Below, one piece after another: positions 1 to 64,000 of a stretch of 64,000 nucleotides of DNA. The translations under genes were made by a program, and so were the position numbers. The DNA is from Pohlia nutans (lineage: Eukaryota; Streptophyta; Bryopsida; Bryales; Mniaceae). Every line of letters starts with the position of its first letter. Position 1 is the first letter of the stretch. A model generated the notes under the pieces. It was not told the origin of the DNA. It did not search any database and worked only from the letters and a program-made list of their open reading frames with translations. The stretch lies in NCBI GenBank assembly GCA_022496805.1, contig CM040107.1:11924501-11988500 (forward strand), read 5' to 3'.

Positions 1-442
1 TCAGGGGTTAGGGAAACTTGCATAATACACGCACATATATTGGTATATGTATATATGTACACATAGTGAGATTTTAGGGTTTTAGGGTTTAGGGTGACAA
101 TACATAGATTTCATTATTCACAATTTTACATCTCACGGGAATATACATTTCAGGTAAACATTATAATATTATTTACATCCAGCCATCCAGGACAGAATCA
201 CACGTGAGAAAAAAGTGGTTCAGGTGTACGTGGGAAATTAAGCAATTTACATTAGAAAATGAGAAATTTACAATCTTGGAAAATTTGAACTTCATGGGAA
301 ATTTACACTTTTGATTCAGTTGCCTGTGTCCTAGTACCGATCGCGATCTATAAGTTTAGAACTATTAAAGGAGCAAACTCAGCAAAGCCCCTAATCTCCT
401 ATACAGCTATACATCATTCTCACTAGTTTTATGGTTGTAGCT
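1..442. other. Non-coding 3' flank with telomere-like repeats
   Basis: AT-rich sequence downstream of the minus-strand RING gene. Around 70-95 it contains consecutive TTTAGGG/TTTTAGGG units, the plant-type telomere repeat, in an interstitial position. I see no coding region or RNA gene here. Confidence 0.6.
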
Positions 443-3106
443 CTAGTTGGGGCCGGGTTGTGGCCCCGGTTGTCCTGGTGCTGTTTCAGGTTGTGCTCCT
501 GATGTTGACGCTGATGCTGAATTCTCAACAGACTCCGGTTCGATAATGCCTCTAGCAATACTTGCTTGCAAAAAAGTAGTCAGCCCGGCTTTATTTTGTA
601 GAGTCTTCAATACGGCCAATGCTTCTTGGTCATACTGACTATGATAGTGACTGAAAATCGCCTTTAAAACTCCCGCCTGATGGAATGTTTGATCTTGGAG
701 ATACTCAGTTTGCGCTTCAGGTTCCATTAGGCCAGGAATGCCAACAGGTTCTCCGTTGGAGTTATATACTAGGCCGTCCGGGTGTGGAGCATGCCGAAAT
801 TTGTCCTCCTCGACATTCCAATGTCCACCAGCAAGTTCGTCAAAAAAATGGCGCTTTTCTGCTTCAAATTCCTTATAGATCATTTTAGCCATGTCAGTGA
901 CCATGGCGTCGCTCTCCCATGGAAACTCGTCCACTGTTTGTACCGGCAAATGGTGTTCGTCGTGGGACCACTTCCACACCCACACCATGTCTTTCCCCCA
1001 TTCAGTTCTTTCGAGCGGTAAATTATCCTCGTCGTATTCGTAATGTGGTAGCATGTGGTTTTCAAGCTTAAACATTTTGTACAAACGAGGGTGAAACGGG
1101 GCTTTGCACTCCGCACATCTTTTCCTGGTCACCATGTACGGAATTAGACATTGTGGGTGGTACACATGAGGACACGTACCGAGACTATATGCACCTTCCG
1201 GGCCGAACGGGCAATTGCACATTATGCAGACGGTTCCATCTGTCACATATTTCGGGGCTTTAGGCCATAGCAACGGTCTCGGACTGACCGGGTTTCCTTG
1301 TGCGTTATTGTCTCCGTAGCGATACCGCACGGTTTCGAATTGGAACCCGTACTCTGGAGCGTTGTTCCAATTAATGCTCGAGTCGCGGACATTCTCTGGT
1401 ATATCGTCGGGGAACAACTCTTCAACGAGCGGCCATGATGTCATGTCAAAGTACCGCTCTGCACCGTCCTTGAATTGCGCCGCAACCTTCTTCACCTCGT
1501 GTTGCATTTGTTCCGACTCATTTCTGGCTACGGTGAGACCCAGTTTCATGTGGCATATGTCGAGCATCATCTCCTCTCGTCGGTGCTTCAGTAGTCGATT
1601 GTGGGTCCTCAACGTTTGCACTTCACCCTCTGCTTTGATCGCATGTGCCTTGTACATCTCAAGTTCACTGGTTTGCGAGGCCAGCTGGAGCCTAATCTCT
1701 TTTTCCGTACACTGACGCACTGCATCTTTCGTGGTTGCGTCTCGCAAATCGCTCTTCAACTTCTCTTCCTCGCTTCGATATTCATGGAGCTTCCTCTCGG
1801 CCAGCTCCGCTCGTGATTGCATGGCAGCGTATGTAGCCCGGTCAACGTCTCCCTCATTTGATGTTTGTGTTGCACTAGTGCTCGCACTTGCGACGGGAGG
1901 GCCTCCAAACGGTAATTGCCGTGGTCTTGTCGTGAATGATGAATCCATTGGTGTGGCCACCATTTCTTCCACCAAACCACATGATGCTCTCTCAATTACG
2001 TCGTCCAGCGGAAGGACTGATGGTGAAACTTCAATACTTAAGCGACGTTGTTGCGACGTGGCGGCAGCAATTTGGGACTTAAGTTCTGCATTCTTGTTCT
2101 CCAGAGCTTGTCTCCGCTCGTTTGTCCCAGCAAGATCATTTGCGTGTTTTCTGGCTTGCTCCTCCTTCTTGTATATTACATCATTCACACGGTTTTGTAA
2201 TCTGAGGACGTAATCTGAGTATAATTCGGCTTCGTTTCGCTGACCGGTTAAGTTGGGCACCGGTACACGTGCGATTCGGGCAGTTCGGGGAGTACGATCT
2301 GCGTGGACAGCCATTTGTTGGGGCCCCTCCTCTTGAACACGTGGAGCTTGGTTGACCAACGACGGATCTAGTTGTGCCGGCTCACCTTCCATACGATCCT
2401 CCATCCTTACGTCATCGTGTGCCATGTCTGTTGCATTTGACCCATGGTAGTTTTGCTCCATTGATGTTGCTCCTATGACCTCCACCTCCATCATCTGCAT
2501 GTCCGGATTGCCTGTTGCTGCTCCCATCGCGTCCTCTGGCAGTACTTCCAACGGCACATTCGGATTACGAGGAACGTGCCGAAGTTTGGCAGGATATTGA
2601 CCGTTCCTCGGCCGTGCAGGGTATGTACTCCAGTCCACGTCCTTCCCCAAAAATGTCTCTGCATACGCCATTTGACACAACGCGAGTGTCCCATCCTTCT
2701 TTCCACATCGTCCCCACAAAGCCATCGCCACTTCAGTCAATCGCTTCTTCAAGGCTCCATGCCGACATTCCGAAATGCTCGCGTATCCGCCTCTTAGAAT
2801 GGTACCAGCCTGGCCCTTGTCCCAATGACGGCATATATGAGACCAACTCACGTACGTTTTCGCGGTTCTCATATTCCATGGTTCATGCTCGTCTTCCCAG
2901 CCCTCAAACGCCAAAATATCACGGGCGTGAAAGACATCCCAGTCTATATCCGTTTGGTTCCCCCGCTTCTTTTTTCGTGGGTTCAGATCCTCACGTCCCG
3001 GTCCAGGAGTCCCCATGTCCCCAGTGTGTACCATATCTTCGATGTTGGCCATGTCCCCAGTGTGTACCATATCTTCGACGTTGGCCATGTCCCCAGCCTC
3101 TGCCAT
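443..3106 (-). CDS. RING-H2 and coiled-coil protein (887 aa)
   Basis: Uninterrupted 887-residue frame. Residues about 627-667 form a RING-H2 finger: CIMC (627-630), then C645, H647, H650 and C653, then CAEC (664-667), the C-x2-C...C-x-H-x2-H-x2-C...C-x2-C pattern of E3 ubiquitin ligases. Upstream are two charged heptad-like stretches (about 295-353 and 424-540) that look like coiled coils, suggesting a dimer that recruits an E2. The N-terminus carries a 12-residue direct repeat (GDMAN-EDMVHT type) encoded by a 36-bp DNA repeat at about 3015-3086. The tail is Ser/Ala/Pro/Gly-rich. The ligase role is inferred from the finger; the substrate is unknown. It may be a lineage-specific or element-carried family, since it sits among repeats. 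No introns are needed. The start is the first ATG of the frame; later ATGs inside the repeat are possible. Confidence 0.72.
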   Translation of the reverse strand: MAEAGDMANVEDMVHTGDMANIEDMVHTGDMGTPGPGREDLNPRKKKRGNQTDIDWDVFHARDILAFEGWEDEHEPWNMRTAKTYVSWSHICRHWDKGQAGTILRGGYASISECRHGALKKRLTEVAMALWGRCGKKDGTLALCQMAYAETFLGKDVDWSTYPARPRNGQYPAKLRHVPRNPNVPLEVLPEDAMGAATGNPDMQMMEVEVIGATSMEQNYHGSNATDMAHDDVRMEDRMEGEPAQLDPSLVNQAPRVQEEGPQQMAVHADRTPRTARIARVPVPNLTGQRNEAELYSDYVLRLQNRVNDVIYKKEEQARKHANDLAGTNERRQALENKNAELKSQIAAATSQQRRLSIEVSPSVLPLDDVIERASCGLVEEMVATPMDSSFTTRPRQLPFGGPPVASASTSATQTSNEGDVDRATYAAMQSRAELAERKLHEYRSEEEKLKSDLRDATTKDAVRQCTEKEIRLQLASQTSELEMYKAHAIKAEGEVQTLRTHNRLLKHRREEMMLDICHMKLGLTVARNESEQMQHEVKKVAAQFKDGAERYFDMTSWPLVEELFPDDIPENVRDSSINWNNAPEYGFQFETVRYRYGDNNAQGNPVSPRPLLWPKAPKYVTDGTVCIMCNCPFGPEGAYSLGTCPHVYHPQCLIPYMVTRKRCAECKAPFHPRLYKMFKLENHMLPHYEYDEDNLPLERTEWGKDMVWVWKWSHDEHHLPVQTVDEFPWESDAMVTDMAKMIYKEFEAEKRHFFDELAGGHWNVEEDKFRHAPHPDGLVYNSNGEPVGIPGLMEPEAQTEYLQDQTFHQAGVLKAIFSHYHSQYDQEALAVLKTLQNKAGLTTFLQASIARGIIEPESVENSASASTSGAQPETAPGQPGPQPGPN

Positions 3107-3204
3107 GTCCTACTGTTGTGGTTTCAATTGCCCAATCTGCGGTATTCTGTATGGGGTCGTATATGAGATCAGCTCATATGACAATACCACATCCACCCCT
3201 CTCT

Positions 3205-3390
3205 GCTTCCTCCCAAGTTATGAAGCAAGGCTTTGTGCAAACCAGGACTTCACAACTCAAAGGAGGACAACGTGACTGAGTATCGAAATGCGCGTTTAGG
3301 TGACAAAAATAACAACACCTGCAGTTTGCCTCCTCCCAAGTTATGAAGCAAGGCTTTGTGCAAACCAGGACGTCACAGCTCAAGGGAGAA
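3205..3390. repeat. Imperfect direct repeat, 123 bp apart
   Basis: A segment of about 50 bp beginning TCCCAAGTTATGAAGCAAGG at 3211 recurs at 3334 with few changes (CTTCACAACTCAA against CGTCACAGCTCAA at its end). It lies just upstream of the RING gene start and could be promoter-proximal duplication. No gene seen. Confidence 0.8.
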
Positions 3391-3494
3391 AGCATGGATC
3401 CAAAATGAGGCCCCCATCATCTTATACTCACATGCCCACCAAACCAATTAGGCATAGCCATTTATGTCAATTCATCATAATCTAGATCAATGGC

Positions 3495-4745
3495 GTGCTC
3501 ACCGGAGCCGTCGACCTAGCCGTCCAGATGTTTGATCGACAGTTGATGGCGTCCCGCTGGACGGCGGCGTAGGGTCGGACAGGCCGTCAACAGGCTCGGA
3601 TACGAGTATAGGTTCGGTGTAGGGTGGGATGGACTTGACGGCCTTCCCGTCCAATTGGACGGGCGGCTTATCCAACAGGACGGTCCATCCGTCCAACCGG
3701 ACAGCCTTTCCGTCGAACCAGACGGCCTTTCCGTCGACCTGAACGGCCCACCCGTCCAGTGGGGCAGCCTGCCCGCCATAGATGGCCTGCCCGCCCATGT
3801 GACGTGCCAGATGTCAATTGGACGACCCACCCGTCTAGGTGGACGGCCCCCGTTCATTAAACGACCTGCTTGACGACTGCACGGCCCAGCTGTCGGCAAT
3901 TTAAGACCACTCGTGAGAATTATGGTGTTCATCACGATCACAATGCCCGTTGATTTAGCCGTCCACAAACGAGATCCAGGGCCCCCACCTCCGGCTGGAC
4001 GCTAACAGGCTATCATAATGGTGATCATGAGGGGGCGCCCGCCGTCACCCAGTACTTGCAGCCGTCAATTATCACTGGACGGTCATCATATGTGGCTTTA
4101 TCCATTGACGGCTCGCCGATTGGACGGCCTACTCCTCCTAGTGGCCGGCCGTTCCGTCGTGTGAACGGCGTGGCTGTCCAGCTGGACGCCGTACCCGTCC
4201 ACCTAGACGACCAGCCCGTCCGCTTGGACGATCAACCCGTCGACTGGACGGCATACACGTTCAACTGGACGACTGGCCCGTCCAACTGGAAGGCCTAAAC
4301 ATCCAACTAGACGGCGTGCCCATCTGACGCGACGAGCAGCTCGTCCACGTGGACAACCAGTGCATCGTCTGGACGGCCTACACATTCAACTGGACGACCG
4401 GCCCGTCCAACTGGACGGCCTAAACATCGAACTAGACGGCTTGCCCGTCTGACGCGACGAGCAGCCCGTCCACGTGGACAACCAGTGCATCGTCTGGACG
4501 GCCTACACGTTCAACTGGACGACCGGTCCGTCCAACTGGACGGCCTAAACATCCAACTAGACGGCCTGCCCGTCTGACGCGACGAGCAGCCCGTCCACGT
4601 GGACAACCAGTGCATCGTCTAGACGGCCTACACGTTCAACAAGACGACCGGCCCGCCCAACTGGATGGCCTAAACATCCAACTAGACGGCCTACTTGTCT
4701 GACTGGACGGCCTAAACTCTTACTGGACGGCGTGCCTGAATAGTT
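3495..4745. repeat. GACGG/CCGTC dyad satellite, cluster 1
   Basis: Dense array of GGACGG and CCGTCC half-sites, many paired as palindromes such as CCGTCCAACTGGACGG. About 3640-3800 follows a 21-bp period. From 4246 to about 4740 a higher-order unit of 125 bp is repeated about four times (GGACGGC[A/C]TA anchors at 4246, 4371, 4496 and AGACGGCCTA at 4621). Apparent ORFs here (seven-residue DGxxVxx repeats) arise because 21 bp is seven codons; I do not call them genes. Confidence 0.9.
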
Positions 4746-4979
4746 GGATGGCTATAAATCTGGGTCCTAGGGTTATGTGGCATACCAATTATAGTGATTT
4801 AGGTATGATTGAGAAGACTGTACGATGCGGGGTGATAGCATATATCATTTGAATAGTAATTATGTTTTGAGTGCATATCCAATGCTTCATTGTGTACGGT
4901 TCAGAAATTATGACTAATTATATATTTCATTTCAGCACGCCAATCGATTATTTCATTCCACAACAGGGGTTTAGGGTTA
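4746..4979. other. AT-rich spacer between satellite clusters
   Basis: Low-GC stretch without a convincing gene. It ends in a GGTTTAGGGTTAG telomere-like motif immediately before the next array. Confidence 0.5.
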
Positions 4980-5222
4980 GACGGCCTTCCGTCATGTGGA
5001 CGGGAGGGTCGTCATGTGGACGGGAGGGTCGTCATGTGGACGGGAGGGTCGTCATGTGGACTGGAGGGTCGTCATGTGGACGGGAGGGTCGTCATGTGGA
5101 CGGGCGGATCGTCATGTGGACGGGCGGGACGCCATATGGACGGGCGGGACGTCATGTGGACGCGCGTAACATCATGTAGACGGGCGTGATAACATGTCGA
5201 CAGGTGTGATTTCACGTGGACG
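4980..5222. repeat. Exact 20-bp tandem array (12 units)
   Basis: Unit GTCATGTGGACGGGAGGGTC repeats every 20 bp from 4991 to 5211 (4991, 5011, 5031 and so on), near-identical at the left and increasingly diverged at the right. It is the most homogeneous member of the GACGG satellite family, so it probably amplified recently. Confidence 0.95.
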
Positions 5223-5293
5223 GACAGTCTTGGGTTGCAGCTAATTCTCGTGTTCTTTCAATTTTTTAATCTGCTATACTTCACTATTAAGGT

Positions 5294-5933
5294 CTACGAC
5301 ATAAATGTATGTTGGTATTGTTTAAGTGCAGGGATAAATGCACAGTGAGGTGTAAACCTTGAACACATGCGACACGGGTTCGGAAAGTAGTGTTTGCATA
5401 GTGTATTTAAATTTATACCGACAACAAGAGTCCTAACGACGGAGAGTGCAAACACAAACATTGCAACTGCGCCAGAACCTGTATACCCGCACGACAAGAA
5501 ACTAAAGAGATGCGTGCCTGTAACCTGAGGGGCCAGTACGGGCCGCTTTCTTTGAAACATACATAGATCGCGGATGCTCCTTCTGGGGCGAATACGCACC
5601 GGGTGGGAAATCCGCAACATGCGAGTATGCATGTTTAACAACAGACACTATCCGGTTCGGCGCACTAGTATTCGACACCAAGTCCTTCGCTGGATCCACT
5701 GGAGTAGTCCCCCACACTTCCACGGCGCTACCAACGGTGATGCCAACGACTCCCGTAGGATCGATCAACACACGATCTGCAGAATCATCTAAACGAACGC
5801 AGTCGAAGAAAATAGGCCCTACATCGCCAGAATCGCCTACTTTGTATGACTGAGCTAGACGACACACTAAAATCTCCATACCGTCACCTGCATGGGCTGC
5901 ACAAGGTCGAAATGAAAACCTTGACCAAGGCAA
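5294..5933 (-). pseudogene. Possible GIDE-domain (SP1/MUL1-like) gene fragment
   Basis: The frame from 5933 to 5502 contains FFDCVRLDDSADRVLIDPTG and, later, SMYVSKK, resembling the GIDE domain of SP1/MUL1-type membrane E3 ligases (a conserved 'RV.VDPTGA' stretch and a late 'PFYVS.KS' stretch). It stops at 5502. A neighbouring frame reaching 5294 encodes a hydrophobic stretch (SGAVAMFVFALSVVRTLVVG) that could be the membrane segment expected after GIDE. The two join in frame if about 46 nt between GTTACAG and TATACAG are removed, either as a very short intron or as a frameshift scar. No RING finger follows. Family assignment is by eye and weak; the gene is at best truncated, lying between two satellite clusters. 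Confidence 0.3.
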
Positions 5934-5984
5934 TCGATATTTATATCCTTGGCGGGCAAAGTTTAGGGTTTAGGGCAACGCACA

Positions 5985-6525
5985 CGATCTTCCGCGCGGC
6001 TGGATGGCCATTCCGTCGACTGGACGCCCTCTACGTCCGCAAGACGGATCCTCTGTCGACTGCATGGCCGGGTGCGATGGTTAGACGGCCTCTCTAGCGA
6101 CTGGACGGCCCTCCCGTCCAGAAGAGCGCCCCTCGGTCTCCTTGACGGCCCACCCGTCCACAGACAAGACGGCCCACCCATCCTCTGGACGGGCTCTCCG
6201 TCAACTAGACGGCCCTCTCTGTCGGGCCGTCCACTCCACGGACTAGCCGTCCTGAGGACACGGTCAGCCCGTCATCTAGACGGACTACCCGTCCACGGAC
6301 AGGACGGCCCACCTGTCCTCTGGACGGCTACTCCGTCAACCCGACGGACCTTCCCGTCGGACCGTCCACTCGACGGAATAGCCGTCCAGAGGAGACGGTC
6401 GGCCCGTCAACTGGACGGACAACCCGTCTACTGGATGGACAGGTCGACCATGCAGTCAACGACCTGCATTGAAATCGGACGGGTTAGCCGTCCAGTTCGA
6501 CGGCCAAGCTGTCAGCTGTTCGACG
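5985..6525. repeat. GACGG/CCGTC dyad satellite, cluster 2
   Basis: Same palindromic half-sites as cluster 1. A higher-order unit of about 135 bp is present roughly twice (anchors CAGACAAGAC at 6161 and CGGACAGGAC at 6296, each followed by GGCCCACC). A GTTTAGGGTTTAGGG telomere-like motif sits at about 5961, just outside the left edge. Confidence 0.88.
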
Positions 6526-6825
6526 GCTACGCACTGTGCATGGACTTCTGCATGGAAACAAAGTCTCTATAGGCAACCATGAACATCGACACGGTGTAGG
6601 AACATTTGTTTATTCAAAATTGTGTGCCGTATGTACATAATCACAAAATGTATCTCCCATGGGACGGCTTATCTATCCCGTCTACCCTGGTGTACATCGA
6701 GAAAACATATAACACTATATATAGTCTGAACGGAATAATTTAATAACAGCCGGATGGGCCGGATGAGCCGGATCCCATGCACAATTGCCGAACAAAAAAA
6801 AAAAAAGGTGGCGACGACGACTAAT
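6526..6825. other. Spacer without a clear gene
   Basis: No supported gene. Contains a long A homopolymer at about 6793-6806. Short ORFs here look like chance. Confidence 0.4.
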
Positions 6826-7364
6826 CTATCGATGCTGTGCGCCCTGCCTTTGCGCTCGCCGGGTGAGGTACCACTGCGCAAATGTGCACCCTGTGTGCAA
6901 TTCAAAACGAGCCAACGCCTTCCGCTTCTTGTGTTTGCTCCAATTCGCGGTCATTCGCCCGTCCGTGACAAGCTTCAAAAAATACGGGTTCAGCCAACGC
7001 ATCGTTGGCTCCTCCATCCCCGAACGCTGTAGTGCCCACAACACGTACTCCTGCAGCTGTTTCCGGTCCACAGGATACCCGGATGGTTCCCAGCGCCGCA
7101 TCGCGATAGCGTGATGCCGATGTGCAGGACCCTAAGCGTGAAAGCTGCTGCAAGATCAAAACTCTTGCGAACTGGCCGTCCACCGCTCCCCAGTTCCAAC
7201 ATGCAATCTCTCACCAGCCCGCAATGGCGCAAACAGTCTTTGGGAATCTGAGATCGACACACTCCTGAACTGCAGAATCTGTCGGACGGTGCGAGATAAC
7301 AGCAATTGCAAGCAGGCCTTCCAACGCGATCCAGTCCCAACCTGCACACACAAAATGGAAACAT
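6826..7364 (-). pseudogene. Decayed minus-strand gene, function unknown
   Basis: Two minus-strand frames look coding and seem to continue one another. 7364-7100 reads towards LVRDCMLELGSGG and FDLAAAFTLRVLHIGITLSR; 7101-6826 then reads RRWEPSGYPVDRKQLQEYV, later PTMRWLNPYFLKLVTDGR and a basic tail ending QRQGAQHR and a stop. A frameshift near 7100 would join them. I recognise no family. The residue composition (alternating hydrophobic and charged, few low-complexity runs) is why I treat it as former coding sequence and not a shadow. Low confidence. Confidence 0.25.
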
Positions 7365-7489
7365 ACAGCTACGAGGAATACCATGGAGACAGAAGCCACC
7401 TGGAAAGCATTTTATATGAGCAGGGGCCGTCCGATATCTTGTGAATCGCCAACATACAGCCGTTGATCTGGGCCGTCATCGCATAACTC

Positions 7490-7965
7490 ATGGCCGTTGA
7501 CTGGACGCTCTTCGCAGTTAATGCAGTCCGTCCACTAAATAGTAAACTATCACCTCCCACGCGAGAACTAATGTGGTCTCGTAATCCGGACCGTTTCGGG
7601 CGTATGGCCGTCGCCCCGCCCGTCTCGGCAACGGTGGGCCGTCTCGCTAGACGGTCCCGTCCATGGGGTTGGACGGCCGTCCTCTCAGCCCTCGACGGCC
7701 CCCCCGTCCTGTTGGACGGCTTCCTCGGCTGCACTGGACGGGCTAACTGTGCAGGTGACGGCCTATCCCGCGCTGGACGGCGTATCCGTGTGGACACATT
7801 TCATAAAATTCCTGGGACGGCCTGTCCGTCCGCTCGACAAGGTGGGGGGGGGGGGGGGGAGGGTTATCCACCCCTGCCTGGACGGCCTAGGCGTGTTTTG
7901 GACGGCTTGGGCGTGTTTAGAGGGCTTTCCCGCCAGTTGAACAGACCCGGGGACAGCCTTCCGTC
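7490..7965. repeat. GACGG/CCGTC dyad satellite, cluster 3, with poly-G run
   Basis: Irregular array of GGACGG/CCGTCC half-sites. An uninterrupted G tract of more than ten bases lies at about 7843-7859, flanked by GGTG and AGGG, so it could form a quadruplex. ORFs on both strands (7369-7797 minus, 7490-7975 plus) follow the repeat and are not called. Confidence 0.82.
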
Positions 7966-8667
7966 TCGTTTGTAAAACCCGTCTTTGCGGTGGATTTTGT
8001 TTCCCCTGAACTGGATCTGACGAAATCCTTTTCACGTGGACAAAGTAATTTAATCAATGACCGCATTGCTAATAATTCCCAAATCATTACCAGAGTCGCA
8101 ATTAAAAAGGTATGGTTTGTGATACCAAGACTAAAATAGATAAGTTATAAGAACATGGAGAACGATTATTGCCAATCTTGCGACGAGTGACCGATAGACC
8201 TAAGCAATAATTCACAATAATGCTTTTAATAATGAGATTGAGTTGGTAGATCGTACTATTGTAGAGTGAAAGGAACATTAGATACACTCAAACACGATGT
8301 GGCATTTAAAGGTGAATCCAGAAAACTATGACTTTATCAGAATATTATAAACCTTGACGTAGGGAAATATTATGTTTAGAATCAAACTTAGAGCAAATCG
8401 TTTTAGTTACATCCCTTCATGTGGGGGGGTAAGGGTTAAATATAGTGAAATACTGAAATATGGCTGCAACCACTTGCTCGTGCGCAAAAATATTGGATTA
8501 CAATGACCAAACTTTTAATTATTGAAGGGATGGTCAGATATTTAAATGTCACGATAGTTTGAACAGTAGGAATTCAAAAAGTATAATTCTAATCAAGAAG
8601 TAATAGGGTGATTGCAGTATTGCACGAGTTCTTTCACGTATGTTCAGTCGTTCACAACTTGTTTAGT
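7966..8667. other. AT-rich intergenic sequence
   Basis: Abrupt shift from the GC-rich satellite to AT-rich DNA. I see no gene, RNA or clear repeat. Confidence 0.5.
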
Positions 8668-8873
8668 GGATGATGGTAGAACATCGTGGAAGGCATATTA
8701 TCATGTCTAGTGAGCCAAGAATATTAATATACGCCCATTGGTAATATAAAACACATATGACATGGCATTTGGATGATGGTAGAACATCGTGGAAGGTATA
8801 TTATCATGTCTAGTGAGCCAAGAATATTAATATACGCCCATTCGTAATATAAAACACATGTGGCATGGCATTT
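8668..8873. repeat. Tandem duplication of a 103-bp unit
   Basis: Unit beginning GGATGATGGTAGAACATCGT at 8668 is repeated at 8771 with only a few differences, followed by the start of a third copy at about 8873. AT-rich, non-coding. Confidence 0.92.
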
Positions 8874-9292
8874 GGATGAGTGACGCATACGACTTAGGCA
8901 TTATGAGACGGCTAGGACATTCATTAAGACATTAACGACCTTCAACATTTCGCATATTAAAGTCCTAAACATTCATTAATGGTCTTTAATATGTCCTAGA
9001 CATTCATTAATGTATTTTAACATTACGCCTAAAGTCCTAAACATTGTATAATTAATGTAGTCCAAACAGGCAATGTTACTATATAACATTAGGACAATAT
9101 GACAACATTACAATATGACAATTTCACAATTGGACAATAATAGTTATATTACAATATGACATTATGACAATTCATTAATTTGACAATATGAAAATTCAAG
9201 AACTAGACAATATGACAATATGACAATATGATACGGGGACTATAAATCTAGAACAATAGGAGTATAGGACAATAGGATAGTAGGACGGCAGG
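8874..9292. repeat. ATTAATG / ACAATATG low-complexity tract
   Basis: Degenerate short repeats: CATTAATG and CCTAAACATT words to about 9060, then ACAATATGA and ACAATTC words to about 9290. Same word family as the larger tract at 10090-10620. No gene seen. Confidence 0.7.
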
Positions 9293-9628
9293 ATGAAAGG
9301 CCCGGCAATTTGTTTTTCATACCCGTGTCCTTTTCGTACACGCTTGTCCATTGTCAAGTTCATGAAAGCCTTGGAAGTTGTGTTTGTTTGCACTTCGTTT
9401 GGAAACGTTGACTTCGGGGAATACAACCTCACGGTTTGGCATAGATCTAGCCGTCTAGTTCCATGCTCCATGGAAAGTGCATTGACCGTTGGCACGAAGT
9501 TAAACTCGGGTGGTGTGTGTATGAAGGGTATATCTAAGAGTGTTGAAGTTGGCTTCCTCACCTACTTTGAATCGCTTAACCTCTGCAACGTTGAACGCAA
9601 CTTAAAATGTGACAATGTGATAATATAG
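9293..9628 (+). other. Orphan 111-aa ORF, possibly a fragment
   Basis: An ATG frame of 111 residues between two AT-rich repeat tracts, with locally higher GC. It reads EVVFVCTSFGNVDFGEYNL and later VEVGFLTYFESLNLCNVER. The opposite strand is also open for 121 codons, so coding strand is uncertain. I do not recognise a family. It might be a remnant of an element whose ends are the flanking ACAATATG tracts. Confidence 0.2.
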
Positions 9629-10089
9629 CCAAGTTTGTTACATCCCGAGACGACCCTCACAACGTCACATTTCAAATCGCAGGTTCCGGTATGCGTTTCA
9701 AAATTGCTACTAGAAGTCTAAAATAGCTAGTACCAACACTGATTCTTCCGGTAGTACTCTTGAGAAGTGTAGTACTCTTCGACAATATAACCATGACTTA
9801 TTGCACCATGGAAGACTTTTAATTTTAATGTTACTTTCTTTCACACACCCTAACGCCTTTTACAGCTGATCATCTGGTCCAAACTTACTGCTTAATCAGT
9901 TGAATATATCGGACCGCATTCTTCTTCACTCACTCCGTCACTCCAATTATAAATACTGCGTGCAACCCTGCCCTAAACTTGGTTTATCCAAGATAATTAG
10001 TTTGCTCCTTATGGCTTGTAAGAACCTGTGAAAGAGAATGTCAACATATCAACATGTCAACATGAGGCTCGTGGTTTTCAGTCACAGTC
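9629..10089. other. Intergenic, no gene seen
   Basis: No coding region. A TATA-like ATTATAAATACT lies at about 9947-9958 but has no convincing downstream ORF. Confidence 0.4.
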
Positions 10090-10625
10090 TATCATTCAAA
10101 ATGCAAAGAATACAACATGACAATATGTAATACGAAATGACAGTATTGTCATACATTATGACAATATAACGATATGGCAATATGGCAATATGACAATATG
10201 GCAATGTGACAATATAACAATATGAGAATATGACAATGTGTCAAGTAGTCAATATGACAATATGGAAATATGACATTATGACAACATGACAATATCGTAA
10301 AGTGACTATGAGTCTATGACAATAGGACAATAGAACAATAGGACAATGGGACAATATGACAATATGAAAATATGACAGTATGATAATATGACATTATAAC
10401 AATATTGTCATATTAAAAACATGACTATATGACAATAGAACAATAGGACAGTAGTACATTAGGACATTCGGACTAGAACCATAGGACAATAGGACAATAG
10501 AACAATAGGACAATGGCATAATATCACAGTAGGACAATATGATGATATGACGATGTGGCGATGTGACAATATGCCAATACTAACAATTTGACTATTGGGC
10601 ATGACGACAATATGGCGGTATGATA
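10090..10625. repeat. Degenerate 9-bp minisatellite (ACAATATG/ACAATAGG)
   Basis: More than 500 bp built from variants of GACAATATG and GACAATAGG. The unit is strand-asymmetric (CAAT on plus). Non-coding. Confidence 0.9.
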
Positions 10626-10899
10626 ATACGGTAAAGCTTTGCATGTCTATTGGCGGTAAAAGGGAAATGATGGGAGAAAAAGGGGGAAATAAAGGGCAGC
10701 TAGGAGACCACCAAGAACTGCTCTAATTAGTACAACGGATTACCATAAATAGTAGTCCACCCCTGACACATACTACGCAGAAATGGGCAGTACAGTAACG
10801 TGATTCTCCGAACGAGGGAAGGAACGCTTGCACATCCTGTTGTTCGGCTTTCCCAGAATGAAGAAGCAATAACCATGGCGCATGGATCATTCCTCCAAT

Positions 10900-11350
10900 G
10901 TGATCGACGGGCGGGCCGTCCACGCCGATGAACATCTCCGTCCAACCGACGGGTGGGCCGTCCCGCCGATGGACGTGTCCGTCTAGCCGACGGACAGGCC
11001 GTCCCGCCCATGGACGGCTCCGTGGAGTCGTTGGGCGGGCCGTCCAGTTCGATGACTGGCCTGTGCAGCCTATTGTCATCTTCGTGCAGTGGAGGAAGGC
11101 CGTCCAGGCGACTGGCATGTCGTCCAACCTATGGACGCCTCTGTCCAGGCGACGGGCGGGCCGTCAAGGCATCTTGCGGTATTATAAGACACCGGGCGGG
11201 CCGTCCAGGCGTCGGGAGGGCCGTCCAGGGGACGGGCGGGTTGTCAAGGTGTCTTGCGGTATTATAAGACACCGGGCTAGCTGTCCAAGCGTCGGGAGGG
11301 CCGTCTGGGCGTCGGGCGGGCCGTCCAGGCGACGGGCAGGCCGTCCAGTT
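10900..11350. repeat. GACGG/CCGTC dyad satellite, cluster 4
   Basis: About 20-bp units of the type GGCGACGGGCGGGCCGTCCA. Inside it an 80-bp segment (ATCTTGCGGTATTATAAGAC at 11171; GTCTTGCGGTATTATAAGAC at 11251) is duplicated. The array runs to within about 10 bp of a TATA box for the pseudokinase gene, so it may be part of that gene's upstream region. Confidence 0.88.
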
Positions 11351-11358
11351 GTAAACCT

Positions 11359-11365
11359 TATATAT
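11359..11365 (+). promoter_or_regulatory. Putative TATA box of the pseudokinase gene
   Basis: TATATAT about 200 bp upstream of the 11561 ATG, immediately after satellite cluster 4. Position fits a TATA box with a leader of about 165 nt. Confidence 0.4.
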
Positions 11366-11560
11366 GTGCGTCACCTCGTTATTTTGCAGCACATTTGGGT
11401 CTCTCTTGCGCTGACGGTGCTCTTTTGTCTTGGATTGGTAACAGTGCATGCTCAAGAGCGTGGGTGCTTGCAGAGGGACTCCGAATTGCTTGGAGGAGGG
11501 GGGTTTTTTTTAAAATTTCATCTTTGAAACCCTAATCGCAGTGCATCACACGTTGCTCCC

Positions 11561-13216
11561 ATGGCCGGGTATGGACATTCGAAACGCAAAGTGGATGACT
11601 GGTTCACGGGGAATGCGGAATCCGTTCCTGAAATATCCCCTGACGCACATGAATGCATATCTGAAGCCGCTGACGCAGGTGTGGCCAATCGGTTAGGCGC
11701 TGGAGAGTCTTCAAAACCCAAGAAGAAGGGGCAGCGAAGGAATAGGCACAAGCCTGCAAACTCCCCTGGGTGGCCCACCAAGGCTGCCATAAGAAAGGTG
11801 CATGAAGTGGCGTTGGACTTTTTCCAGCAATATTCGACCACACAGCTGAATGTTGCTTACATAAAGCAGGGTATGGTTGGAATTGACAAGTTAAGAAGCC
11901 ATTTGGATCGACTGTTTTGGACCGCTATGCAAGAGGACGAGTGGGACGAAGAACGCAAGAAGGAAGATTTCGAGAGATGGTTAGATGAGCAAGTGCAAAC
12001 TTGCATCTTCAACCTCGGCCACGTCGCGGAAAAATTGATGGGGATAAGACGGGAGATCGAGCCCAACCCTAAACTGCGCGACGTGCACCAAAAAGTGTTT
12101 TGGTGGCACGATGCTGTAAAGGGTTTTGCTAAGCAAGGCCTGCACAGGGCTCCTTGGTGGCAAAAAAGGCGGGAGTTTGCCTTTGGACAAGGGGCAGCCG
12201 GTGGCGTAGTGTTCTTGGAGAAAGGGGTCGTGGTGGTTCCGTTGTCTGGCTCTTCGGTACAAGGGGGGAATGGGAGAGTGCGTAGAGTGACGCTTCAGAA
12301 CTCCCGGCACATTCCGTCGCACATGGAATTAGCAGGGAAATTGCCGCTGGACATTGGAAATTTGAAGAGAGCGAGGGAGAAGTTGTCGATCGAGGCAGTG
12401 GTCTGTCGATGCACTCACCCTGGGGTCATTAAGTTTTTTGCCCTCAATGACACCACGATGGAATGCTATGCTCAATGGTGGAATGGGGGGAAGTTGGAAG
12501 ATATGTTTCAAGTGGACCACGATTATCGCGAGCCGGATGAGATAGGGGACATTGGATATGATCCAAATCTGCAAACATTGCAGAAAAGAAAACGTCTTAT
12601 GGCGTACAGACGGAATCGTACGGAGTTGGCGTGGGCATTGGTGTGCATAGTGGACGCAGTACAACAAGATCGAGTTCTGCACAACCACATCACCCCATCA
12701 AATATATTGCTCCATTTCCCGGATGAAAGTGGATTGATCGTGTGGATCGGGATATGCGATTGGGGAATGGGCATCCGCATCAAAGAGGAAACACCATCTT
12801 TGTACCCCCACCAAAGCATTTCCGAATTAGAGAACTCGAAGGCAAGCTGGTGGTATGTGGCTCCAGAGATGCACTACCTCGTTGGAGAGCATGGAAGCGA
12901 TCTATCTCCAAGCCGTGTGCGAAAGCCATGTTATAACATACAGACAGACGGCTACTCGGTTGGGAAAATAGCGCAGCGTATTTGGAAAGAGGACCGGAAG
13001 AATGTTCGAATGATTCCAGACAACACTGCAGCAATGTATTTTGACAGGATATTGAAAGAGTTATGTGCTCCAAAATCCAAGGATCGACGTTCAGTTACGC
13101 ATGCGGTGAGGAGCCTTGAAGGGCATCCAACTTTCTGGGCTCTACCGCAGTGCTGCTACTGCGAGACTCGCAAGGAACAAGATATCTTGGCGAAGCAGAA
13201 GGAGATCGAAGAGTAG
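11561..13216 (+). CDS. Kinase-fold protein, probably a pseudokinase (551 aa)
   Basis: Intact 551-residue frame with a protein-kinase-like domain at about 200-530. Visible landmarks: a glycine-rich loop FGQGAAGG (208-215); HNHITPSN (374-381) where active kinases have HRD....N; DWG (400-402) for DFG; APE (434-436); then TDGYSVG for the usual DVYSFG. The catalytic Asp of HRD is replaced by His376, and I cannot place the VAIK lysine, so phosphotransfer is unlikely; the DWG Asp and the loop Asn remain, so nucleotide binding is possible. The first 200 residues are charged with a Lys/Arg-rich start and no signal peptide, suggesting an intracellular protein. Role unknown; scaffold or regulator is inference. 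It could belong to a lineage-expanded or element-carried kinase family. No intron is needed and the frame has no stop, which stands out among its decayed neighbours. Confidence 0.75.
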   Translation: MAGYGHSKRKVDDWFTGNAESVPEISPDAHECISEAADAGVANRLGAGESSKPKKKGQRRNRHKPANSPGWPTKAAIRKVHEVALDFFQQYSTTQLNVAYIKQGMVGIDKLRSHLDRLFWTAMQEDEWDEERKKEDFERWLDEQVQTCIFNLGHVAEKLMGIRREIEPNPKLRDVHQKVFWWHDAVKGFAKQGLHRAPWWQKRREFAFGQGAAGGVVFLEKGVVVVPLSGSSVQGGNGRVRRVTLQNSRHIPSHMELAGKLPLDIGNLKRAREKLSIEAVVCRCTHPGVIKFFALNDTTMECYAQWWNGGKLEDMFQVDHDYREPDEIGDIGYDPNLQTLQKRKRLMAYRRNRTELAWALVCIVDAVQQDRVLHNHITPSNILLHFPDESGLIVWIGICDWGMGIRIKEETPSLYPHQSISELENSKASWWYVAPEMHYLVGEHGSDLSPSRVRKPCYNIQTDGYSVGKIAQRIWKEDRKNVRMIPDNTAAMYFDRILKELCAPKSKDRRSVTHAVRSLEGHPTFWALPQCCYCETRKEQDILAKQKEIEE

Positions 13217-13434
13217 ACAAAGGTAAATAGTATTCAGTCAGAAGAGTGTGAATTAGGAGATGAGGTTAGTGTTTAGTATAGCATCGGTGTGTTCCACCGT
13301 GCGGGGTACGCTTCTGACCCTTTTTGTATGAACTTTACATCGATATATAAATAAATGCCCATGTTCACAACTCTCATTGCACGCGTATTACGTTTGGATA
13401 ATGGTTTGGGTCCGTCGTAGAGCCTCTCTGTTAC
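13217..13434. other. 3' flank of pseudokinase gene
   Basis: Contains TATATAAATAAAT at about 13344-13356, plausible as a poly(A) signal region for the upstream gene. No other gene seen. Confidence 0.35.
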
Positions 13435-14050
13435 TGCAGGACCGTCCAACGAGATGGACGGATTGTACTAGGGTAAGAGCGTCCAGTCCGGTCCGTCCAC
13501 GGTTTGACCGTCCAACCTGGCCCGTCCAACCCAGTCCATCAACCGGAGACCGTCTAGGAGGGACCGTCCAACTTGTCCAATTGACCGTCCAACCGGGCCC
13601 GTCCTTCCTGGCCATCCAACTAGGCCCATTGGACGTGCCCGTCCAACTAGGCCCGTCCCACGTGGGCGTCAAACTTGGCCCGTCCGATCTGGCCGTCCAA
13701 CTAGGCCCCTCCGATCTGGCCGTCCAACAAGGCCGTCAGATCTGGCCGTCCAACTAGGCCCGTCGCAATCGGACGTCTAACTAGGCCCGTCCCACCTGGT
13801 GGTCCAACTACGCCCATCGGATCTGGCCGTCCAACTAGGCCGGTCCGACCTGGCTGTCCAACTAGGCCCGTCGGATCTGGCCGTCCAAGTAGGCCCGTCC
13901 CACCTGGCCGACAAACCCGGCGCATCCGATCTGGCCGTCCAAATAGACCCTAACCGTCAAAGCCAGCCCGTCCGAGCTGGCCGTCTAACCAGGCCCAACC
14001 CACGTGTCCGTCCTACCCGGCCCGTCCCACCGGGCCGTCCAACCCGGTGT
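13435..14050. repeat. GACGG/CCGTC dyad satellite, cluster 5 (27-bp unit)
   Basis: Units such as GTCCAACTAGGCCCGTCGGA + TCTGGCC repeat every 27 bp, clearest at about 13690-13930. Because 27 is divisible by three, a frame with a nine-residue VQLGPSDLA repeat stays open on the plus strand and a matching one on the minus strand; I treat both as repeat-driven. The array ends about 55 bp before a TATA box of the hAT pseudogene. Confidence 0.9.
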
Positions 14051-14105
14051 CGACGAAATCCGTTGGGCGCACGTGCAGTAACCCTGCCCCCGGCCACCCT
14101 CCCAC

Positions 14106-14111
14106 TATATA
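14106..14111 (+). promoter_or_regulatory. Putative TATA box of the hAT element
   Basis: TATATA preceded by CCCAC, about 240 bp upstream of the first usable ATG (14348) of the hAT transposase frame. Confidence 0.4.
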
Positions 14112-14347
14112 GGAGGCTCTTGAGGCTTTTGCCAACACCTTTCCTTGGTGTGCTCTAGTCTTCCAACCTGGTTGGTGTACAGCCATTGCGTTAGAACGGA
14201 GCCCAGGAAGAATGGGTTGGAGGAGCACAGGCTGTTACACCAGCAAGTGTTTTGCCCCAACCGCACTACATTCAGAATACTAATTGTGTGTTCCCTTGTG
14301 TTTCCTTGTGGGCAGTGTAGGGCTGTGGACCATAATTAATAGAGGCA

Positions 14348-17300
14348 ATGGGAGGGAGGAGGACCTTATGGGAGCCATGGTATATTATAAAACCCGATGG
14401 TAAAATGGAGTGCTAACTATGTTCAACAGCAATCAGCTACCGGAAGGACCGCCTACTGTGGCATTTGGGTTGGAGGCGGGATGAAAACATATCAGGGGTC
14501 AGACGTTGTACTAATGCGAGTGCAGCTGTGAAAGCTTTGTTTCATAATTGCGGGGGTAACGTGCCCCCAACTCTTGAGGTTGAGAATGACCGCGAGATGG
14601 AGGATACGTCACCGGCAGCAAATCCCGTGCACGGGCCGGGCGGAGATAGGAACATGGAGACATCGGTGTCAGCGTCAGTAGGAGGAGGGGGAAACACCAC
14701 TATCACGGGTTCACACGTTCGTTCATTGGAGCCGCTAGAGTCAAATGTACCACCCATCCGGACCATGAGGCAAGTATCATTACCGGAAGGTATGAATACA
14801 TCGAATAAACAAGTGTTGGACAAGAAGTGGGCTAATTTCTTTTATGAGGCTAACATACCGTTCAACGTGGCAAAGCACCCCGCCTTTGTGGACGCAGTTG
14901 AGGCAATGTCCAAATCCAAAGTCGTGTACAAGCCTCCCCCGTACAATGCGATTCGGACGAAGCTTATGAAAGCCGCAAAGGACGAGGTCGCAACAATGGT
15001 GAACGAGAAAACAAAGGGCTCGATCCACAAGTATGGCGTGACGATTTGCTCAGATGGATGGGACAATATGACAAACCGACCGTTGATCAATGTTATGTTG
15101 GCATGTACAAGCGGAGAGGTTTTTCTGGGTTCGGTTGACACTACGGGAGAACGTAAAGACGCAAATTACGTGGCAAATTTCATGATCAATTACATTGAGG
15201 CGGTTGGCGCAGAGAACGTGGTACAAGTTTGCACTGACAACGCTGCAAACATGATTGCAACAGGCGAACTGTTGGTACGTCGATTCCTACACGTTTATTT
15301 TCAAGGGTGTGCTGCACACGCTTTAGATCTCTTATTGGAAGACTGGGGGAAGGAAAGATGGGTGAAGAACATGATGAAACATGTGCGGGCCATAGTGTCT
15401 TTCATTCGCACGCACCACATGCCGCCTGCCATATTCCGTCGACATTCTCCGAATTTGATACTGAAGAATCCGGTTGAAACACGGTTTGCAACTGCATTTC
15501 TAATGGTGGATTGATTGGTGAAAGTCCAACAAGCCGTGGTACAGACGGTCGTGGACCCGGATTGGAACGACTACGTGGACAGGCTAACAAAACCGGCGAC
15601 AAGGACGAAAGCAAACACGGCTAGACGATACGTGCGATCAGATGGGTTCTGGGAGACCTGTGTAAATTTCGTGCACATGGTGGAGCCCGTGTTAGTAGCG
15701 TTGCGCGAGTTCGACGGGAAGCACCCATGCATGGGCAAAGCATGGTTAGTAATGAAGAATGTGGAGAAGCACGTCTTTTCGTTACGGGACCCACCATTTT
15801 CACTGAACGAGGAACTTGCCGAGAGTGCAGAAGACCAATTTCAGTCCCGGTGGCACATGTTGAGGATAGATCTGCACTACGCAGGTGCTCTCCTGAATCC
15901 CTATCTACTGGACGAGGTCACCCTGATAGATGACCGGGAGGCTACAGAGGCCGTAGTCAGAGTGTTGCGCAAATTAACGACGAACAATGTTGCATTCGCA
16001 TTAGCGTTGTCAGAATATCATTCATTCAGGGACCACCGAGGGGTATTTGCTGGACTTCCAATCGCGGCTGCGTTGAATTTGGAACCACATGAATGGTGGG
16101 ACCTACTTGGCGCTGGAGCTCACACGCTTGCACCGATTGCAAAACGAATTCTTGCACAAGTGTGTTCTGCTTCATCTTGCGAACGAAACTGGAGCATGTA
16201 CTCATTTGTACACAACAAGGTCCGCAACCGACTAACATCCGAACGAGCAGAGGAGTTGGTTTACATTTACACCAACGCAAGGACCCTCCGAGATAGGGGC
16301 GGCGCAAACTCCGCAGCATGGTATGCGAACAACATGTTGTCCAAAGACTCTATAATAGAGGAATCTGATGGTCTGGACTGGGGGTCTATATTTTCTGATT
16401 CAGATAATTACGACTCGGACGACGACGATGATGCACCATTCGGCAGGAACCCTGGAAGGGGACCAAGACGCCCGGTAAATGACCCAGCCGTGTTTGATTT
16501 TAATGACGTTGACAATAACTACGGCGACGACGACGGAGACAACGGTGGAGGGCCGGAGCTAGCCAATCCAATGGACAATGGTGAGAACGAGGATGTCCCT
16601 GCAGTACCGCCAGTACCAGAAAACAACAATGACACTATAGTGGTTGAAGAACCAGCAATTATGGCAAGCCTCGAGGAGCAACAAGATGGACAAGGAGAGG
16701 AGGCTAATGAAGTAGTTGGTACCCAAGAATCGTCTCCAAATTCTCCACACCGAGAAGGTAATTCAGGTGATCGACAGGAAATGGCACCGGTACAGTTGCA
16801 AGCAGCCTTTCGTAGGCTTCGTCGCCCCCCGTCGGACAGTGTGGATGTTCTTACTCTATCCACCCAAGACTCATCAGTACCGTCCTCGTCAGCAATGCCC
16901 CCGACACGCCCCCGTGAAATTGGTCCATCGATAGGTACGCGGTTGACCGGTTTAGGCCCAACTTCGAATATGACACTGCGCACGAGAGAAATCCGACCGA
17001 TAGAAAGAAGTGGACCTCAAAGGACCAATCCCCAGAAGCGTCCACGAGAACAACTCCCTCGACTTTCTCACAACGACCGTGCAACTCCAACTACCCGGAC
17101 CACCCGCAGAAATAAGCGTATACGGCAATCTACCCAACCGTTTGCTGGCAAAGTCAATTTAGGAGGGCCAAATACAAATGGTGTTCTGGATGCAAGCGGT
17201 CGACGACCTCTAAAAACACTTTCCTCTCTTGAACCACGCATCGAAAACCGACATCGCAACAGCCTTGCCGGGAGTAGCAGTACAAGATCTGACGATAATG

Positions 17301-17464
17301 AAACCACAAACGACACCGCAGGTAATAGCGGTGAGGTTCCGGGAGATAGCGATTTCGTAGTGAACCGACCAGGCCCACCCCCAAGCCCGGACAACGATAG
17401 AGCGGACCCAGGAGCACCTAACGCTGGCACCTTTGTCCGAGTAACTAGGAATGCAATACATTGA
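14348..17464 (+). pseudogene. hAT transposase with two in-frame stops
   Basis: One reading frame from ATG 14348 to TGA 17462, interrupted by TAA at 14414-14416 and TGA at 15512-15514. Before the first stop and after it the frame reads KMEC-stop-LC...LLWHLGWRRD, a BED zinc finger whose CxxC pair holds the stop. Then DUF659 with CSDGWDN (about 15047) and CTDNAANM (about 15230), which supply two acidic residues of the RNase H-like core. Then, after the TGA, the hATC dimerisation domain from PHEWWDLLG (about 16085) through ASSCERNWSMYSFVHNK. The C-terminal third is acidic and then Ser/Thr/Arg-rich, probably disordered. The TGA sits in LMVD-stop-LVKVQ, where related transposases commonly have Arg, so CGA to TGA is likely. 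Cut-and-paste transposase by family; this copy should not make a full protein. I could not define terminal inverted repeats or an 8-bp target duplication. Confidence 0.93.
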
Positions 17465-17814
17465 GGGTTATAACTTATGCCTCTAAGACATACAGGGCTT
17501 AGGGTAGCTTCTCGTGCAATGCTCAGGCATTGGGCATACGGTATACATTATTATACTCCGATATGTAATCGCCATGTTTTCCTTCACTGTTATTTCAAAT
17601 AAATAATCAAAATGGGGATTCATTTTCCTACGCATATGTGTACACTGTACAGTACATATGATGCACAAACCATGTCCGAAGTCGTGACCATGCCAATAAT
17701 CATACGCAGTGTGGCCTTGTGGATGGTTGGTTCGTAGTGTGCCCTTCTAAAGTGCAATTTCGTTTCATTTGTTCCAAAAATTAAAATCTGAACACTCTGC
17801 CAGGTAATTAAGTT
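17465..17814. other. 3' flank of hAT element, no gene
   Basis: AT-rich; contains CAAATAAATAATC (about 17597), possible poly(A) signals. No gene recognised. Confidence 0.4.
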
Positions 17815-17985
17815 GACGGGTTGGCCGTCCAGTTGGCACGCGGGCCAGTCTTGCAGTCCAGTCGACGGGCGTGCGGGCCAAACCGTCCAATCGCCGAGTG
17901 GGCCGTCCGGTCGACGCCCGGGCACCTTAAACCGTCCAGACGCCGGGCGAGCCGTTCAGTGGACGCCACCTGGACGGCCTTGGAT
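17815..17985. repeat. GACGG/CCGTC dyad satellite, cluster 6
   Basis: Short, diverged array of GACGGG, GGCCGTCC and GTCCAG words at irregular 20-30 bp spacing. It is the last cluster of the family in the window; I see none beyond 18 kb. Confidence 0.75.
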
Positions 17986-19379
17986 GAAATTCATCCAGAT
18001 AATTTACTTTGGGTAAACCGCAAGGGTAAAAATTTCCACATTTTTTACCTTCCCGTCGGGATGCAGACGCGATCCTGACGCGTCACGACGCGTCACGACA
18101 TCCTGACGGAAATCAGTGGCGTCACGTCGGGATAGACAACTCTGAAATAAGGATTTCATCTTGTTTAAAATAGTTTCAGGTCTTTGATTCACGGTTATAG
18201 GTATATTGAGTTTGCCTTTCATGTGCCTTGAACATTTTCCAATGACCCAATTCCACGGTTATAGGTACTAAATATTCCACGGTTATAGGATAAAAAGTTT
18301 ACTAAAAATATTTGAATATTAGAATATTTACTAATTATAGTACCATTGACCATGGTTGACCTGAAATTTCTGCTCTAAATTTCACATTTCTCCGCTCATG
18401 GCTCACCGCTCCCCGCTCCTACGCGCATACTATCCTCGTCCTAGCTTATGATGAGGATTGTAATTCAATCCTAAACCAAACTGCCATTCAATTTTGTGAA
18501 GAATGAATACTCACATTCCAAAGAAAAATATTTATATCAGCAATTGTATGGTTTTGGTAGATGAACATGAAGACGGGTAAAAGTTTTAAGCTTCATTACA
18601 AAAATACGCAAAGAATATGACTTGTGCTCTTATAAATGGAGGTTGATTTAATTTAATATTCTTGATGTAAATAACATTCTAAAGAAGTGTAATTACTAGG
18701 AGTATTAATGATGTTAATGTCATTAGTTATGTAACAGCCAACAAAAATGTAATTGTTTTAATTATAAGACCCTGAAATATTTAGTATGCTACAATTAATA
18801 GAATATATGTAATATAGAGTAAAGTTCAAATCAATTAAATATAGTTACTGTTGTCATTAATGTCACTAATGTCACTAATGTTAGTAATGATTGTCATTTA
18901 TGTTATTGATGTCACTTATGTCATGAATTTAACAAACGTCACTAATGTCATTGACATCAAACAATGTATGTCATTATTGTTATGTTTTATGAACGTCAAA
19001 TTTTGAACAATATTAAACTAATATTTCATTGCAATAACCTTTACGTTATCTACATCTCATTTAATGTTTTCGCTTTCAATATACAACTGTGTTATACAAT
19101 TTATATTTATAGCAGGCTAAGACTAAATTAAAGCACAACCACTTATCGTTAATTATCGGTGATCTGCAAATATGCGTGCCATGGTTATGAAGAGATGCAC
19201 AGACCGAGAGACGTAGAGAAGCATGAAGGGTATTGTGATTACAAGATTTTGTGCTATCCACTACCAGAATGCGATTACGAGGCCACCATGGATCCCTTTC
19301 TCTGACATTTGACAAGGGTCCATAAGATAAAAACAGTGGAATATAAAAAACGATGAGCTAAACTTCTTGTTGACTGTGA
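17986..19379. other. AT-rich intergenic with dispersed repeat copy
   Basis: No gene. Two CCACGGTTATAGGTA/CCACGGTTATAGGAT words (about 18255 and 18280) and CTCCGCTCATGGCTCACCGC (about 18392) mark one copy of a dispersed repeat also seen near 41.4-41.6, 55.0-55.3 and 56.2-56.3 kb. A GTCACTAATGTCATTA-type microsatellite occupies about 18855-18965. Confidence 0.5.
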
Positions 19380-19995
19380 CTTGGGAGTTATTGTCGACCC
19401 CACGTTAACATTAAGAGAATACTCATATTAGAGAGGAAGGTCAATGTTATTGTCGATCCAATGATAAGTTAGATTTTTTTCTTAATTTGTAGATGTGCAA
19501 CATGTTATCGTCGGGCGGAGGATAACTGTGCTTGTAAGCATGATAACAAAATGTTCAAAGTTATCGTCGACCCCACGATAATTTGTTCATTATCATAAAA
19601 ATGTCCACTGCCTCTGTGATATTGTCAGGTCGACGATAACTACATACAATCAATGGAATTAATGGTATACATGTACAGACTTATCGTCGGGTCGACGATA
19701 ACCTTGTGCATGTCATCTGTCTTACAATATATTCAAAGTTATGATAGATCCGACGATAACTTGTAGCGCATCGTGAAATAGTTGTCGGCCTGAGAGATAT
19801 CGTCCGGTCGATAATAACTATTGGTGCACAAAATAATTTATGGATCACACATAGTTTTCGTCGGGCTGACGATACCCTTCGATGTTGTGGATGGTTGACT
19901 CCTAATCATGTTTTAATTATTTGATGATATCTAAAAGCAAGATTTGTCAATCGTGTATCCATTATAGAGTTATCCAGTATCGTTGACGCGATGAT
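19380..19995. repeat. Array of ATCGTCG/CGACGAT palindromes
   Basis: About eight imperfect inverted repeats at roughly 60-100 bp spacing. The best, at 19681-19701, is TTATCGTCG-GGT-CGACGATAA with perfect 9-bp arms. Others are GTTATCGTCGACCCCACGAT (near 19560) and TGTCAGGTCGACGATAACTA (near 19622). The arms are conserved and the DNA between them is not. Upstream of the DUF7869-type gene. Confidence 0.85.
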
Positions 19996-20114
19996 AGTTG
20001 TTTCAGTGATATTGCAATTAAGTCGTGTGGAATTTGAAGATATATGTATCAATTAGATTTCCGCACTATTTCTTTCCGAACACCTGTACTGACAGGGGTC
20101 GTCTTTCTTGCAAA

Positions 20115-22964
20115 ATGGATGCACATAAACCTGCAGAATTTGCTAAGCATGTTCTTATATTGCCTCCAGACGTCGTTGTTTGCGACGGGATTCCTCGCTC
20201 AAAATGGTATTTCAAAGCAGTCACTCTACACAACAATGAAGGTTTGGACATTGCCAAAGCATTGTGCCTGAACGTTGATCCGTCTATCGTGGTTGATAGT
20301 GACGACAAGCCTCTTGGAGATGATCGAGTTGCCGTCCAAATTGCGGAGTCATTATGGGAGGAAGAAGTTCCATCCGGATGGATGTGGTCAATTCACTCCT
20401 CGGACATAAAACAAGTCTTCCTAGATGGCGTTAGTCTCTATGACCATGCCCAGAAGCATGGGTACAAGGTGGCCATGAAAGCTCTTAATCATAGAGGTTG
20501 CAAAGGCGTAAGTTCCTAGGAGACCTTCCGTGGAAGAATAAAGACTGAAGTTCCTACCAAGAAGGAGGCTCTCCTTGCTCCTGAAGCAATCACTGCAGTC
20601 TTCACTCAAACATTTTGTGAGAGGAATTGCTTGCAGCCCTTTCCACGCGGGCAGATTCAAGTCATTTGAACTCAACTACATGTGAACAATGAAGTATATA
20701 TTTGGAAGAAGTGTCTTCTTGAGGTGCATAGGCAGATCCACAAGGATGTTGCTGGCAAATAGTGGATAACCTTGAAAGGTAGGGAAGTTTGTTCCACGGC
20801 CTCATGGACCATTCACGAGATATCAAAAGCTACCTTCTATAGGTACAGAGATATAGCCAAAATGGGAAACAAACGGAGGTGCATGGGAATGTGGGGTTGA
20901 AAAAACGGCGGCTATATACTATCCAAGCCACTGCCACACTTTGAACGCTAACAGTTTCTGATGTTGACAAAATGCCCCACAAATCCAAAACGCTCCCATC
21001 AGGTGAAAAGATCCCAGCAATGGTTTTGCCATCTGCTTTTCGTTGGAGTGACAAGTTGAAACACATCAATGAGGCAAATGTTGCCTTCGATTTGCAGTCA
21101 ATTTCTTCAAGTGGATTGAGCAACATTCGACATGCTTCTTTCCTAGAATACCCTCCAAAGGCTCGTCGAGATAGTTACTCCTTATGTCGCTTGTGTGATA
21201 AATACAGGCAGTTGCGGAGCGCTTGCACTCCGCTATCATATGCACAAGAGAAGTGGAACCTGGCATTAGATAACCACCTCAGAGCCCAAAAAGCACATAT
21301 GGAACTTTACTATTTCAATCGTACCCTTTCCAAAAATGAACCTCACAGGATGCTAACTATCATCCATGATAAAATGGATCACTTCAAAACCGCGTCCCCA
21401 CACTTTTTGCACAAGACCAAAGCTACAGACTCTTTCATGAGAATGTTCGTTGCATTTACAGGATTGATTGCTCACGGTCATGGAGATGTTCGATATGCGC
21501 ACTATGGCCTTGACATCTTCCCAACGAATTCCAACCATACCATCGGGTCAATTGCAAAGCTTTTGCGTGATCATGAAGAACCACCAAGGAATTCCTCTCG
21601 TAAGTTGTTCTCGGAGGAGGATATGGAATTTGCATTAACCAAGGCGGTTCTACAGGGTTTGGAACTTGCTTGGACTCCCTTCTTTCTGTGCGAGAGGTAT
21701 TGGTCCCAGCTTTTTCTTGCCCCCAGTATTGGTCTTGCAACTAGATAATGCTTTAGGTGACAATAAGAATAGATGGGTCTTCGCCTTTTGTTCACTCCTC
21801 ATATACAAAGGCATTTTCCGCGAAGTGTACACCAACTTCCTCATAGTTGGAGACACACACGAAGACATTGATGCCATGTTCGGCCGATGGAGTGAGAGGT
21901 TGAAGACCAATAACTATCCGACAGTTCCAAGACTCATGAAATCCTTCATGGAGTGTGAAGCACACCCTGTGATTCCACATTTTATTGAGGAGGTTCCTGA
22001 TTTCAAGCATTTTGTTGATGGATATTTAGGTTCAGGCGGCGATTTTTTATCGGGTCATTCTAAGTCCCAGCAATTCAAGTTCTATATGGATTCTAGTGGG
22101 TGGCCTTTGATGGAGTACAAAAATTTGTGTACGGACAATACCTGGTTGCGAGAGCACGGCAACGGGATTCACTTGTGGTCTAAAACTAAAGACATGAGAC
22201 CAAGATTTCCCAGCGGTGATTCCCTTCCTCTAATTCCCCAAAAGATGCGTTCACTTGATAAGATTAAGAGAGGTTTGAACCGTTTTATTTCACACTGGAA
22301 CGGAATGGCGGACGACGATCTCTCAGGAGAATTCAGACGGAAGAATGATCCTTTAAAAGAATGTTGGAAAGGTATTAGAACTGCTCTCGATGCTGCACTG
22401 GAATCACGTGAAGGATTACTACAAGGATTTTGGCCGGCTTCAAAGATCATTCATCACGAGTCTGATCAGATGCGGAGGGATGGCACACTGCAAGAAGAGG
22501 ATGTAGAGGATGCACCATTTGTTGGACGTAAACGTGATAGTCCACGCGCTTCATTTGGTGTCAATCGCGATATATTTGCAGGTTATTTTGTTGCAGTCCG
22601 CCCTATTGACCGTGACGTAAGGCCATTTTGGCTTGCCAGAGCAATAACAAACTCGAGTCCAGATCCGAATCATTTGCATATGATCCAAATTCAATATTGG
22701 ACGCCTGCTTCTGAATGACATATCAATATGGAATCATATGATGGATTGGACACAAAAAAAGGCAACGTGTGGCGCGAAGGTCGAGCCCTAAACCCAACGT
22801 GGTCTAGCATGAACTGTATTATTACTGCTTGGAAGCCACAAATGCCAGAAGGAACTTCTGATCCAAAGGTGGCAATTCCAAAGCCACAAATTGACATCAT
22901 CAAGGCATCACTGGAAGCTTTTACGGTTGAATCCGGGGATGACGCATCTATTGCGGAGGAATGA
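20115..22964 (+). pseudogene. Decayed DUF7869-type (transposase-like) gene
   Basis: A broken plus-strand gene in several frames. 20115-20519 starts MDAHKPAEF and ends at a stop. 20520-20970 holds relics including ISKATFYRYRDIAKMGNKRR. 20972-21748 begins MPHKSKTLPSGEKIPAMVLP and contains LSNIRHASFLEY and IIHDKMDHFKTASPHF. A frameshift near the C run at about 21720 moves to the frame from 21666, which reads VLQLDNALGDNKNRWVFAF and VGDTHEDIDAMF, the two hallmark blocks of DUF7869 proteins (LDN..ENKN and VGHTHEDID). That frame stops at 22716-22718 and continues in frame to 22964. Such proteins are widespread in plant and algal genomes and are thought to be transposase-like; biochemical function is not established to my knowledge. 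This copy has at least two stops and two frame changes. Confidence 0.75.
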
Positions 22965-23848
22965 GTAATTTATAGATATAGAAGTTCTCTTTGTTGTAGA
23001 GAGTGGCGAAGATTAGACTTTTGAGATGGATGAATAGTTGATACGTATATTAGTTGTCTTAGTTGTACAGTGTAGCGATGAATGCACTACGAATTTGCTT
23101 GTTTTTAGATGTTTAGATATATATACTTTATCAATTTTATTAAAATAGATTGGCAATGTATTGATTGTTGATTATTATTAATAGCATACTTGACTGTTTT
23201 CATTATTTTTTTCCAACATAATTCACTAGGAACTTTGAATTGAATTTTTGTTTAAGATGTTTCATTTATTTTCGCATGCGACTATCAGTTTTTCAATAAA
23301 TGTTGGAATTGTTGACATTGCGGATTACTATGGTCTCTCTAGATTTTGAATGAGATGGATTAATTCAAAGATTCTTTGTTGGTCGTCCTACTCCCTAAAT
23401 CTAAGAATAGTAATTTCAAATGTGTTTTGGCATTTACAAGTCTCAATTCAGGAATGCTAGCTTGTGACCCTAGGAGCGTGAGCTTGAGATCCTAAGAGTC
23501 TGAGAGCACAGAAAAATTTCATGTATTTTTAATTTTTTCACGGAAGGACCTATGACCGTGGGATCTTGTTATTTTGCGTTTTTTAGGGTGAATGCGGATG
23601 TTTAGAACGGCCAATTACTTCATATGCTACATTTGTGCAATTTGATCATTAAAACTCAACGGTTTAGGGTTTAGGGTTTAGGCATAGAAAATTAAAACAC
23701 TAAAAAGTGAAGAAAACAAATCAATGAGGTTGGAGAATAGGGTTTCGGGTGTGGAGTACAACATCGATGTCTAAAATCCAAAGTAGTGGCCCTTTTAGTC
23801 TCACTACGAACATGATAAAGAAAGAAGTACAAGTATGAGTAGAGAACA
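22965..23848. other. AT-rich intergenic with telomere-like motif
   Basis: No gene. Three consecutive TTTAGGG units at about 23661-23682. Short words such as GACCGTGGGATCTTG (about 23552) match the degenerate TGACCGTG tract at 56.4-56.6 kb. Confidence 0.5.
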
Positions 23849-24969
23849 TCAAAGTTTTGCTAAGTCATCACTAGAATTACCTGTACTAGTAGACTCTGAG
23901 CAAAAGCTAGATGTAGAGTGGTTTGGTGAACTAAATCCCTCACAATCAGACTCCTCAGCCTTAACGTCAAGGTATACTAGTGCCTCCGAGTTCAAATCCT
24001 TTGGCTGTGAAATGTGATCTCTAATTCCTTGACATGCAAACGCTTGTGCAACCGGCTCAATGTAGATTGGCAAAACAAAAGATTTAGGTGGGCTCTCCAA
24101 AAACTCAGGCCTTGCAAAAAATGGCCTTTGTGAATAAGAAGTCGTGGGCTTTATTTTTCTACACAAAACAATAAAAATAGAGATGATAACACCTTCATCC
24201 TTTAAACAAAGACGATATTGACTTCATTGAATTCAAATTTACTTACTGAATCGAGATTTCTTCAATACTCGAGCGACCGCTGTCGGAATTGCGTCTGGGT
24301 CTTCCGATGCAAATGATGAAGCAACAATTGGCTCAGGTTTTGGTTTGCGTGCACGTCGCATCGATAAAAGCAATCCATCAAATTGGGCTTGGTCCTCCTC
24401 GAGTGCTTCGATATGGCGTTGCACACGGCGATATGCCAACAACGAAGCCCCTGTTTCAATGCCCACAAAGAAGTTTATAAACACTAAAAACGATAAAATG
24501 AATGAGCATTTAACAGATTTGAATACTGGCGAGTTTTAGCCACAATGGTGCGTGATTGGGACACTTGGCCATCGAGAGCAGAGCCATCTAGAGCTGGATC
24601 CAGGCACCACGATCAACTTATAGTGACGCGCTGGCACCCAAGGGAAATTCCGCCGACAACCATACTGTGATCACCTCCACGATTGGATAGGAATTGGCCT
24701 TCCTACAGTTATACTACACACACGCCTGGAGTCAATGCGGTAGCACCCGCACCACCAACTCCAGGAAACCACGACGACGATCAAAGAAGTGGTATAGCCT
24801 TAGTGACCACAAAGTGCGTAGTATGATACCCGAGCAGTGTAAGGGAACACAACGAGCCATTCCACCAATAGCACTGACGAGAAGACACGAGCTGACAAAG
24901 CAACAAAAGGAGCCGGTACACTACTGACAGTGCTATGACACCACTATCCTGAACACTACTAGCAATGGC

Positions 24970-26640
24970 GTGATGCCCTGAGGGCAATCCCAACACTCCA
25001 AAATCCTGATTCCGAAACTAGGCATGTAGGGTCTGGATAGGCCACGCCACATTGTTGCTCTTTTAGCGAGCAAGGGGGATATACAGAATGAAGCAAGAGG
25101 ACAGACCTGTGTCCAGAAAGACCAAGACCAACAGACATACATAGTTCTGGTGTGACACCACGACCATGAGCACGAAACTAGCGTACCTAGCACGACACTG
25201 AAGTAATCCAGCACCAACAATAACATGAACACCATCTGGATTACTATACGCTTGGCCTAGACATAGTGACCCTAAATCGCTTTTTACGGTCACATAATTG
25301 GATAGCATAATTTAGACGTTGACCGTGAAACACCATGAGGCAGTACAACACTAGCACTTAGGGTCTTGAGAAGCACGAAACGCGGTACTCACTCCCCTTA
25401 ACGAAGACATCTGCCCCAACCGCATTATCAGCACTCTTTTAATCATGATTTCGAACGTTCATTAAGGGACAGGTCTCGCCACAGCGTCGCGAGATGTGAG
25501 CACGCTGGACATAGAAATCGTTTCGCGTGGCCAGAATGTACGCAACAACGCCTTGACCAGCACACTTGAAGCAATGGACACACTTGACCAACACACTTGA
25601 AGCAATGGACACACTTGACCAGCACACTTGAAGCACGTGGTAAACTTCTACAAGCATGCCTCTATGGCAATCCATCACCAAATGAACTGTGATCTCCAAA
25701 TCCCAATTACCAGGGGCTTGGCCTCACCACAGTCACCACAATATGAGAGAACTGGGCTATTGAAATGCTAGAAAATTCCATGACCCGGACGTAGAAATAC
25801 CACGAGCCAGGACACCAATATCAATGGCGTGATCAGGGTTTTAGAAAAGCACTTACTCACTGGCCCTTTAACGAAGCCATCGGTCCCGAGGGCAATCCCA
25901 GCACTCTCAAAATCATGATTCCAAACGCGTCCACTATGGCACTGGCCTCGCCAGAGTGTCACGAGATGCGAGCACGAAACCACTGAAATGGTAGAGAATT
26001 TCAAGGGCGTCATCAAGGATTAGAACAAGCACGCAAGGCATCGGCCCCGAGGGCAATCCCAGCGCTCTCAAAATTATGATTCCAAACGCGTCATCTAAAG
26101 GACAGGCCTCGCCAGACTGTCACGAGGTGCGAGCACGAAACCATTGAAATGGTAGAGAATTTCAAGGGCGTCATCAATGATTAGGACATGCACTCAAGGC
26201 ATCGGCCCCGAGGGCAGTCCCAGCACCGTGGGCATCATGATTCCTAGGTCGTCCATTGAGGAATAGGCATCGCCTAGAGTCCCGAAATGCGAGCACTGAT
26301 GACGTACAGAATGCCAGAGCTATACCCATAAACATCAAAACTAGAATACCTGCAGCAAAGCTATGAGACCACGAGCCAAAGCATGCAATAACCGTACTAC
26401 GAACAACGCTCGAGGGCAATCCAACATCGATGATGCAAGATCATCGATTACTAAAGGCCTAGCCTCGCCTTAAAATAAGAGCACTGGGCCACTAAAAAAA
26501 TAGCAAAATCCTTGACCTGGTTCAAAAACCACTACGAGGCAGCACGAGCAATGCCACAGGACTTTGTAAAAAAACATCAACCCTCGGGGGGAATCCCAAG
26601 ACTTGTAAATCAAAATCCCAACCTTGGATATAAAGGGACA
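24970..26640. repeat. Repeats in intron 11 of copy B
   Basis: A segment with TCGGCCCCGAGGGCAATCCC then AGC.CTCTCAAAAT.ATGATT recurs at about 25880, 26041 and 26211, with weaker copies at about 24979, 26409 and 26581. Around 25560-25640 a 33-bp unit (CACACTTGAAGCAATGGACA type) is repeated three times. TCGG..CCGA dyads of the same kind occur in introns of the second paralogue. ORFs here are minor. Confidence 0.7.
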
Positions 26641-26916
26641 TGTCTCGCCCGAGGGACAGTTCGAGCAATGGCAATGACGCCGCAGGCCAATACATGACGA
26701 TCACAGTACGAGCAGGATACAAGCACGATAGGAGCCAACGCGATGGCAGCGAAGGATACAGCCAGCGATACCGAAAGCATGGACTCGCATCGCCACATTA
26801 AAGATTTTCTATTAAGAAGAATTGAACAAGAAATTCAAAAACTAGATAGAATGGGAGAGAAATTAAATATTAAATAAAACCAAGACATAAAGAAAATGAA
26901 TGGAGGTAAAATGCAC

Positions 26917-27627
26917 ATGTCATGGCGGTGCAATCGAGGACGACATCATTGGGCCTAGAGGAGGCCTGAATCAACATTTGATGGAATTGACTGTCCCTCT
27001 CACAAGGGCCTCGCCAAGGCCTACTTCCATTGATGCTTTGCATGGCCTTCGTGGTGAAATTCTGCAACATGTCATCACAACCCAGGTCTAATCCAATTGC
27101 CTCAAGGGCTGGGATAGATTGAAATGAAAAACGTGCACGAGCGCTCTGCGGCAACACTCGAACCAAAAGATACACACCAAAGCGCTGAGTCTGCAACAGA
27201 CGTAACGAAGAGAGTTAGTTGATGAAAGCATCAAAACATTAACAACTCATTGAAAAATAGCTAGATACTGAGCACTCACAGTTTTGAGAGAGTTGACAGG
27301 TCATGCCACATGGAGCCTGTTCATGCAAGTCCAGTCCTTGAACAACGTAAATCCCGTAGCTTCACTGTATCCAAAGATGTTGGCTTTCGTTGACTGTTTG
27401 TATGGATGGACTATAGTAATAGCGCCATCATCGACCAAATGATTGTCTGCAAAGTCAAATATGGGGTCGAGCCAATCATCCTCAGTTGCATTCCACGAGG
27501 GAATTTGTCGTGGTGGATCTGAGATAGTTGGAACAGGCAAGTTCTCCGGCATGTCCACAATAATCAAATCCACACATGGTTCCTTACACGATTCCCCTTT
27601 GAATACTCGTGGTTGGTCCGCATTGTG
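26917..27627 (-). other. Exons 10-11 of copy B: methyltransferase-like core
   Basis: Exon 10 (27280-27627) reads CVDLIIVDMPENLPVP (about 27534-27575), the place of motif IV, then LVDDGAITIVHPY and FTLFKDWTCMNRL. Exon 11 (26917-27190) ends NDVVLDCTAMT (26917-26949), the place of motif I, and exon 12 (24243-24450) continues with SLLAYRRVQRHIEALEEDQ, matching the 'GR..IGIE.D' block that follows motif I. Motif IV before motif I is the beta-class order of N4-cytosine/N6-adenine methyltransferases. The catalytic DPPY is DMPE here, lacking the aromatic residue, so activity is doubtful. TGA 27301-27303 interrupts exon 10. Confidence 0.55.
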
Positions 27628-29818
27628 CTAGAACATAGAAAAAAACACACTTTAGTAAACAGACAGTTCCACACAGGCCTAAACAAACAGATTTGAAATA
27701 CATGGGGTTCATGAAGGTAGTCTCGAATCTTACCTCATCCAAGAAGTTTTGGATCTCCACAAACAATTTAGGAAGAGGATCATCACCGTTCTGTGGAAGA
27801 GCAGCTGCAACTGAAGTGTTGAGCACCAATTCGTCGATTTGATGGTCCTCTCCTAAGTCTACCAATTCACGCATTTGGCCACAAAATGCCTTGTCTTGTG
27901 ACAGCTCCAAGTTCTCAGAGTCTCATTTAGTACCCCTTTGCTCTTGGCTTCGGTGCTATGATTCTGCATCCACAACACTAGAAGAAGTTGGCTTTGGAAC
28001 TTCCTTTACCTTAGGACTTTGTTTCTTCTCTTCTTTGTTCGCAATCTTTAGTGCTACCCTCTCGATCTTGGCTTGTTCACGAGCCACAACCTTCTCTTGA
28101 TGAGTGGTGATTTTCATGGCATTCTTTCTGTCCTCAGCTTCAACCTTGGCAATGAGTTTAATTCGTGCCTCTTCATCAAGATTCTCCAATTCACCACCTA
28201 ACAAGGCAGGTTTATCTGCAGTCTCCGCCGTGGATTTGAGATCTCTTTCACCTGCATGAACATAACCCAATACACAATCCAAATACCACCCAACTCCCTT
28301 GAGATGTCTGCTGTTCCACGTTTTCAGCTGGGGTATAGAGAACATGCAGCTCTTGGAATGCCGATCCATCCAAGTTGTCAAGAACACAGGAAGGTCTGCC
28401 TTGGCAATGGCATTCTTTGCAAGAAGCTCGTGCATGAAATACCTGGAGTCAAATCATAGACAATACTTGTTACACATGATACAAACTTTTAAGATTTTAG
28501 CTTCAGAATATGGATTGCATTATCCAAATCATAAAAATATAAATTTACCTATAAACCATGCGTTTGACCACAAGTTCACTGCCTTTGTACTCTTTGAAGG
28601 AATCTGATTTCTTGAAATGCTCTGTTCCCTTGTAGATTGTTGGAAAAGCTTTGTCCCAAAGCTTGACACGCCAAGACTCAATAAACTGAGAAATAGTTCT
28701 AGGTTCGGTGGGGACACCCATGTTCAACGGAACGTTATCCTTGTGCACAATAGTCTCAAACAACTCCACTGCGGAGTCCTCAATCTACAAGAAAATTGTA
28801 TTTATATTAAAACCATGAAGATAGAGAGTTGAATCAATTGCAACAAAGCTAAAGACATGAAAGAAACCAATAACATTTCAATCCAACACTTACTCCTGCC
28901 TACCATGCGGCTCCTGTAACAAACGTATTGAGGCAATCCTGGTTTACAGGTCTAGAAAGGAATCAAACTACCTCTCTAGTGTGAACAGAGGAGTTCCACC
29001 ATTTCAACCATCGTAATTTGTGATGAGGAGGGACAGAGGTTGTGGCAATTAGCTGCAGTTTCTTTAATGTCAACTCTAACTGCGATGCGTTCATACTCCA
29101 ATGTCGTTCAATCTGCAAATGCAAAACAAATACACACATTAATAAAATGACTATAAACGAATGGCAAATAGTAAGGAAATGTAAATATGTCTTATACCTC
29201 CTGAAGAAATTCCGGTCGATGCGCAGGGTTGGCAACTGCGGTCATCTTGCCCAACTTCGTAACCAATTTTGATGTCTTCTCTTTGATGCCAAGCTTCATT
29301 GCAGTTGTGATGCCTTTGGGTGTGACATCCTCTGGTTTAGTTTCCTCTCGGTACACAAGTACGGCAGTGTCGCCTGCTGCAGCAATCTCTTGCTGCAAAA
29401 CAAACCAATTTTAGTTTATGTATCTAGATTTCATTTCAAAACCAAGTACTAGAATTAAAGCATGAGCACATTTTCAGTGGAGATGAGAGTCATTCAATAT
29501 AGTGGAGAGGAGAGTCATACCCGAAACATTAGAGCTGTAAAAACATCTGCTTGCAACGAATACCACCCTCTCTTAACAGAATTCTGACATCTGTACAATT
29601 CTTGACGACTGAGTAGCTCAGAGAAGTGTTCCAACGGCATCGTACCGAACTTGCAAACTTGATATAGTTGGTGCACCAGGTTTGTTTTCACGTGTGAAAA
29701 TTCTGTCAACGTAAAAAACATCGCATATGTCCACTGATGATTAGTTCATGTCAACTTGGATACAAAGATTGAAAAAAAACTGAAATGTAATTAAATTGAT
29801 AGAAGATTTGCCACTCAC

Positions 29819-30456
29819 TTGTGAATATCGTTCATGACGTTCATGAGCATGTCAACTCGACCTTTTGTCTCTAGAATTATAGTATCCACCGAGTAGTGCC
29901 ATGACCGAACATTGCAGTAAAGTCTCGTGATATGATTCATCCATGCAATGCGTCGATGATTCCCATCACAAATAGAGAACATCTTACCCTTCATGAACCG
30001 CAAGGAATCTTGGAAATCGAAGTACTCATCAAATTTGTCACTTTCTGATTGCCATATCGGTCCCCAATCACTTCGATCTTTAGATGTCACATGCTCACCA
30101 ATGCCTTGCTCATTCGTCAGTGATACATAGAAGACACAAGCACCGTCACGATAGCCATTCACAAATTCTTGTTCAAGCTTCACCAGGTCACATTGCAATG
30201 CTGGCCTTACCATAGGCATTACAACAAGCCTGCAGAGAGGAATGTTGTGTCGTGAGATGTTTAATGGTTGCAAGCGAAGAGCAGCCAGAGCTGCAACTGT
30301 GTTCAGCTTTTGAGATCGGCGAATATCATCTTCGTTGTTCCCATGAACTGTGTGGATGCCGGGAGTGTCCTCGTCTTCGTCATCTCCAATTGGGGGTTGA
30401 AGGGTATCGCTCTCCTCCTTGGCATCGTCCGAACACTACACCGCTGTCACGGGATC
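29819..30456 (-). other. Exon 3 of copy B: ParB/sulfiredoxin-like domain
   Basis: After a Asp/Glu-rich lead-in this exon reads LQPLNISRHNIPLCRLVVMP, then LVKLEQEFVNGYRDG, then VFYVSL, and finally MFSICDGNHRRIAWM (DGNHRR at 29950-29967), followed by a beta-alpha pair. ParB N-terminal domains share this order: IPL...I.P, a helix with E..I..G, a strand, and V.DG.HR..A. The DGNHRR block with the preceding strand is the clearest landmark. Assigned by eye; no helix-turn-helix parS-binding domain is seen after it. TAG at 30436-30438 lies near the exon start. Donor at 29813-29818 is a consensus GTGAGT. Confidence 0.55.
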
Positions 30457-30914
30457 CTACATGCAATTATAAAAAATGAACATCAGAATTAAGGTCTAAA
30501 GAATTATATACATGGGTACATAAGATCACCGCAAGCTCACGAGCTCAGCACATCAGGAGCCCAACGCACTACGAGCCCAATGCACCTTAACTACATCACA
30601 AAACCATCAATACTTGAGAGTGACGCCACGAGGCTACACCCAGCCCGCCCGCAGCACGAGTTGGACCACGACATTGCTAGCTCGTCACTGCTCACTACTC
30701 CAAGCTACAATTAGGAGAAATGCCCAAGGGCAGTTTCAGGACCTCAATGTCAAGATCACTATGTCATCAAAATTAGGATTAGAATCACCACAAAGGCTAG
30801 CAATGTAAGGACTAACGACATGGAGAGTAAAGCAAGCAACCCAGCACATGACCAGCCCCTGCGTCAAAACTCAAACACGACTTGAACTCAGTCGCCTAAT
30901 CTAAGGGACTGTCT

Positions 30915-33254
30915 TTGCCCAAGATCGGACTGCCGGTTCCGGATAAGTTGGTGCGCCCGGTTGCTCCTACCAATGCGGGACATAGGGAGCAGCTGCGGAA
31001 GGATTTGCACAAAATTGGTTGTGAGGAATTGCTGTACCTACCATGGGATCTCCACAGTGATGCTATGTTGCAGGAGTTAGGTGGAAAACCGGTACCGGCG
31101 GAATTCCGGGATAGCGAAATCCGGGGGCAGTGGAAGGAGTGGACCTCGAAACACTGGCGCGTGACGTACAAGTTCCTTAACAGCCCGTTTGGATGCGACA
31201 AGACCAAGCAGCATTCCGGATGGAAGAAGGAAAGGTTTTCTCAACCGGTTTCAGACAAGGATGGATTCCGGGTGGAGGACTGCATAGACGACCGGGAGAG
31301 GCGCCTGCTGCGGTTTCTGGTGCCTATTTTGAGCCCGGACAAACCCACCACCTGCACGATCAAGCTGATGAAGGCCATTTATGAGGCCTACCTCAACAAC
31401 CAGAAGACCGGACGGGGACTCATCGTGGACAAGATGGTGGTCCGGGAAGCGCGCAAACTCGGAAACAAGAAGGGATGTCCTCTAACCCCTTCTCTGTTTC
31501 ATTTGTATGACAAGCACGGATGTCTCACGGCCAGGGAGAGAGAGCAATGGGAGAACTACCGGAGGATCATGAACCGGGAGCCGCCAACGGCCCGGGAGGG
31601 GAATCCGGATGAGAGCGAGGACGAGGACAGCCCGGACGAGGAAGAACGGGAAGAGCAGGAAGGAAGAAGAGCGGACGAACAAGCAGCGGTCAATCCGGAT
31701 ATGGAGGAAGGCCAACCGGGGCCCTCGGAGACCCGAGCAGAAGAGGAGGAACCGGGTCAGAAGACACCGGTGAAGGCGGTCCACTTTAGGGCGCGCACCC
31801 GACGCCAACTCAAGAAACTCCAGGAGACTCTGGACGAATTGGAGTCCGAGGAGAAACCGAACCAGGAGACACCACCCCGAGGGCAGGTGAAGAGGCACCT
31901 GAGGATTCCGGAAGAAGAAGAGGAGGAAGTGGACCAGGACCACGACAAGATTGTGACCGGGGTTAGGGTACCACCGAAGAAGAAGCACAGGAAGACGACA
32001 CCGGTGGATAGCCGGAGAAAGAGAGGACGGGCACCGGAGTCGAACGGACGTCAGAAGAACGTCAAGGTGAAAACCAAGAGGGCGCGAGATTCGAAACCGG
32101 TGCGGGACGAAGAGGAGTACCCGGAGGAGATCCGGACTTATGAGCAGGCTCCCCGGAATGCAGGACCGAAACTGGAAGACATCCCCCTACGAGAATCGGA
32201 GGAGGACTTCCTCAAACCGGTCATGGAGGCATTAGAGACGATGGAAGGTAAGTACCGTCCCATCTGTACTTCGATGAAGGAAGTTGGGCGTATCATCCGA
32301 AGTACACAGGTGGAGAGGTACCCGGAGATTGTCCGGAAAATGGGGAAGGAAGTAGACAAGCTCCGGAGGGAAGCTTCGAAAAGGAACCTGGTACTGATAA
32401 GGCAACATGATGAGATCCGGGCTCTGGAGGAGCAGAAGTCGCCCACTTACTGGCTCCTCGCGTCGCTATTCAAACCAGATAGGGAGGCACAGACGGAGGC
32501 CCGGTTGTACCGCGAGAAGGTGGTCGAAGCTGGATTGGACGGTGCTGCCGAGGTGACGAATGTGGTAAAGAAGTACGCCGCAAGGGTCGAAGCAAGGTTG
32601 GTGGAATTCCGGAAACTGCTGGCGGAGCATCAAGCAAGATTCCCATCCGGGTCCGAACCGGATGAGAGGGTGGCAAATCAGAGAGGTATGAATGCACCCT
32701 TAGCCAGTAGTGAATTGTTGGCCGCATTCCATGTATCATAGGATGCAGCCAAAACGCGGGAGATGGATAGGATGATGGCCGGAGGCCAATCCACTCCGGA
32801 ACAGACTTCAACCGCTTGCGAGTCCGGAGGTGAGTATGCCGCGGAGGAATCCGGATGCCAGTATCAGAGGGGACCAGTCGGAGGCCAGCCTGGCTAATTT
32901 GGCAGACCAGGATGCTGATTTGGCGGAAACCGGAACCACCCCGGGTAGGAAGTTAGGACCCAGGGAAGACCAGGAGGTGGACGGCCAACCTGATGCAGGT
33001 GGCCAGGAAGACAGGACGGATGCCGGTGAGCCAGAGGAGTACGAAATGGATGCGAGCAAACCAGAGGAACACGAGACCTAGGAGGACGAGCCGGATGGAA
33101 GTCAACCAGAGTCTGAGGGGGAAGGTGACCAGGGGGAAGTCTGGGAGCGCCGGTCCAAGAAGAAGGAGGATGCTTCCCCGAAGTCCAACCAGGAAGAGGA
33201 TGGGGGCTCTGATGGCGACCGGGTCAATGGCCCGGAGGGGCAGGAAGATCAATA
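30915..33254 (+). mobile_element. Gag-like ORF of a nested element in intron 2 of copy B
   Basis: A 608-codon frame (30915-32741), on the strand opposite to the host gene, continues after a TAG at 32739-32741 and a frame change near 32830 to 33254 (another TAG at 33079-33081). N-terminal 200 residues are globular (WKEWTSKHWRVTYKFL, FLVPILSPDKP, LTPSLFHLYDKHGCLT). The middle is very rich in Glu, Lys and Arg (several EEEEEE-like runs, basic KKKHRKT) and the C-terminal third is helical and charged. This is how gag-like or element-specific nucleic-acid-binding ORFs look, but I recognise no zinc knuckle and no pol follows. CCGG words are strikingly frequent. It could be a non-autonomous LTR element; LTRs were not identified. 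Confidence 0.45.
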
Positions 33255-34560
33255 GGATCCGGGTTGCAGTGTGAACCGGATCAGGCTAGGGAGTAGGCAT
33301 TAGGCTAGGTAGACTAGCCCGCATGTACATAGGACCTTTTTGTGTGGTAGGTTAGGCGCTTTTGCCAGTAGGATAGGATTGGGATCTTTTGGTTGTGATT
33401 TCCCTTGATTTCCGGATCCCGGGTTTGTAGGATCTGGGCGGGAAATCCGGTCCAGTGGTTGAAGACCACTACTTGCCCAGGAATGCTTGGCATTCTTGGG
33501 GTCTTCTTGTATTACTATTTCCTTGAAAGCAAACTGCTGTAGAGCACTATCCGAAAATTGTGTATGTGCTGTGGGGTTGTTTGTGGAATGGTACAGTAGT
33601 CAAGAGTCCCTTGGTAACCGGGTAGGCAGTCCGGGTTCTCGAGTGATTCGGGTGTGAAGTCTGAATATGGTTTTTGGGTGATTTGAGGACTGTTTGAAAG
33701 AGTGGTTTCTAAGTTCCGTACGCTAGGTAATCCGGGTTAGTGGCTAGGCAGGTAGGAGGGGGTACTCCGGGTTGCACAGAACTCCTGGACGGGTAGTCTG
33801 GTTGAGGTGCCAGCACTCGGAAGGTCCAGGCGAGGCGAAATACGGGATCACGGGAGTAAAACAGGGCGCTAGAATTCCTGAATACTAGTTTCGGACTCCC
33901 CGGATAGTGTCTATTCCGGTTAGTAAGTCGTTGTAGTGATTGGAAGAAAGGGGAAACCGGATTGCGCTTGCGTGACACGGCTGCGGGTTGGGTAAAACTA
34001 GCAGTTGAAAGGGCAGTACGGTAAGTACCCGGGATTAGGAGTTTTGTGAGTTAGGATAATCGAAAGGTAGTGAAGTTCCCATCACTTGAATCAGCAGGAA
34101 GGGTGTGTCTTTAAATCCAGCACCGCTAAATGTAAATGGAGAACCCTCTGAAGGAAAACAGAGGTTAATGTAAACCGGTTTGAGTTGTTCGGATAGACCG
34201 GACAGAGTAGGGTTGGATAAATTCCCAACTCGGACGAAAACCGGATCTAGCCGTAACCGGGTCAGTCAGTAGGAGAAGGCCCGGTTCAGTAGGAAAGAGG
34301 AATTCAGCAGGTAACAGAGAGAGAGAGATCACCAGTCCGGGACCATCTCTGGAAACTTCCCACTTCACAGAATCTCCACGGAATGATAACCCGGAAATCA
34401 CCTCTACGAGCGTTCTTAATACAAAAAAGTGCGTTCTAGGGGAATATCCGGTATCACGTGCTACGACAAACATAGACACAATACACAATATACCACAAAC
34501 ATAGACAGAATACACGTGACAGCCCAGTAAGGCCACGAGAAATGCAGAGTGATGCCCCGA
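33255..34560. other. Non-coding CCGG-rich tail of the nested element
   Basis: No ORF of substance. Frequent CCGG/ACCGGG words continue from the gag-like ORF to about 34460, so the element probably ends near there. A short direct repeat (CAAACATAGACA-AATACAC) lies at about 34466-34515. Confidence 0.45.
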
Positions 34561-34935
34561 GCCAGCCTACCACCGAAACCTTCTAATACATGACGAGCTT
34601 GACAAGAGCCAAGATGCCTAAACCATGTACTTAGGCCTCGGCCCCGAGGGTACTCTCAGGACCCCCAATTTCATGATCAGTTGCACGTCACGATTTATGA
34701 CTCAATCGAGCCCGACACGAGTCATGACTCTGGCACCCACACTAAGGCCTCTAGCCAGTGCGCTACAAGCCCATACACACAATGACAATACGAGCACACC
34801 AAGATAAAGCGAGTTACAGAAGGAGACATCACATCAGCACTGGAGTCACCAGACGCGCAGGCTGCAATCTCGATCATACTAAGGAGTCTCACATTATGGT
34901 ATTGACAACATAGGGATGATGGGGAGGACACTTAC
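34561..34935. other. Remainder of intron 2 of copy B
   Basis: Resembles the repeats of intron 11: TCGGCCCCGAGGGTACTCTC at about 34639 followed by a CATGATCA word. No gene. Confidence 0.5.
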
Positions 34936-35290
34936 ATTAGCTGTTGGCTGGGAGGTTTGAGCTTGATCCTGCGGCCTCGTCATCTCTTGCGCTTCGGTCT
35001 CCGCAACAGGCACCTGAAAGAACAGGGGCTTGGTGTGGCACTCAAAATCAATCACAATTAAAGTGTATATATAAAGTTGTACAACACGGCCTAATTGTGG
35101 ACTTAGAACACCACCAACGAAACAAGACAAGTGCGTGCATGGAAAATGATATCAAGGTAAGGGACTTGGTGATACCTGGCCCGTCATGTTAGGATCTGGT
35201 GGATCAGGTCCCTTTGCTGCAACTTGCGCACCTCTCTTCCTCCCCATCGCAATCTAGAATTCCCATTGGTAAAATCCATCATCAGAAAGG

Positions 35291-35710
35291 TTAATGGAAT
35301 AGATCACAAGTGTTTTCATAGCATACAAAGCTAGGACAACATTGAAACGAGAGTGTATACCCACAACGGTGAAAGAGCTCCTGTTTCGGCCACGTCCCCA
35401 CCTCTACGATCCTCGCAGTCCATGCCTCCACGGTCCCTTGTGCAATACTCTTGAGGTATTCCAGAACCCTCAGCAAGAAATGTAGAGCATAGGAAGGACT
35501 CTGAGACGAGACAGTGCCGTCGCAAACATTCGCTAGGGCCAGGCGTGGCCTAGCTGGAGGAGACGGCGTGCACGTTGTCCGCTGGATCGGAGGTGCAAGG
35601 GCAGGACGACGGCGACAGTGCGAGCAACGTGTACTTTGCACGACGCAGCCGTGCTGGAGCGGAGCCAAACCTAACTCGCGGATCCAGTAGCTAAGGTATT
35701 GGCCAGTCAC
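35291..35710 (-). other. Possible 5' UTR exon of copy B
   Basis: GC-rich open minus-strand stretch just upstream of the copy B first coding exon, ending at a plausible donor (GTGG followed by GTATAC at about 35355). The encoded sequence is Cys/Pro/Arg-rich and I recognise nothing; a leader exon is more likely than protein coding. Confidence 0.25.
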
Positions 35711-36224
35711 GAGCCCTGGTGAAGACAGCCGATACTAGCCCTAATTAAGGCTACTCTGTTCGTCACCCTACTTTAAGTCCAATCCTGAATGGAATCTTCG
35801 TCTCTAATATTCATTGCAACAAGGACTATGCATTACGGCATAATCTCTTAGGACGTGCACGAAACAGCTCTAATCAAAGAACATAGCCAACTTATTATAA
35901 GAGTATTCGTGTGTATTATTTCGATGGATTTTCAATAGACTAAACTTCACATTCCCTAAGTCAAGGTATGACGTTACATGTCAAATCAGACCACGTTCAA
36001 TTTCATATAAAAAATATAGATGTGGATCACAGTTGTTTGCGGATGCAGCTACATTGTTGACTCCTCCGTCACACTTGATTACGTGCTTTGCCTCGTTCTA
36101 ATGGTCTTTCCAATCAATGAATTAGCGTAGGTTATAGTTGATAATTACTAATGTTATACTCTACATCATTCGACAACTGTCCATCATGTACAACAATAGA
36201 ATTGCATCTAGAAATATTGACTTA
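35711..36224. other. AT-rich intergenic, no gene seen
   Basis: Nothing supported; no repeat or RNA gene recognised. Confidence 0.4.
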
Positions 36225-36525
36225 CAATTGTTTGAGTACTATCGCTTTCGTGAAATTTGACGTAGTCTTCAGTTGTGCCTTCGGGTTTCTCTTTAGTCGC
36301 AAGCACTTCTTGCGCACTCGCTATATTCGTGATGTCCTCTTCTCCGAAATCAATCCTTAGAGCCAAGCTCTTCTGAACTCCTGTCAATCGTGTCATCTGC
36401 TTAGATGCTCTCATCCTAGAACGCTCTAGCTCACGCTTGCTTGAATACAAAAGCCGCCCTCTTCTTCTCCTCTTCTTGTGCGTGATCACAGACTCTAAAT
36501 TCTTAGAATCTTCTCCGTCTAGCAT
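36225..36525 (-). other. Possible exon encoding a basic peptide
   Basis: Minus-strand open stretch reading LDGEDSKNLESVITHKKRRR and on to KRELERSRMRASKQMTRLTG, ending at an ATT/GTAAGT donor near 36225. The KKRRRRGR run would serve as a nuclear localisation signal. Its partner exons are not identified; it may be an upstream exon of copy B or a separate gene. Confidence 0.3.
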
Positions 36526-37210
36526 TTGCCCAGCGAGTGTTAGAACATAGAAATACTGTGGTTAAGCACATTATCTCAAAGTAAATGCGAGCATACCTAA
36601 TCTCAAAGACGTATTATTGTTTGTCAAACGTCGGCTATGAATACTTCGTTCCGTAATACTAACTATAATAACCAATGGATTAGTTTTGATGTTATCTATA
36701 TATGACATGGTCATGGCTTTTTCCAATCGAAGATGTTTGCTATAAATATATTCTCACAATTTCAATATTCCAACTCAGGTTGTATTATTCTTCGCTATCT
36801 ATAGTGTGAATGAATTCAATCACCGGATTTAGGCTCGTGTACCAACTTGCACGCTCTATATCAATATTTGGTGACAGGCACATGATGTCTTAGTTATTAT
36901 GAAATACGAACGCTTGCTATAGAATGTAATTCCACGTTCTCCCTATCTTTACTGCGCCGACTTTGATAGCACTAAATATTATAGCCTACATCCAAGCCTA
37001 GAAGGTCGTAGCGTCAAACGCTTGTCAAATGTCAATCATAGACATTGAATTTGACACTAACGTTAAGAATATGGTCCGCCTAAATGACTGTAACACTGCA
37101 TATCCGAATTCCTATATGTGAGCGTCTACACTCGACTTCATTGCCTTCATCGCTGTTGGTTACGCGCACACATCTGACGCAACTAAATCTCAACGACAGT
37201 CATCGATGCT
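36526..37210. other. AT-rich intergenic, no gene seen
   Basis: Nothing supported. Confidence 0.4.
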
Positions 37211-37674
37211 TTGGAGGATCGCAGCATTGAAGATGTGCTCGACTTGGAAACCATTGGGAGATTGACAATGCCAAACGAAGAAGACTATCCCGTAGTATCA
37301 AGGAATGGACGTTTGGTGCGGATGTCAAATCCCATCAACAGCTTGGAGGGTGCGGTGGAATTGTGGATGGGCGAATTCCCAAACTGTCATGACTATGTCA
37401 TCGACCTCGCAATCATCCTGCTAGACAAAGATCGACTTTGATTTTACCGAGTCCCGTGTGGAATTTGGGACTCCTACCCTCGTCATCCTCTTGTCAGGAG
37501 GCTCATATGGTCTCATTATGTTTGCAAAATGCTGGGACTCCCCGATCCTTGCAACCTCGAAAGCGAGGGTGTTTCAATTGTGCCAGAGGAGATTGCCGCT
37601 ACCGTCCGGGACTTCTTTGACGATGAACCCAAGCCTCCATTTTGGGGATCCGTTCCCAACACCATGCCCATCTA
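37211..37674 (+). pseudogene. Orphan ORF with one in-frame TGA
   Basis: Frame beginning MEDRSIEDVLDLETIGRL runs to a TGA at 37439-37441 (LDKDRL-stop-FYRVPCGIWDSY) and continues in frame to TAA at 37672-37674, ending WGSVPNTMPI. Both halves look coding (balanced composition, no low complexity) and the joint reads smoothly if the stop was CGA (Arg). About 154 codons. I recognise no family. It may be the 5' part of the SWIM-finger element that follows on the same strand. Confidence 0.4.
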
Positions 37675-38182
37675 ATTGATTGGTTATTGATAGGGCTTCC
37701 TAGCTACGTTAGTGGAGGCTGCTACTCAGATTGTTATGATTAAAGTCTAAATATCCTAGTACATTCCCGATTGGTTTCATATTTTTTATTCAATTGTTAT
37801 TATAGTACCGACCGCTATAGAAGGTTCGTCTATAGTTCATATAGATTAGTCCTACAAAAAGCAACACTTTCATGAAGACTGTGTCTTCATAGTATAAATA
37901 AACCTCAACAACAACTTGTTCACGTGAATATTATATCACTTTATGTTGTGTGACCAAGCCAACTCTGAATTAGATTCTTCCCACTTGCAATACATCCACT
38001 CATGGACTTTGGACTGCGCGCTGATGTATGTGACACACTACATGCTTATTCTATTTGAATTAGCCTGCGCCGTAGAACGTTCTGACATTCATTAGATTAG
38101 ACATATGCTTAAAGTGAAATTGATGTCAGTTGCAAGGCGACTCCAATCTTAGACCTATGTCACTGTTCGAACTTCCCGTCCG
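37675..38182. other. AT-rich spacer
   Basis: No gene seen. Confidence 0.4.
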
Positions 38183-41130
38183 ATGTTCGTCAAAGCCCTC
38201 CTCCGGATTCGTCCATTGTATGTAAAGTCTGCAAGAAACCCTCACCTTGTCGTGACTATTGGACAGCGTGGGTGTATTACGTTCTCAACGTCAACGACAG
38301 GTCTCGTGCATGTATCCATTTGGGCTTTCATCGACATTCCGTTGCTGAAGGACAGTGCAGGGAGTCTATGGAGACCATCACCGGCTTGATTGCATTGAAG
38401 GTGGTGAAGACTCCCACCGCCAAGAACATAGCTATCGCTCTTGCAGCTAGCAAAGAGTTTCTCGAGACATTTCTTGTCCACAGTGGACCTCGTCCAAAAC
38501 AGATGCTGCAAGGACAAGAATTGGACAAGGTGATGGACAAGTTTCGCATGCTGAGTTCTCCTAACGTTCAGAACATGATCACCACGTTTCGCGCACAAGG
38601 CAAAGGCAAAGGCAAGATTGATCAAATTCTGGAGATGAAGAGGCATGCGAAGATCGAGTTCATACACGAAAGTGTGTTCCCGGGCCAAGGCCAGGAAAAG
38701 GTTTATCTCTTCAAAATGCTCGTGCATGGCCCCGGGAGAGGTGTCGACCTTGTGGGAGGGATGCAACTCGGAGGTACCTGCTGAATTGCTTCGTCATGTT
38801 TGATCACGTGAAAAGAGTGAAGCAATGGACCACTATTGCCTGCCATGTTTATGACTCCACGTACTGCAAGGTGATGACCATCGCGCGCTGTCTGCGATAT
38901 GCAAACGGAAGGCACTGAGGGACAGCTTATATTCTGGCGTTGCCTGAACAAAGTGATGGACAACAACGGCGCACCAAATCCAAACTTCAATGGTTTCATG
39001 TGTGATAGCGTACGAGCAAACTTTAATGCAGTGCGAATTGTCTACGGCTCGGGCAATCCTTCCGTGCCCATGGTAGACTGTGAAAGAACTTGTCTATTCC
39101 ATTGGGCAACAAGTATGCACAAGCACATTGAGAAGTTGATCGCCAAGGACTTCCAGAGTCAACACATTAGGCTTTGCAAACAATATAAGGATGCCAAAAC
39201 AATGGAGGAAGCTGACAAGATGTACATTGAGTTGAGAGCGTGGTGGTACTCTTCTGGTGCTGCTTCAGAACATGCGATTTGCAAGCTTGAAGACTGGTTG
39301 GCTTTTTGGCATTTTTGCTACAGGCAATGGGGCGGTTTCATGGAAACGGTAAATTATCAAAAGCCCTCTTTCACTTCACGAGGATGTTTGGTATATGTTG
39401 TAGTCCCTCGGAGTCGATGGTCCTTCCTCCGTGATTGCATGTATTTTGACAAGGTCAAGTATTGAACCGGTTGCTCCTAAACCTTCCACTACATATAAAT
39501 TCATATCAACATAGAGCACTTAGAAAATAGCCGTCGGCCCCGAGGGCTATATTTTTCAGAATTTTTTTTTGATTTTTTGCAAATCATAGATAAAAAAAAA
39601 CAGAAAAACAAATAAACATTTGTACTATCATTTGAAAGTGAGTATTTGTGTATCTATCACTCCAACGTAATTAGCATTATACGTTTTGGTAATAGTGTAA
39701 TCAAAGTTATCGTGTGCAATAATATAAACTGGGTGATGCAATTTCTGCAGAATCTTACCGTAGATGAACTCGCAGACATCCCAACCTGCAACCTTGCAGA
39801 GATCGTTCACAACAAGTAGAGGCAAGCCTCCGGGAAGCGAGGCTCAAACCTCTTTGTCGCCACCACCGATGATTGGGTCGGTGCTTTCATGCAGATGACC
39901 AACTATAGAACATTTCTATGTGGAGGTCCGTCTCGAACTGGTTTGTCCAAGCACGATCTAAAACTGAAGAGGGCTATAACATCCCATGACGGCAAGAAGA
40001 TCGCCGAAGCAATTAACAACATGCCTGGGGCTACGGAGGTTTCTACACGAGTTCTACATTTGGAAAGAGAAGAGGTGTTTGGCTCGTCCAAGAGAAAGCT
40101 CGACATGCCAGTGGGTTGCAAAGGAGATTCTCATCGTCCTGACAAGGTGAACTTCTCGCATCCACGTGTCCAAACACGATCAGCCGCTCCTGGAATGAAC
40201 TCGGAGGAATCACCAAGACCTACTTCTCCGGTTCCATTCACAACTAGGGTGTTGGAGACTGACTGTGACACCTCGAAATGGCACATTCCAAGGATATCAC
40301 ACAAGTCCAGAAGGCAGTGTCATGCAGTGCAAGCGGGGAATGGCAGCAAGTGCAACATGTTGATTGCGAAGGGCGGTAAGGCCACAGCTGCCCCAACCTA
40401 CCGAGGCACTAGGACAGAGTACAAAGGGACTAAACCTCAGACGGTTGATTTCTGGTTTTGTCCTGACCAAATCGCACGATGCGTCATGGGACCGAAGCGC
40501 TTCTTTTTCATACACCGTCCGGATATCCCTGATGTTTGGCCCGTCCTCTCCGGTACAAACCTCACGCGTTCGGAGATTCTAGAGCTCGAAAAAGCAGGGT
40601 TTCACCTTGGGTCTACTACAGCCCTTTTGCCTCGACGCCTGTTTACGACGTCGAAGGTGTTTGAGCCCATCATTTGGACTCACCCAAGGCCTTTGCATGC
40701 TGACAGAGTGCCATCTTCTCGAAATGGCAAAAACGTGCGTCAAAACACCAAGGCTCCCACAGAGGCTCACCGGAATCAATGGGAAAGCGCACGAAATGTC
40801 AAGGCAAATATTCTCCGCGTAAACCTCCTCCACTACCCCGGCCTTGGTGCCATCATCGTGCTCCAGTCCGGGGTGGAGCCCGATGATAATTTGTTTAATA
40901 TCACATTGTGCAATTTTCCGTCATATACGTGCCCACATTATGCGAGCATGAATTCTTCAGTTGTTAAGAGGCGTGGCCAGTACGTCAACTGCAAGCACCT
41001 CTACTACATCTTTCGATTCTTTTGCAAGTTGGACTATAAAGTTGACACATACATCCATGCTCCTACTCTCAGCTTGGATGAGGTTAAGAAGATTCTTCTG
41101 GCTGCTGGGATCATCAAGACTGAGGAATGA
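38183..41130 (+). pseudogene. SWIM-finger transposase-like gene (MULE-type), broken
   Basis: Plus-strand relic in several frames. 38272-38784 reads YYVLNVNDRSRACIHLGFHR; a frameshift leads to KRVKQWTTIACHVYDSTYCK; another near 38885 leads to 38899-39465 with TEGTEGQLIFWRCLNKVM, FNGFMCDSVRANFNAVRIVY and WLAFWHFCYRQWGGFM, typical of a transposase core with acidic residues (family by eye: MULE-like). After a non-coding gap (39466-39850) a clean 413-codon frame, 39889-41130, ends with YTCPHY...NCKHLYYIF, the place of a SWIM zinc finger (CxC...CxH). Its first Cys is Tyr (TAT at 40924-40926), a G-to-A change relative to the copy at 55.6 kb, which keeps GCSCPSF. Cut-and-paste element inferred; ends not defined. 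Confidence 0.6.
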
Positions 41131-41959
41131 GGACCAATCGGTGTTGAGACGGGGAGACTAGAACCAGAATCAATAGCTTACTACTTTAACTATATGATGC
41201 CCTATTTCGAATTGGTTGAAGTAATTGCATGATAAGTTTGACCAGTAGAACTATGTATTACAAAAAACGAAAAAAATAAAATACTACATATAGATCCAGA
41301 TGTTCTCTTTCTGTTCTTTGTCTCTTTTCAAGAAGCTCACCGGATGGGGTTGAATTTCACCCATGTACTCTATAATTTTCCATTTATTTACCCTAAACCT
41401 TTAACATTAAACTACACTAAGTACTAACCCACGGTTATAGGTCCAGCGGTCATAGGGTGCCAAAATTGACTATTATTAGTAATAAATCTAAAAATAGTAT
41501 TTTATTTTCTAAAATTAGAGTCATTTTCTAAGTTCAGATGGATTCTAAGCTCTTGGCTCCCCAAATCCCCGCTCTCCGCTCTTGGGCTCTCCTCTCTTGG
41601 CTCGCAAGCTAGCGTCGTTGGTCTCAATTTATTGAAATGTCTCAATGTAATGAACCCTTTTTATGATCTAAAGTCGCAAAATAGTAATTTCAAATGTATT
41701 TTGGCATTTAAAAGTCTCAATTTATTGAAATGTCTCAATTTGATTAACACTTTTTATGATCTAAATATAGAAGGGATTAAAATGAGACTACAACTTGTTT
41801 CATTTTAACGAATAAGGCACGGTCCTGACTTTAGTTGCCGACACAATTGTCTACTATCGTCTAAAGCTTACTGGGTTCCTGCAGTTTTTATCTTTTTTCA
41901 CCCACATCCACGTTTGGAGTATAGCGAAATTGGAGAAAGCTTGTGGGCGATCTATGTTG
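41131..41959. other. Intergenic with dispersed-repeat copy
   Basis: About 41430-41620 repeats the CCACGGTTATAGGTCC ... CCCCGCTCTCCGCTC pattern found near 18.3 and 56.2 kb. CTAAACCTTTAA and other short words, no gene. A CTCAATTTATTGAAATGTCT word at about 41625 recurs at about 41715, suggesting a local duplication of about 90 bp. Confidence 0.45.
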
Positions 41960-42442
41960 CTTCTGGTTCTCTAAAACCTAGACCGCCCCTCATGTCGTCT
42001 TGGCTTCCAACCAGTGTCATAATGTGTTCTTGAAGAATTACTCAAAGGCCATGTACCCCGGCACGAAAGATCCCATTCTCCTAAAATACCCGTGGCGCCT
42101 TCTGTACCATAGGAAGGATGTCAATTTCAATGACCGTAACTTGTTATTGTCGACAGCAATCCTCAGAGTTGCTTAGTGGTTCCTACTGAGTACACTATTT
42201 TTCCTGTTTTCTAGAATAATTCACATCCAGACACATCAATGGATTTGTACTTATGCAAGAAGTTAGACGAGTTGATTGTGTGCATGCATTTGAATGGTCC
42301 CGTGAGGTTCAATGAGACAATGCGCTACCGTAGACCCTTGCATAATGACTTGTTTAAGGACTCAGACTCCTATAAGTTCTTGATCTGTCATCTTCCGTAT
42401 TCCTGGAATCAGGATCTCATCAACGGAAAAAAATTGTCGTGA
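41960..42442 (+). pseudogene. Decayed gene fragment, unknown function
   Basis: One plus frame reads QCHNVFLKNYSKAMYPGTKD and PILLKYPWRLLYHRKDVNFN then DRNLLLSTAILRVA and stops; a second frame from 42239 reads LYLCKKLDELIVCMHLNGPV and ends GKKLS. The peptides look like former coding sequence but I recognise no family. Confidence 0.3.
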
Positions 42443-43415
42443 ATACTTTAATTTTTGGTATTTTTTGAAGAAATTTCAAGTTTTTAATATTGATAAATTG
42501 TCAATGCTGTCATTCTTGAATATGAAGACAGTCTCTGGAATGTTTGGTGAATATGCCCTCGATTGACATGAGTAAATGTATGCCTTTATAGTGCACCACT
42601 TCCATTTCTATCGTCATAGACTCAGTTTGTGGATGTGGTGTCTATATCATTTAGGTTGCTTATGTTGGACACAGGGGGCGGCCACTCCTCGTCGCGGTAG
42701 GAACAACGTGCGAAAAAAAATAGGGTCCATTATATTAATTGTAGGTAATAATTATATTTGTTTTCATTCTAACATAGCATTGGTTTAGGGTCATAAACAC
42801 CTTTATAAAGTAAATACGGCCATGGAAAATACTAGATTTTATAATTCTACTATATAGAAAATAGGGTACATCTGTAAGCTATGGGGGAGTAGTGTATAAA
42901 GTGACTGCTTGGATGAATGAAAATTTGCTTGTAATCCCTGTAGTGTAAGAAAAATGGTCGGTTTTCCATCCACGGTCTAAGGGATGAAGATCAGTTTAGG
43001 GTTTCGTTCTCGAGGCCTTTTCTAACTTGCTCTCACTGATAATGTTCACGCGGCCAAGGATTCACTGAGTTTTTCCAATTAAGCTTACGCCTTCCTGGGG
43101 ACATAGGGTTTTGTTCATTTGCCGCGTGTGTGCTGGTTGGATTGATTGCGATCAAGGGTTTAATATGAAGGGTTTCTTGGCGAATGTGTAGGATTTGTTG
43201 GATCTGTTGTTCCGGCTTGGTATCGTGCGGTTGAGAACGGTTTTTGTTTAGGCCAGAAGAACCACGGATCACTCCAGTGAGGTATTGTCTCCCACCTGTT
43301 TGCTTTGATTTCTTAGAGTATTTCCATTCCCACATGTTGTCCCTCTTCTGTTTACTTTGATTTCTTAGGGTTTCGACTTACTGTTAGGGTGTGACTTTGG
43401 TTTAGGGTTTGCAAC
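42443..43415. other. Intergenic, no gene seen
   Basis: AT-rich; several TTTAGGGT words (about 42784, 42997, 43365-43405). No supported gene on either strand. Confidence 0.4.
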
Positions 43416-43685
43416 ATGTCTTACAAGGTTATTTTGTACACCCTAGACGATGAGGTATTAGACCCTACGCCCCAAGGTCCTAAATATGCCGAAGAGGGTG
43501 AGTCCTATTCCCAGCTGCGGGCGAGATTCGAGAACGTTGATGCTATCCAGTTTCCCTTCGAATTCTCATTTTATGAACATGACTCACAGTTTTGTTGTTG
43601 GCTCCTATCTTGTATTTCTGAACACAAAGCTGCATGCTTTCTAAGTGATTTGCATAGGTTTCTTGTATCTTCTTTGCTGCAGTAA
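43416..43685 (+). CDS. Small ORF, possible first exon
   Basis: Starts MSYKVILYTLDDEVLDPTPQ, continues YAEEGESYSQLRARFENVDA and then becomes Cys/Ser/Leu-rich from about residue 60, where an intron may begin. The first 55 residues resemble a small globular domain (strand-helix-strand, like PB1 or ubiquitin-like folds), but that is only a pattern impression. The preceding TTTAGGGTTTGCAAC context is leader-like. May belong with the ORF at 44314. Confidence 0.35.
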   Translation: MSYKVILYTLDDEVLDPTPQGPKYAEEGESYSQLRARFENVDAIQFPFEFSFYEHDSQFCCWLLSCISEHKAACFLSDLHRFLVSSLLQ

Positions 43686-44313
43686 CCTTTGTTGGGCTTC
43701 TCTATCCTCTATGTGTTGTTTTGATATTATTGTGTTGTCTGCTGAAGTTGTGTATTACTCTGTGGTGTACTAAAGTTGTGTGTTTTGATATGGTGTACTG
43801 AAGTTATGTGTGTGAAGTTGTTGTGTGCTGCAGTTCTGTGTTTCCACAAGTTGTATGTGATCGTTGCTGTATTACTATGTGCTGAAGTTGTGTGTTGAGC
43901 TCTTGTTTTGAATACTTGTTTTGTTCTTCATTTTCAGTAGTCAATACTCCATACCGTACGACCCTTGTGTGTTTTCTAGCACCACTAAGTCTCTTGTGTG
44001 TTTTTTTTCATCACTAAGACTTTCAACTTTCAGCTGAATTTTTTTTGTTAATATAATAGGGGTCCACTAATTCACTTCAACGAGGTATTATAAAAATTTG
44101 TAGGGTATCAAATATTACTACGTGTTAGAAATAGATCTAACAATAGGGTACATATTAATCAAAATCTCCAAGTAAATACCCCCCTATAGAATACCCTCTT
44201 GTCACACGTAGGTTCCAACTTACACACTAAGTGGCCGCCCCGTGGTTTAGGGTAAGCTGCATTCCGCTCCCTCATCTGCTTGGGATGCCTATCCACAAAT
44301 TGGTCCCTCTACG
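43686..44313. other. T-rich stretch, possible intron
   Basis: T- and TG-rich (GTGTTTTGATATGG, AAGTTGTGTG words), as introns often are. If 43416-43685 and 44314-44937 form one gene this is the intron. No other feature seen. Confidence 0.3.
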
Positions 44314-44937
44314 GTGTTAAATCCCTCATTCACAAGCAGGGACTCGAAGAATTTCTTGGAGAGGAGGCGGGGATGGTTGATCTACCCTGCTCCGGACAAC
44401 GCATCTGCTGTGAATTACACCAAGGAGGATATGGAAGATGACGAGGATGGTGTGGTGGACAGTCCTCTGATTCAACATCTGCAAGGGACGGAAACCCCTC
44501 CACCTCCAATAGGTGGTGCACTCGCAAACTTCAAAGGTGTTCCGTCTGTCACAACTGTATTGCACGAATTTCCGGATGATCATATGCCCCGGATGACATT
44601 GGACCCTGAGGCAGTGGAAGTTGACAATCTGTTTCGAAACCTGGTCGTCGAAGTCAGTGCGGATTTTGCTCAAGTCCAGCTAAATGGGACTTATCAAATC
44701 ACAGCCACTTGTGTTACTATGTCTTTCGGGGCACACACTCGTCTTGAACCATTACGGTCGTTGGCTGTGACTCATGGTCTGCTTCGGCGGTGTGCTGTGA
44801 AGCGGTATAGAGATGACGCTTTTTTGGAGGGGTCATGGCTAGATCTTCTAAATATTGTCGTAGTGAGGAAGTCCTATCCACCCACAAGGATCATGGTGGG
44901 GATTTTGCTGCTCGTGCACGTAGTGCTGTGTAGATAG
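44314..44937 (+). CDS. 207-aa ORF, unknown
   Basis: Open frame reading FLERRRGWLIYPAPDNASAV, NYTKEDMEDDEDGVVDSPLI, later VDNLFRNLVVEVSADFAQVQ and ending in a hydrophobic segment (IMVGILLLVHVVLCR). The hydrophobic end could be a membrane anchor or frameshifted tail. No family recognised. May be the second exon after 43416-43685. The first codon of the listed frame is not a convincing start. Confidence 0.3.
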   Translation: MLNPSFTSRDSKNFLERRRGWLIYPAPDNASAVNYTKEDMEDDEDGVVDSPLIQHLQGTETPPPPIGGALANFKGVPSVTTVLHEFPDDHMPRMTLDPEAVEVDNLFRNLVVEVSADFAQVQLNGTYQITATCVTMSFGAHTRLEPLRSLAVTHGLLRRCAVKRYRDDAFLEGSWLDLLNIVVVRKSYPPTRIMVGILLLVHVVLCR

Positions 44938-45783
44938 TACTAAGCCCATCCCTTCGAGGTCTACATTTACACCAATACTTTGTTTTTCGACATACCTATA
45001 TATAAAATTCTCTCTTTGAGGATCACATACCTTGGCTTGGTTATCGTTCAATTGGTCATATTGTCTTTTTATTTTGAGGATATTCTTCCATTTTGATAAT
45101 AATCTAATTTTTTCATAATAAATCCCATTAGATGCCTTCTTAATGGTGGCCTACAATATTACCAAATTCTCTATATATTCCCATTATAACGAAATAAATG
45201 TTACAACTAAAGAATCATGAAGCTCCAAATCTTTTTTGCTAGCAAAATCTACAGTAACAATAACTAAATATGTGATATCAAATTTGAAACGCAAAATAAT
45301 CATCTTCAACCATGCGTTGAATTTCTTTGATACCAATGTTCTTATATCTCTCAACAAATGTTGTCCTTCTTGATCGCTTTCTTCACTATTGCAGATGCCA
45401 CAAGAGCTATAGGTTTTCCAAATCCTGCTTGAGAACATACAAAACCATTAACAATGGAAACAGAAAGAGTGAATGTAAAGATGTATAGGAAACAATTTCT
45501 CGAAGAGAAAAAATTATGAGCACCAGTGCATACAATATATAACAGTAGAGGTGCAGAAACTCGTGAAAAAACTTACAGGGGTACATGTAGACATACAATC
45601 CCTTCATGCAGCTGTTCTAATGCCAGAATCACAAGAAGCCTTTTCAAAATCCCACATTTTATGCAAACAAAAATTTAAAATTCTAATTACTTTGTAGCAA
45701 TATAAAATCATTAGTTCAATCTAATTTCCAAACAAAACTCTCAACTATGCTAGTTGGGCTACCTTTATCTAAATTCAAAACAT
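44938..45783. other. AT-rich intergenic, no gene seen
   Basis: Low GC, short ORFs only; nothing supported. Confidence 0.4.
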
Positions 45784-45999
45784 ATGCCGAAGATTGTGCC
45801 TCCCGTACTACCTCCACCGCGTAGGAAGTGGCTGAACATTGTCTTCGACTTGAATGGCAGTCTCTATCATACGGCACAAAAGTCGTACAGAGAATAATTT
45901 AGGTCGTACGGACTGCAAGACAATGTTCTTAGCTACGGAAATCCCACCATCATCGATCCCAAGGCGGACTTCTATGGCATCTATATTTCTTCAGAATAG
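45784..45999 (+). pseudogene. FCP1/NIF-like HAD phosphatase fragment
   Basis: From ATG 45784 the frame reads MPKIVPPVLPPPRRKWLNIV then FDLNGSLYHTAQKS, hits TAA at 45895-45897, and continues to TAG 45997-45999. KWLNIVFDLNGSL matches the first HAD motif of NLI-interacting-factor/FCP1-type phosphatases, where plant proteins often have FDLNGVL. The second half (LSYGNPTIIDPKADFYGIYI) is weaker. About 70 codons, so only the N-terminal edge of a phosphatase domain. Gene relic captured in a repeat-rich region. Confidence 0.4.
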
Positions 46000-46495
46000 A
46001 ATCAAAGTAAATTAAATAAAGAATTATACTTAAAGTAGAGTTTCAAAGAGACGTTCAGTGTAGAAATCAATCAAACAATGTCTCTTAGGAGTAAACTTAC
46101 CTCAACTTGACGTTGAACATGGTTGTGGGATTTCACCAACAACGACATAGGTACTTTTCTTAACTGCCAGAAAAAATTCTCAAAAAATCCTACGCTCTGC
46201 GCTCTCCGCACTTGGACTCATATACTAGCACCTCCGGGAATTTCAATGCCAAATGAATAAAAAAAAACATACCAAAGAAAAAAACATTTGTGACCCAATT
46301 ACAATGTCGAACCTCAATTTTCTCAAAAGCGAGCAGTTAGGGTTTTAGGGCAGCTAGGAGTAGCCAAGCCGCCATAAATAGGAGAAGTAGTGGCCATAAT
46401 GGCTTATTTATTTGTTTGGATAGAGAGTAGCGCTCGCGCGTCCTAGAGCGATTACTACAGGACCGGATTGGCAGTGGATTCCAGTAGGCAACCGG
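46000..46495. other. Intergenic, no gene seen
   Basis: Contains GCTCTGCGCTCTCCGCA (about 46191), a word of the dispersed CTCCGCTC repeat, and AGTTAGGGTTTTAGGG (about 46335). Confidence 0.4.
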
Positions 46496-46813
46496 ATGGG
46501 CGACCGTATAGAGGACGACGGATCTCTGACGGACCCGGCCACAATTCGCGCCTTAAAATGGGCCGCCCTAAACTGGGCGACTCATGATTCATTTTCACCC
46601 AGTTCTTCCAGCCCCCCTCGCCAGCACACTTTCGTCTTTCCGGATAGCATTAGGGTTGAGAGTGCGCGACTGCAGATCGAGGAGAGTGTTAGTCAGGGTA
46701 ATTCTATGGAGATGACTGAGACCAGTCTTAGGCGAGCGGAGCTGCCTCATCAGAGAAGACAAGGGGGGTACGGCAGAGGTTATATCATCAAGTTGAGTTT
46801 AGTCAAGGAATAG
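46496..46813 (+). CDS. 105-aa ORF, unknown
   Basis: Open frame with MGDRIEDDGSLTDPATIRAL near its start, a Ser/Pro-rich stretch and a basic end (RRQGGYGRGYIIKLSLVKE). Hydrophilic, no membrane segment. A leader-like region with CATAAATAGGAG lies upstream (about 46372). Could be a 5' ORF or gag remnant of an LTR element; no family recognised. Confidence 0.25.
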   Translation: MGDRIEDDGSLTDPATIRALKWAALNWATHDSFSPSSSSPPRQHTFVFPDSIRVESARLQIEESVSQGNSMEMTETSLRRAELPHQRRQGGYGRGYIIKLSLVKE

Positions 46814-47677
46814 TCTGAGATGTAAGTACTCCAATTCCAAGACGTACCTTGGTTCCCCAGGGAGGTATATAATGGTGTATACATACTTATACGCTGGGTC
46901 CCTGTTGGTATACGATCTTGAACTACTTTGGCGTACTTGGACTCCTTGGAAGTTAGACAAAGTCAGAGAGGGTCGTGCTATTACTGGAGTAGTCAGTGAG
47001 TACTTAAACTAAGTAAGGGTCAGTTCCTAGACGTCCTTGGTGCCCTTGGATAATGAGTGTTTTGAAGACAGAAAGACAGAGGGTAAGTGAGTTTAACTAT
47101 TGCGCATGGAGACGGAGCTTAGAGCAAGGACAATTTGGTACGAGGAGTAGTTAGAGAGTAGAACTATTCTTCCTAAGCATTTGTATTAGAGTTAGTCATG
47201 CAGGGAAAGACAGGTTGTCCCAGCTTTCTAAGTCCGACAGCAGTAGAGTAGAATCAGTAGTGGAGACAAAACAGTAGAGACAAAGAATGCAAGAACTTGT
47301 GTTTATTTCAAGGAGGTAAGAGTATACTTGTACAATACAGAGACTAAGTCCACAGAACTATGTTAAACAAAGGAATTGAACCCATGTATTACATAAAAGC
47401 ACAACCATCGAATCCGGGTTTAACATGGAGTAAGCAGTGAATGACTTCCTGGTACAACAAAACCAGAGCATAGCAAAATACTCATAAGTCTCAAAAACCA
47501 AGAAGTGTCTCGTCCCTATCGTACAACTACTCTTATACTTAAGCCAGGTCCGCTATCTAAGCTAAACACTGCCAGTTCCACAGTCTCCTATCTCCTTGTC
47601 CTCCGTGGCGGCCCTGTCCCTTGGTCCGGTAACACTTTGCCCTCCTTTGCAGAGTGCAATTCGTCCTCGGATTGGCA
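46814..47677. other. Non-coding, possibly element 3' region
   Basis: Directly downstream of the minus-strand element ORFs, so the gypsy 3' LTR might lie here, but I could not find a matching second LTR upstream. No gene. Confidence 0.35.
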
Positions 47678-49900
47678 TTAGTGGCGCAATCGGCGGGCGG
47701 CAGGTCGGCGGTCGGGGCGAGTCTCCTTGCGTGGTACCTGTACGTGGCGTCTTAGGGGTGCTTGGTAAACGTAGAGAGCAGCTATGGCTGCAGCAATAGC
47801 TCGGTGCATTAGGTTATGCTTTAACTTAGAGGTACTCGCATGCTGATACACATCAAACACAGTGTTGCCAAATTGCTTATTGCAAACAGGGCATTGGACA
47901 TTGTCTGCCTCGGGGTTAGTGTAATAGGCAGCTAAGTTTGGGTTGGAGGCAAAATATTTTTTGACCTCCTCAATTGCTAACCCATACTCCTCGTCTCCAT
48001 CTCTATCATCACTAACCTCGGCCTCCATGTCATGTTCATCTTCAATTTTTTTCAATGCAAGTTTGTATTCCTTGAAAGATTTAGGTTTGGCAGGTACCGA
48101 GGAAGAAGCGGGACTTGGCAAAGCTGGGACAGCTGCCGGCAGGCGTGGCGACAGGTGTGGCGTCTTGTCCACGTCAGTGGGTGCGTCCGGGATGTGAACT
48201 AGCTCCGCCAAATCGCCCAGCTTGTTGAAGAAAGGAAGTAAGGTAAGAGGAATTACCTTGTCTAGGATTGCTCGGGCTGGAGGATTTGCTTGTGGTGGAT
48301 CACTGGGAGGCGTGTTGTGATCCTCGCTAACTGCGGCCATGGACATGCCGTCTATATCCATGAGGTCCATCTCCATGCTATCCCAGTTGGGCTCGAATTG
48401 CTCCAAATATAGATCCACAAGTGCATCATCCACGCATGTCTCCAAGAATTCTGAGGGTGGAACTGCTGTTTGAGGGGGTTTGTGCCTTGTGCTAGCGCCT
48501 CATTTAGGGTTCTGCACCTTGCCAGGACTTCAGGATTCTGCTGCTCCACTCGTTGAGCTTTCTCTATCGCTAAGGTCTTCTCTTTGGCTATCTCGTCTGT
48601 TGGAATTAAGTTACCCATGTGGTAATTAAGTTACCCATGAGGGAACTGATAGACCAAGGGTCTATGCCTAAGTTACTCATATGGTAATTAAGTTACTTAT
48701 GAGGGAACTGATAGACCAAGAGACTATAAGGCCAAGTTAGTTAGAACACCAAAGTAATAGTCTAGTTAGTCTGTACATATTCTAGGTATGTAGACAGACA
48801 GTACTAGAACTATAAGTGTGGCTTGGAGGGTGAAGGAGATATCATTGTCTATAGGACAATATCTCACTTCTATGGTTGGGTGGCAAGTCCCATATCAATA
48901 AACTTTATTTATTGTTTACCTTCTGTGCACGTTATCTTTCTTAAATCTAACAGCGACCACCTGCTCTTGCGCCGTGGACACCTCCAACTCCAAGTTCGTG
49001 ACTTGGTTTCTAAAGTTGGCGATGGTCTGACAAGCCTCGCTCAATTGGTGGTGGACTTCCTCAGGCGCGTCGTCCACCGCTTTTTTGGCGCGTGCTTGGG
49101 CGGCTTGAACTGCCTGAGCTACGTTGCGCTTGGTATATTCTTCTATCTCCTCGTGCTGCGTCTTGAGCCTTGTGCAATCCTGCCGCAGCAGCTGCGTTTG
49201 CCTGCTCCCTCTGGACATCCAAGAATGTGCCTATACATGGTGGCTGGTTGTGTTCCTTGTGGAGCTTTAGGAATTGGGCAATGTACTACGTCAGAAATGG
49301 CCCGATGGGGCTCTGGTAATCCTGCCTTGTACAGTGTCCACGCAACTGGAGGCGGAAATTATCATCTAAGGGAACACCCCAGTTGATTTTCTTCCCTTGA
49401 TCGGCCAGCAATAAAACACAAAGGTGCCTCGGCTGAATACTACCACAGTCATTCAGGAAAAATATCTCGTTGAGAGTACCACGCATCCTAGCAAACCATG
49501 GTTTGTTCATTACTGCCCCCAAAGCGTAGACGTCATACCTGCCGTCCGACTTTGGCTGGAGATCCTTGGCCGCCTCCTCGACATTCGGCCTGGGGGTGGC
49601 GCACCGAGCATTCCACTCAGTGACTCCCGTGCCATCCCAGCCAAAAAAGTGGGCGAGGTACCGCTCTGAGTACTACACCAGCACGCCATCTACAACGCCC
49701 GAGGGATTTTCCTCATCCTTTCTGCGCTTTGCTATGGATTTCAAGAATGCCTAGCAGCGTGCAACGTCCACAGTCCCCGTCAACTGCGTCCAATATCTGA
49801 TTAGATTGGTGCGGTTCAGCTAGGCGCCATCAGGTTTGCGCTTCCATTCTCGCACCCTGGGCGGAATGAAAATTGCCTTGCGCTCGTTAGTGGCATCCAT
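47678..49900 (-). pseudogene. Extra ORF of gypsy element: coiled coil and C2H2-like finger
   Basis: Starts MDATNERKAIFIPPRVREWK at ATG 49898-49900. One frame with four TAGs (49820-49822, 49751-49753, 49673-49675, 49286-49288) reads YLAHFFGWDGTGV, NKPWFARMRGTLNEIFFL and QPRHLCVLLLADQGK. A frameshift near 49190 leads to a coiled coil (DAPEEVHHQLSEACQTIANF). A 355-bp insertion follows (48598-48952), then DEIAKEKTLAIEKAQRVEQQ, another frameshift near 48440, and a 255-codon frame ending with VQCPVCNKQFGNTVFDVYQH (a C2H2-like finger) and a basic tail. It lies downstream of, and on the same strand as, gag-pol, so I read it as an accessory third ORF of the element; a separate element is possible. Confidence 0.55.
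48598..48952. mobile_element. Probable Ty1/copia-type solo LTR (355 bp)
   Basis: Starts TGTTGGAATTAAG and ends TTAAATCTAACA, the TGTTGG...CTAACA termini typical of copia LTRs, and splits the extra gypsy ORF. Inside is a 63-bp tandem duplication (TAAGTTACCCATGTGG-type words at about 48606 and 48669) and AATAAACTTTATTTATTG near the right end as a poly(A)-type region. The 5-bp flanks (TCGTC and GCGAC) do not match, so the target duplication has decayed or the ends are off by a few bases. Confidence 0.6.
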
Positions 49901-50512
49901 GGCGTCTAGGATTTCCGAGGATACTGGAAAGAAAAATGCAAGGTAGCAAAAGAGAAGCGAAGACAACTGAGAAGGGGGACGCCGGGAAGAGAACTTGGAA
50001 ACTTGGAATGAAATCAGAGGACAGAGACAATGAAGCAAAATAGCAGAATGCGCAAGTGGATGGGAGAAGTGAGAGCTGTGAAAATGGGCTCTGAATTTGA
50101 AGTTGTGGTGGTGGCGTTGCATGACATGAGGGCCAGGGGATGGTTTTGGCGGCTGACATAGGCTTTTGAAAGCCTAGCGTGGAATGTGGCGGCGATGTCC
50201 TATTGATGCGGGGTTGATCATGGAATTTGAGTGCCCAATTACCATGGCATTCATGGTGTCCATGGGACGCACTGGGGTACATGTAATCAACGGCTGCTTG
50301 GAGGCTGATTAGATCAATGATGTTGATTGCTTCATGTCCCTGATGTCCCTGATGTTCCTGATGTCCATGGTATCCATTTATGTGGCATGGCTCGCTTAGG
50401 ATTACTTGGAAGTTCAAATTATTGTTGTTAATTGTCCAATGATTTCCATGACCTCCCTGTTGATTAGGCTTGTAGACTTGGTCTGGGTAGTCTGGGACTA
50501 CTTCGAGGTGGC
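49901..50512. other. Spacer between element ORFs
   Basis: No supported ORF. A CCTGATGTCC 9-bp-type repeat lies at about 50335-50375. Confidence 0.4.
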
Positions 50513-51725
50513 TTACGTGGACTTGAGGTTGTCCATGGAGTCCTTAGGGTCCTTGGAGTTTCCTTGACTGTCCATAGTGTCCTTGGAGTCCTCGGAGTCT
50601 GCTTGTTGTGCTGTGATGTTTGCCTCGGCTGCCAAGGTTTCATTTAACTGTCCTAAACTCATAGTAGGAGATACATCCCGGGATGGAGCGTGGTAATGTT
50701 TGAATTTGCCTAAATTGACAACTGTCGCCTGTTTGTCATAGTTGTCATTAAATAGTAAGAGCACAATGTTGTTTGGTAGAACTAATTGAACTCGAAATAG
50801 GCCCATGCCAAATAGAATAAAACTTGGTTCTCTTAACTTTTGGATCTTTTGGACACCAGAGAACTTGGTTGCCTTTCTGGAATGTCCGCACTTGCTGGGA
50901 GGCTTGGAAGTATTTGGCACTAAGTTTCTGTTTGTCCGTAATATTCTTCATAGCTAATGCTCGGACTTCTTCTAGATGATGGATATCTTGGAAGCGGGCT
51001 GCTAACACCCTGTGTGGCGTGTAATCTCTTGGTTGCATGGATTGGAACGTAGGAACAATGTATTCCGTGCGTAACAGAGGTTGGGTTCGATAAACCATCT
51101 CAAATGGGCTGAGTTGCGTGGCCATCTTGGTAGCAACACGGTATGCCGATAGGGCGGCTAGAAGACAGTCGTCCCAGTCAGCTTGGTTGGCATGGATGAA
51201 TTGCCTAAGCATGTTGATCAGTGTCTTGTTTGTTGATTTTGCTTGGCCGTTTCCTTGTGGATAGTATACTGTACTAGTTCTATGCTTGATGATGTGTTTT
51301 TTCATGAGATCCTCAATCACTGAGTTAACAAAGTGAGTACCTTAATCCAAGACGATCTCCAACGGACACCCAAAGCGTGTGATGATGTTGTCGTATACGA
51401 ATGTCGCCGTGACTACCGCGGTGTTGTTGCGGAGCCATTTGGCTTCCACCCACTTGGTAGTATAATCCGTGGCGACCAAGATGTATTTATAACCTTGGCG
51501 AGTTGCAGGTCGTATGGGACCCAGAAAATCTAGTCCCCAACGTTGAAACGGTCCCAACGGAGGCGTTGACTTCAGGGGAACCTTGCCTTGGTAATGAAAA
51601 TTTGTGGTAAATACTTGGCAGACATGGCAATTCTTGGTGTAGGCATAGACATCTTTGTGGAGTGTAGGGCACCAGTACTTCGCGGATAAAATCTTTTTTA
51701 TCATGGTGTCTACACCTTGGTGTCA
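50513..51725 (-). pseudogene. gypsy integrase
   Basis: After a TGA at 51723-51725 the frame reads YWCPTLHKDVYAYTKNCHVC (zinc-binding end), WGLDFLGPIRPATRQGYKYI (first Asp), VLD then TAA at 51342-51344 then GTHFVNSVIEDL (second Asp; LDQGTHF expected), and YYPQGNGQAKSTNKTL, where the third catalytic residue Glu is Lys (GAA to AAA). The C-terminal part has the usual VLWCPKDPK-type chromodomain-less tail and ends in a short Ser/Asp/Lys repeat. The lost Glu and stops mean no integration activity. Confidence 0.9.
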
Positions 51726-53490
51726 TCGTATTGGGCCGTCATGGAGGAGAGTTATGATCCCCCGCTGTTTCTTGGTAGGTACACATAGTCGGGTTTCTTG
51801 GTCAGGGCCGCGGCGGTAAAGTTGTCCCTGGATGACAGTGTATGGCAAGGTGGTGCGTACAAAGCTAATTTTTCTGGTACTAATGAAGTCAGCAGGAACG
51901 TCACCTTTTATTAAGTACTGGATGATATCCGTCGTTGAATCGTTGACTCCTTGGACATCCATGGTGGCAGCTTGGATGTCTTGATCCCTGTTAGAATGGT
52001 CGTAACCAGTCCGATAACAATGCTGGCATTCTTGGACGTCCATGGCAGCAGCTTGGATGTATGGCTTATTGAATGAGTCATCTATACCTTCCTTGGTGGT
52101 ATTGGTGTCCTTGGACAAGTAATCAGTAACTATGTGCCGCTTACCTGGGATGTATACAACCTCAAAGTCGTATTCCAAAGGAATCACAATGCATCTAGCT
52201 ACTCTTCCCGTGACTAACCGATGATTCACTAAATATGAAAGACTATGATGGATGGTCAACCATGAAACGAAACTTATTCCCAAAGAGATAATGGCGGAAT
52301 TTCTTAACAACGTAAATCATGGCGAGGGCTTCTTTTTCTGTCGTGGAGAAATTTCGCTTTGCCTGGTTTAAGAGACGACTTGCGTATGCCACGGGTTGGT
52401 CATGTTCGCCATTGACATTCTGGGCTAGCAGGCTCCCACGGCAATATTGGAGGCATCCGTGTATACATGGAATGGCTTGGACCAGTCCATGGCAATAAGT
52501 ATGGGTGCATTTGAGTATGCTACCTTGATTTTGTCCAAGGCGTCTTAGGCCGCGGGCGTCCAGTCTTGGGAGTAAGTGTACTTGGCATGGTTCAACGCGG
52601 TAATGGGCGCAGTGATGTGTGCCAGTTTCTCAATGTAAATCCTGTTGAACTAGGATAAACCAAGGAGGCGTTGTACTCTCTTCTGGTCCTTTGGAGGCGT
52701 GATGTCCAAGATATCCTTGATTTTTGCTAGGTCGGGTAGTTTGTCGTATTTGCAAACTATATACCCTAGGATGACCCTTGCAAAGAAAAGAAACATGCAT
52801 TTATCGGCATTGAGGCTAACGCCGTTGCCTCGGCAGGCATGGAATATTTGTCTCAAGTGAGTTACGTGATCCTTCATCTGCCCATACGCAGTTCCGTCGT
52901 CCAAATAAATTCGGAAGAACTATTTCAAGTATGGCCGAAAAATCAACTCCATCACTCGTTGGAACGTCATGGGTGCGTTCTTGGCTCCAAAAGGCATTCT
53001 CTCAAACTGGTATGGTCCCCACTCTGTTGAAAAAGCTGTTTTGTTTTTGTCTTGTTCTGCCATGGCTACTTGGTAGTATCCAGAGAAACAGTCTAGAAAT
53101 GAATACATCTCATGGTCGGCAACTTCATCTCTGATTTCTTCCATGTATGGTAATGGATAGTGATCTTTCTTGGTAGCCGCTTTTAGCTTGCAAAAATCAA
53201 CGCAAATACGAAGTGCTCCATTCTTTTTCGGAATGATCACCATCGGGGACAACCAAGGAGCCAAGTCCACCGGGGATATGAATTTGGCTTGCAACCGTTT
53301 GTCCAATTCTGCCTTGACTCTCGTCGCATAATTTGGATTCATTCTGTAGCGCCTTTGTTGTACAGGGGTATTATTTGGTACCAAGTCAATGGTATGCTCA
53401 GCCAAGGTCCGTGGTATACCTTTGATGTCCTCGTGACTCCATGTAAAGATGTCGTGGTATTCATAGAACAAGGCTATAGCAGCTTGTTTT
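51723..53490 (-). pseudogene. gypsy reverse transcriptase and RNase H
   Basis: RT from IFTWSHEDIKGIP (about 53460) with LSPMVIIPKKNGALRICVDF, YSFLDCFSGYYQVAMAEQDK and FERMPFGAKNAPMTFQRVM; TAG at 52920-52922 lies just before the catalytic IYLDDGTAYG. Connection and RNase H follow with further stops: TAG after RLLGLS, TAA in TPAA-stop-DALDKIK, then HVYTDASNIAVGAC, a frame change through YASRLLNQAKRNFSTTEKEA, and back to VDHHSLSYLVNHRLVTGRVA. Core motifs are recognisable throughout, so decay is fairly recent in sequence terms. Confidence 0.9.
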
Positions 53491-54918
53491 TATGGAATTC
53501 GGAGCGTCCGCATTAATCTTGATGTAACTGGGATCGTCTGTCGTCCCAAGATTCACCAATTCTACTCTATCCTTGGCACTATGGGTCCATCCATTCACTA
53601 CTTCTTTCTGAAGAGCAAGTGATGCTGGAGTGGTGTTGACAGTAACCGATTCGCGGACTTCTTTGGAAAATTGTGGCGGAAGGTCCACCTTCTCGGGATC
53701 AGTGACCAAACTGGCCAAATGAATTTCTGCTAAGGGTACAAGTTCTAGGTTGGCATGGAAAACCAGAGCTTCTTGTTCTTGGGAAAGGTCTTTTTCCCAA
53801 TTGGTCCCTGCCAAGTGACGAATTTGATTGACTTTCGCTCGTGTGATGCATCCATCAACTCGGATAACCACAGTTTTTCCTTGGCGGTGTATGCGAATTT
53901 GGTTGCGTGACCAGTCATGTATAGCATTCATGTCCCGGATCCATGGCCGTCCAAGTATTATTGGGAAATTAGTACTGTCAGGCATATCAATGATAACAAA
54001 AGTGGCCGGCGTGGACACTCCATGGGTGGTAATGGCTACCGTGGCAAGTAATCCCAAAGGAGTCATTGGGTCGTCATTAGCCATCCGGAGTATAAACTTG
54101 GCAGTTTTTGGAGGGGGCAGTCCCAAGTGTTTTCGTAAATGATTACTCATCACGTCGACACCCAAACCGCCATCCACCAATACATTGATTAGCTCTTGTT
54201 TTCCTAGTTGCAAATGTATCACCGCGGCATCACGGTCTAGCGTGGTGGCATTGACTTTAATGACTATAGGATGGATTGTAGTGTCAGTCATGGTAGCCCG
54301 TTGCAGGTATTGCTGCAATTCGGGACTTAATTTCAATAGCTTGGATAGCGTTATGGTGACATTTGTCTCGTCTTGAATCTGTTGTATTCCTGGGTGCACC
54401 GTGGAGATTTTTAGTCCCTTTTGTAAGTCTGTTCTTATGTTGTGGAGTCTATCCCAATGATTTGTTGGAAAAGGCTTCCGATGTTCTACCACGTGATCTA
54501 CCGGGGTGGACTTGGACCGTGTGGTTAACGCGGCAGTGCTAATAGTAGAGACATTTGTCTCAGTGCCATAGACTTTAGTGTGTGTTACTCCACCCCTTCT
54601 GTTGGGTGCTCGGTTTTTTTGGTTGTCCATAAAAGTCGATGGAGGTCGGCTAGGATCCGCAGGTGGATTTTTCTGTGCCCATCGTTGCCTCAGTATTGGG
54701 CATTCACTCCTCCTGTAATGGAATGACCGACATTTCCAGCAGGCATCAATTCTCCCTGGTTGGAAAGCATCAACATTAATTTCCTCGGCGTACATGGCAG
54801 CAGTGGTGGTTCTTGGTCGCCGGTTGTCTTCAGGGCGAGGATTGCTGGTTGCAAACGAACAGCGCCCATTATGGGCCATTATCGCCCATTGCACAGAGCA
54901 CAGGAGCTGGTCTGGCAT
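53461..54918 (-). pseudogene. gypsy gag C-terminus and aspartic protease
   Basis: 485-codon open frame. Residues about 60-75 hold CWKCRSFHYRRSEC, a zinc knuckle with slightly altered spacing (CX2CX3HX5C against CX2CX4HX4C). LINVLVDGGLGVDVMSNHL is the protease active-site block (DGG, common in plant gypsy elements in place of DTG/DSG), and FPIILGRPWIRDMNAIHDW the flap-side block. The frame ends at 53461 shortly after an A run; pol continues in the +1 frame (AAIALFYEYHDIFTW), so a one-base indel separates them. The A run has only five As and does not form a canonical slippery heptamer. Confidence 0.88.
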
Positions 54919-55009
54919 CGGCGTGTATGGTGGGCAAATGCAACAGGGGAGCTTGGATTTTGCTCAATGCTTCTAACTCTCTTCTGATGTCATTGGCCGC
55001 GGTAAGTAT

Positions 55010-55541
55010 GGACTTGTCTACTATGCGAGCAGTGAGCGGAGTGTGGAGAGCAGAGAGCAGAAAAAAGCGAGCCAAGAGCACAAATTTGGGAACAGAATTT
55101 GTAAATAGAATTTCTTTTACTAATTTTAGGAGAATCTTTTCAGAATATTCAAATATTTTGAAGAATATTCTTCTAGTAATATAATATTCGAATATTCGTA
55201 TATTTAAAGAAAATAATACTGACCTTTGACCATGGGCTGAAACGTGGTGAAATGGCATTTGATTTACACTTTTCTTTCAACCGCATGATTCTTTATTTCA
55301 GGGTTTATTGCATATTCCATCAATTTTCGGTTTAGGCTGTCCTCAAAGCTGTGAGTGAACACATACACTTGTTTGGAAGTTGATGCACTAAATACAAAAC
55401 TTTAACATGTAACAAAGAATTTTGATATAATAATAGATAGAAGAAACTTTATATTGCTGAAATCGTCAGATAAGCCTGAAACATAAATAGTAGGTCATTG
55501 GACTCCATTGAATGTACTATGGGATACTTCTATAGTGACTC
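55010..55541. repeat. AT-rich dispersed repeat copy
   Basis: Minus orientation copy of the repeat with CTGCTCTCTGCTCTCCACAC and TTTGACCATGGGCTG words, also with AATATTCGAATATTCGTATA hairpin-like sequence at about 55180-55200. It truncates the gypsy gag. No gene in 55260-55541. Confidence 0.5.
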
Positions 55542-56129
55542 CTACTTTTCAGCGAAAAGGTGAGTCAAGATCCCACTTTCAAGGACCAGTTTGACTTTAA
55601 TGAAGCTGAACGTTGGCGCGTAGATGAACATGTCAATCCAGGGATCGAGATGGCAGACCTTCAAGAAGATGAAATAGACATGCTTGCAATATGAGAATTG
55701 GCTCCTCCCACGAAACTTTGTCATTGTCTTCTTGAATGAAGGGCAGCTGCAGCCTGGTAGGGAGCTAATTGTGATCTGATACTGCTTCACATCTGCAAGC
55801 GTTCCCGAGTCTAGAGCAATGATGCAACCATGGCCATGGTGACGAATCGTTGTCACAGCATGGAGTTGAGCTTTGACGGACTCTGAAGAGCCCAAAGCCG
55901 GCCTCTACTGTAGATTTGGGCGGCCAGTAATTCGCTTGACGATCTTCCCTTCTCTTTTTCCAAGATACCTATCCGCATCTGTAGATACGGGCACGCTGTC
56001 CAGATTTGCGGAAGGTTTTTCTGTGGAAAACAACCTTCTTGGAGAGACAGGCACTTCCTGCGGTAGTTGGAACCCAGCAGCTTCAAGGGCAAGGATCTCA
56101 CTTTGCTTGAGATTTTTTCCAAGCTTCAC
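55542..56129 (-). pseudogene. SWIM-finger transposase-like C-terminus, second copy
   Basis: One minus frame, KLGKNLKQSEILALEAAGFQ through PRRLFSTEKPSAN, then TAG at 55905-55907, then KAQLHAVTTIRHHGHGCIIA, GCSCPSF...SYCKHVYFIF (SWIM: CxC...CxH) and a stop at 55542. It aligns with the last 190 residues of the copy ending at 41130 (SEILELEKAGFHL, PRRLFTTSKVFEP, CPHY...NCKHLYYIF), in opposite orientation. Upstream transposase core is absent, so this is a 3' fragment. The intact SWIM ligands here show what the other copy has lost. Confidence 0.7.
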
Positions 56130-56214
56130 TAGCTAGACATGAGGGATGCTGGGCCTCTCTTGCTGCCTAGAGTATGGAACTACCCACTTCTGCCTTGAAC
56201 CTTTGACACCAGGA

Positions 56215-56754
56215 AAGCTTGTATGCGAGCGGAGAGCGGAGAGCGGAGAACAGAAAGTGGAGAGCGGAGAGCGGAAAACTCAAATTCAATTATTCAAACT
56301 TGGAAAAAAAGGGACCCCTATGACCACGGAATTTTGAAAATTGGATTAAAAAAATTTGAACTTATTCCAAATTTAGCTGTATAAATTAGTCTAAATTTAG
56401 GGTTTAAAACCTATTACCGTGTAGCCAGGTGACCTTGTGACCGTGAGACCTTGTTACCCGCAACCGAGCGACCACGTGACCTTGTGACCGAGTAATCATG
56501 TGACCGTGTAACTATTGGTTCTTGTAACCGTGTGAGTTACAAACCGCATAACCGAGGGAATTGAAAACATTATACCGTGTACTTATTAGCCGCATTGTTG
56601 AGTTTACCATATGATAGTTACCAGCTGCAGGAACTCATTACCTATAAGGTAACTAGTGAATTAAACACATCGAATTTGATATTTTAAATCTCTTCACATG
56701 ATTAATATAGCGTAAATCTTTTACTGTCACTTCAACTAATATTAGCTACGGTAC
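56215..56754. repeat. Dispersed AGCGGAG repeat and degenerate TGACCGTG tract
   Basis: GAGCGGAGAGCGGAGAGCGG at about 56225 with further copies to 56275, followed by CCTATGACCACGGAATTTTG. From about 56420 to 56600 a degenerate TGACCGTG/TGTAACCGTG tract. Related to copies near 18.3, 23.5, 41.5 and 55.0 kb. No gene. Confidence 0.65.
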
Positions 56755-57522
56755 ATGGCTATACCTCTCGCCCTTCGCCCCTGTCCCTCACCTCTCCAAA
56801 TTTCAGTGCGTCAGTCCGCCCTCCTCGCATTTGCACTCGATCCTCTGCTTTTTGGCATTCTGGCATTTCATCAACTTAGGATGGCTCCCTATTTCGCAGA
56901 GTTGATGGAGTTGTTTTCTGAGGTGTGGGTGACACCGGAGGTCGCAATGAACGTAGTATTCTCTGACATAATGCCTGAGACGCATCCGGAGCGAATGAAG
57001 AACAGCGATTGGTGTATCGCGTACATTGAGGTCCTGGAGAACCTGAAGCAGCGTGGATTGAATTGGGCTGCGTTGATTGAAACCATGCCAACGTGGTCCG
57101 CATATTTAGTGGCCCATAGAGAGATGAACTTGGCAAGGAAAGAAAGAAAAGAGCACGGAACAGGGATGTTTTTCACCTACTGGGTAGAGGCGCTGACAAT
57201 GTTTATGACTAGTCGAGACATTCCATTTGAGATTGATGAACAACTTGTGAGGACGGATTTGCACTTGCTGTCACAGCAGCAGAAAGTTCTGCTCCGCGAC
57301 CATCTGAAAGCAACTGCTGAGTTTAAGCTAATGGGACCGACTGAAGGATTCAGCATGAGCGCAAGTTTATCCAGCAGCGCGAAACGTGGAAGACAATGTA
57401 GGTACTGGGCACCTCGAAGAGTCTACGTTGGCGACCTGGAGTGGCCAATCGGAGCAAAGGTGTGCCTCAACGCAATCTTCGGAAGACCCTCGGACGCCTG
57501 GCGTGATAGTTTCTTTGGCTAG
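56755..57522 (+). CDS. Intact 255-aa ORF, unknown
   Basis: Uninterrupted from ATG 56755; a second ATG at 56881 (MAPYFAELMELFSEVWV) may be the real start because the first 42 residues are a hydrophobic, Pro/Leu-rich lead. The body is helical and charged (ERMKNSDWCIAYIEVLENLK, REMNLARKERKEHG, LLSQQQKVLLRDHLKATAEF), with a basic linker SSSAKRGRQCRYWAPRR before the end WPIGAKVCLNAIFGRPSD. I recognise no domain. It is one of few frames here without damage, and no neighbour suggests a role. If the lead is used it could act as a targeting peptide. Confidence 0.45.
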   Translation: MAIPLALRPCPSPLQISVRQSALLAFALDPLLFGILAFHQLRMAPYFAELMELFSEVWVTPEVAMNVVFSDIMPETHPERMKNSDWCIAYIEVLENLKQRGLNWAALIETMPTWSAYLVAHREMNLARKERKEHGTGMFFTYWVEALTMFMTSRDIPFEIDEQLVRTDLHLLSQQQKVLLRDHLKATAEFKLMGPTEGFSMSASLSSSAKRGRQCRYWAPRRVYVGDLEWPIGAKVCLNAIFGRPSDAWRDSFFG

Positions 57523-58387
57523 CGAGGAGTCGAAACAAGGATTTGAGATGGACAATAACTAGTAAGACAGCAAACTCTCGTTGTGCAGGAATAGGAGGAA
57601 CGTATGAGGCAGATAAGGGCTTCAGATTTTAGTATTGCGAAGCTGCATAATCCAGTATGACAATTTTGAGACTCTAGGAATCAGAGCGCGTTAACAATTG
57701 TAAAGTATTCTGTGGCTTAAACATGGATGTGCGAGTTCTATTGTGACTAAATCACGTGTGTCTCATATTGAACATGCATACATAAGCGCAAGCGTAAGCT
57801 CTTGGCACCTACAGGATATAGAGATGTACACGAGCCCGAGAATACTTAGCTTGTTCCCCAGCACGCACCCCAAGAACCTGACCCCGACTATCTCCCCGAG
57901 CCTGTCGCAACACGGCACCTCTCGGCTCCAACAGGCTACAACTACGCATCGACCGGGCACGTCGCACTCTTCGACGGTTCGACCTCGTACCTGTCGGCTC
58001 CGACAGGGTACATCGACGCCATCCCATGCCACGATGGGCACGTCGCCCTTTAGGGTTCCACTCCGACAGAGCATCGCGTCGGAATTGACCAGGTATCATC
58101 ACGCTACGTTGCCATAGGAACACATAAGCATGATACAATCAAGAGGCAAGAATAATACGGTTTAGGGTAAAACAAACATGACAAGGATGTTACCAAGTGT
58201 AATACAAGATCGACTCAGCGTTAAACAACTATCAAACATGGAATTCAAGTAAGCCTAGTGAAGTGAAATGAAATTGAGCTTGAAGTTCCAAAATTGTGCC
58301 TTCATCTCAAAGAGGTCTCTCAGCCCTTATACATGCAAGTTCAAGAGCACCAGTCTTGGAGATTACTATTGCAGGAAACAACATGAC
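57523..58387. other. Intergenic with dyad motifs
   Basis: CCTGTCGG-CT-CCGACAGG at about 58000-58017 is a perfect 8-bp palindrome, and CCTCTCGGCTCCAACAGG at about 57919 a diverged copy. The same dyad recurs in the 62.4-63.5 kb intron. No gene supported. Confidence 0.5.
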
Positions 58388-58942
58388 CTAATAGTCTTTA
58401 ATCCAGCATGGCTTGTAATTGCCCGAGTCAGTGTTGGAGTCCGCACCACAACCAGTGTCCCATTCATAGCACTCCGGATTTGGATAAGCTTCTGCAGGCT
58501 CCATGCAATGAGAACAATTGCCGTACTCCTTCCATTCATAACAAGCTTCCACGTCGCCGACTGGATCGACCTCATCCTCAATTGGATATGTGTCAGCCCC
58601 AGAGCTGTCGTCGTCGTCAGATCCGTCAACATCAACTTCGTCATCTGCAAATTCAACCCACTCTGAAGCATCGTCTCCCTCCAAAGAACATTCATCTGGA
58701 TCCTCTGAAACTGGGGGACTGCTACATCCGGCTCCGAACATGACTGTGGACACACTCATAGAAGAATAGGATGAAGCGAGTGCTTGAGGAAGTGCATCAT
58801 CTCTCTTCCGTTTCTTCCCACGCGCCTTGTCTGGAATCTCAATTAACTCAGTCACCCACGAAACACTACTAAAATCTTCCACAATTGTCGCCATGGCCGA
58901 GAGTGAGGAGAAATGCAAAGGAAGGAGAGCCGGTGAACTCAT
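58388..58942 (-). CDS. Acidic nuclear-type protein, unknown (184 aa or 168 aa)
   Basis: Uninterrupted minus frame. ATG at 58892-58894 (MATIVEDFSSVSWVTELIEI) is the more natural start than the one at 58942. Residues carry a basic KARGKKRKRDD stretch (likely nuclear localisation signal), then a strongly acidic block (EFADDEVDVDGSDDDDSSGA) and a Cys/Tyr/Glu-rich end with paired Cys (GNCSHCMEP, PNPECYEWDTGC) that might bind metal. No known family. An acidic transcription-related or histone-binding role would be speculation. It lies about 0.7 kb downstream of the copy A fusion gene on the same strand. Confidence 0.4.
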   Translation of the reverse strand: MSSPALLPLHFSSLSAMATIVEDFSSVSWVTELIEIPDKARGKKRKRDDALPQALASSYSSMSVSTVMFGAGCSSPPVSEDPDECSLEGDDASEWVEFADDEVDVDGSDDDDSSGADTYPIEDEVDPVGDVEACYEWKEYGNCSHCMEPAEAYPNPECYEWDTGCGADSNTDSGNYKPCWIKDY

Positions 58943-59667
58943 ATAAGTGGCGATGGTATAAATGAAGGTAGCTGATCATGATAAAATCCACCATGAGTAG
59001 GAGTACAATAAGGAAGAGAAAATAATAGAAATTTTCATGATCAGCAGCCGTCATAAAGTCTAAGTACAGATCCGCAGCCGTCAATCTTGAAATTATAATG
59101 AAAATAGGGTCTAATGAACTCAATGAAATTTAAAACGGCAATGATTAAGAATATAATGATATAGATCTCAGGGCTGTTGTACAACCTAGGGGAGAAAGTA
59201 ATGATAGGTAGCAAGGACAGCAGGCCGACATGGCGTACGTAAGGACAGTTAATAGCGGAGTACCCAATAAATAATAGAAATGAGATTAGAAATAACATAC
59301 CTTAGGTATAAATTAGAAATAAGGTCCTTGGGATGCGGGTTGGCAGAACCTAGAATAATCAATGTGAGTGCTTCAGACTCTCAGGTACTCACATTGGCCC
59401 CAATCCCCTGGTCTAACTGGCACCAGATCTCCTGACTTCCCCTGGGAGCGAGCCAAATGACGTGAGTTGAATGCACGACTAGACGATGACTGGGACTTTG
59501 AACAACATCCACGAATAATGCCGGAGTGACAAATAATCCACACGCATGCCAATGACATAGATCATTGACACAAGAGGGGATGACAAGGTGACAGGCGGGT
59601 ATATGAAAAACAAGTCATTAATACAATAAACAAGACGGGTGAGTAAAATCAACGGCCCGTAATGCGG
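58943..59667. other. Intergenic, no gene seen
   Basis: AT-rich; nothing supported on either strand. Confidence 0.4.
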
Positions 59668-62382
59668 CTAGCCGGAGTATTCTGAGTGGCTAGAATTGCC
59701 GGTAAGACAATTTAACACATGGCAATGCTCAACAAAGTCATGCGAGGTGTCTAGAACTGCGGAATGATCTATGAATCGCTCCACGGCCCGGGACCGTAAG
59801 GACGGCTGCTTCACCAGCGGGAGCGGAGTGATATGCATCGCAAGTAGACGAGCAGTCCGCTCCGCATAATCCGGCAAAGAGAAGGCGCGGCGTGGAGACC
59901 TGAAGGCGATTCAATTATCAGAATTTGATGCACGCAGTATCCATTCAGATAGTTGGAAATCAAAATGCCATAAGTCACAGAATGGAAATGAATGAGAAAT
60001 ACTCACTTACGCATCGGTAAGACGCTGGCGCTTCTTGACGGGCGACGCCGGCCGAAACTGCAGAGACGACTCGAGCTCTTCATTCCTTGTCGAAGTAGAT
60101 GAAACAGGTTGAGCGGGGCTAAGGAATATGTCTTTAGCTTTGGACTCCAGAACTTTATTGACAAGGGGCTCCAATACACCAATGAAGATGTTTGAGTCGG
60201 CCTCCAAGGCAATGATGTGCCTTCCCGAAGTAACACAGGCATGGATCGAGCATCCTGCGCAATGTCAGAACACAATATCAGAATCAGAGGCATAGGATGT
60301 GCTGATGCTAGCGCTGATAGCGATTGAACTCACCTGTTGCAGCGGCAATGTCAACCACGATATTCTCCTCGTCGGTGGCAGAGAGAATGAGACTCGGGAA
60401 GAATGTCAGGTCCTTCTCTTTCGGACCACGGCACGGACCATCTGCGTTTACTGTAAGCGTCTCCGTGACCGTAAAATTTACAATCGCGTCCTGTTTCCAC
60501 AAATCGATGGATAGAATCTGCAGCGCTTGGGAAGCTCTGAAATCGAATTTGGAATGCCTCGGCGTCTTGTCTGTTCGCGGGTGGGTGCAGGCAGTGCGCA
60601 CCAGTAGGGCCACTTTGAACATGCTCGTGGTGGAGCCTCGAATCCTTGCAGACTTCAAGCACATTCGGTTAACGCTAGTCCAGTCCTTAAACACTTTGAA
60701 GCCAAACGCGGGGAAATACGACTCAATCTCCTTACGAGTTTGATCATTATCATCACTATAGATGAAGAACACGACCCCGTCGTCGTGAAGGTACTCGTCA
60801 GCGAATTGGAATAGGTTTTTGAAGTAGTCGCAAGGTCGAGTGTTCCACTCTGGCACATTGTCCTCGGGATGTGAGACACCCGGCACCGGTAGATTGTCCG
60901 GGACATCTGCAATCACAAGGTCCACGTATGTGCTCTTCGCAGCATCCTTCCCAAGAACAGTGCAGTGCTTGCCCCGGTTTATTTCCGTGGAGAATTCAGA
61001 AATCTCGTCAAACATGTTGACATGCAGCTCCTTATTCAGGACAAGCTGTCTACACTGACGTCTCTGTCCAAGCTTCGTTTGCGACATGGGTGCGGAAGGA
61101 GCACGGATCGGGTAGGACAGCGATGGGTGAGTCGAGAACACCGACTGCGAAGGCTAAGCGGACATCTGGGTCGAGAGCATCGGCCATCCCCTCTCACGTT
61201 CGCCAGTTATATCCTCAATGTCGGGGTCATCCTGCCGTTGCATCACACGAACAGGTGGCTCTGATGCAACAGGAGCATCGGAAGGTGCCGCTGCCAAGGG
61301 TGCTGACGGTGTGGAGGTGACAGTTGTTTGTGTTGCCTCTTGCTTCTTCTCGCGCCTCAACTTCGCAGCGAGGGCCTTCTTCTCCTTAACTGCCTTCTCC
61401 TTCTCTTCTCTCGTCAGCTCCTTTGCGGGTGTCTGGGCCACAGGCTCATCGCTATCCGCCGCCATCGGAACTCCGCTGTTGAGCCGCAGCTTAGTGGCCT
61501 CCTCTTTTGGACTGCAGAAGTTCTTCGGGCACTCGAGGTACCAGCAATTCTCCTCTAGATGTGCATAGCTGTAGGTCTTCTTCTGGTGATTGGTGAAAAT
61601 ATAGTTCTGGTTAGTTGAATCACACCATGCAGTCGCCCACGGCGGCATATCCTTCAGAGCCCCTTTACGAAGAAGCTCGTGTCTCATGTATCTGCACAAT
61701 GTCAAATATATATTCATCATTCAGAACTCTCATGGCACATTAAGAAATCGAAACTAGAATGCTATGTTGCGGAGTGAGTTGTCCAGTACCGATGAACAAG
61801 CCGCATGGCAAATCTTTTGTGGGCTGGCCAATCCTCCCACTTCGTTGCTCAACTGAACTGCACCGAGCCGGTGAAGTTACCGAGGTAAGCCTTCTCCCAA
61901 ACCTTGCACTGCCACTTAAGCAAGTACGTTGGCAGCGTGTCAAATTTTACCGGCTCGAGATCCAATGACGGTTTAAGGTCATCCACTACTTTTACCGCCT
62001 CATCTTCTAACTGCAAATTACAAGAAACAGGACGAAGTAAGTCGATACAAGAAGAAATGATGCCAGATGAGTTACATCGAATTAGAGAATTTGAATACGA
62101 TTGGGGATGAATGTTTACCCCCGCATAGAAGGAGGCGCGGTTCAACCACGCAACGAGCTGACTCTCAGGACATAGAGACCTTGGAAAGAAGTACGTGTCT
62201 CGAATTACCGGTCCACTGTTCCACCACTTGAGCCACATAATCTTGTGCTTGGCGGCAACAGGAGTAGTTGATAGCACCAAGAGTTTGTCCAGGTGCATCT
62301 TGATCCGTTCGGAGTGCGTTGACCCATAATACTTTCGAATCTGCCAAACACCTCAATCAGTAAAATGATATACGTGTGACAG

Positions 62383-62697
62383 GTCCCAAGGGCGTGACGG
62401 GCACGAGTGCCGCGACACCGAGCAGCGGCCCGTGGACACGCAGGGGTAGCCCGTCGGCTCCGAAAGGGTACTATGGGGCGTGGCTTGGGCGTGACGGGCA
62501 GGCGTGACGGGTCCCAAGGGCGTGACAGGCACGAGTGCCGCGACAAAGAGCAGCGGGCCGTGGACACGCAGGAGTAGCCCGTCGGCTCCGACAGGGTACT
62601 ATGGGGCGTGGCCAGGGCGTGACGGGCAGGCGTGACGGGTCCCAACGGCGTGACGGGCATGAGTGCCGCGACAAAAGAGCAGCGGGCCGTGGACGCA
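62383..62697. repeat. 128-bp tandem repeat in an intron of copy A
   Basis: Anchors GTCCCAAGGGCGTGACGGGC (62383), GTCCCAAGGGCGTGACAGGC (62511) and GTCCCAACGGCGTGACGGGC (62639) give a 128-bp period, about 2.5 copies, GC-rich. Each complete unit holds a CCCGTCGGCTCCGA-AGGGTA dyad. Minus-strand ORFs here follow the repeat. Confidence 0.93.
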
Positions 62698-62971
62698 CCA
62701 CTATCCCTTAGAATCTTCTCATGAATGCTAACTTTATGACAAATGTTCTACAAATATTCGAATATCGACGAATGAGGGCACTACGTATCACATCAACAGT
62801 CAATATGTTTACTCCCGCAAGGTTTTGAGATGCGAGTATGTAACCTGTCGGCACCGACGGGCTATGGAGGTATGATATTTGTTCGCAGTCCCCTGAGCGA
62901 ATTCAACATCGACTACTTACACTGAGAATGGTTCCATGGAAACAAGCAAGGATTGAGACTAGCAAGGAGTC

Positions 62972-63536
62972 ACCTGTCGGCACCGAGGGGCTACAAACCC
63001 ATGTCACTCCATCACTAATACCGCTTCGAGCACACTCAGTAGATTAACCTAGGAATCACCTGCTAGCACCGAGGGGCTACAAACCCATGTCACTCGATCA
63101 CAAATACCGCTCCGAGCACACTCAGTGGATTAACCTAGGAATCACCTGTCGGCACCGAGGGGCTACAAACCCATGTCACTCGATCACAAATACCGCTCCG
63201 AGCACACTGAGTGGATTAACCTAGGAATCACTTGTTGGCACCGAGGGGCTACAAACCCATGTCACTCGATCACAAATACTGCTCCGAGCACACTGAGTGG
63301 ATTAACCTAGGAATCACTTGTCCGCACCGAGGGGCTACAAACCCATGTCACTTGATCACAAATACCGCTCCGAGCACACTCAGTGGATTAACCTAGGAAT
63401 CACCTATTCGCACCAAGGGGCTACAAACCCATGTCACTCGATCACAAATGCCGCTCTAGGCACACTTAGTAGATTAACCTAAGAATCACATGTCCGCAAC
63501 GAGGGGCTACAAACCCATGTCACTCGATCACAATCT
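62972..63536. repeat. 86-bp tandem repeat in the same intron
   Basis: GCACCGAGGGGCTACAAACC recurs at about 62981, 63066, 63152, 63238, 63324, 63410 and 63496, a period of 86 bp, about seven copies with few differences. Each unit contains TCGGCACCGA or a one-base variant. Ends about 70 bp before the 3' edge of the neighbouring exon. Confidence 0.95.
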
Positions 63537-64000
63537 ATGAAAGCTCGACATCGACAGTGTAGCTCTAGAAATCATCGATTGGATCGACGTCAGAGAATAC
63601 ATACCTCATCTATGAATTCTGGGCCCATAATTGGATTGGCTATCGCCTGCATCTCGCTGAATTTCCCCACCAGATCCCGCTTAAGCTTCGTCACCGCGTC
63701 ATCCACAGCATCTCAGTGGCCCCTCACCGTCTGATCCTTCAACGGTGTGTCGGCCTTGTACAACGCGGACGCCTCCTCCGCCTTCGCGGCGATTTGGTCC
63801 TTTTCACAACGCAACGTTGCATGATTACTCTTTACCACTCAGCATGACTGCAATCAGCTCATAGAGTAATTGAAGTTGCAGGACATTCATTACCGCATAT
63901 AGGAAGCAGATCATCATGTCCCCGGTCAGCGGGTACCACGTCTGGCTCTTCGCCTTCTTGCTCACGCAGTCCTTATACTTCACCTCGTTGATGAGGGGCT

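Follow-up and report, generated by a model that had tools for sequence, protein, structure and literature searches.

A ParB- and methyltransferase-like accessory gene on a high-copy DNA transposon of Pohlia nutans

Introduction

Does a plant genome that carries what looks like a phage-type DNA modification gene also have a DNA modification system? The question is raised by a stretch of 64,000 nucleotides of contig CM040107.1 of Pohlia nutans (referred to here as the window), in which a sequence-only reading had spliced by hand a gene, copy B, that joins a ParB-like to an amino-methyltransferase-like domain, and had seen in it a possible domesticated or element-borne DNA modification system. 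We consider, with a probability of roughly 0.6, that copy B is a damaged accessory-gene copy of a high-copy plant DNA transposon, the product of which likely combines a ParB/sulfiredoxin-like part with a domain of predicted beta-class fold carrying D-x-P-E, and would promote the spread of the element by acting on its DNA.

Structure of copy B

Copy B is a multi-exon gene on the minus strand with a ParB/sulfiredoxin-like N-terminal part and an amino-methyltransferase-like C-terminal part, and its exons sum to a product of about 1000 amino acids. From the upstream side, the pieces are:

36388..36531, minus strand: short coding stretch (LLYSSKRELERSRMRASKQM) upstream, an exon or a small gene, conserved at 71% identity in one relative and 73% in another
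35176..35247, minus strand: exon 1 (MGRKRGAQ...), matched in each of the two full-length relatives (E 4e-6 and 1e-5)
34936..35013, minus strand: exon 2 as proposed by the sequence-only reading, doubtful; borders splice-like, counterpart in 0 of 2 full-length relatives
29819..30456, minus strand: exon 3, ParB/sulfiredoxin-like domain with DGNHR (DGNHRRIAW), one stop near its start
29521..29702, minus strand: exon 4
29198..29392, minus strand: exon 5
28972..29112, minus strand: exon 6
28549..28784, minus strand: exon 7
27734..28442, minus strand: exon 8, with two in-frame stops
27280..27627, minus strand: exon 9, methylase-like motif IV (VDLIIVDMPENLPVP; VDMPENLP), one in-frame stop near its end
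26917..27190, minus strand: exon 10, running into motif I (NDVVLDCTAMT)
24239..24450, minus strand: exon 11, block past motif I (ASLLAYRRVQRHIEALEEDQ; RHIEALEEDQ), which the relatives share

The peptides on which the gene had been proposed were all recovered where they had been placed, DGNHRRIAW in exon 3, VDMPENLP in exon 9, VVLDCTAMT in exon 10 and RHIEALEEDQ in exon 11. A GT-AG reading is possible at the borders of exons 3 to 11, some of which were placed 1-4 bases over so as to read GT-AG, and the exon set and order recur in related copies across the genome with the introns still recognisable, which bears out a multi-exon gene in a eukaryotic, intron-rich form. At the start of the gene the proposed exon 1 is supported, and exon 2 is doubtful. 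Copy B itself is damaged, with at least four in-frame stops distributed over exons 3, 8 and 9.

The element carrying copy B

Copy B lies in a DNA transposon, at both ends of which the homology to two full-length relatives, each from another chromosome, breaks off sharply:

23449..41620, no strand assigned: whole transposon of about 18 kb, with later inserts of its own
23449..23470, plus strand: terminal inverted repeat, low end, CAGGAATGCTAGCTTGTGACCC
41599..41620, minus strand: terminal inverted repeat, high end, reading CAACGACGCTAGCTTGCGAGCC on the minus strand
23440..23448, plus strand: target-site duplication, low side, GTCTCAATT
41621..41629, plus strand: target-site duplication, high side, GTCTCAATT
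24509..26889, no strand assigned: insert rich in repeats that separates exons 10 and 11, without match in the relatives compared
30931..34581, no strand assigned: insert ahead of exon 3 that overlaps an open frame of 613 aa, without match in loci L005 and L010 and in the copies on C5 and C17

The inverted ends are imperfect and about 22 bp long, and target duplications of 9, 9 and 10 bp flank all three full-length copies. Near-identical element ends were found dispersed in the genome. Copy B is the accessory gene of this element and runs divergently from a transposase-like gene, an arrangement present at 29 of 47 listed loci of its family:

38113..38784, plus strand: Cys-rich piece of the transposase-like gene
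38878..39465, plus strand: piece with GFMCDS..AN..AVRIVYGSG
39820..41130, plus strand: C-terminal piece, the last frame of which closes, in the C5 relative, with a SWIM-like CxC..CxH

The Cys/His and CxC..CxH motifs of this protein were spotted by eye only. A profile of 15 relatives matched neither MULE nor any other transposase family in Pfam, and gave no convincing match in the PDB; the target duplications of 9-10 bp fall within the 8-11-bp range of MULEs in all three full-length copies. The element also contains tandem repeats; a search for a 9-base word shared by the repeats of the three elements found none.

Copy number, linkage and selection

The family of copy B has at least 47 loci in the 698-Mb genome of P. 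nutans, methylase bodies of related families occupy at least 124 loci, and the searches taken together gave matches on every contig from C1 to C23. The plant nature of this genome shows in 62 matches to the NAC domain, which was matched in none of 14 control genomes. With a full spliced protein as query, none of the 7991 candidates that were scored was a relative at E<=1; a profile built from diverse copies matched 92 relatives, labelled 'hypothetical protein' at most, save for one 'tRNA G10 N-methylase Trm11'. No relative was confirmed in the viral contigs searched. A few copies that lie 58-122 kb apart with equal scores resemble segmental duplicates. The window itself holds one further copy:

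60242..63802, minus strand: copy A, from a distant family, the 3' portion of a gene of this type, continuing beyond the window end

Copy A is 23-40% identical to copy B, and its ParB exon sits just beyond the window end (L069). At 89 of the 124 methylase-body loci a ParB exon lies no more than 30 kb upstream in the same orientation, against a mean of 0.69 under random placement, and a methylase body lies downstream of 92 of 150 ParB exons. The proposed fusion of ParB-methyltransferase type is supported, its ParB half with the weaker assignment.

Between older copies dN/dS is about 0.1-0.2, which indicates purifying selection on the protein, and in the youngest copy pairs it is 0.3-1.1, the constraint being lost. 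Since the full-length copies carry target duplications and the youngest ones lose constraint, domestication is not indicated; of the two origins offered by the sequence-only reading, the element-borne one is supported.

The two domains

The C-terminal part was modelled with AlphaFold2, the core blocks reaching pLDDT 65-92, and a subsequent Foldseek search led to CcrM (E 3e-7), with amino-methyltransferases in 50 of 50 rows among the best 50 listed. Sequence-profile, profile-profile and fold searches agree on beta-class amino-methyltransferases, and a methyltransferase fold is predicted. Motif IV precedes motif I within a single chain, as single open frames of families A and C that contain the two motifs show; this is the permuted, beta-class order that had been claimed. 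Sequence searches of Pfam, NCBIfam and the PDB gave nothing above cut-off apart from a weak CcrM match. The search of the whole genome with PF01555 (N6_N4_Mtase) found none among the best 150 of 230 candidates scored; since this model misses the present genes too, its blank result is uninformative on other methylases.

Motif IV reads D-x-P-[E/D]-x-L-x-V-P and not DPPY. The pattern [DNS]PP[YFW] occurs there in 0 of 111 relatives, and D-x-P-[E/D] replaces DPPY in most of the 85 relatives with a readable motif IV, the first Asp being kept in 81, one Pro in 80, and Glu or Asp standing at the place of the base-holding aromatic residue in 77. In motif I, FxGxG is absent and an A-x-x-T-G type (AAGTG, AAATG, TAMTG) is found instead among the sequences inspected, a subset of the 111; D-x-A-A-x-T-G is kept in several families. 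Members with an intact DPPY, for which a search had been suggested, are absent among the 111 relatives examined, and a working DNA modification system as first proposed is not supported. Since the changed motif IV is itself conserved, it does not reflect the decay of a single copy. The aromatic residue of motif IV, a stacking Tyr, holds the flipped-out base; with DPPY replaced, ordinary amino-methylation by this protein appears doubtful.

The N-terminal part carries DGNHR in 16 of 16 rows of the ParB-like exon, and the ParB/sulfiredoxin superfamily has a nucleotide-binding motif of G-x-H-R type. A ParB-like PHROG matched in 6 of the 16 rows, the best E being only 0.082, and a phage ParB profile gave 0.4% with the plant ParB part, which is not above shuffles. 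Checked separately, as had been proposed, the predicted folds supported a methyltransferase for the methylase region, and the Foldseek count for ParB was 8/15 with the N-terminal region. A ParB/sulfiredoxin fold is predicted less surely than the methylase fold.

Discussion

If copy B is the accessory gene of the transposon, its N-terminal domain would bind a nucleotide, and both domains together might clamp the element's DNA, perhaps at the tandem repeats that separate the two genes. Binding of S-adenosylmethionine by the C-terminal domain may persist, as D-x-A-A-x-T-G in several families suggests, but without the stacking Tyr this domain would not carry out the usual methylation of a flipped-out base. 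Such a non-catalytic or altered methylase could aid transposition or hold host silencing off the element in a VANC/VANDAL-like manner; we favour a putative role as DNA-binding accessory or anti-silencing protein. Only tentatively would we extend this to land plants at large, as hosts of a large, diverse and recently active transposon group with a phage-type ParB-methylase captured as its second gene, now a pseudo-enzyme that keeps the DNA-recognition and cofactor-binding body, has traded DPPY for a fixed D-x-P-E and serves as a self-targeting clamp against host silencing.

The acidic residue at the aromatic place (77/85), the complete lack of [DNS]PP[YFW] (0/111) and the fact that no active relative is known to have the D-x-P-[E/D] motif make an active DNA amino-methyltransferase, producing 6mA or 4mC with an unusual active-site motif, rather improbable. 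Such an enzyme, marking the DNA of its own element in the way suggested for algal proteins, would nevertheless fit the fold, the permuted order and the block past motif I, all of which are those of active enzymes, as well as the retained Asp (81/85) and Pro (80/85) and D-x-A-A-x-T-G in several families; and for Ectocarpus, which has this pair of domains too, 4mC or 6mA is the predicted product (PMC12477816). It is possible, if on the improbable side, that the role of the gene lies in the transposition reaction, by end binding, replication or integration, and is unrelated to silencing. The divergent orientation at 29 of 47 loci and the strong selection during spread are consistent with such a helper, second genes of this kind have been described for MULEs (PMC6446971), and nothing speaks directly against it.

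An ordinary or domesticated plant gene family spread by normal gene duplication could account for the retained introns, the purifying selection and the few copies that resemble segmental duplicates. It is very improbable, since 3/3 full-length copies end sharply, have inverted termini and are flanked by direct target duplications, and in view of the dispersed near-identical ends, dN/dS values of 0.3-1.1 in the youngest pairs and matches on each of C1 to C23; for the family of copy B, it is contradicted. Just as hard to credit is a chance resemblance in a lineage-specific protein: Pfam and NCBIfam have no match above cut-off (N6_N4_Mtase reached E 0.095 in 1 of 19 rows only), but all three types of search lead to beta-class amino-methyltransferases, which contradicts chance for the methylase part.

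The accessory-gene reading has several consequences. The ParB-methylase accessory gene, known from a few algal transposons, is present in very many copies in a plant genome too, where it is under selection and has a different but likewise conserved motif instead of the catalytic one. Should its product bind the element and counteract silencing, VANC would be joined by a second transposon anti-silencing protein, built from a bacterial DNA-modification enzyme. Finally, 6mA or 4mC need not follow from the presence of a methylase-like gene in a plant.

Fusions of ParB and DNA methyltransferase have been reported in phages and prophages, such as the met genes of Wolbachia prophages (PMC3089641). 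Together with loci L084-L129 from IMG/VR, they share with the plant protein the domain order and the position of motif IV before motif I, and in the alignment DPPYNVPI lies over DxPEGLPVP at motif IV and the motif I block aligns too. The phage proteins, however, retain DPPY, and in four that were inspected motif I is of GSG type and the ParB part has GHGR. The ParB part of the plant protein carries DGNHR and a longer middle, and no profile matches it significantly. The predicted fold and motif order are those of CcrM and other beta-class DNA amino-methyltransferases; unlike CcrM, the plant protein is without DPPY, has a degenerate motif I and a ParB-like fusion, and is intron-rich.

VANC, the second protein of the VANDAL (MULE) transposons of plants, has an experimentally established function (PMC5735166), and what we could compare is a plant DNA transposon's second protein, the element's own tandem repeats and the role, which for the Pohlia protein is a proposal; no sequence relation is claimed. 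With MULEs, for which second or extra genes are described (PMC6446971), the element shares 9-bp target duplications, inverted termini, a CxC..CxH near the end of the transposase-like protein and the extra gene, but its inverted repeats are merely about 22 bp and imperfect, and no Pfam MULE model matched. Among the titles and abstracts listed from the open-licence literature, no such gene was reported for bryophytes.

The target site of Sola transposons is 4 bp. Sola1-1_Ec32 of Ectocarpus, a DNA transposon of 21.5 kb, carries an accessory gene opposite to the transposase for a protein of 1104 aa with ParB-like and N4C/N6A-type methyltransferase domains, and similar transposon proteins are cited for green and red algae (PMC12477816). 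Domain pair, large DNA transposon, opposed gene and similar length are common to both, while the Pohlia element differs, by comparison with the published description, in target duplications of 9-10 bp, a gene with many introns, a very high copy number and D-x-P-E for DPPY. Transposon-borne ParB-methyltransferase proteins are already reported from algae, and our work adds a plant variant with another kind of element and an altered active site.

Structure of the copy B gene

The genome searched was the 698-Mb assembly of 332 contigs, in which the window occupies 11924501-11988500 of contig C23. The NAC domain gave 62 exon matches in it and none in 14 control genomes, which marks the host as a plant and, going by usual NAC numbers, probably a land plant. 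In copy B, the damaged multi-exon gene of the window, the following parts were read:

35247 to 24239, minus: exons of copy B, the borders of exons 3-11 readable as GT-AG
Exon 3, minus: ParB-like part, with DGNHRRIAW
Exon 9, minus: motif IV, VDLIIVDMPENLPVP
Exon 10, minus: motif I, VVLDCTAMT
Exon 11, minus: block RHIEALEEDQ

Counterparts of exon 1 were found in two relatives, and no counterpart of exon 2 was found in the same two. Comparison with relatives revealed at least four in-frame stops (one at the start of exon 3, two in exon 8 and a further one close to where exon 9 ends), and copy B is, judging from its sequence, a dead member of a living family. An insert in the gene contains a charged 613-aa open frame (window 30900-32741, plus) with no Pfam match.

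The copy B element as a transposon

With copy B as query, a genome-wide search that scored 47 of 5243 candidate places gave at least 197 exon matches, and at least 47 family-B loci, copy B included, were counted among the matches listed. Since the copies have introns in common, the family has spread as DNA. In the alignment of copy B with its full-length relatives on contigs C5 and C17, homology breaks off abruptly at window positions 23449 and 41620; the two ends form imperfect inverted repeats, in the relatives CAACGACGCTAGCGTGCGAGCC and CGGGAATGCTAGCATGTGAGCC, and the elements are flanked by direct repeats:

Copy B element: AATTGAGAC
C17 element: GTTCTTCTT
C5 element: CCCTTTATTA

An 88-base left-end query, a blend of these three copies, showed 98-100% identity at all 40 scored places (697 candidates), so the family has moved recently. 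Copy pairs with equal search scores lie 122 kb apart on contig C13 of this genome (G000:C13, 547 and 669 kb) and 58 kb apart on C19 (24.44 and 24.50 Mb), which suggests segmental duplication in addition to transposition.

The other half of the element is occupied, on the opposite strand to the copy B gene, by a transposase-like gene. Such a gene lies upstream and divergent within 40 kb at 29 of 47 loci, against 0.26 expected (149 of 150 transposase places used; random control with chromosome lengths set to 30 Mb), and 2.3-3.2 kb inward of the left end at 20 of 40 left ends. Relatives of its core number 246 at E<=0.01, with no Pfam name among the 120 listed.

Related families and linkage of the two domains

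The open frame of copy A (window 60308-61153), a distant relative of copy B, gave at least 145 matches with 138 of 2273 candidates scored, comprising some 30 loci of the copy A family and a further 90-100 or so at 33-42% identity; open frames among the relatives fetched reach 530 aa. The ParB exon of copy A, just beyond the window end, gave at least 151 matches (150 of 1360 candidates scored). At 89 of 124 methylase-body loci a ParB exon precedes the body by no more than 30 kb on the same strand (median 6.4 kb), against 0.69 under random placement, for which some chromosome lengths are estimates; five of the 124 have one nearby in another arrangement, and a methylase body follows downstream of 92 of 150 ParB exons. 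So far as the DNA reveals, a single gene therefore encodes both domains. The fusion of ParB-like and methylase-like parts proposed in the sequence-only reading is thus supported by the 89 of 124 pairings, against an assignment of these exons to separate genes.

Downstream of copy A lies a small open frame (window 58388-58975, minus; CYEWKEYGNCSHCMEP...). Because DNA covering part of it (58703-59430) is shared at about 96-98% with most other family-A loci fetched, family-A elements may carry an additional gene. An intron of copy A contains tandem repeats of 128 bp (window 62376-62631) and 86 bp (window 62879-63652), and at the place matching the first of these another family-A copy, L045, carries a 97-bp repeat.

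Other features of the window are:

9039-10636: extended array built from an 8-bp unit (ACAATATG with variants)
11528-13216, plus: open frame containing a partial protein kinase domain (E 2.7e-6, under the Pfam cut-off)
15515-17464, plus: hAT-type dimerisation domain (PF05699, E 3.3e-8), a different DNA transposon
53461-54963, minus: open frame weakly similar to aspartic proteases (E 0.026), perhaps a retroelement lying between copies A and B

Selection and the active site

By the Nei-Gojobori method, with pairs that are not independent, median dN/dS was 0.18 at dS 0.50 for the family-C methylase part (55/55 pairs), 0.10 at dS 0.65 for the family-B ParB exon (21/21), 0.15 for a mixed ParB set (13/28 usable) and 0.45 at dS 0.06 for family A (66/66); another ParB set gave 0.27 (1/6 usable). 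Values of 0.3-1.1 came from the three youngest pairs in the sets for families A, B and C. This pattern fits a gene that would be required during spread of the element and have no use after insertion.

Motif IV was surveyed in 92 database proteins and 19 rows of alignment, 111 sequences in all, of which 85 were readable and 26 gave no reading; one reading (NHQK) is plainly in the wrong place. Among the 85, D occurs in 81, P at the third position in 80, E or D at the Tyr position in 77 and L two places further along in 84. No sequence of the 111 contains [DNS]PP[YFW], and one row, from locus L064, has DPPD. Motif I reads AAGTG, AAATG, TAMTG and similar in the sequences printed. The motif change is not decay of single copies, since families that share about 35% identity with one another have it in common.

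In amino-methyltransferases the aromatic residue of motif IV stacks on the flipped base, so that its loss speaks against amino-methylation of the ordinary sort. Less likely alternatives are that the protein is catalytically active through an unusual motif, or that it assists the transposition reaction. METTL14, which carries EPPL, sets a precedent for a partner protein that does not catalyse. VANC brings about loss of DNA methylation all through elements of its own kind, and its targets are often tandem repeats differing from one related element to another (PMC5735166). Tandem repeats are likewise present in the C5 and C17 elements, between the two genes; no 9-base word is common in the repeats of all three elements. 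On this likeness to VANC, we infer a role from the anatomy and propose that the protein would be a self-targeting DNA binder, combining a ParB-like clamp with a methylase-like body that would lack normal catalysis.

Comparison with known systems

Going by the length generally known for Sola, the target duplication of the algal Sola-type transposon differs from that of the element here. MULEs have target duplications of 8-11 bp and in several cases extra genes (PMC6446971); the copy B element agrees in both respects, but no Pfam MULE model matches its transposase-like protein. Prophage fusions of the ParB-methyltransferase type are known from Wolbachia (PMC3089641). A transposon-borne ParB-methylase gene is not categorically new, the same kind having been described from algae (PMC12477816); compared with that algal Sola-type protein, the present family has a plant host, a very high copy number and a changed active site.
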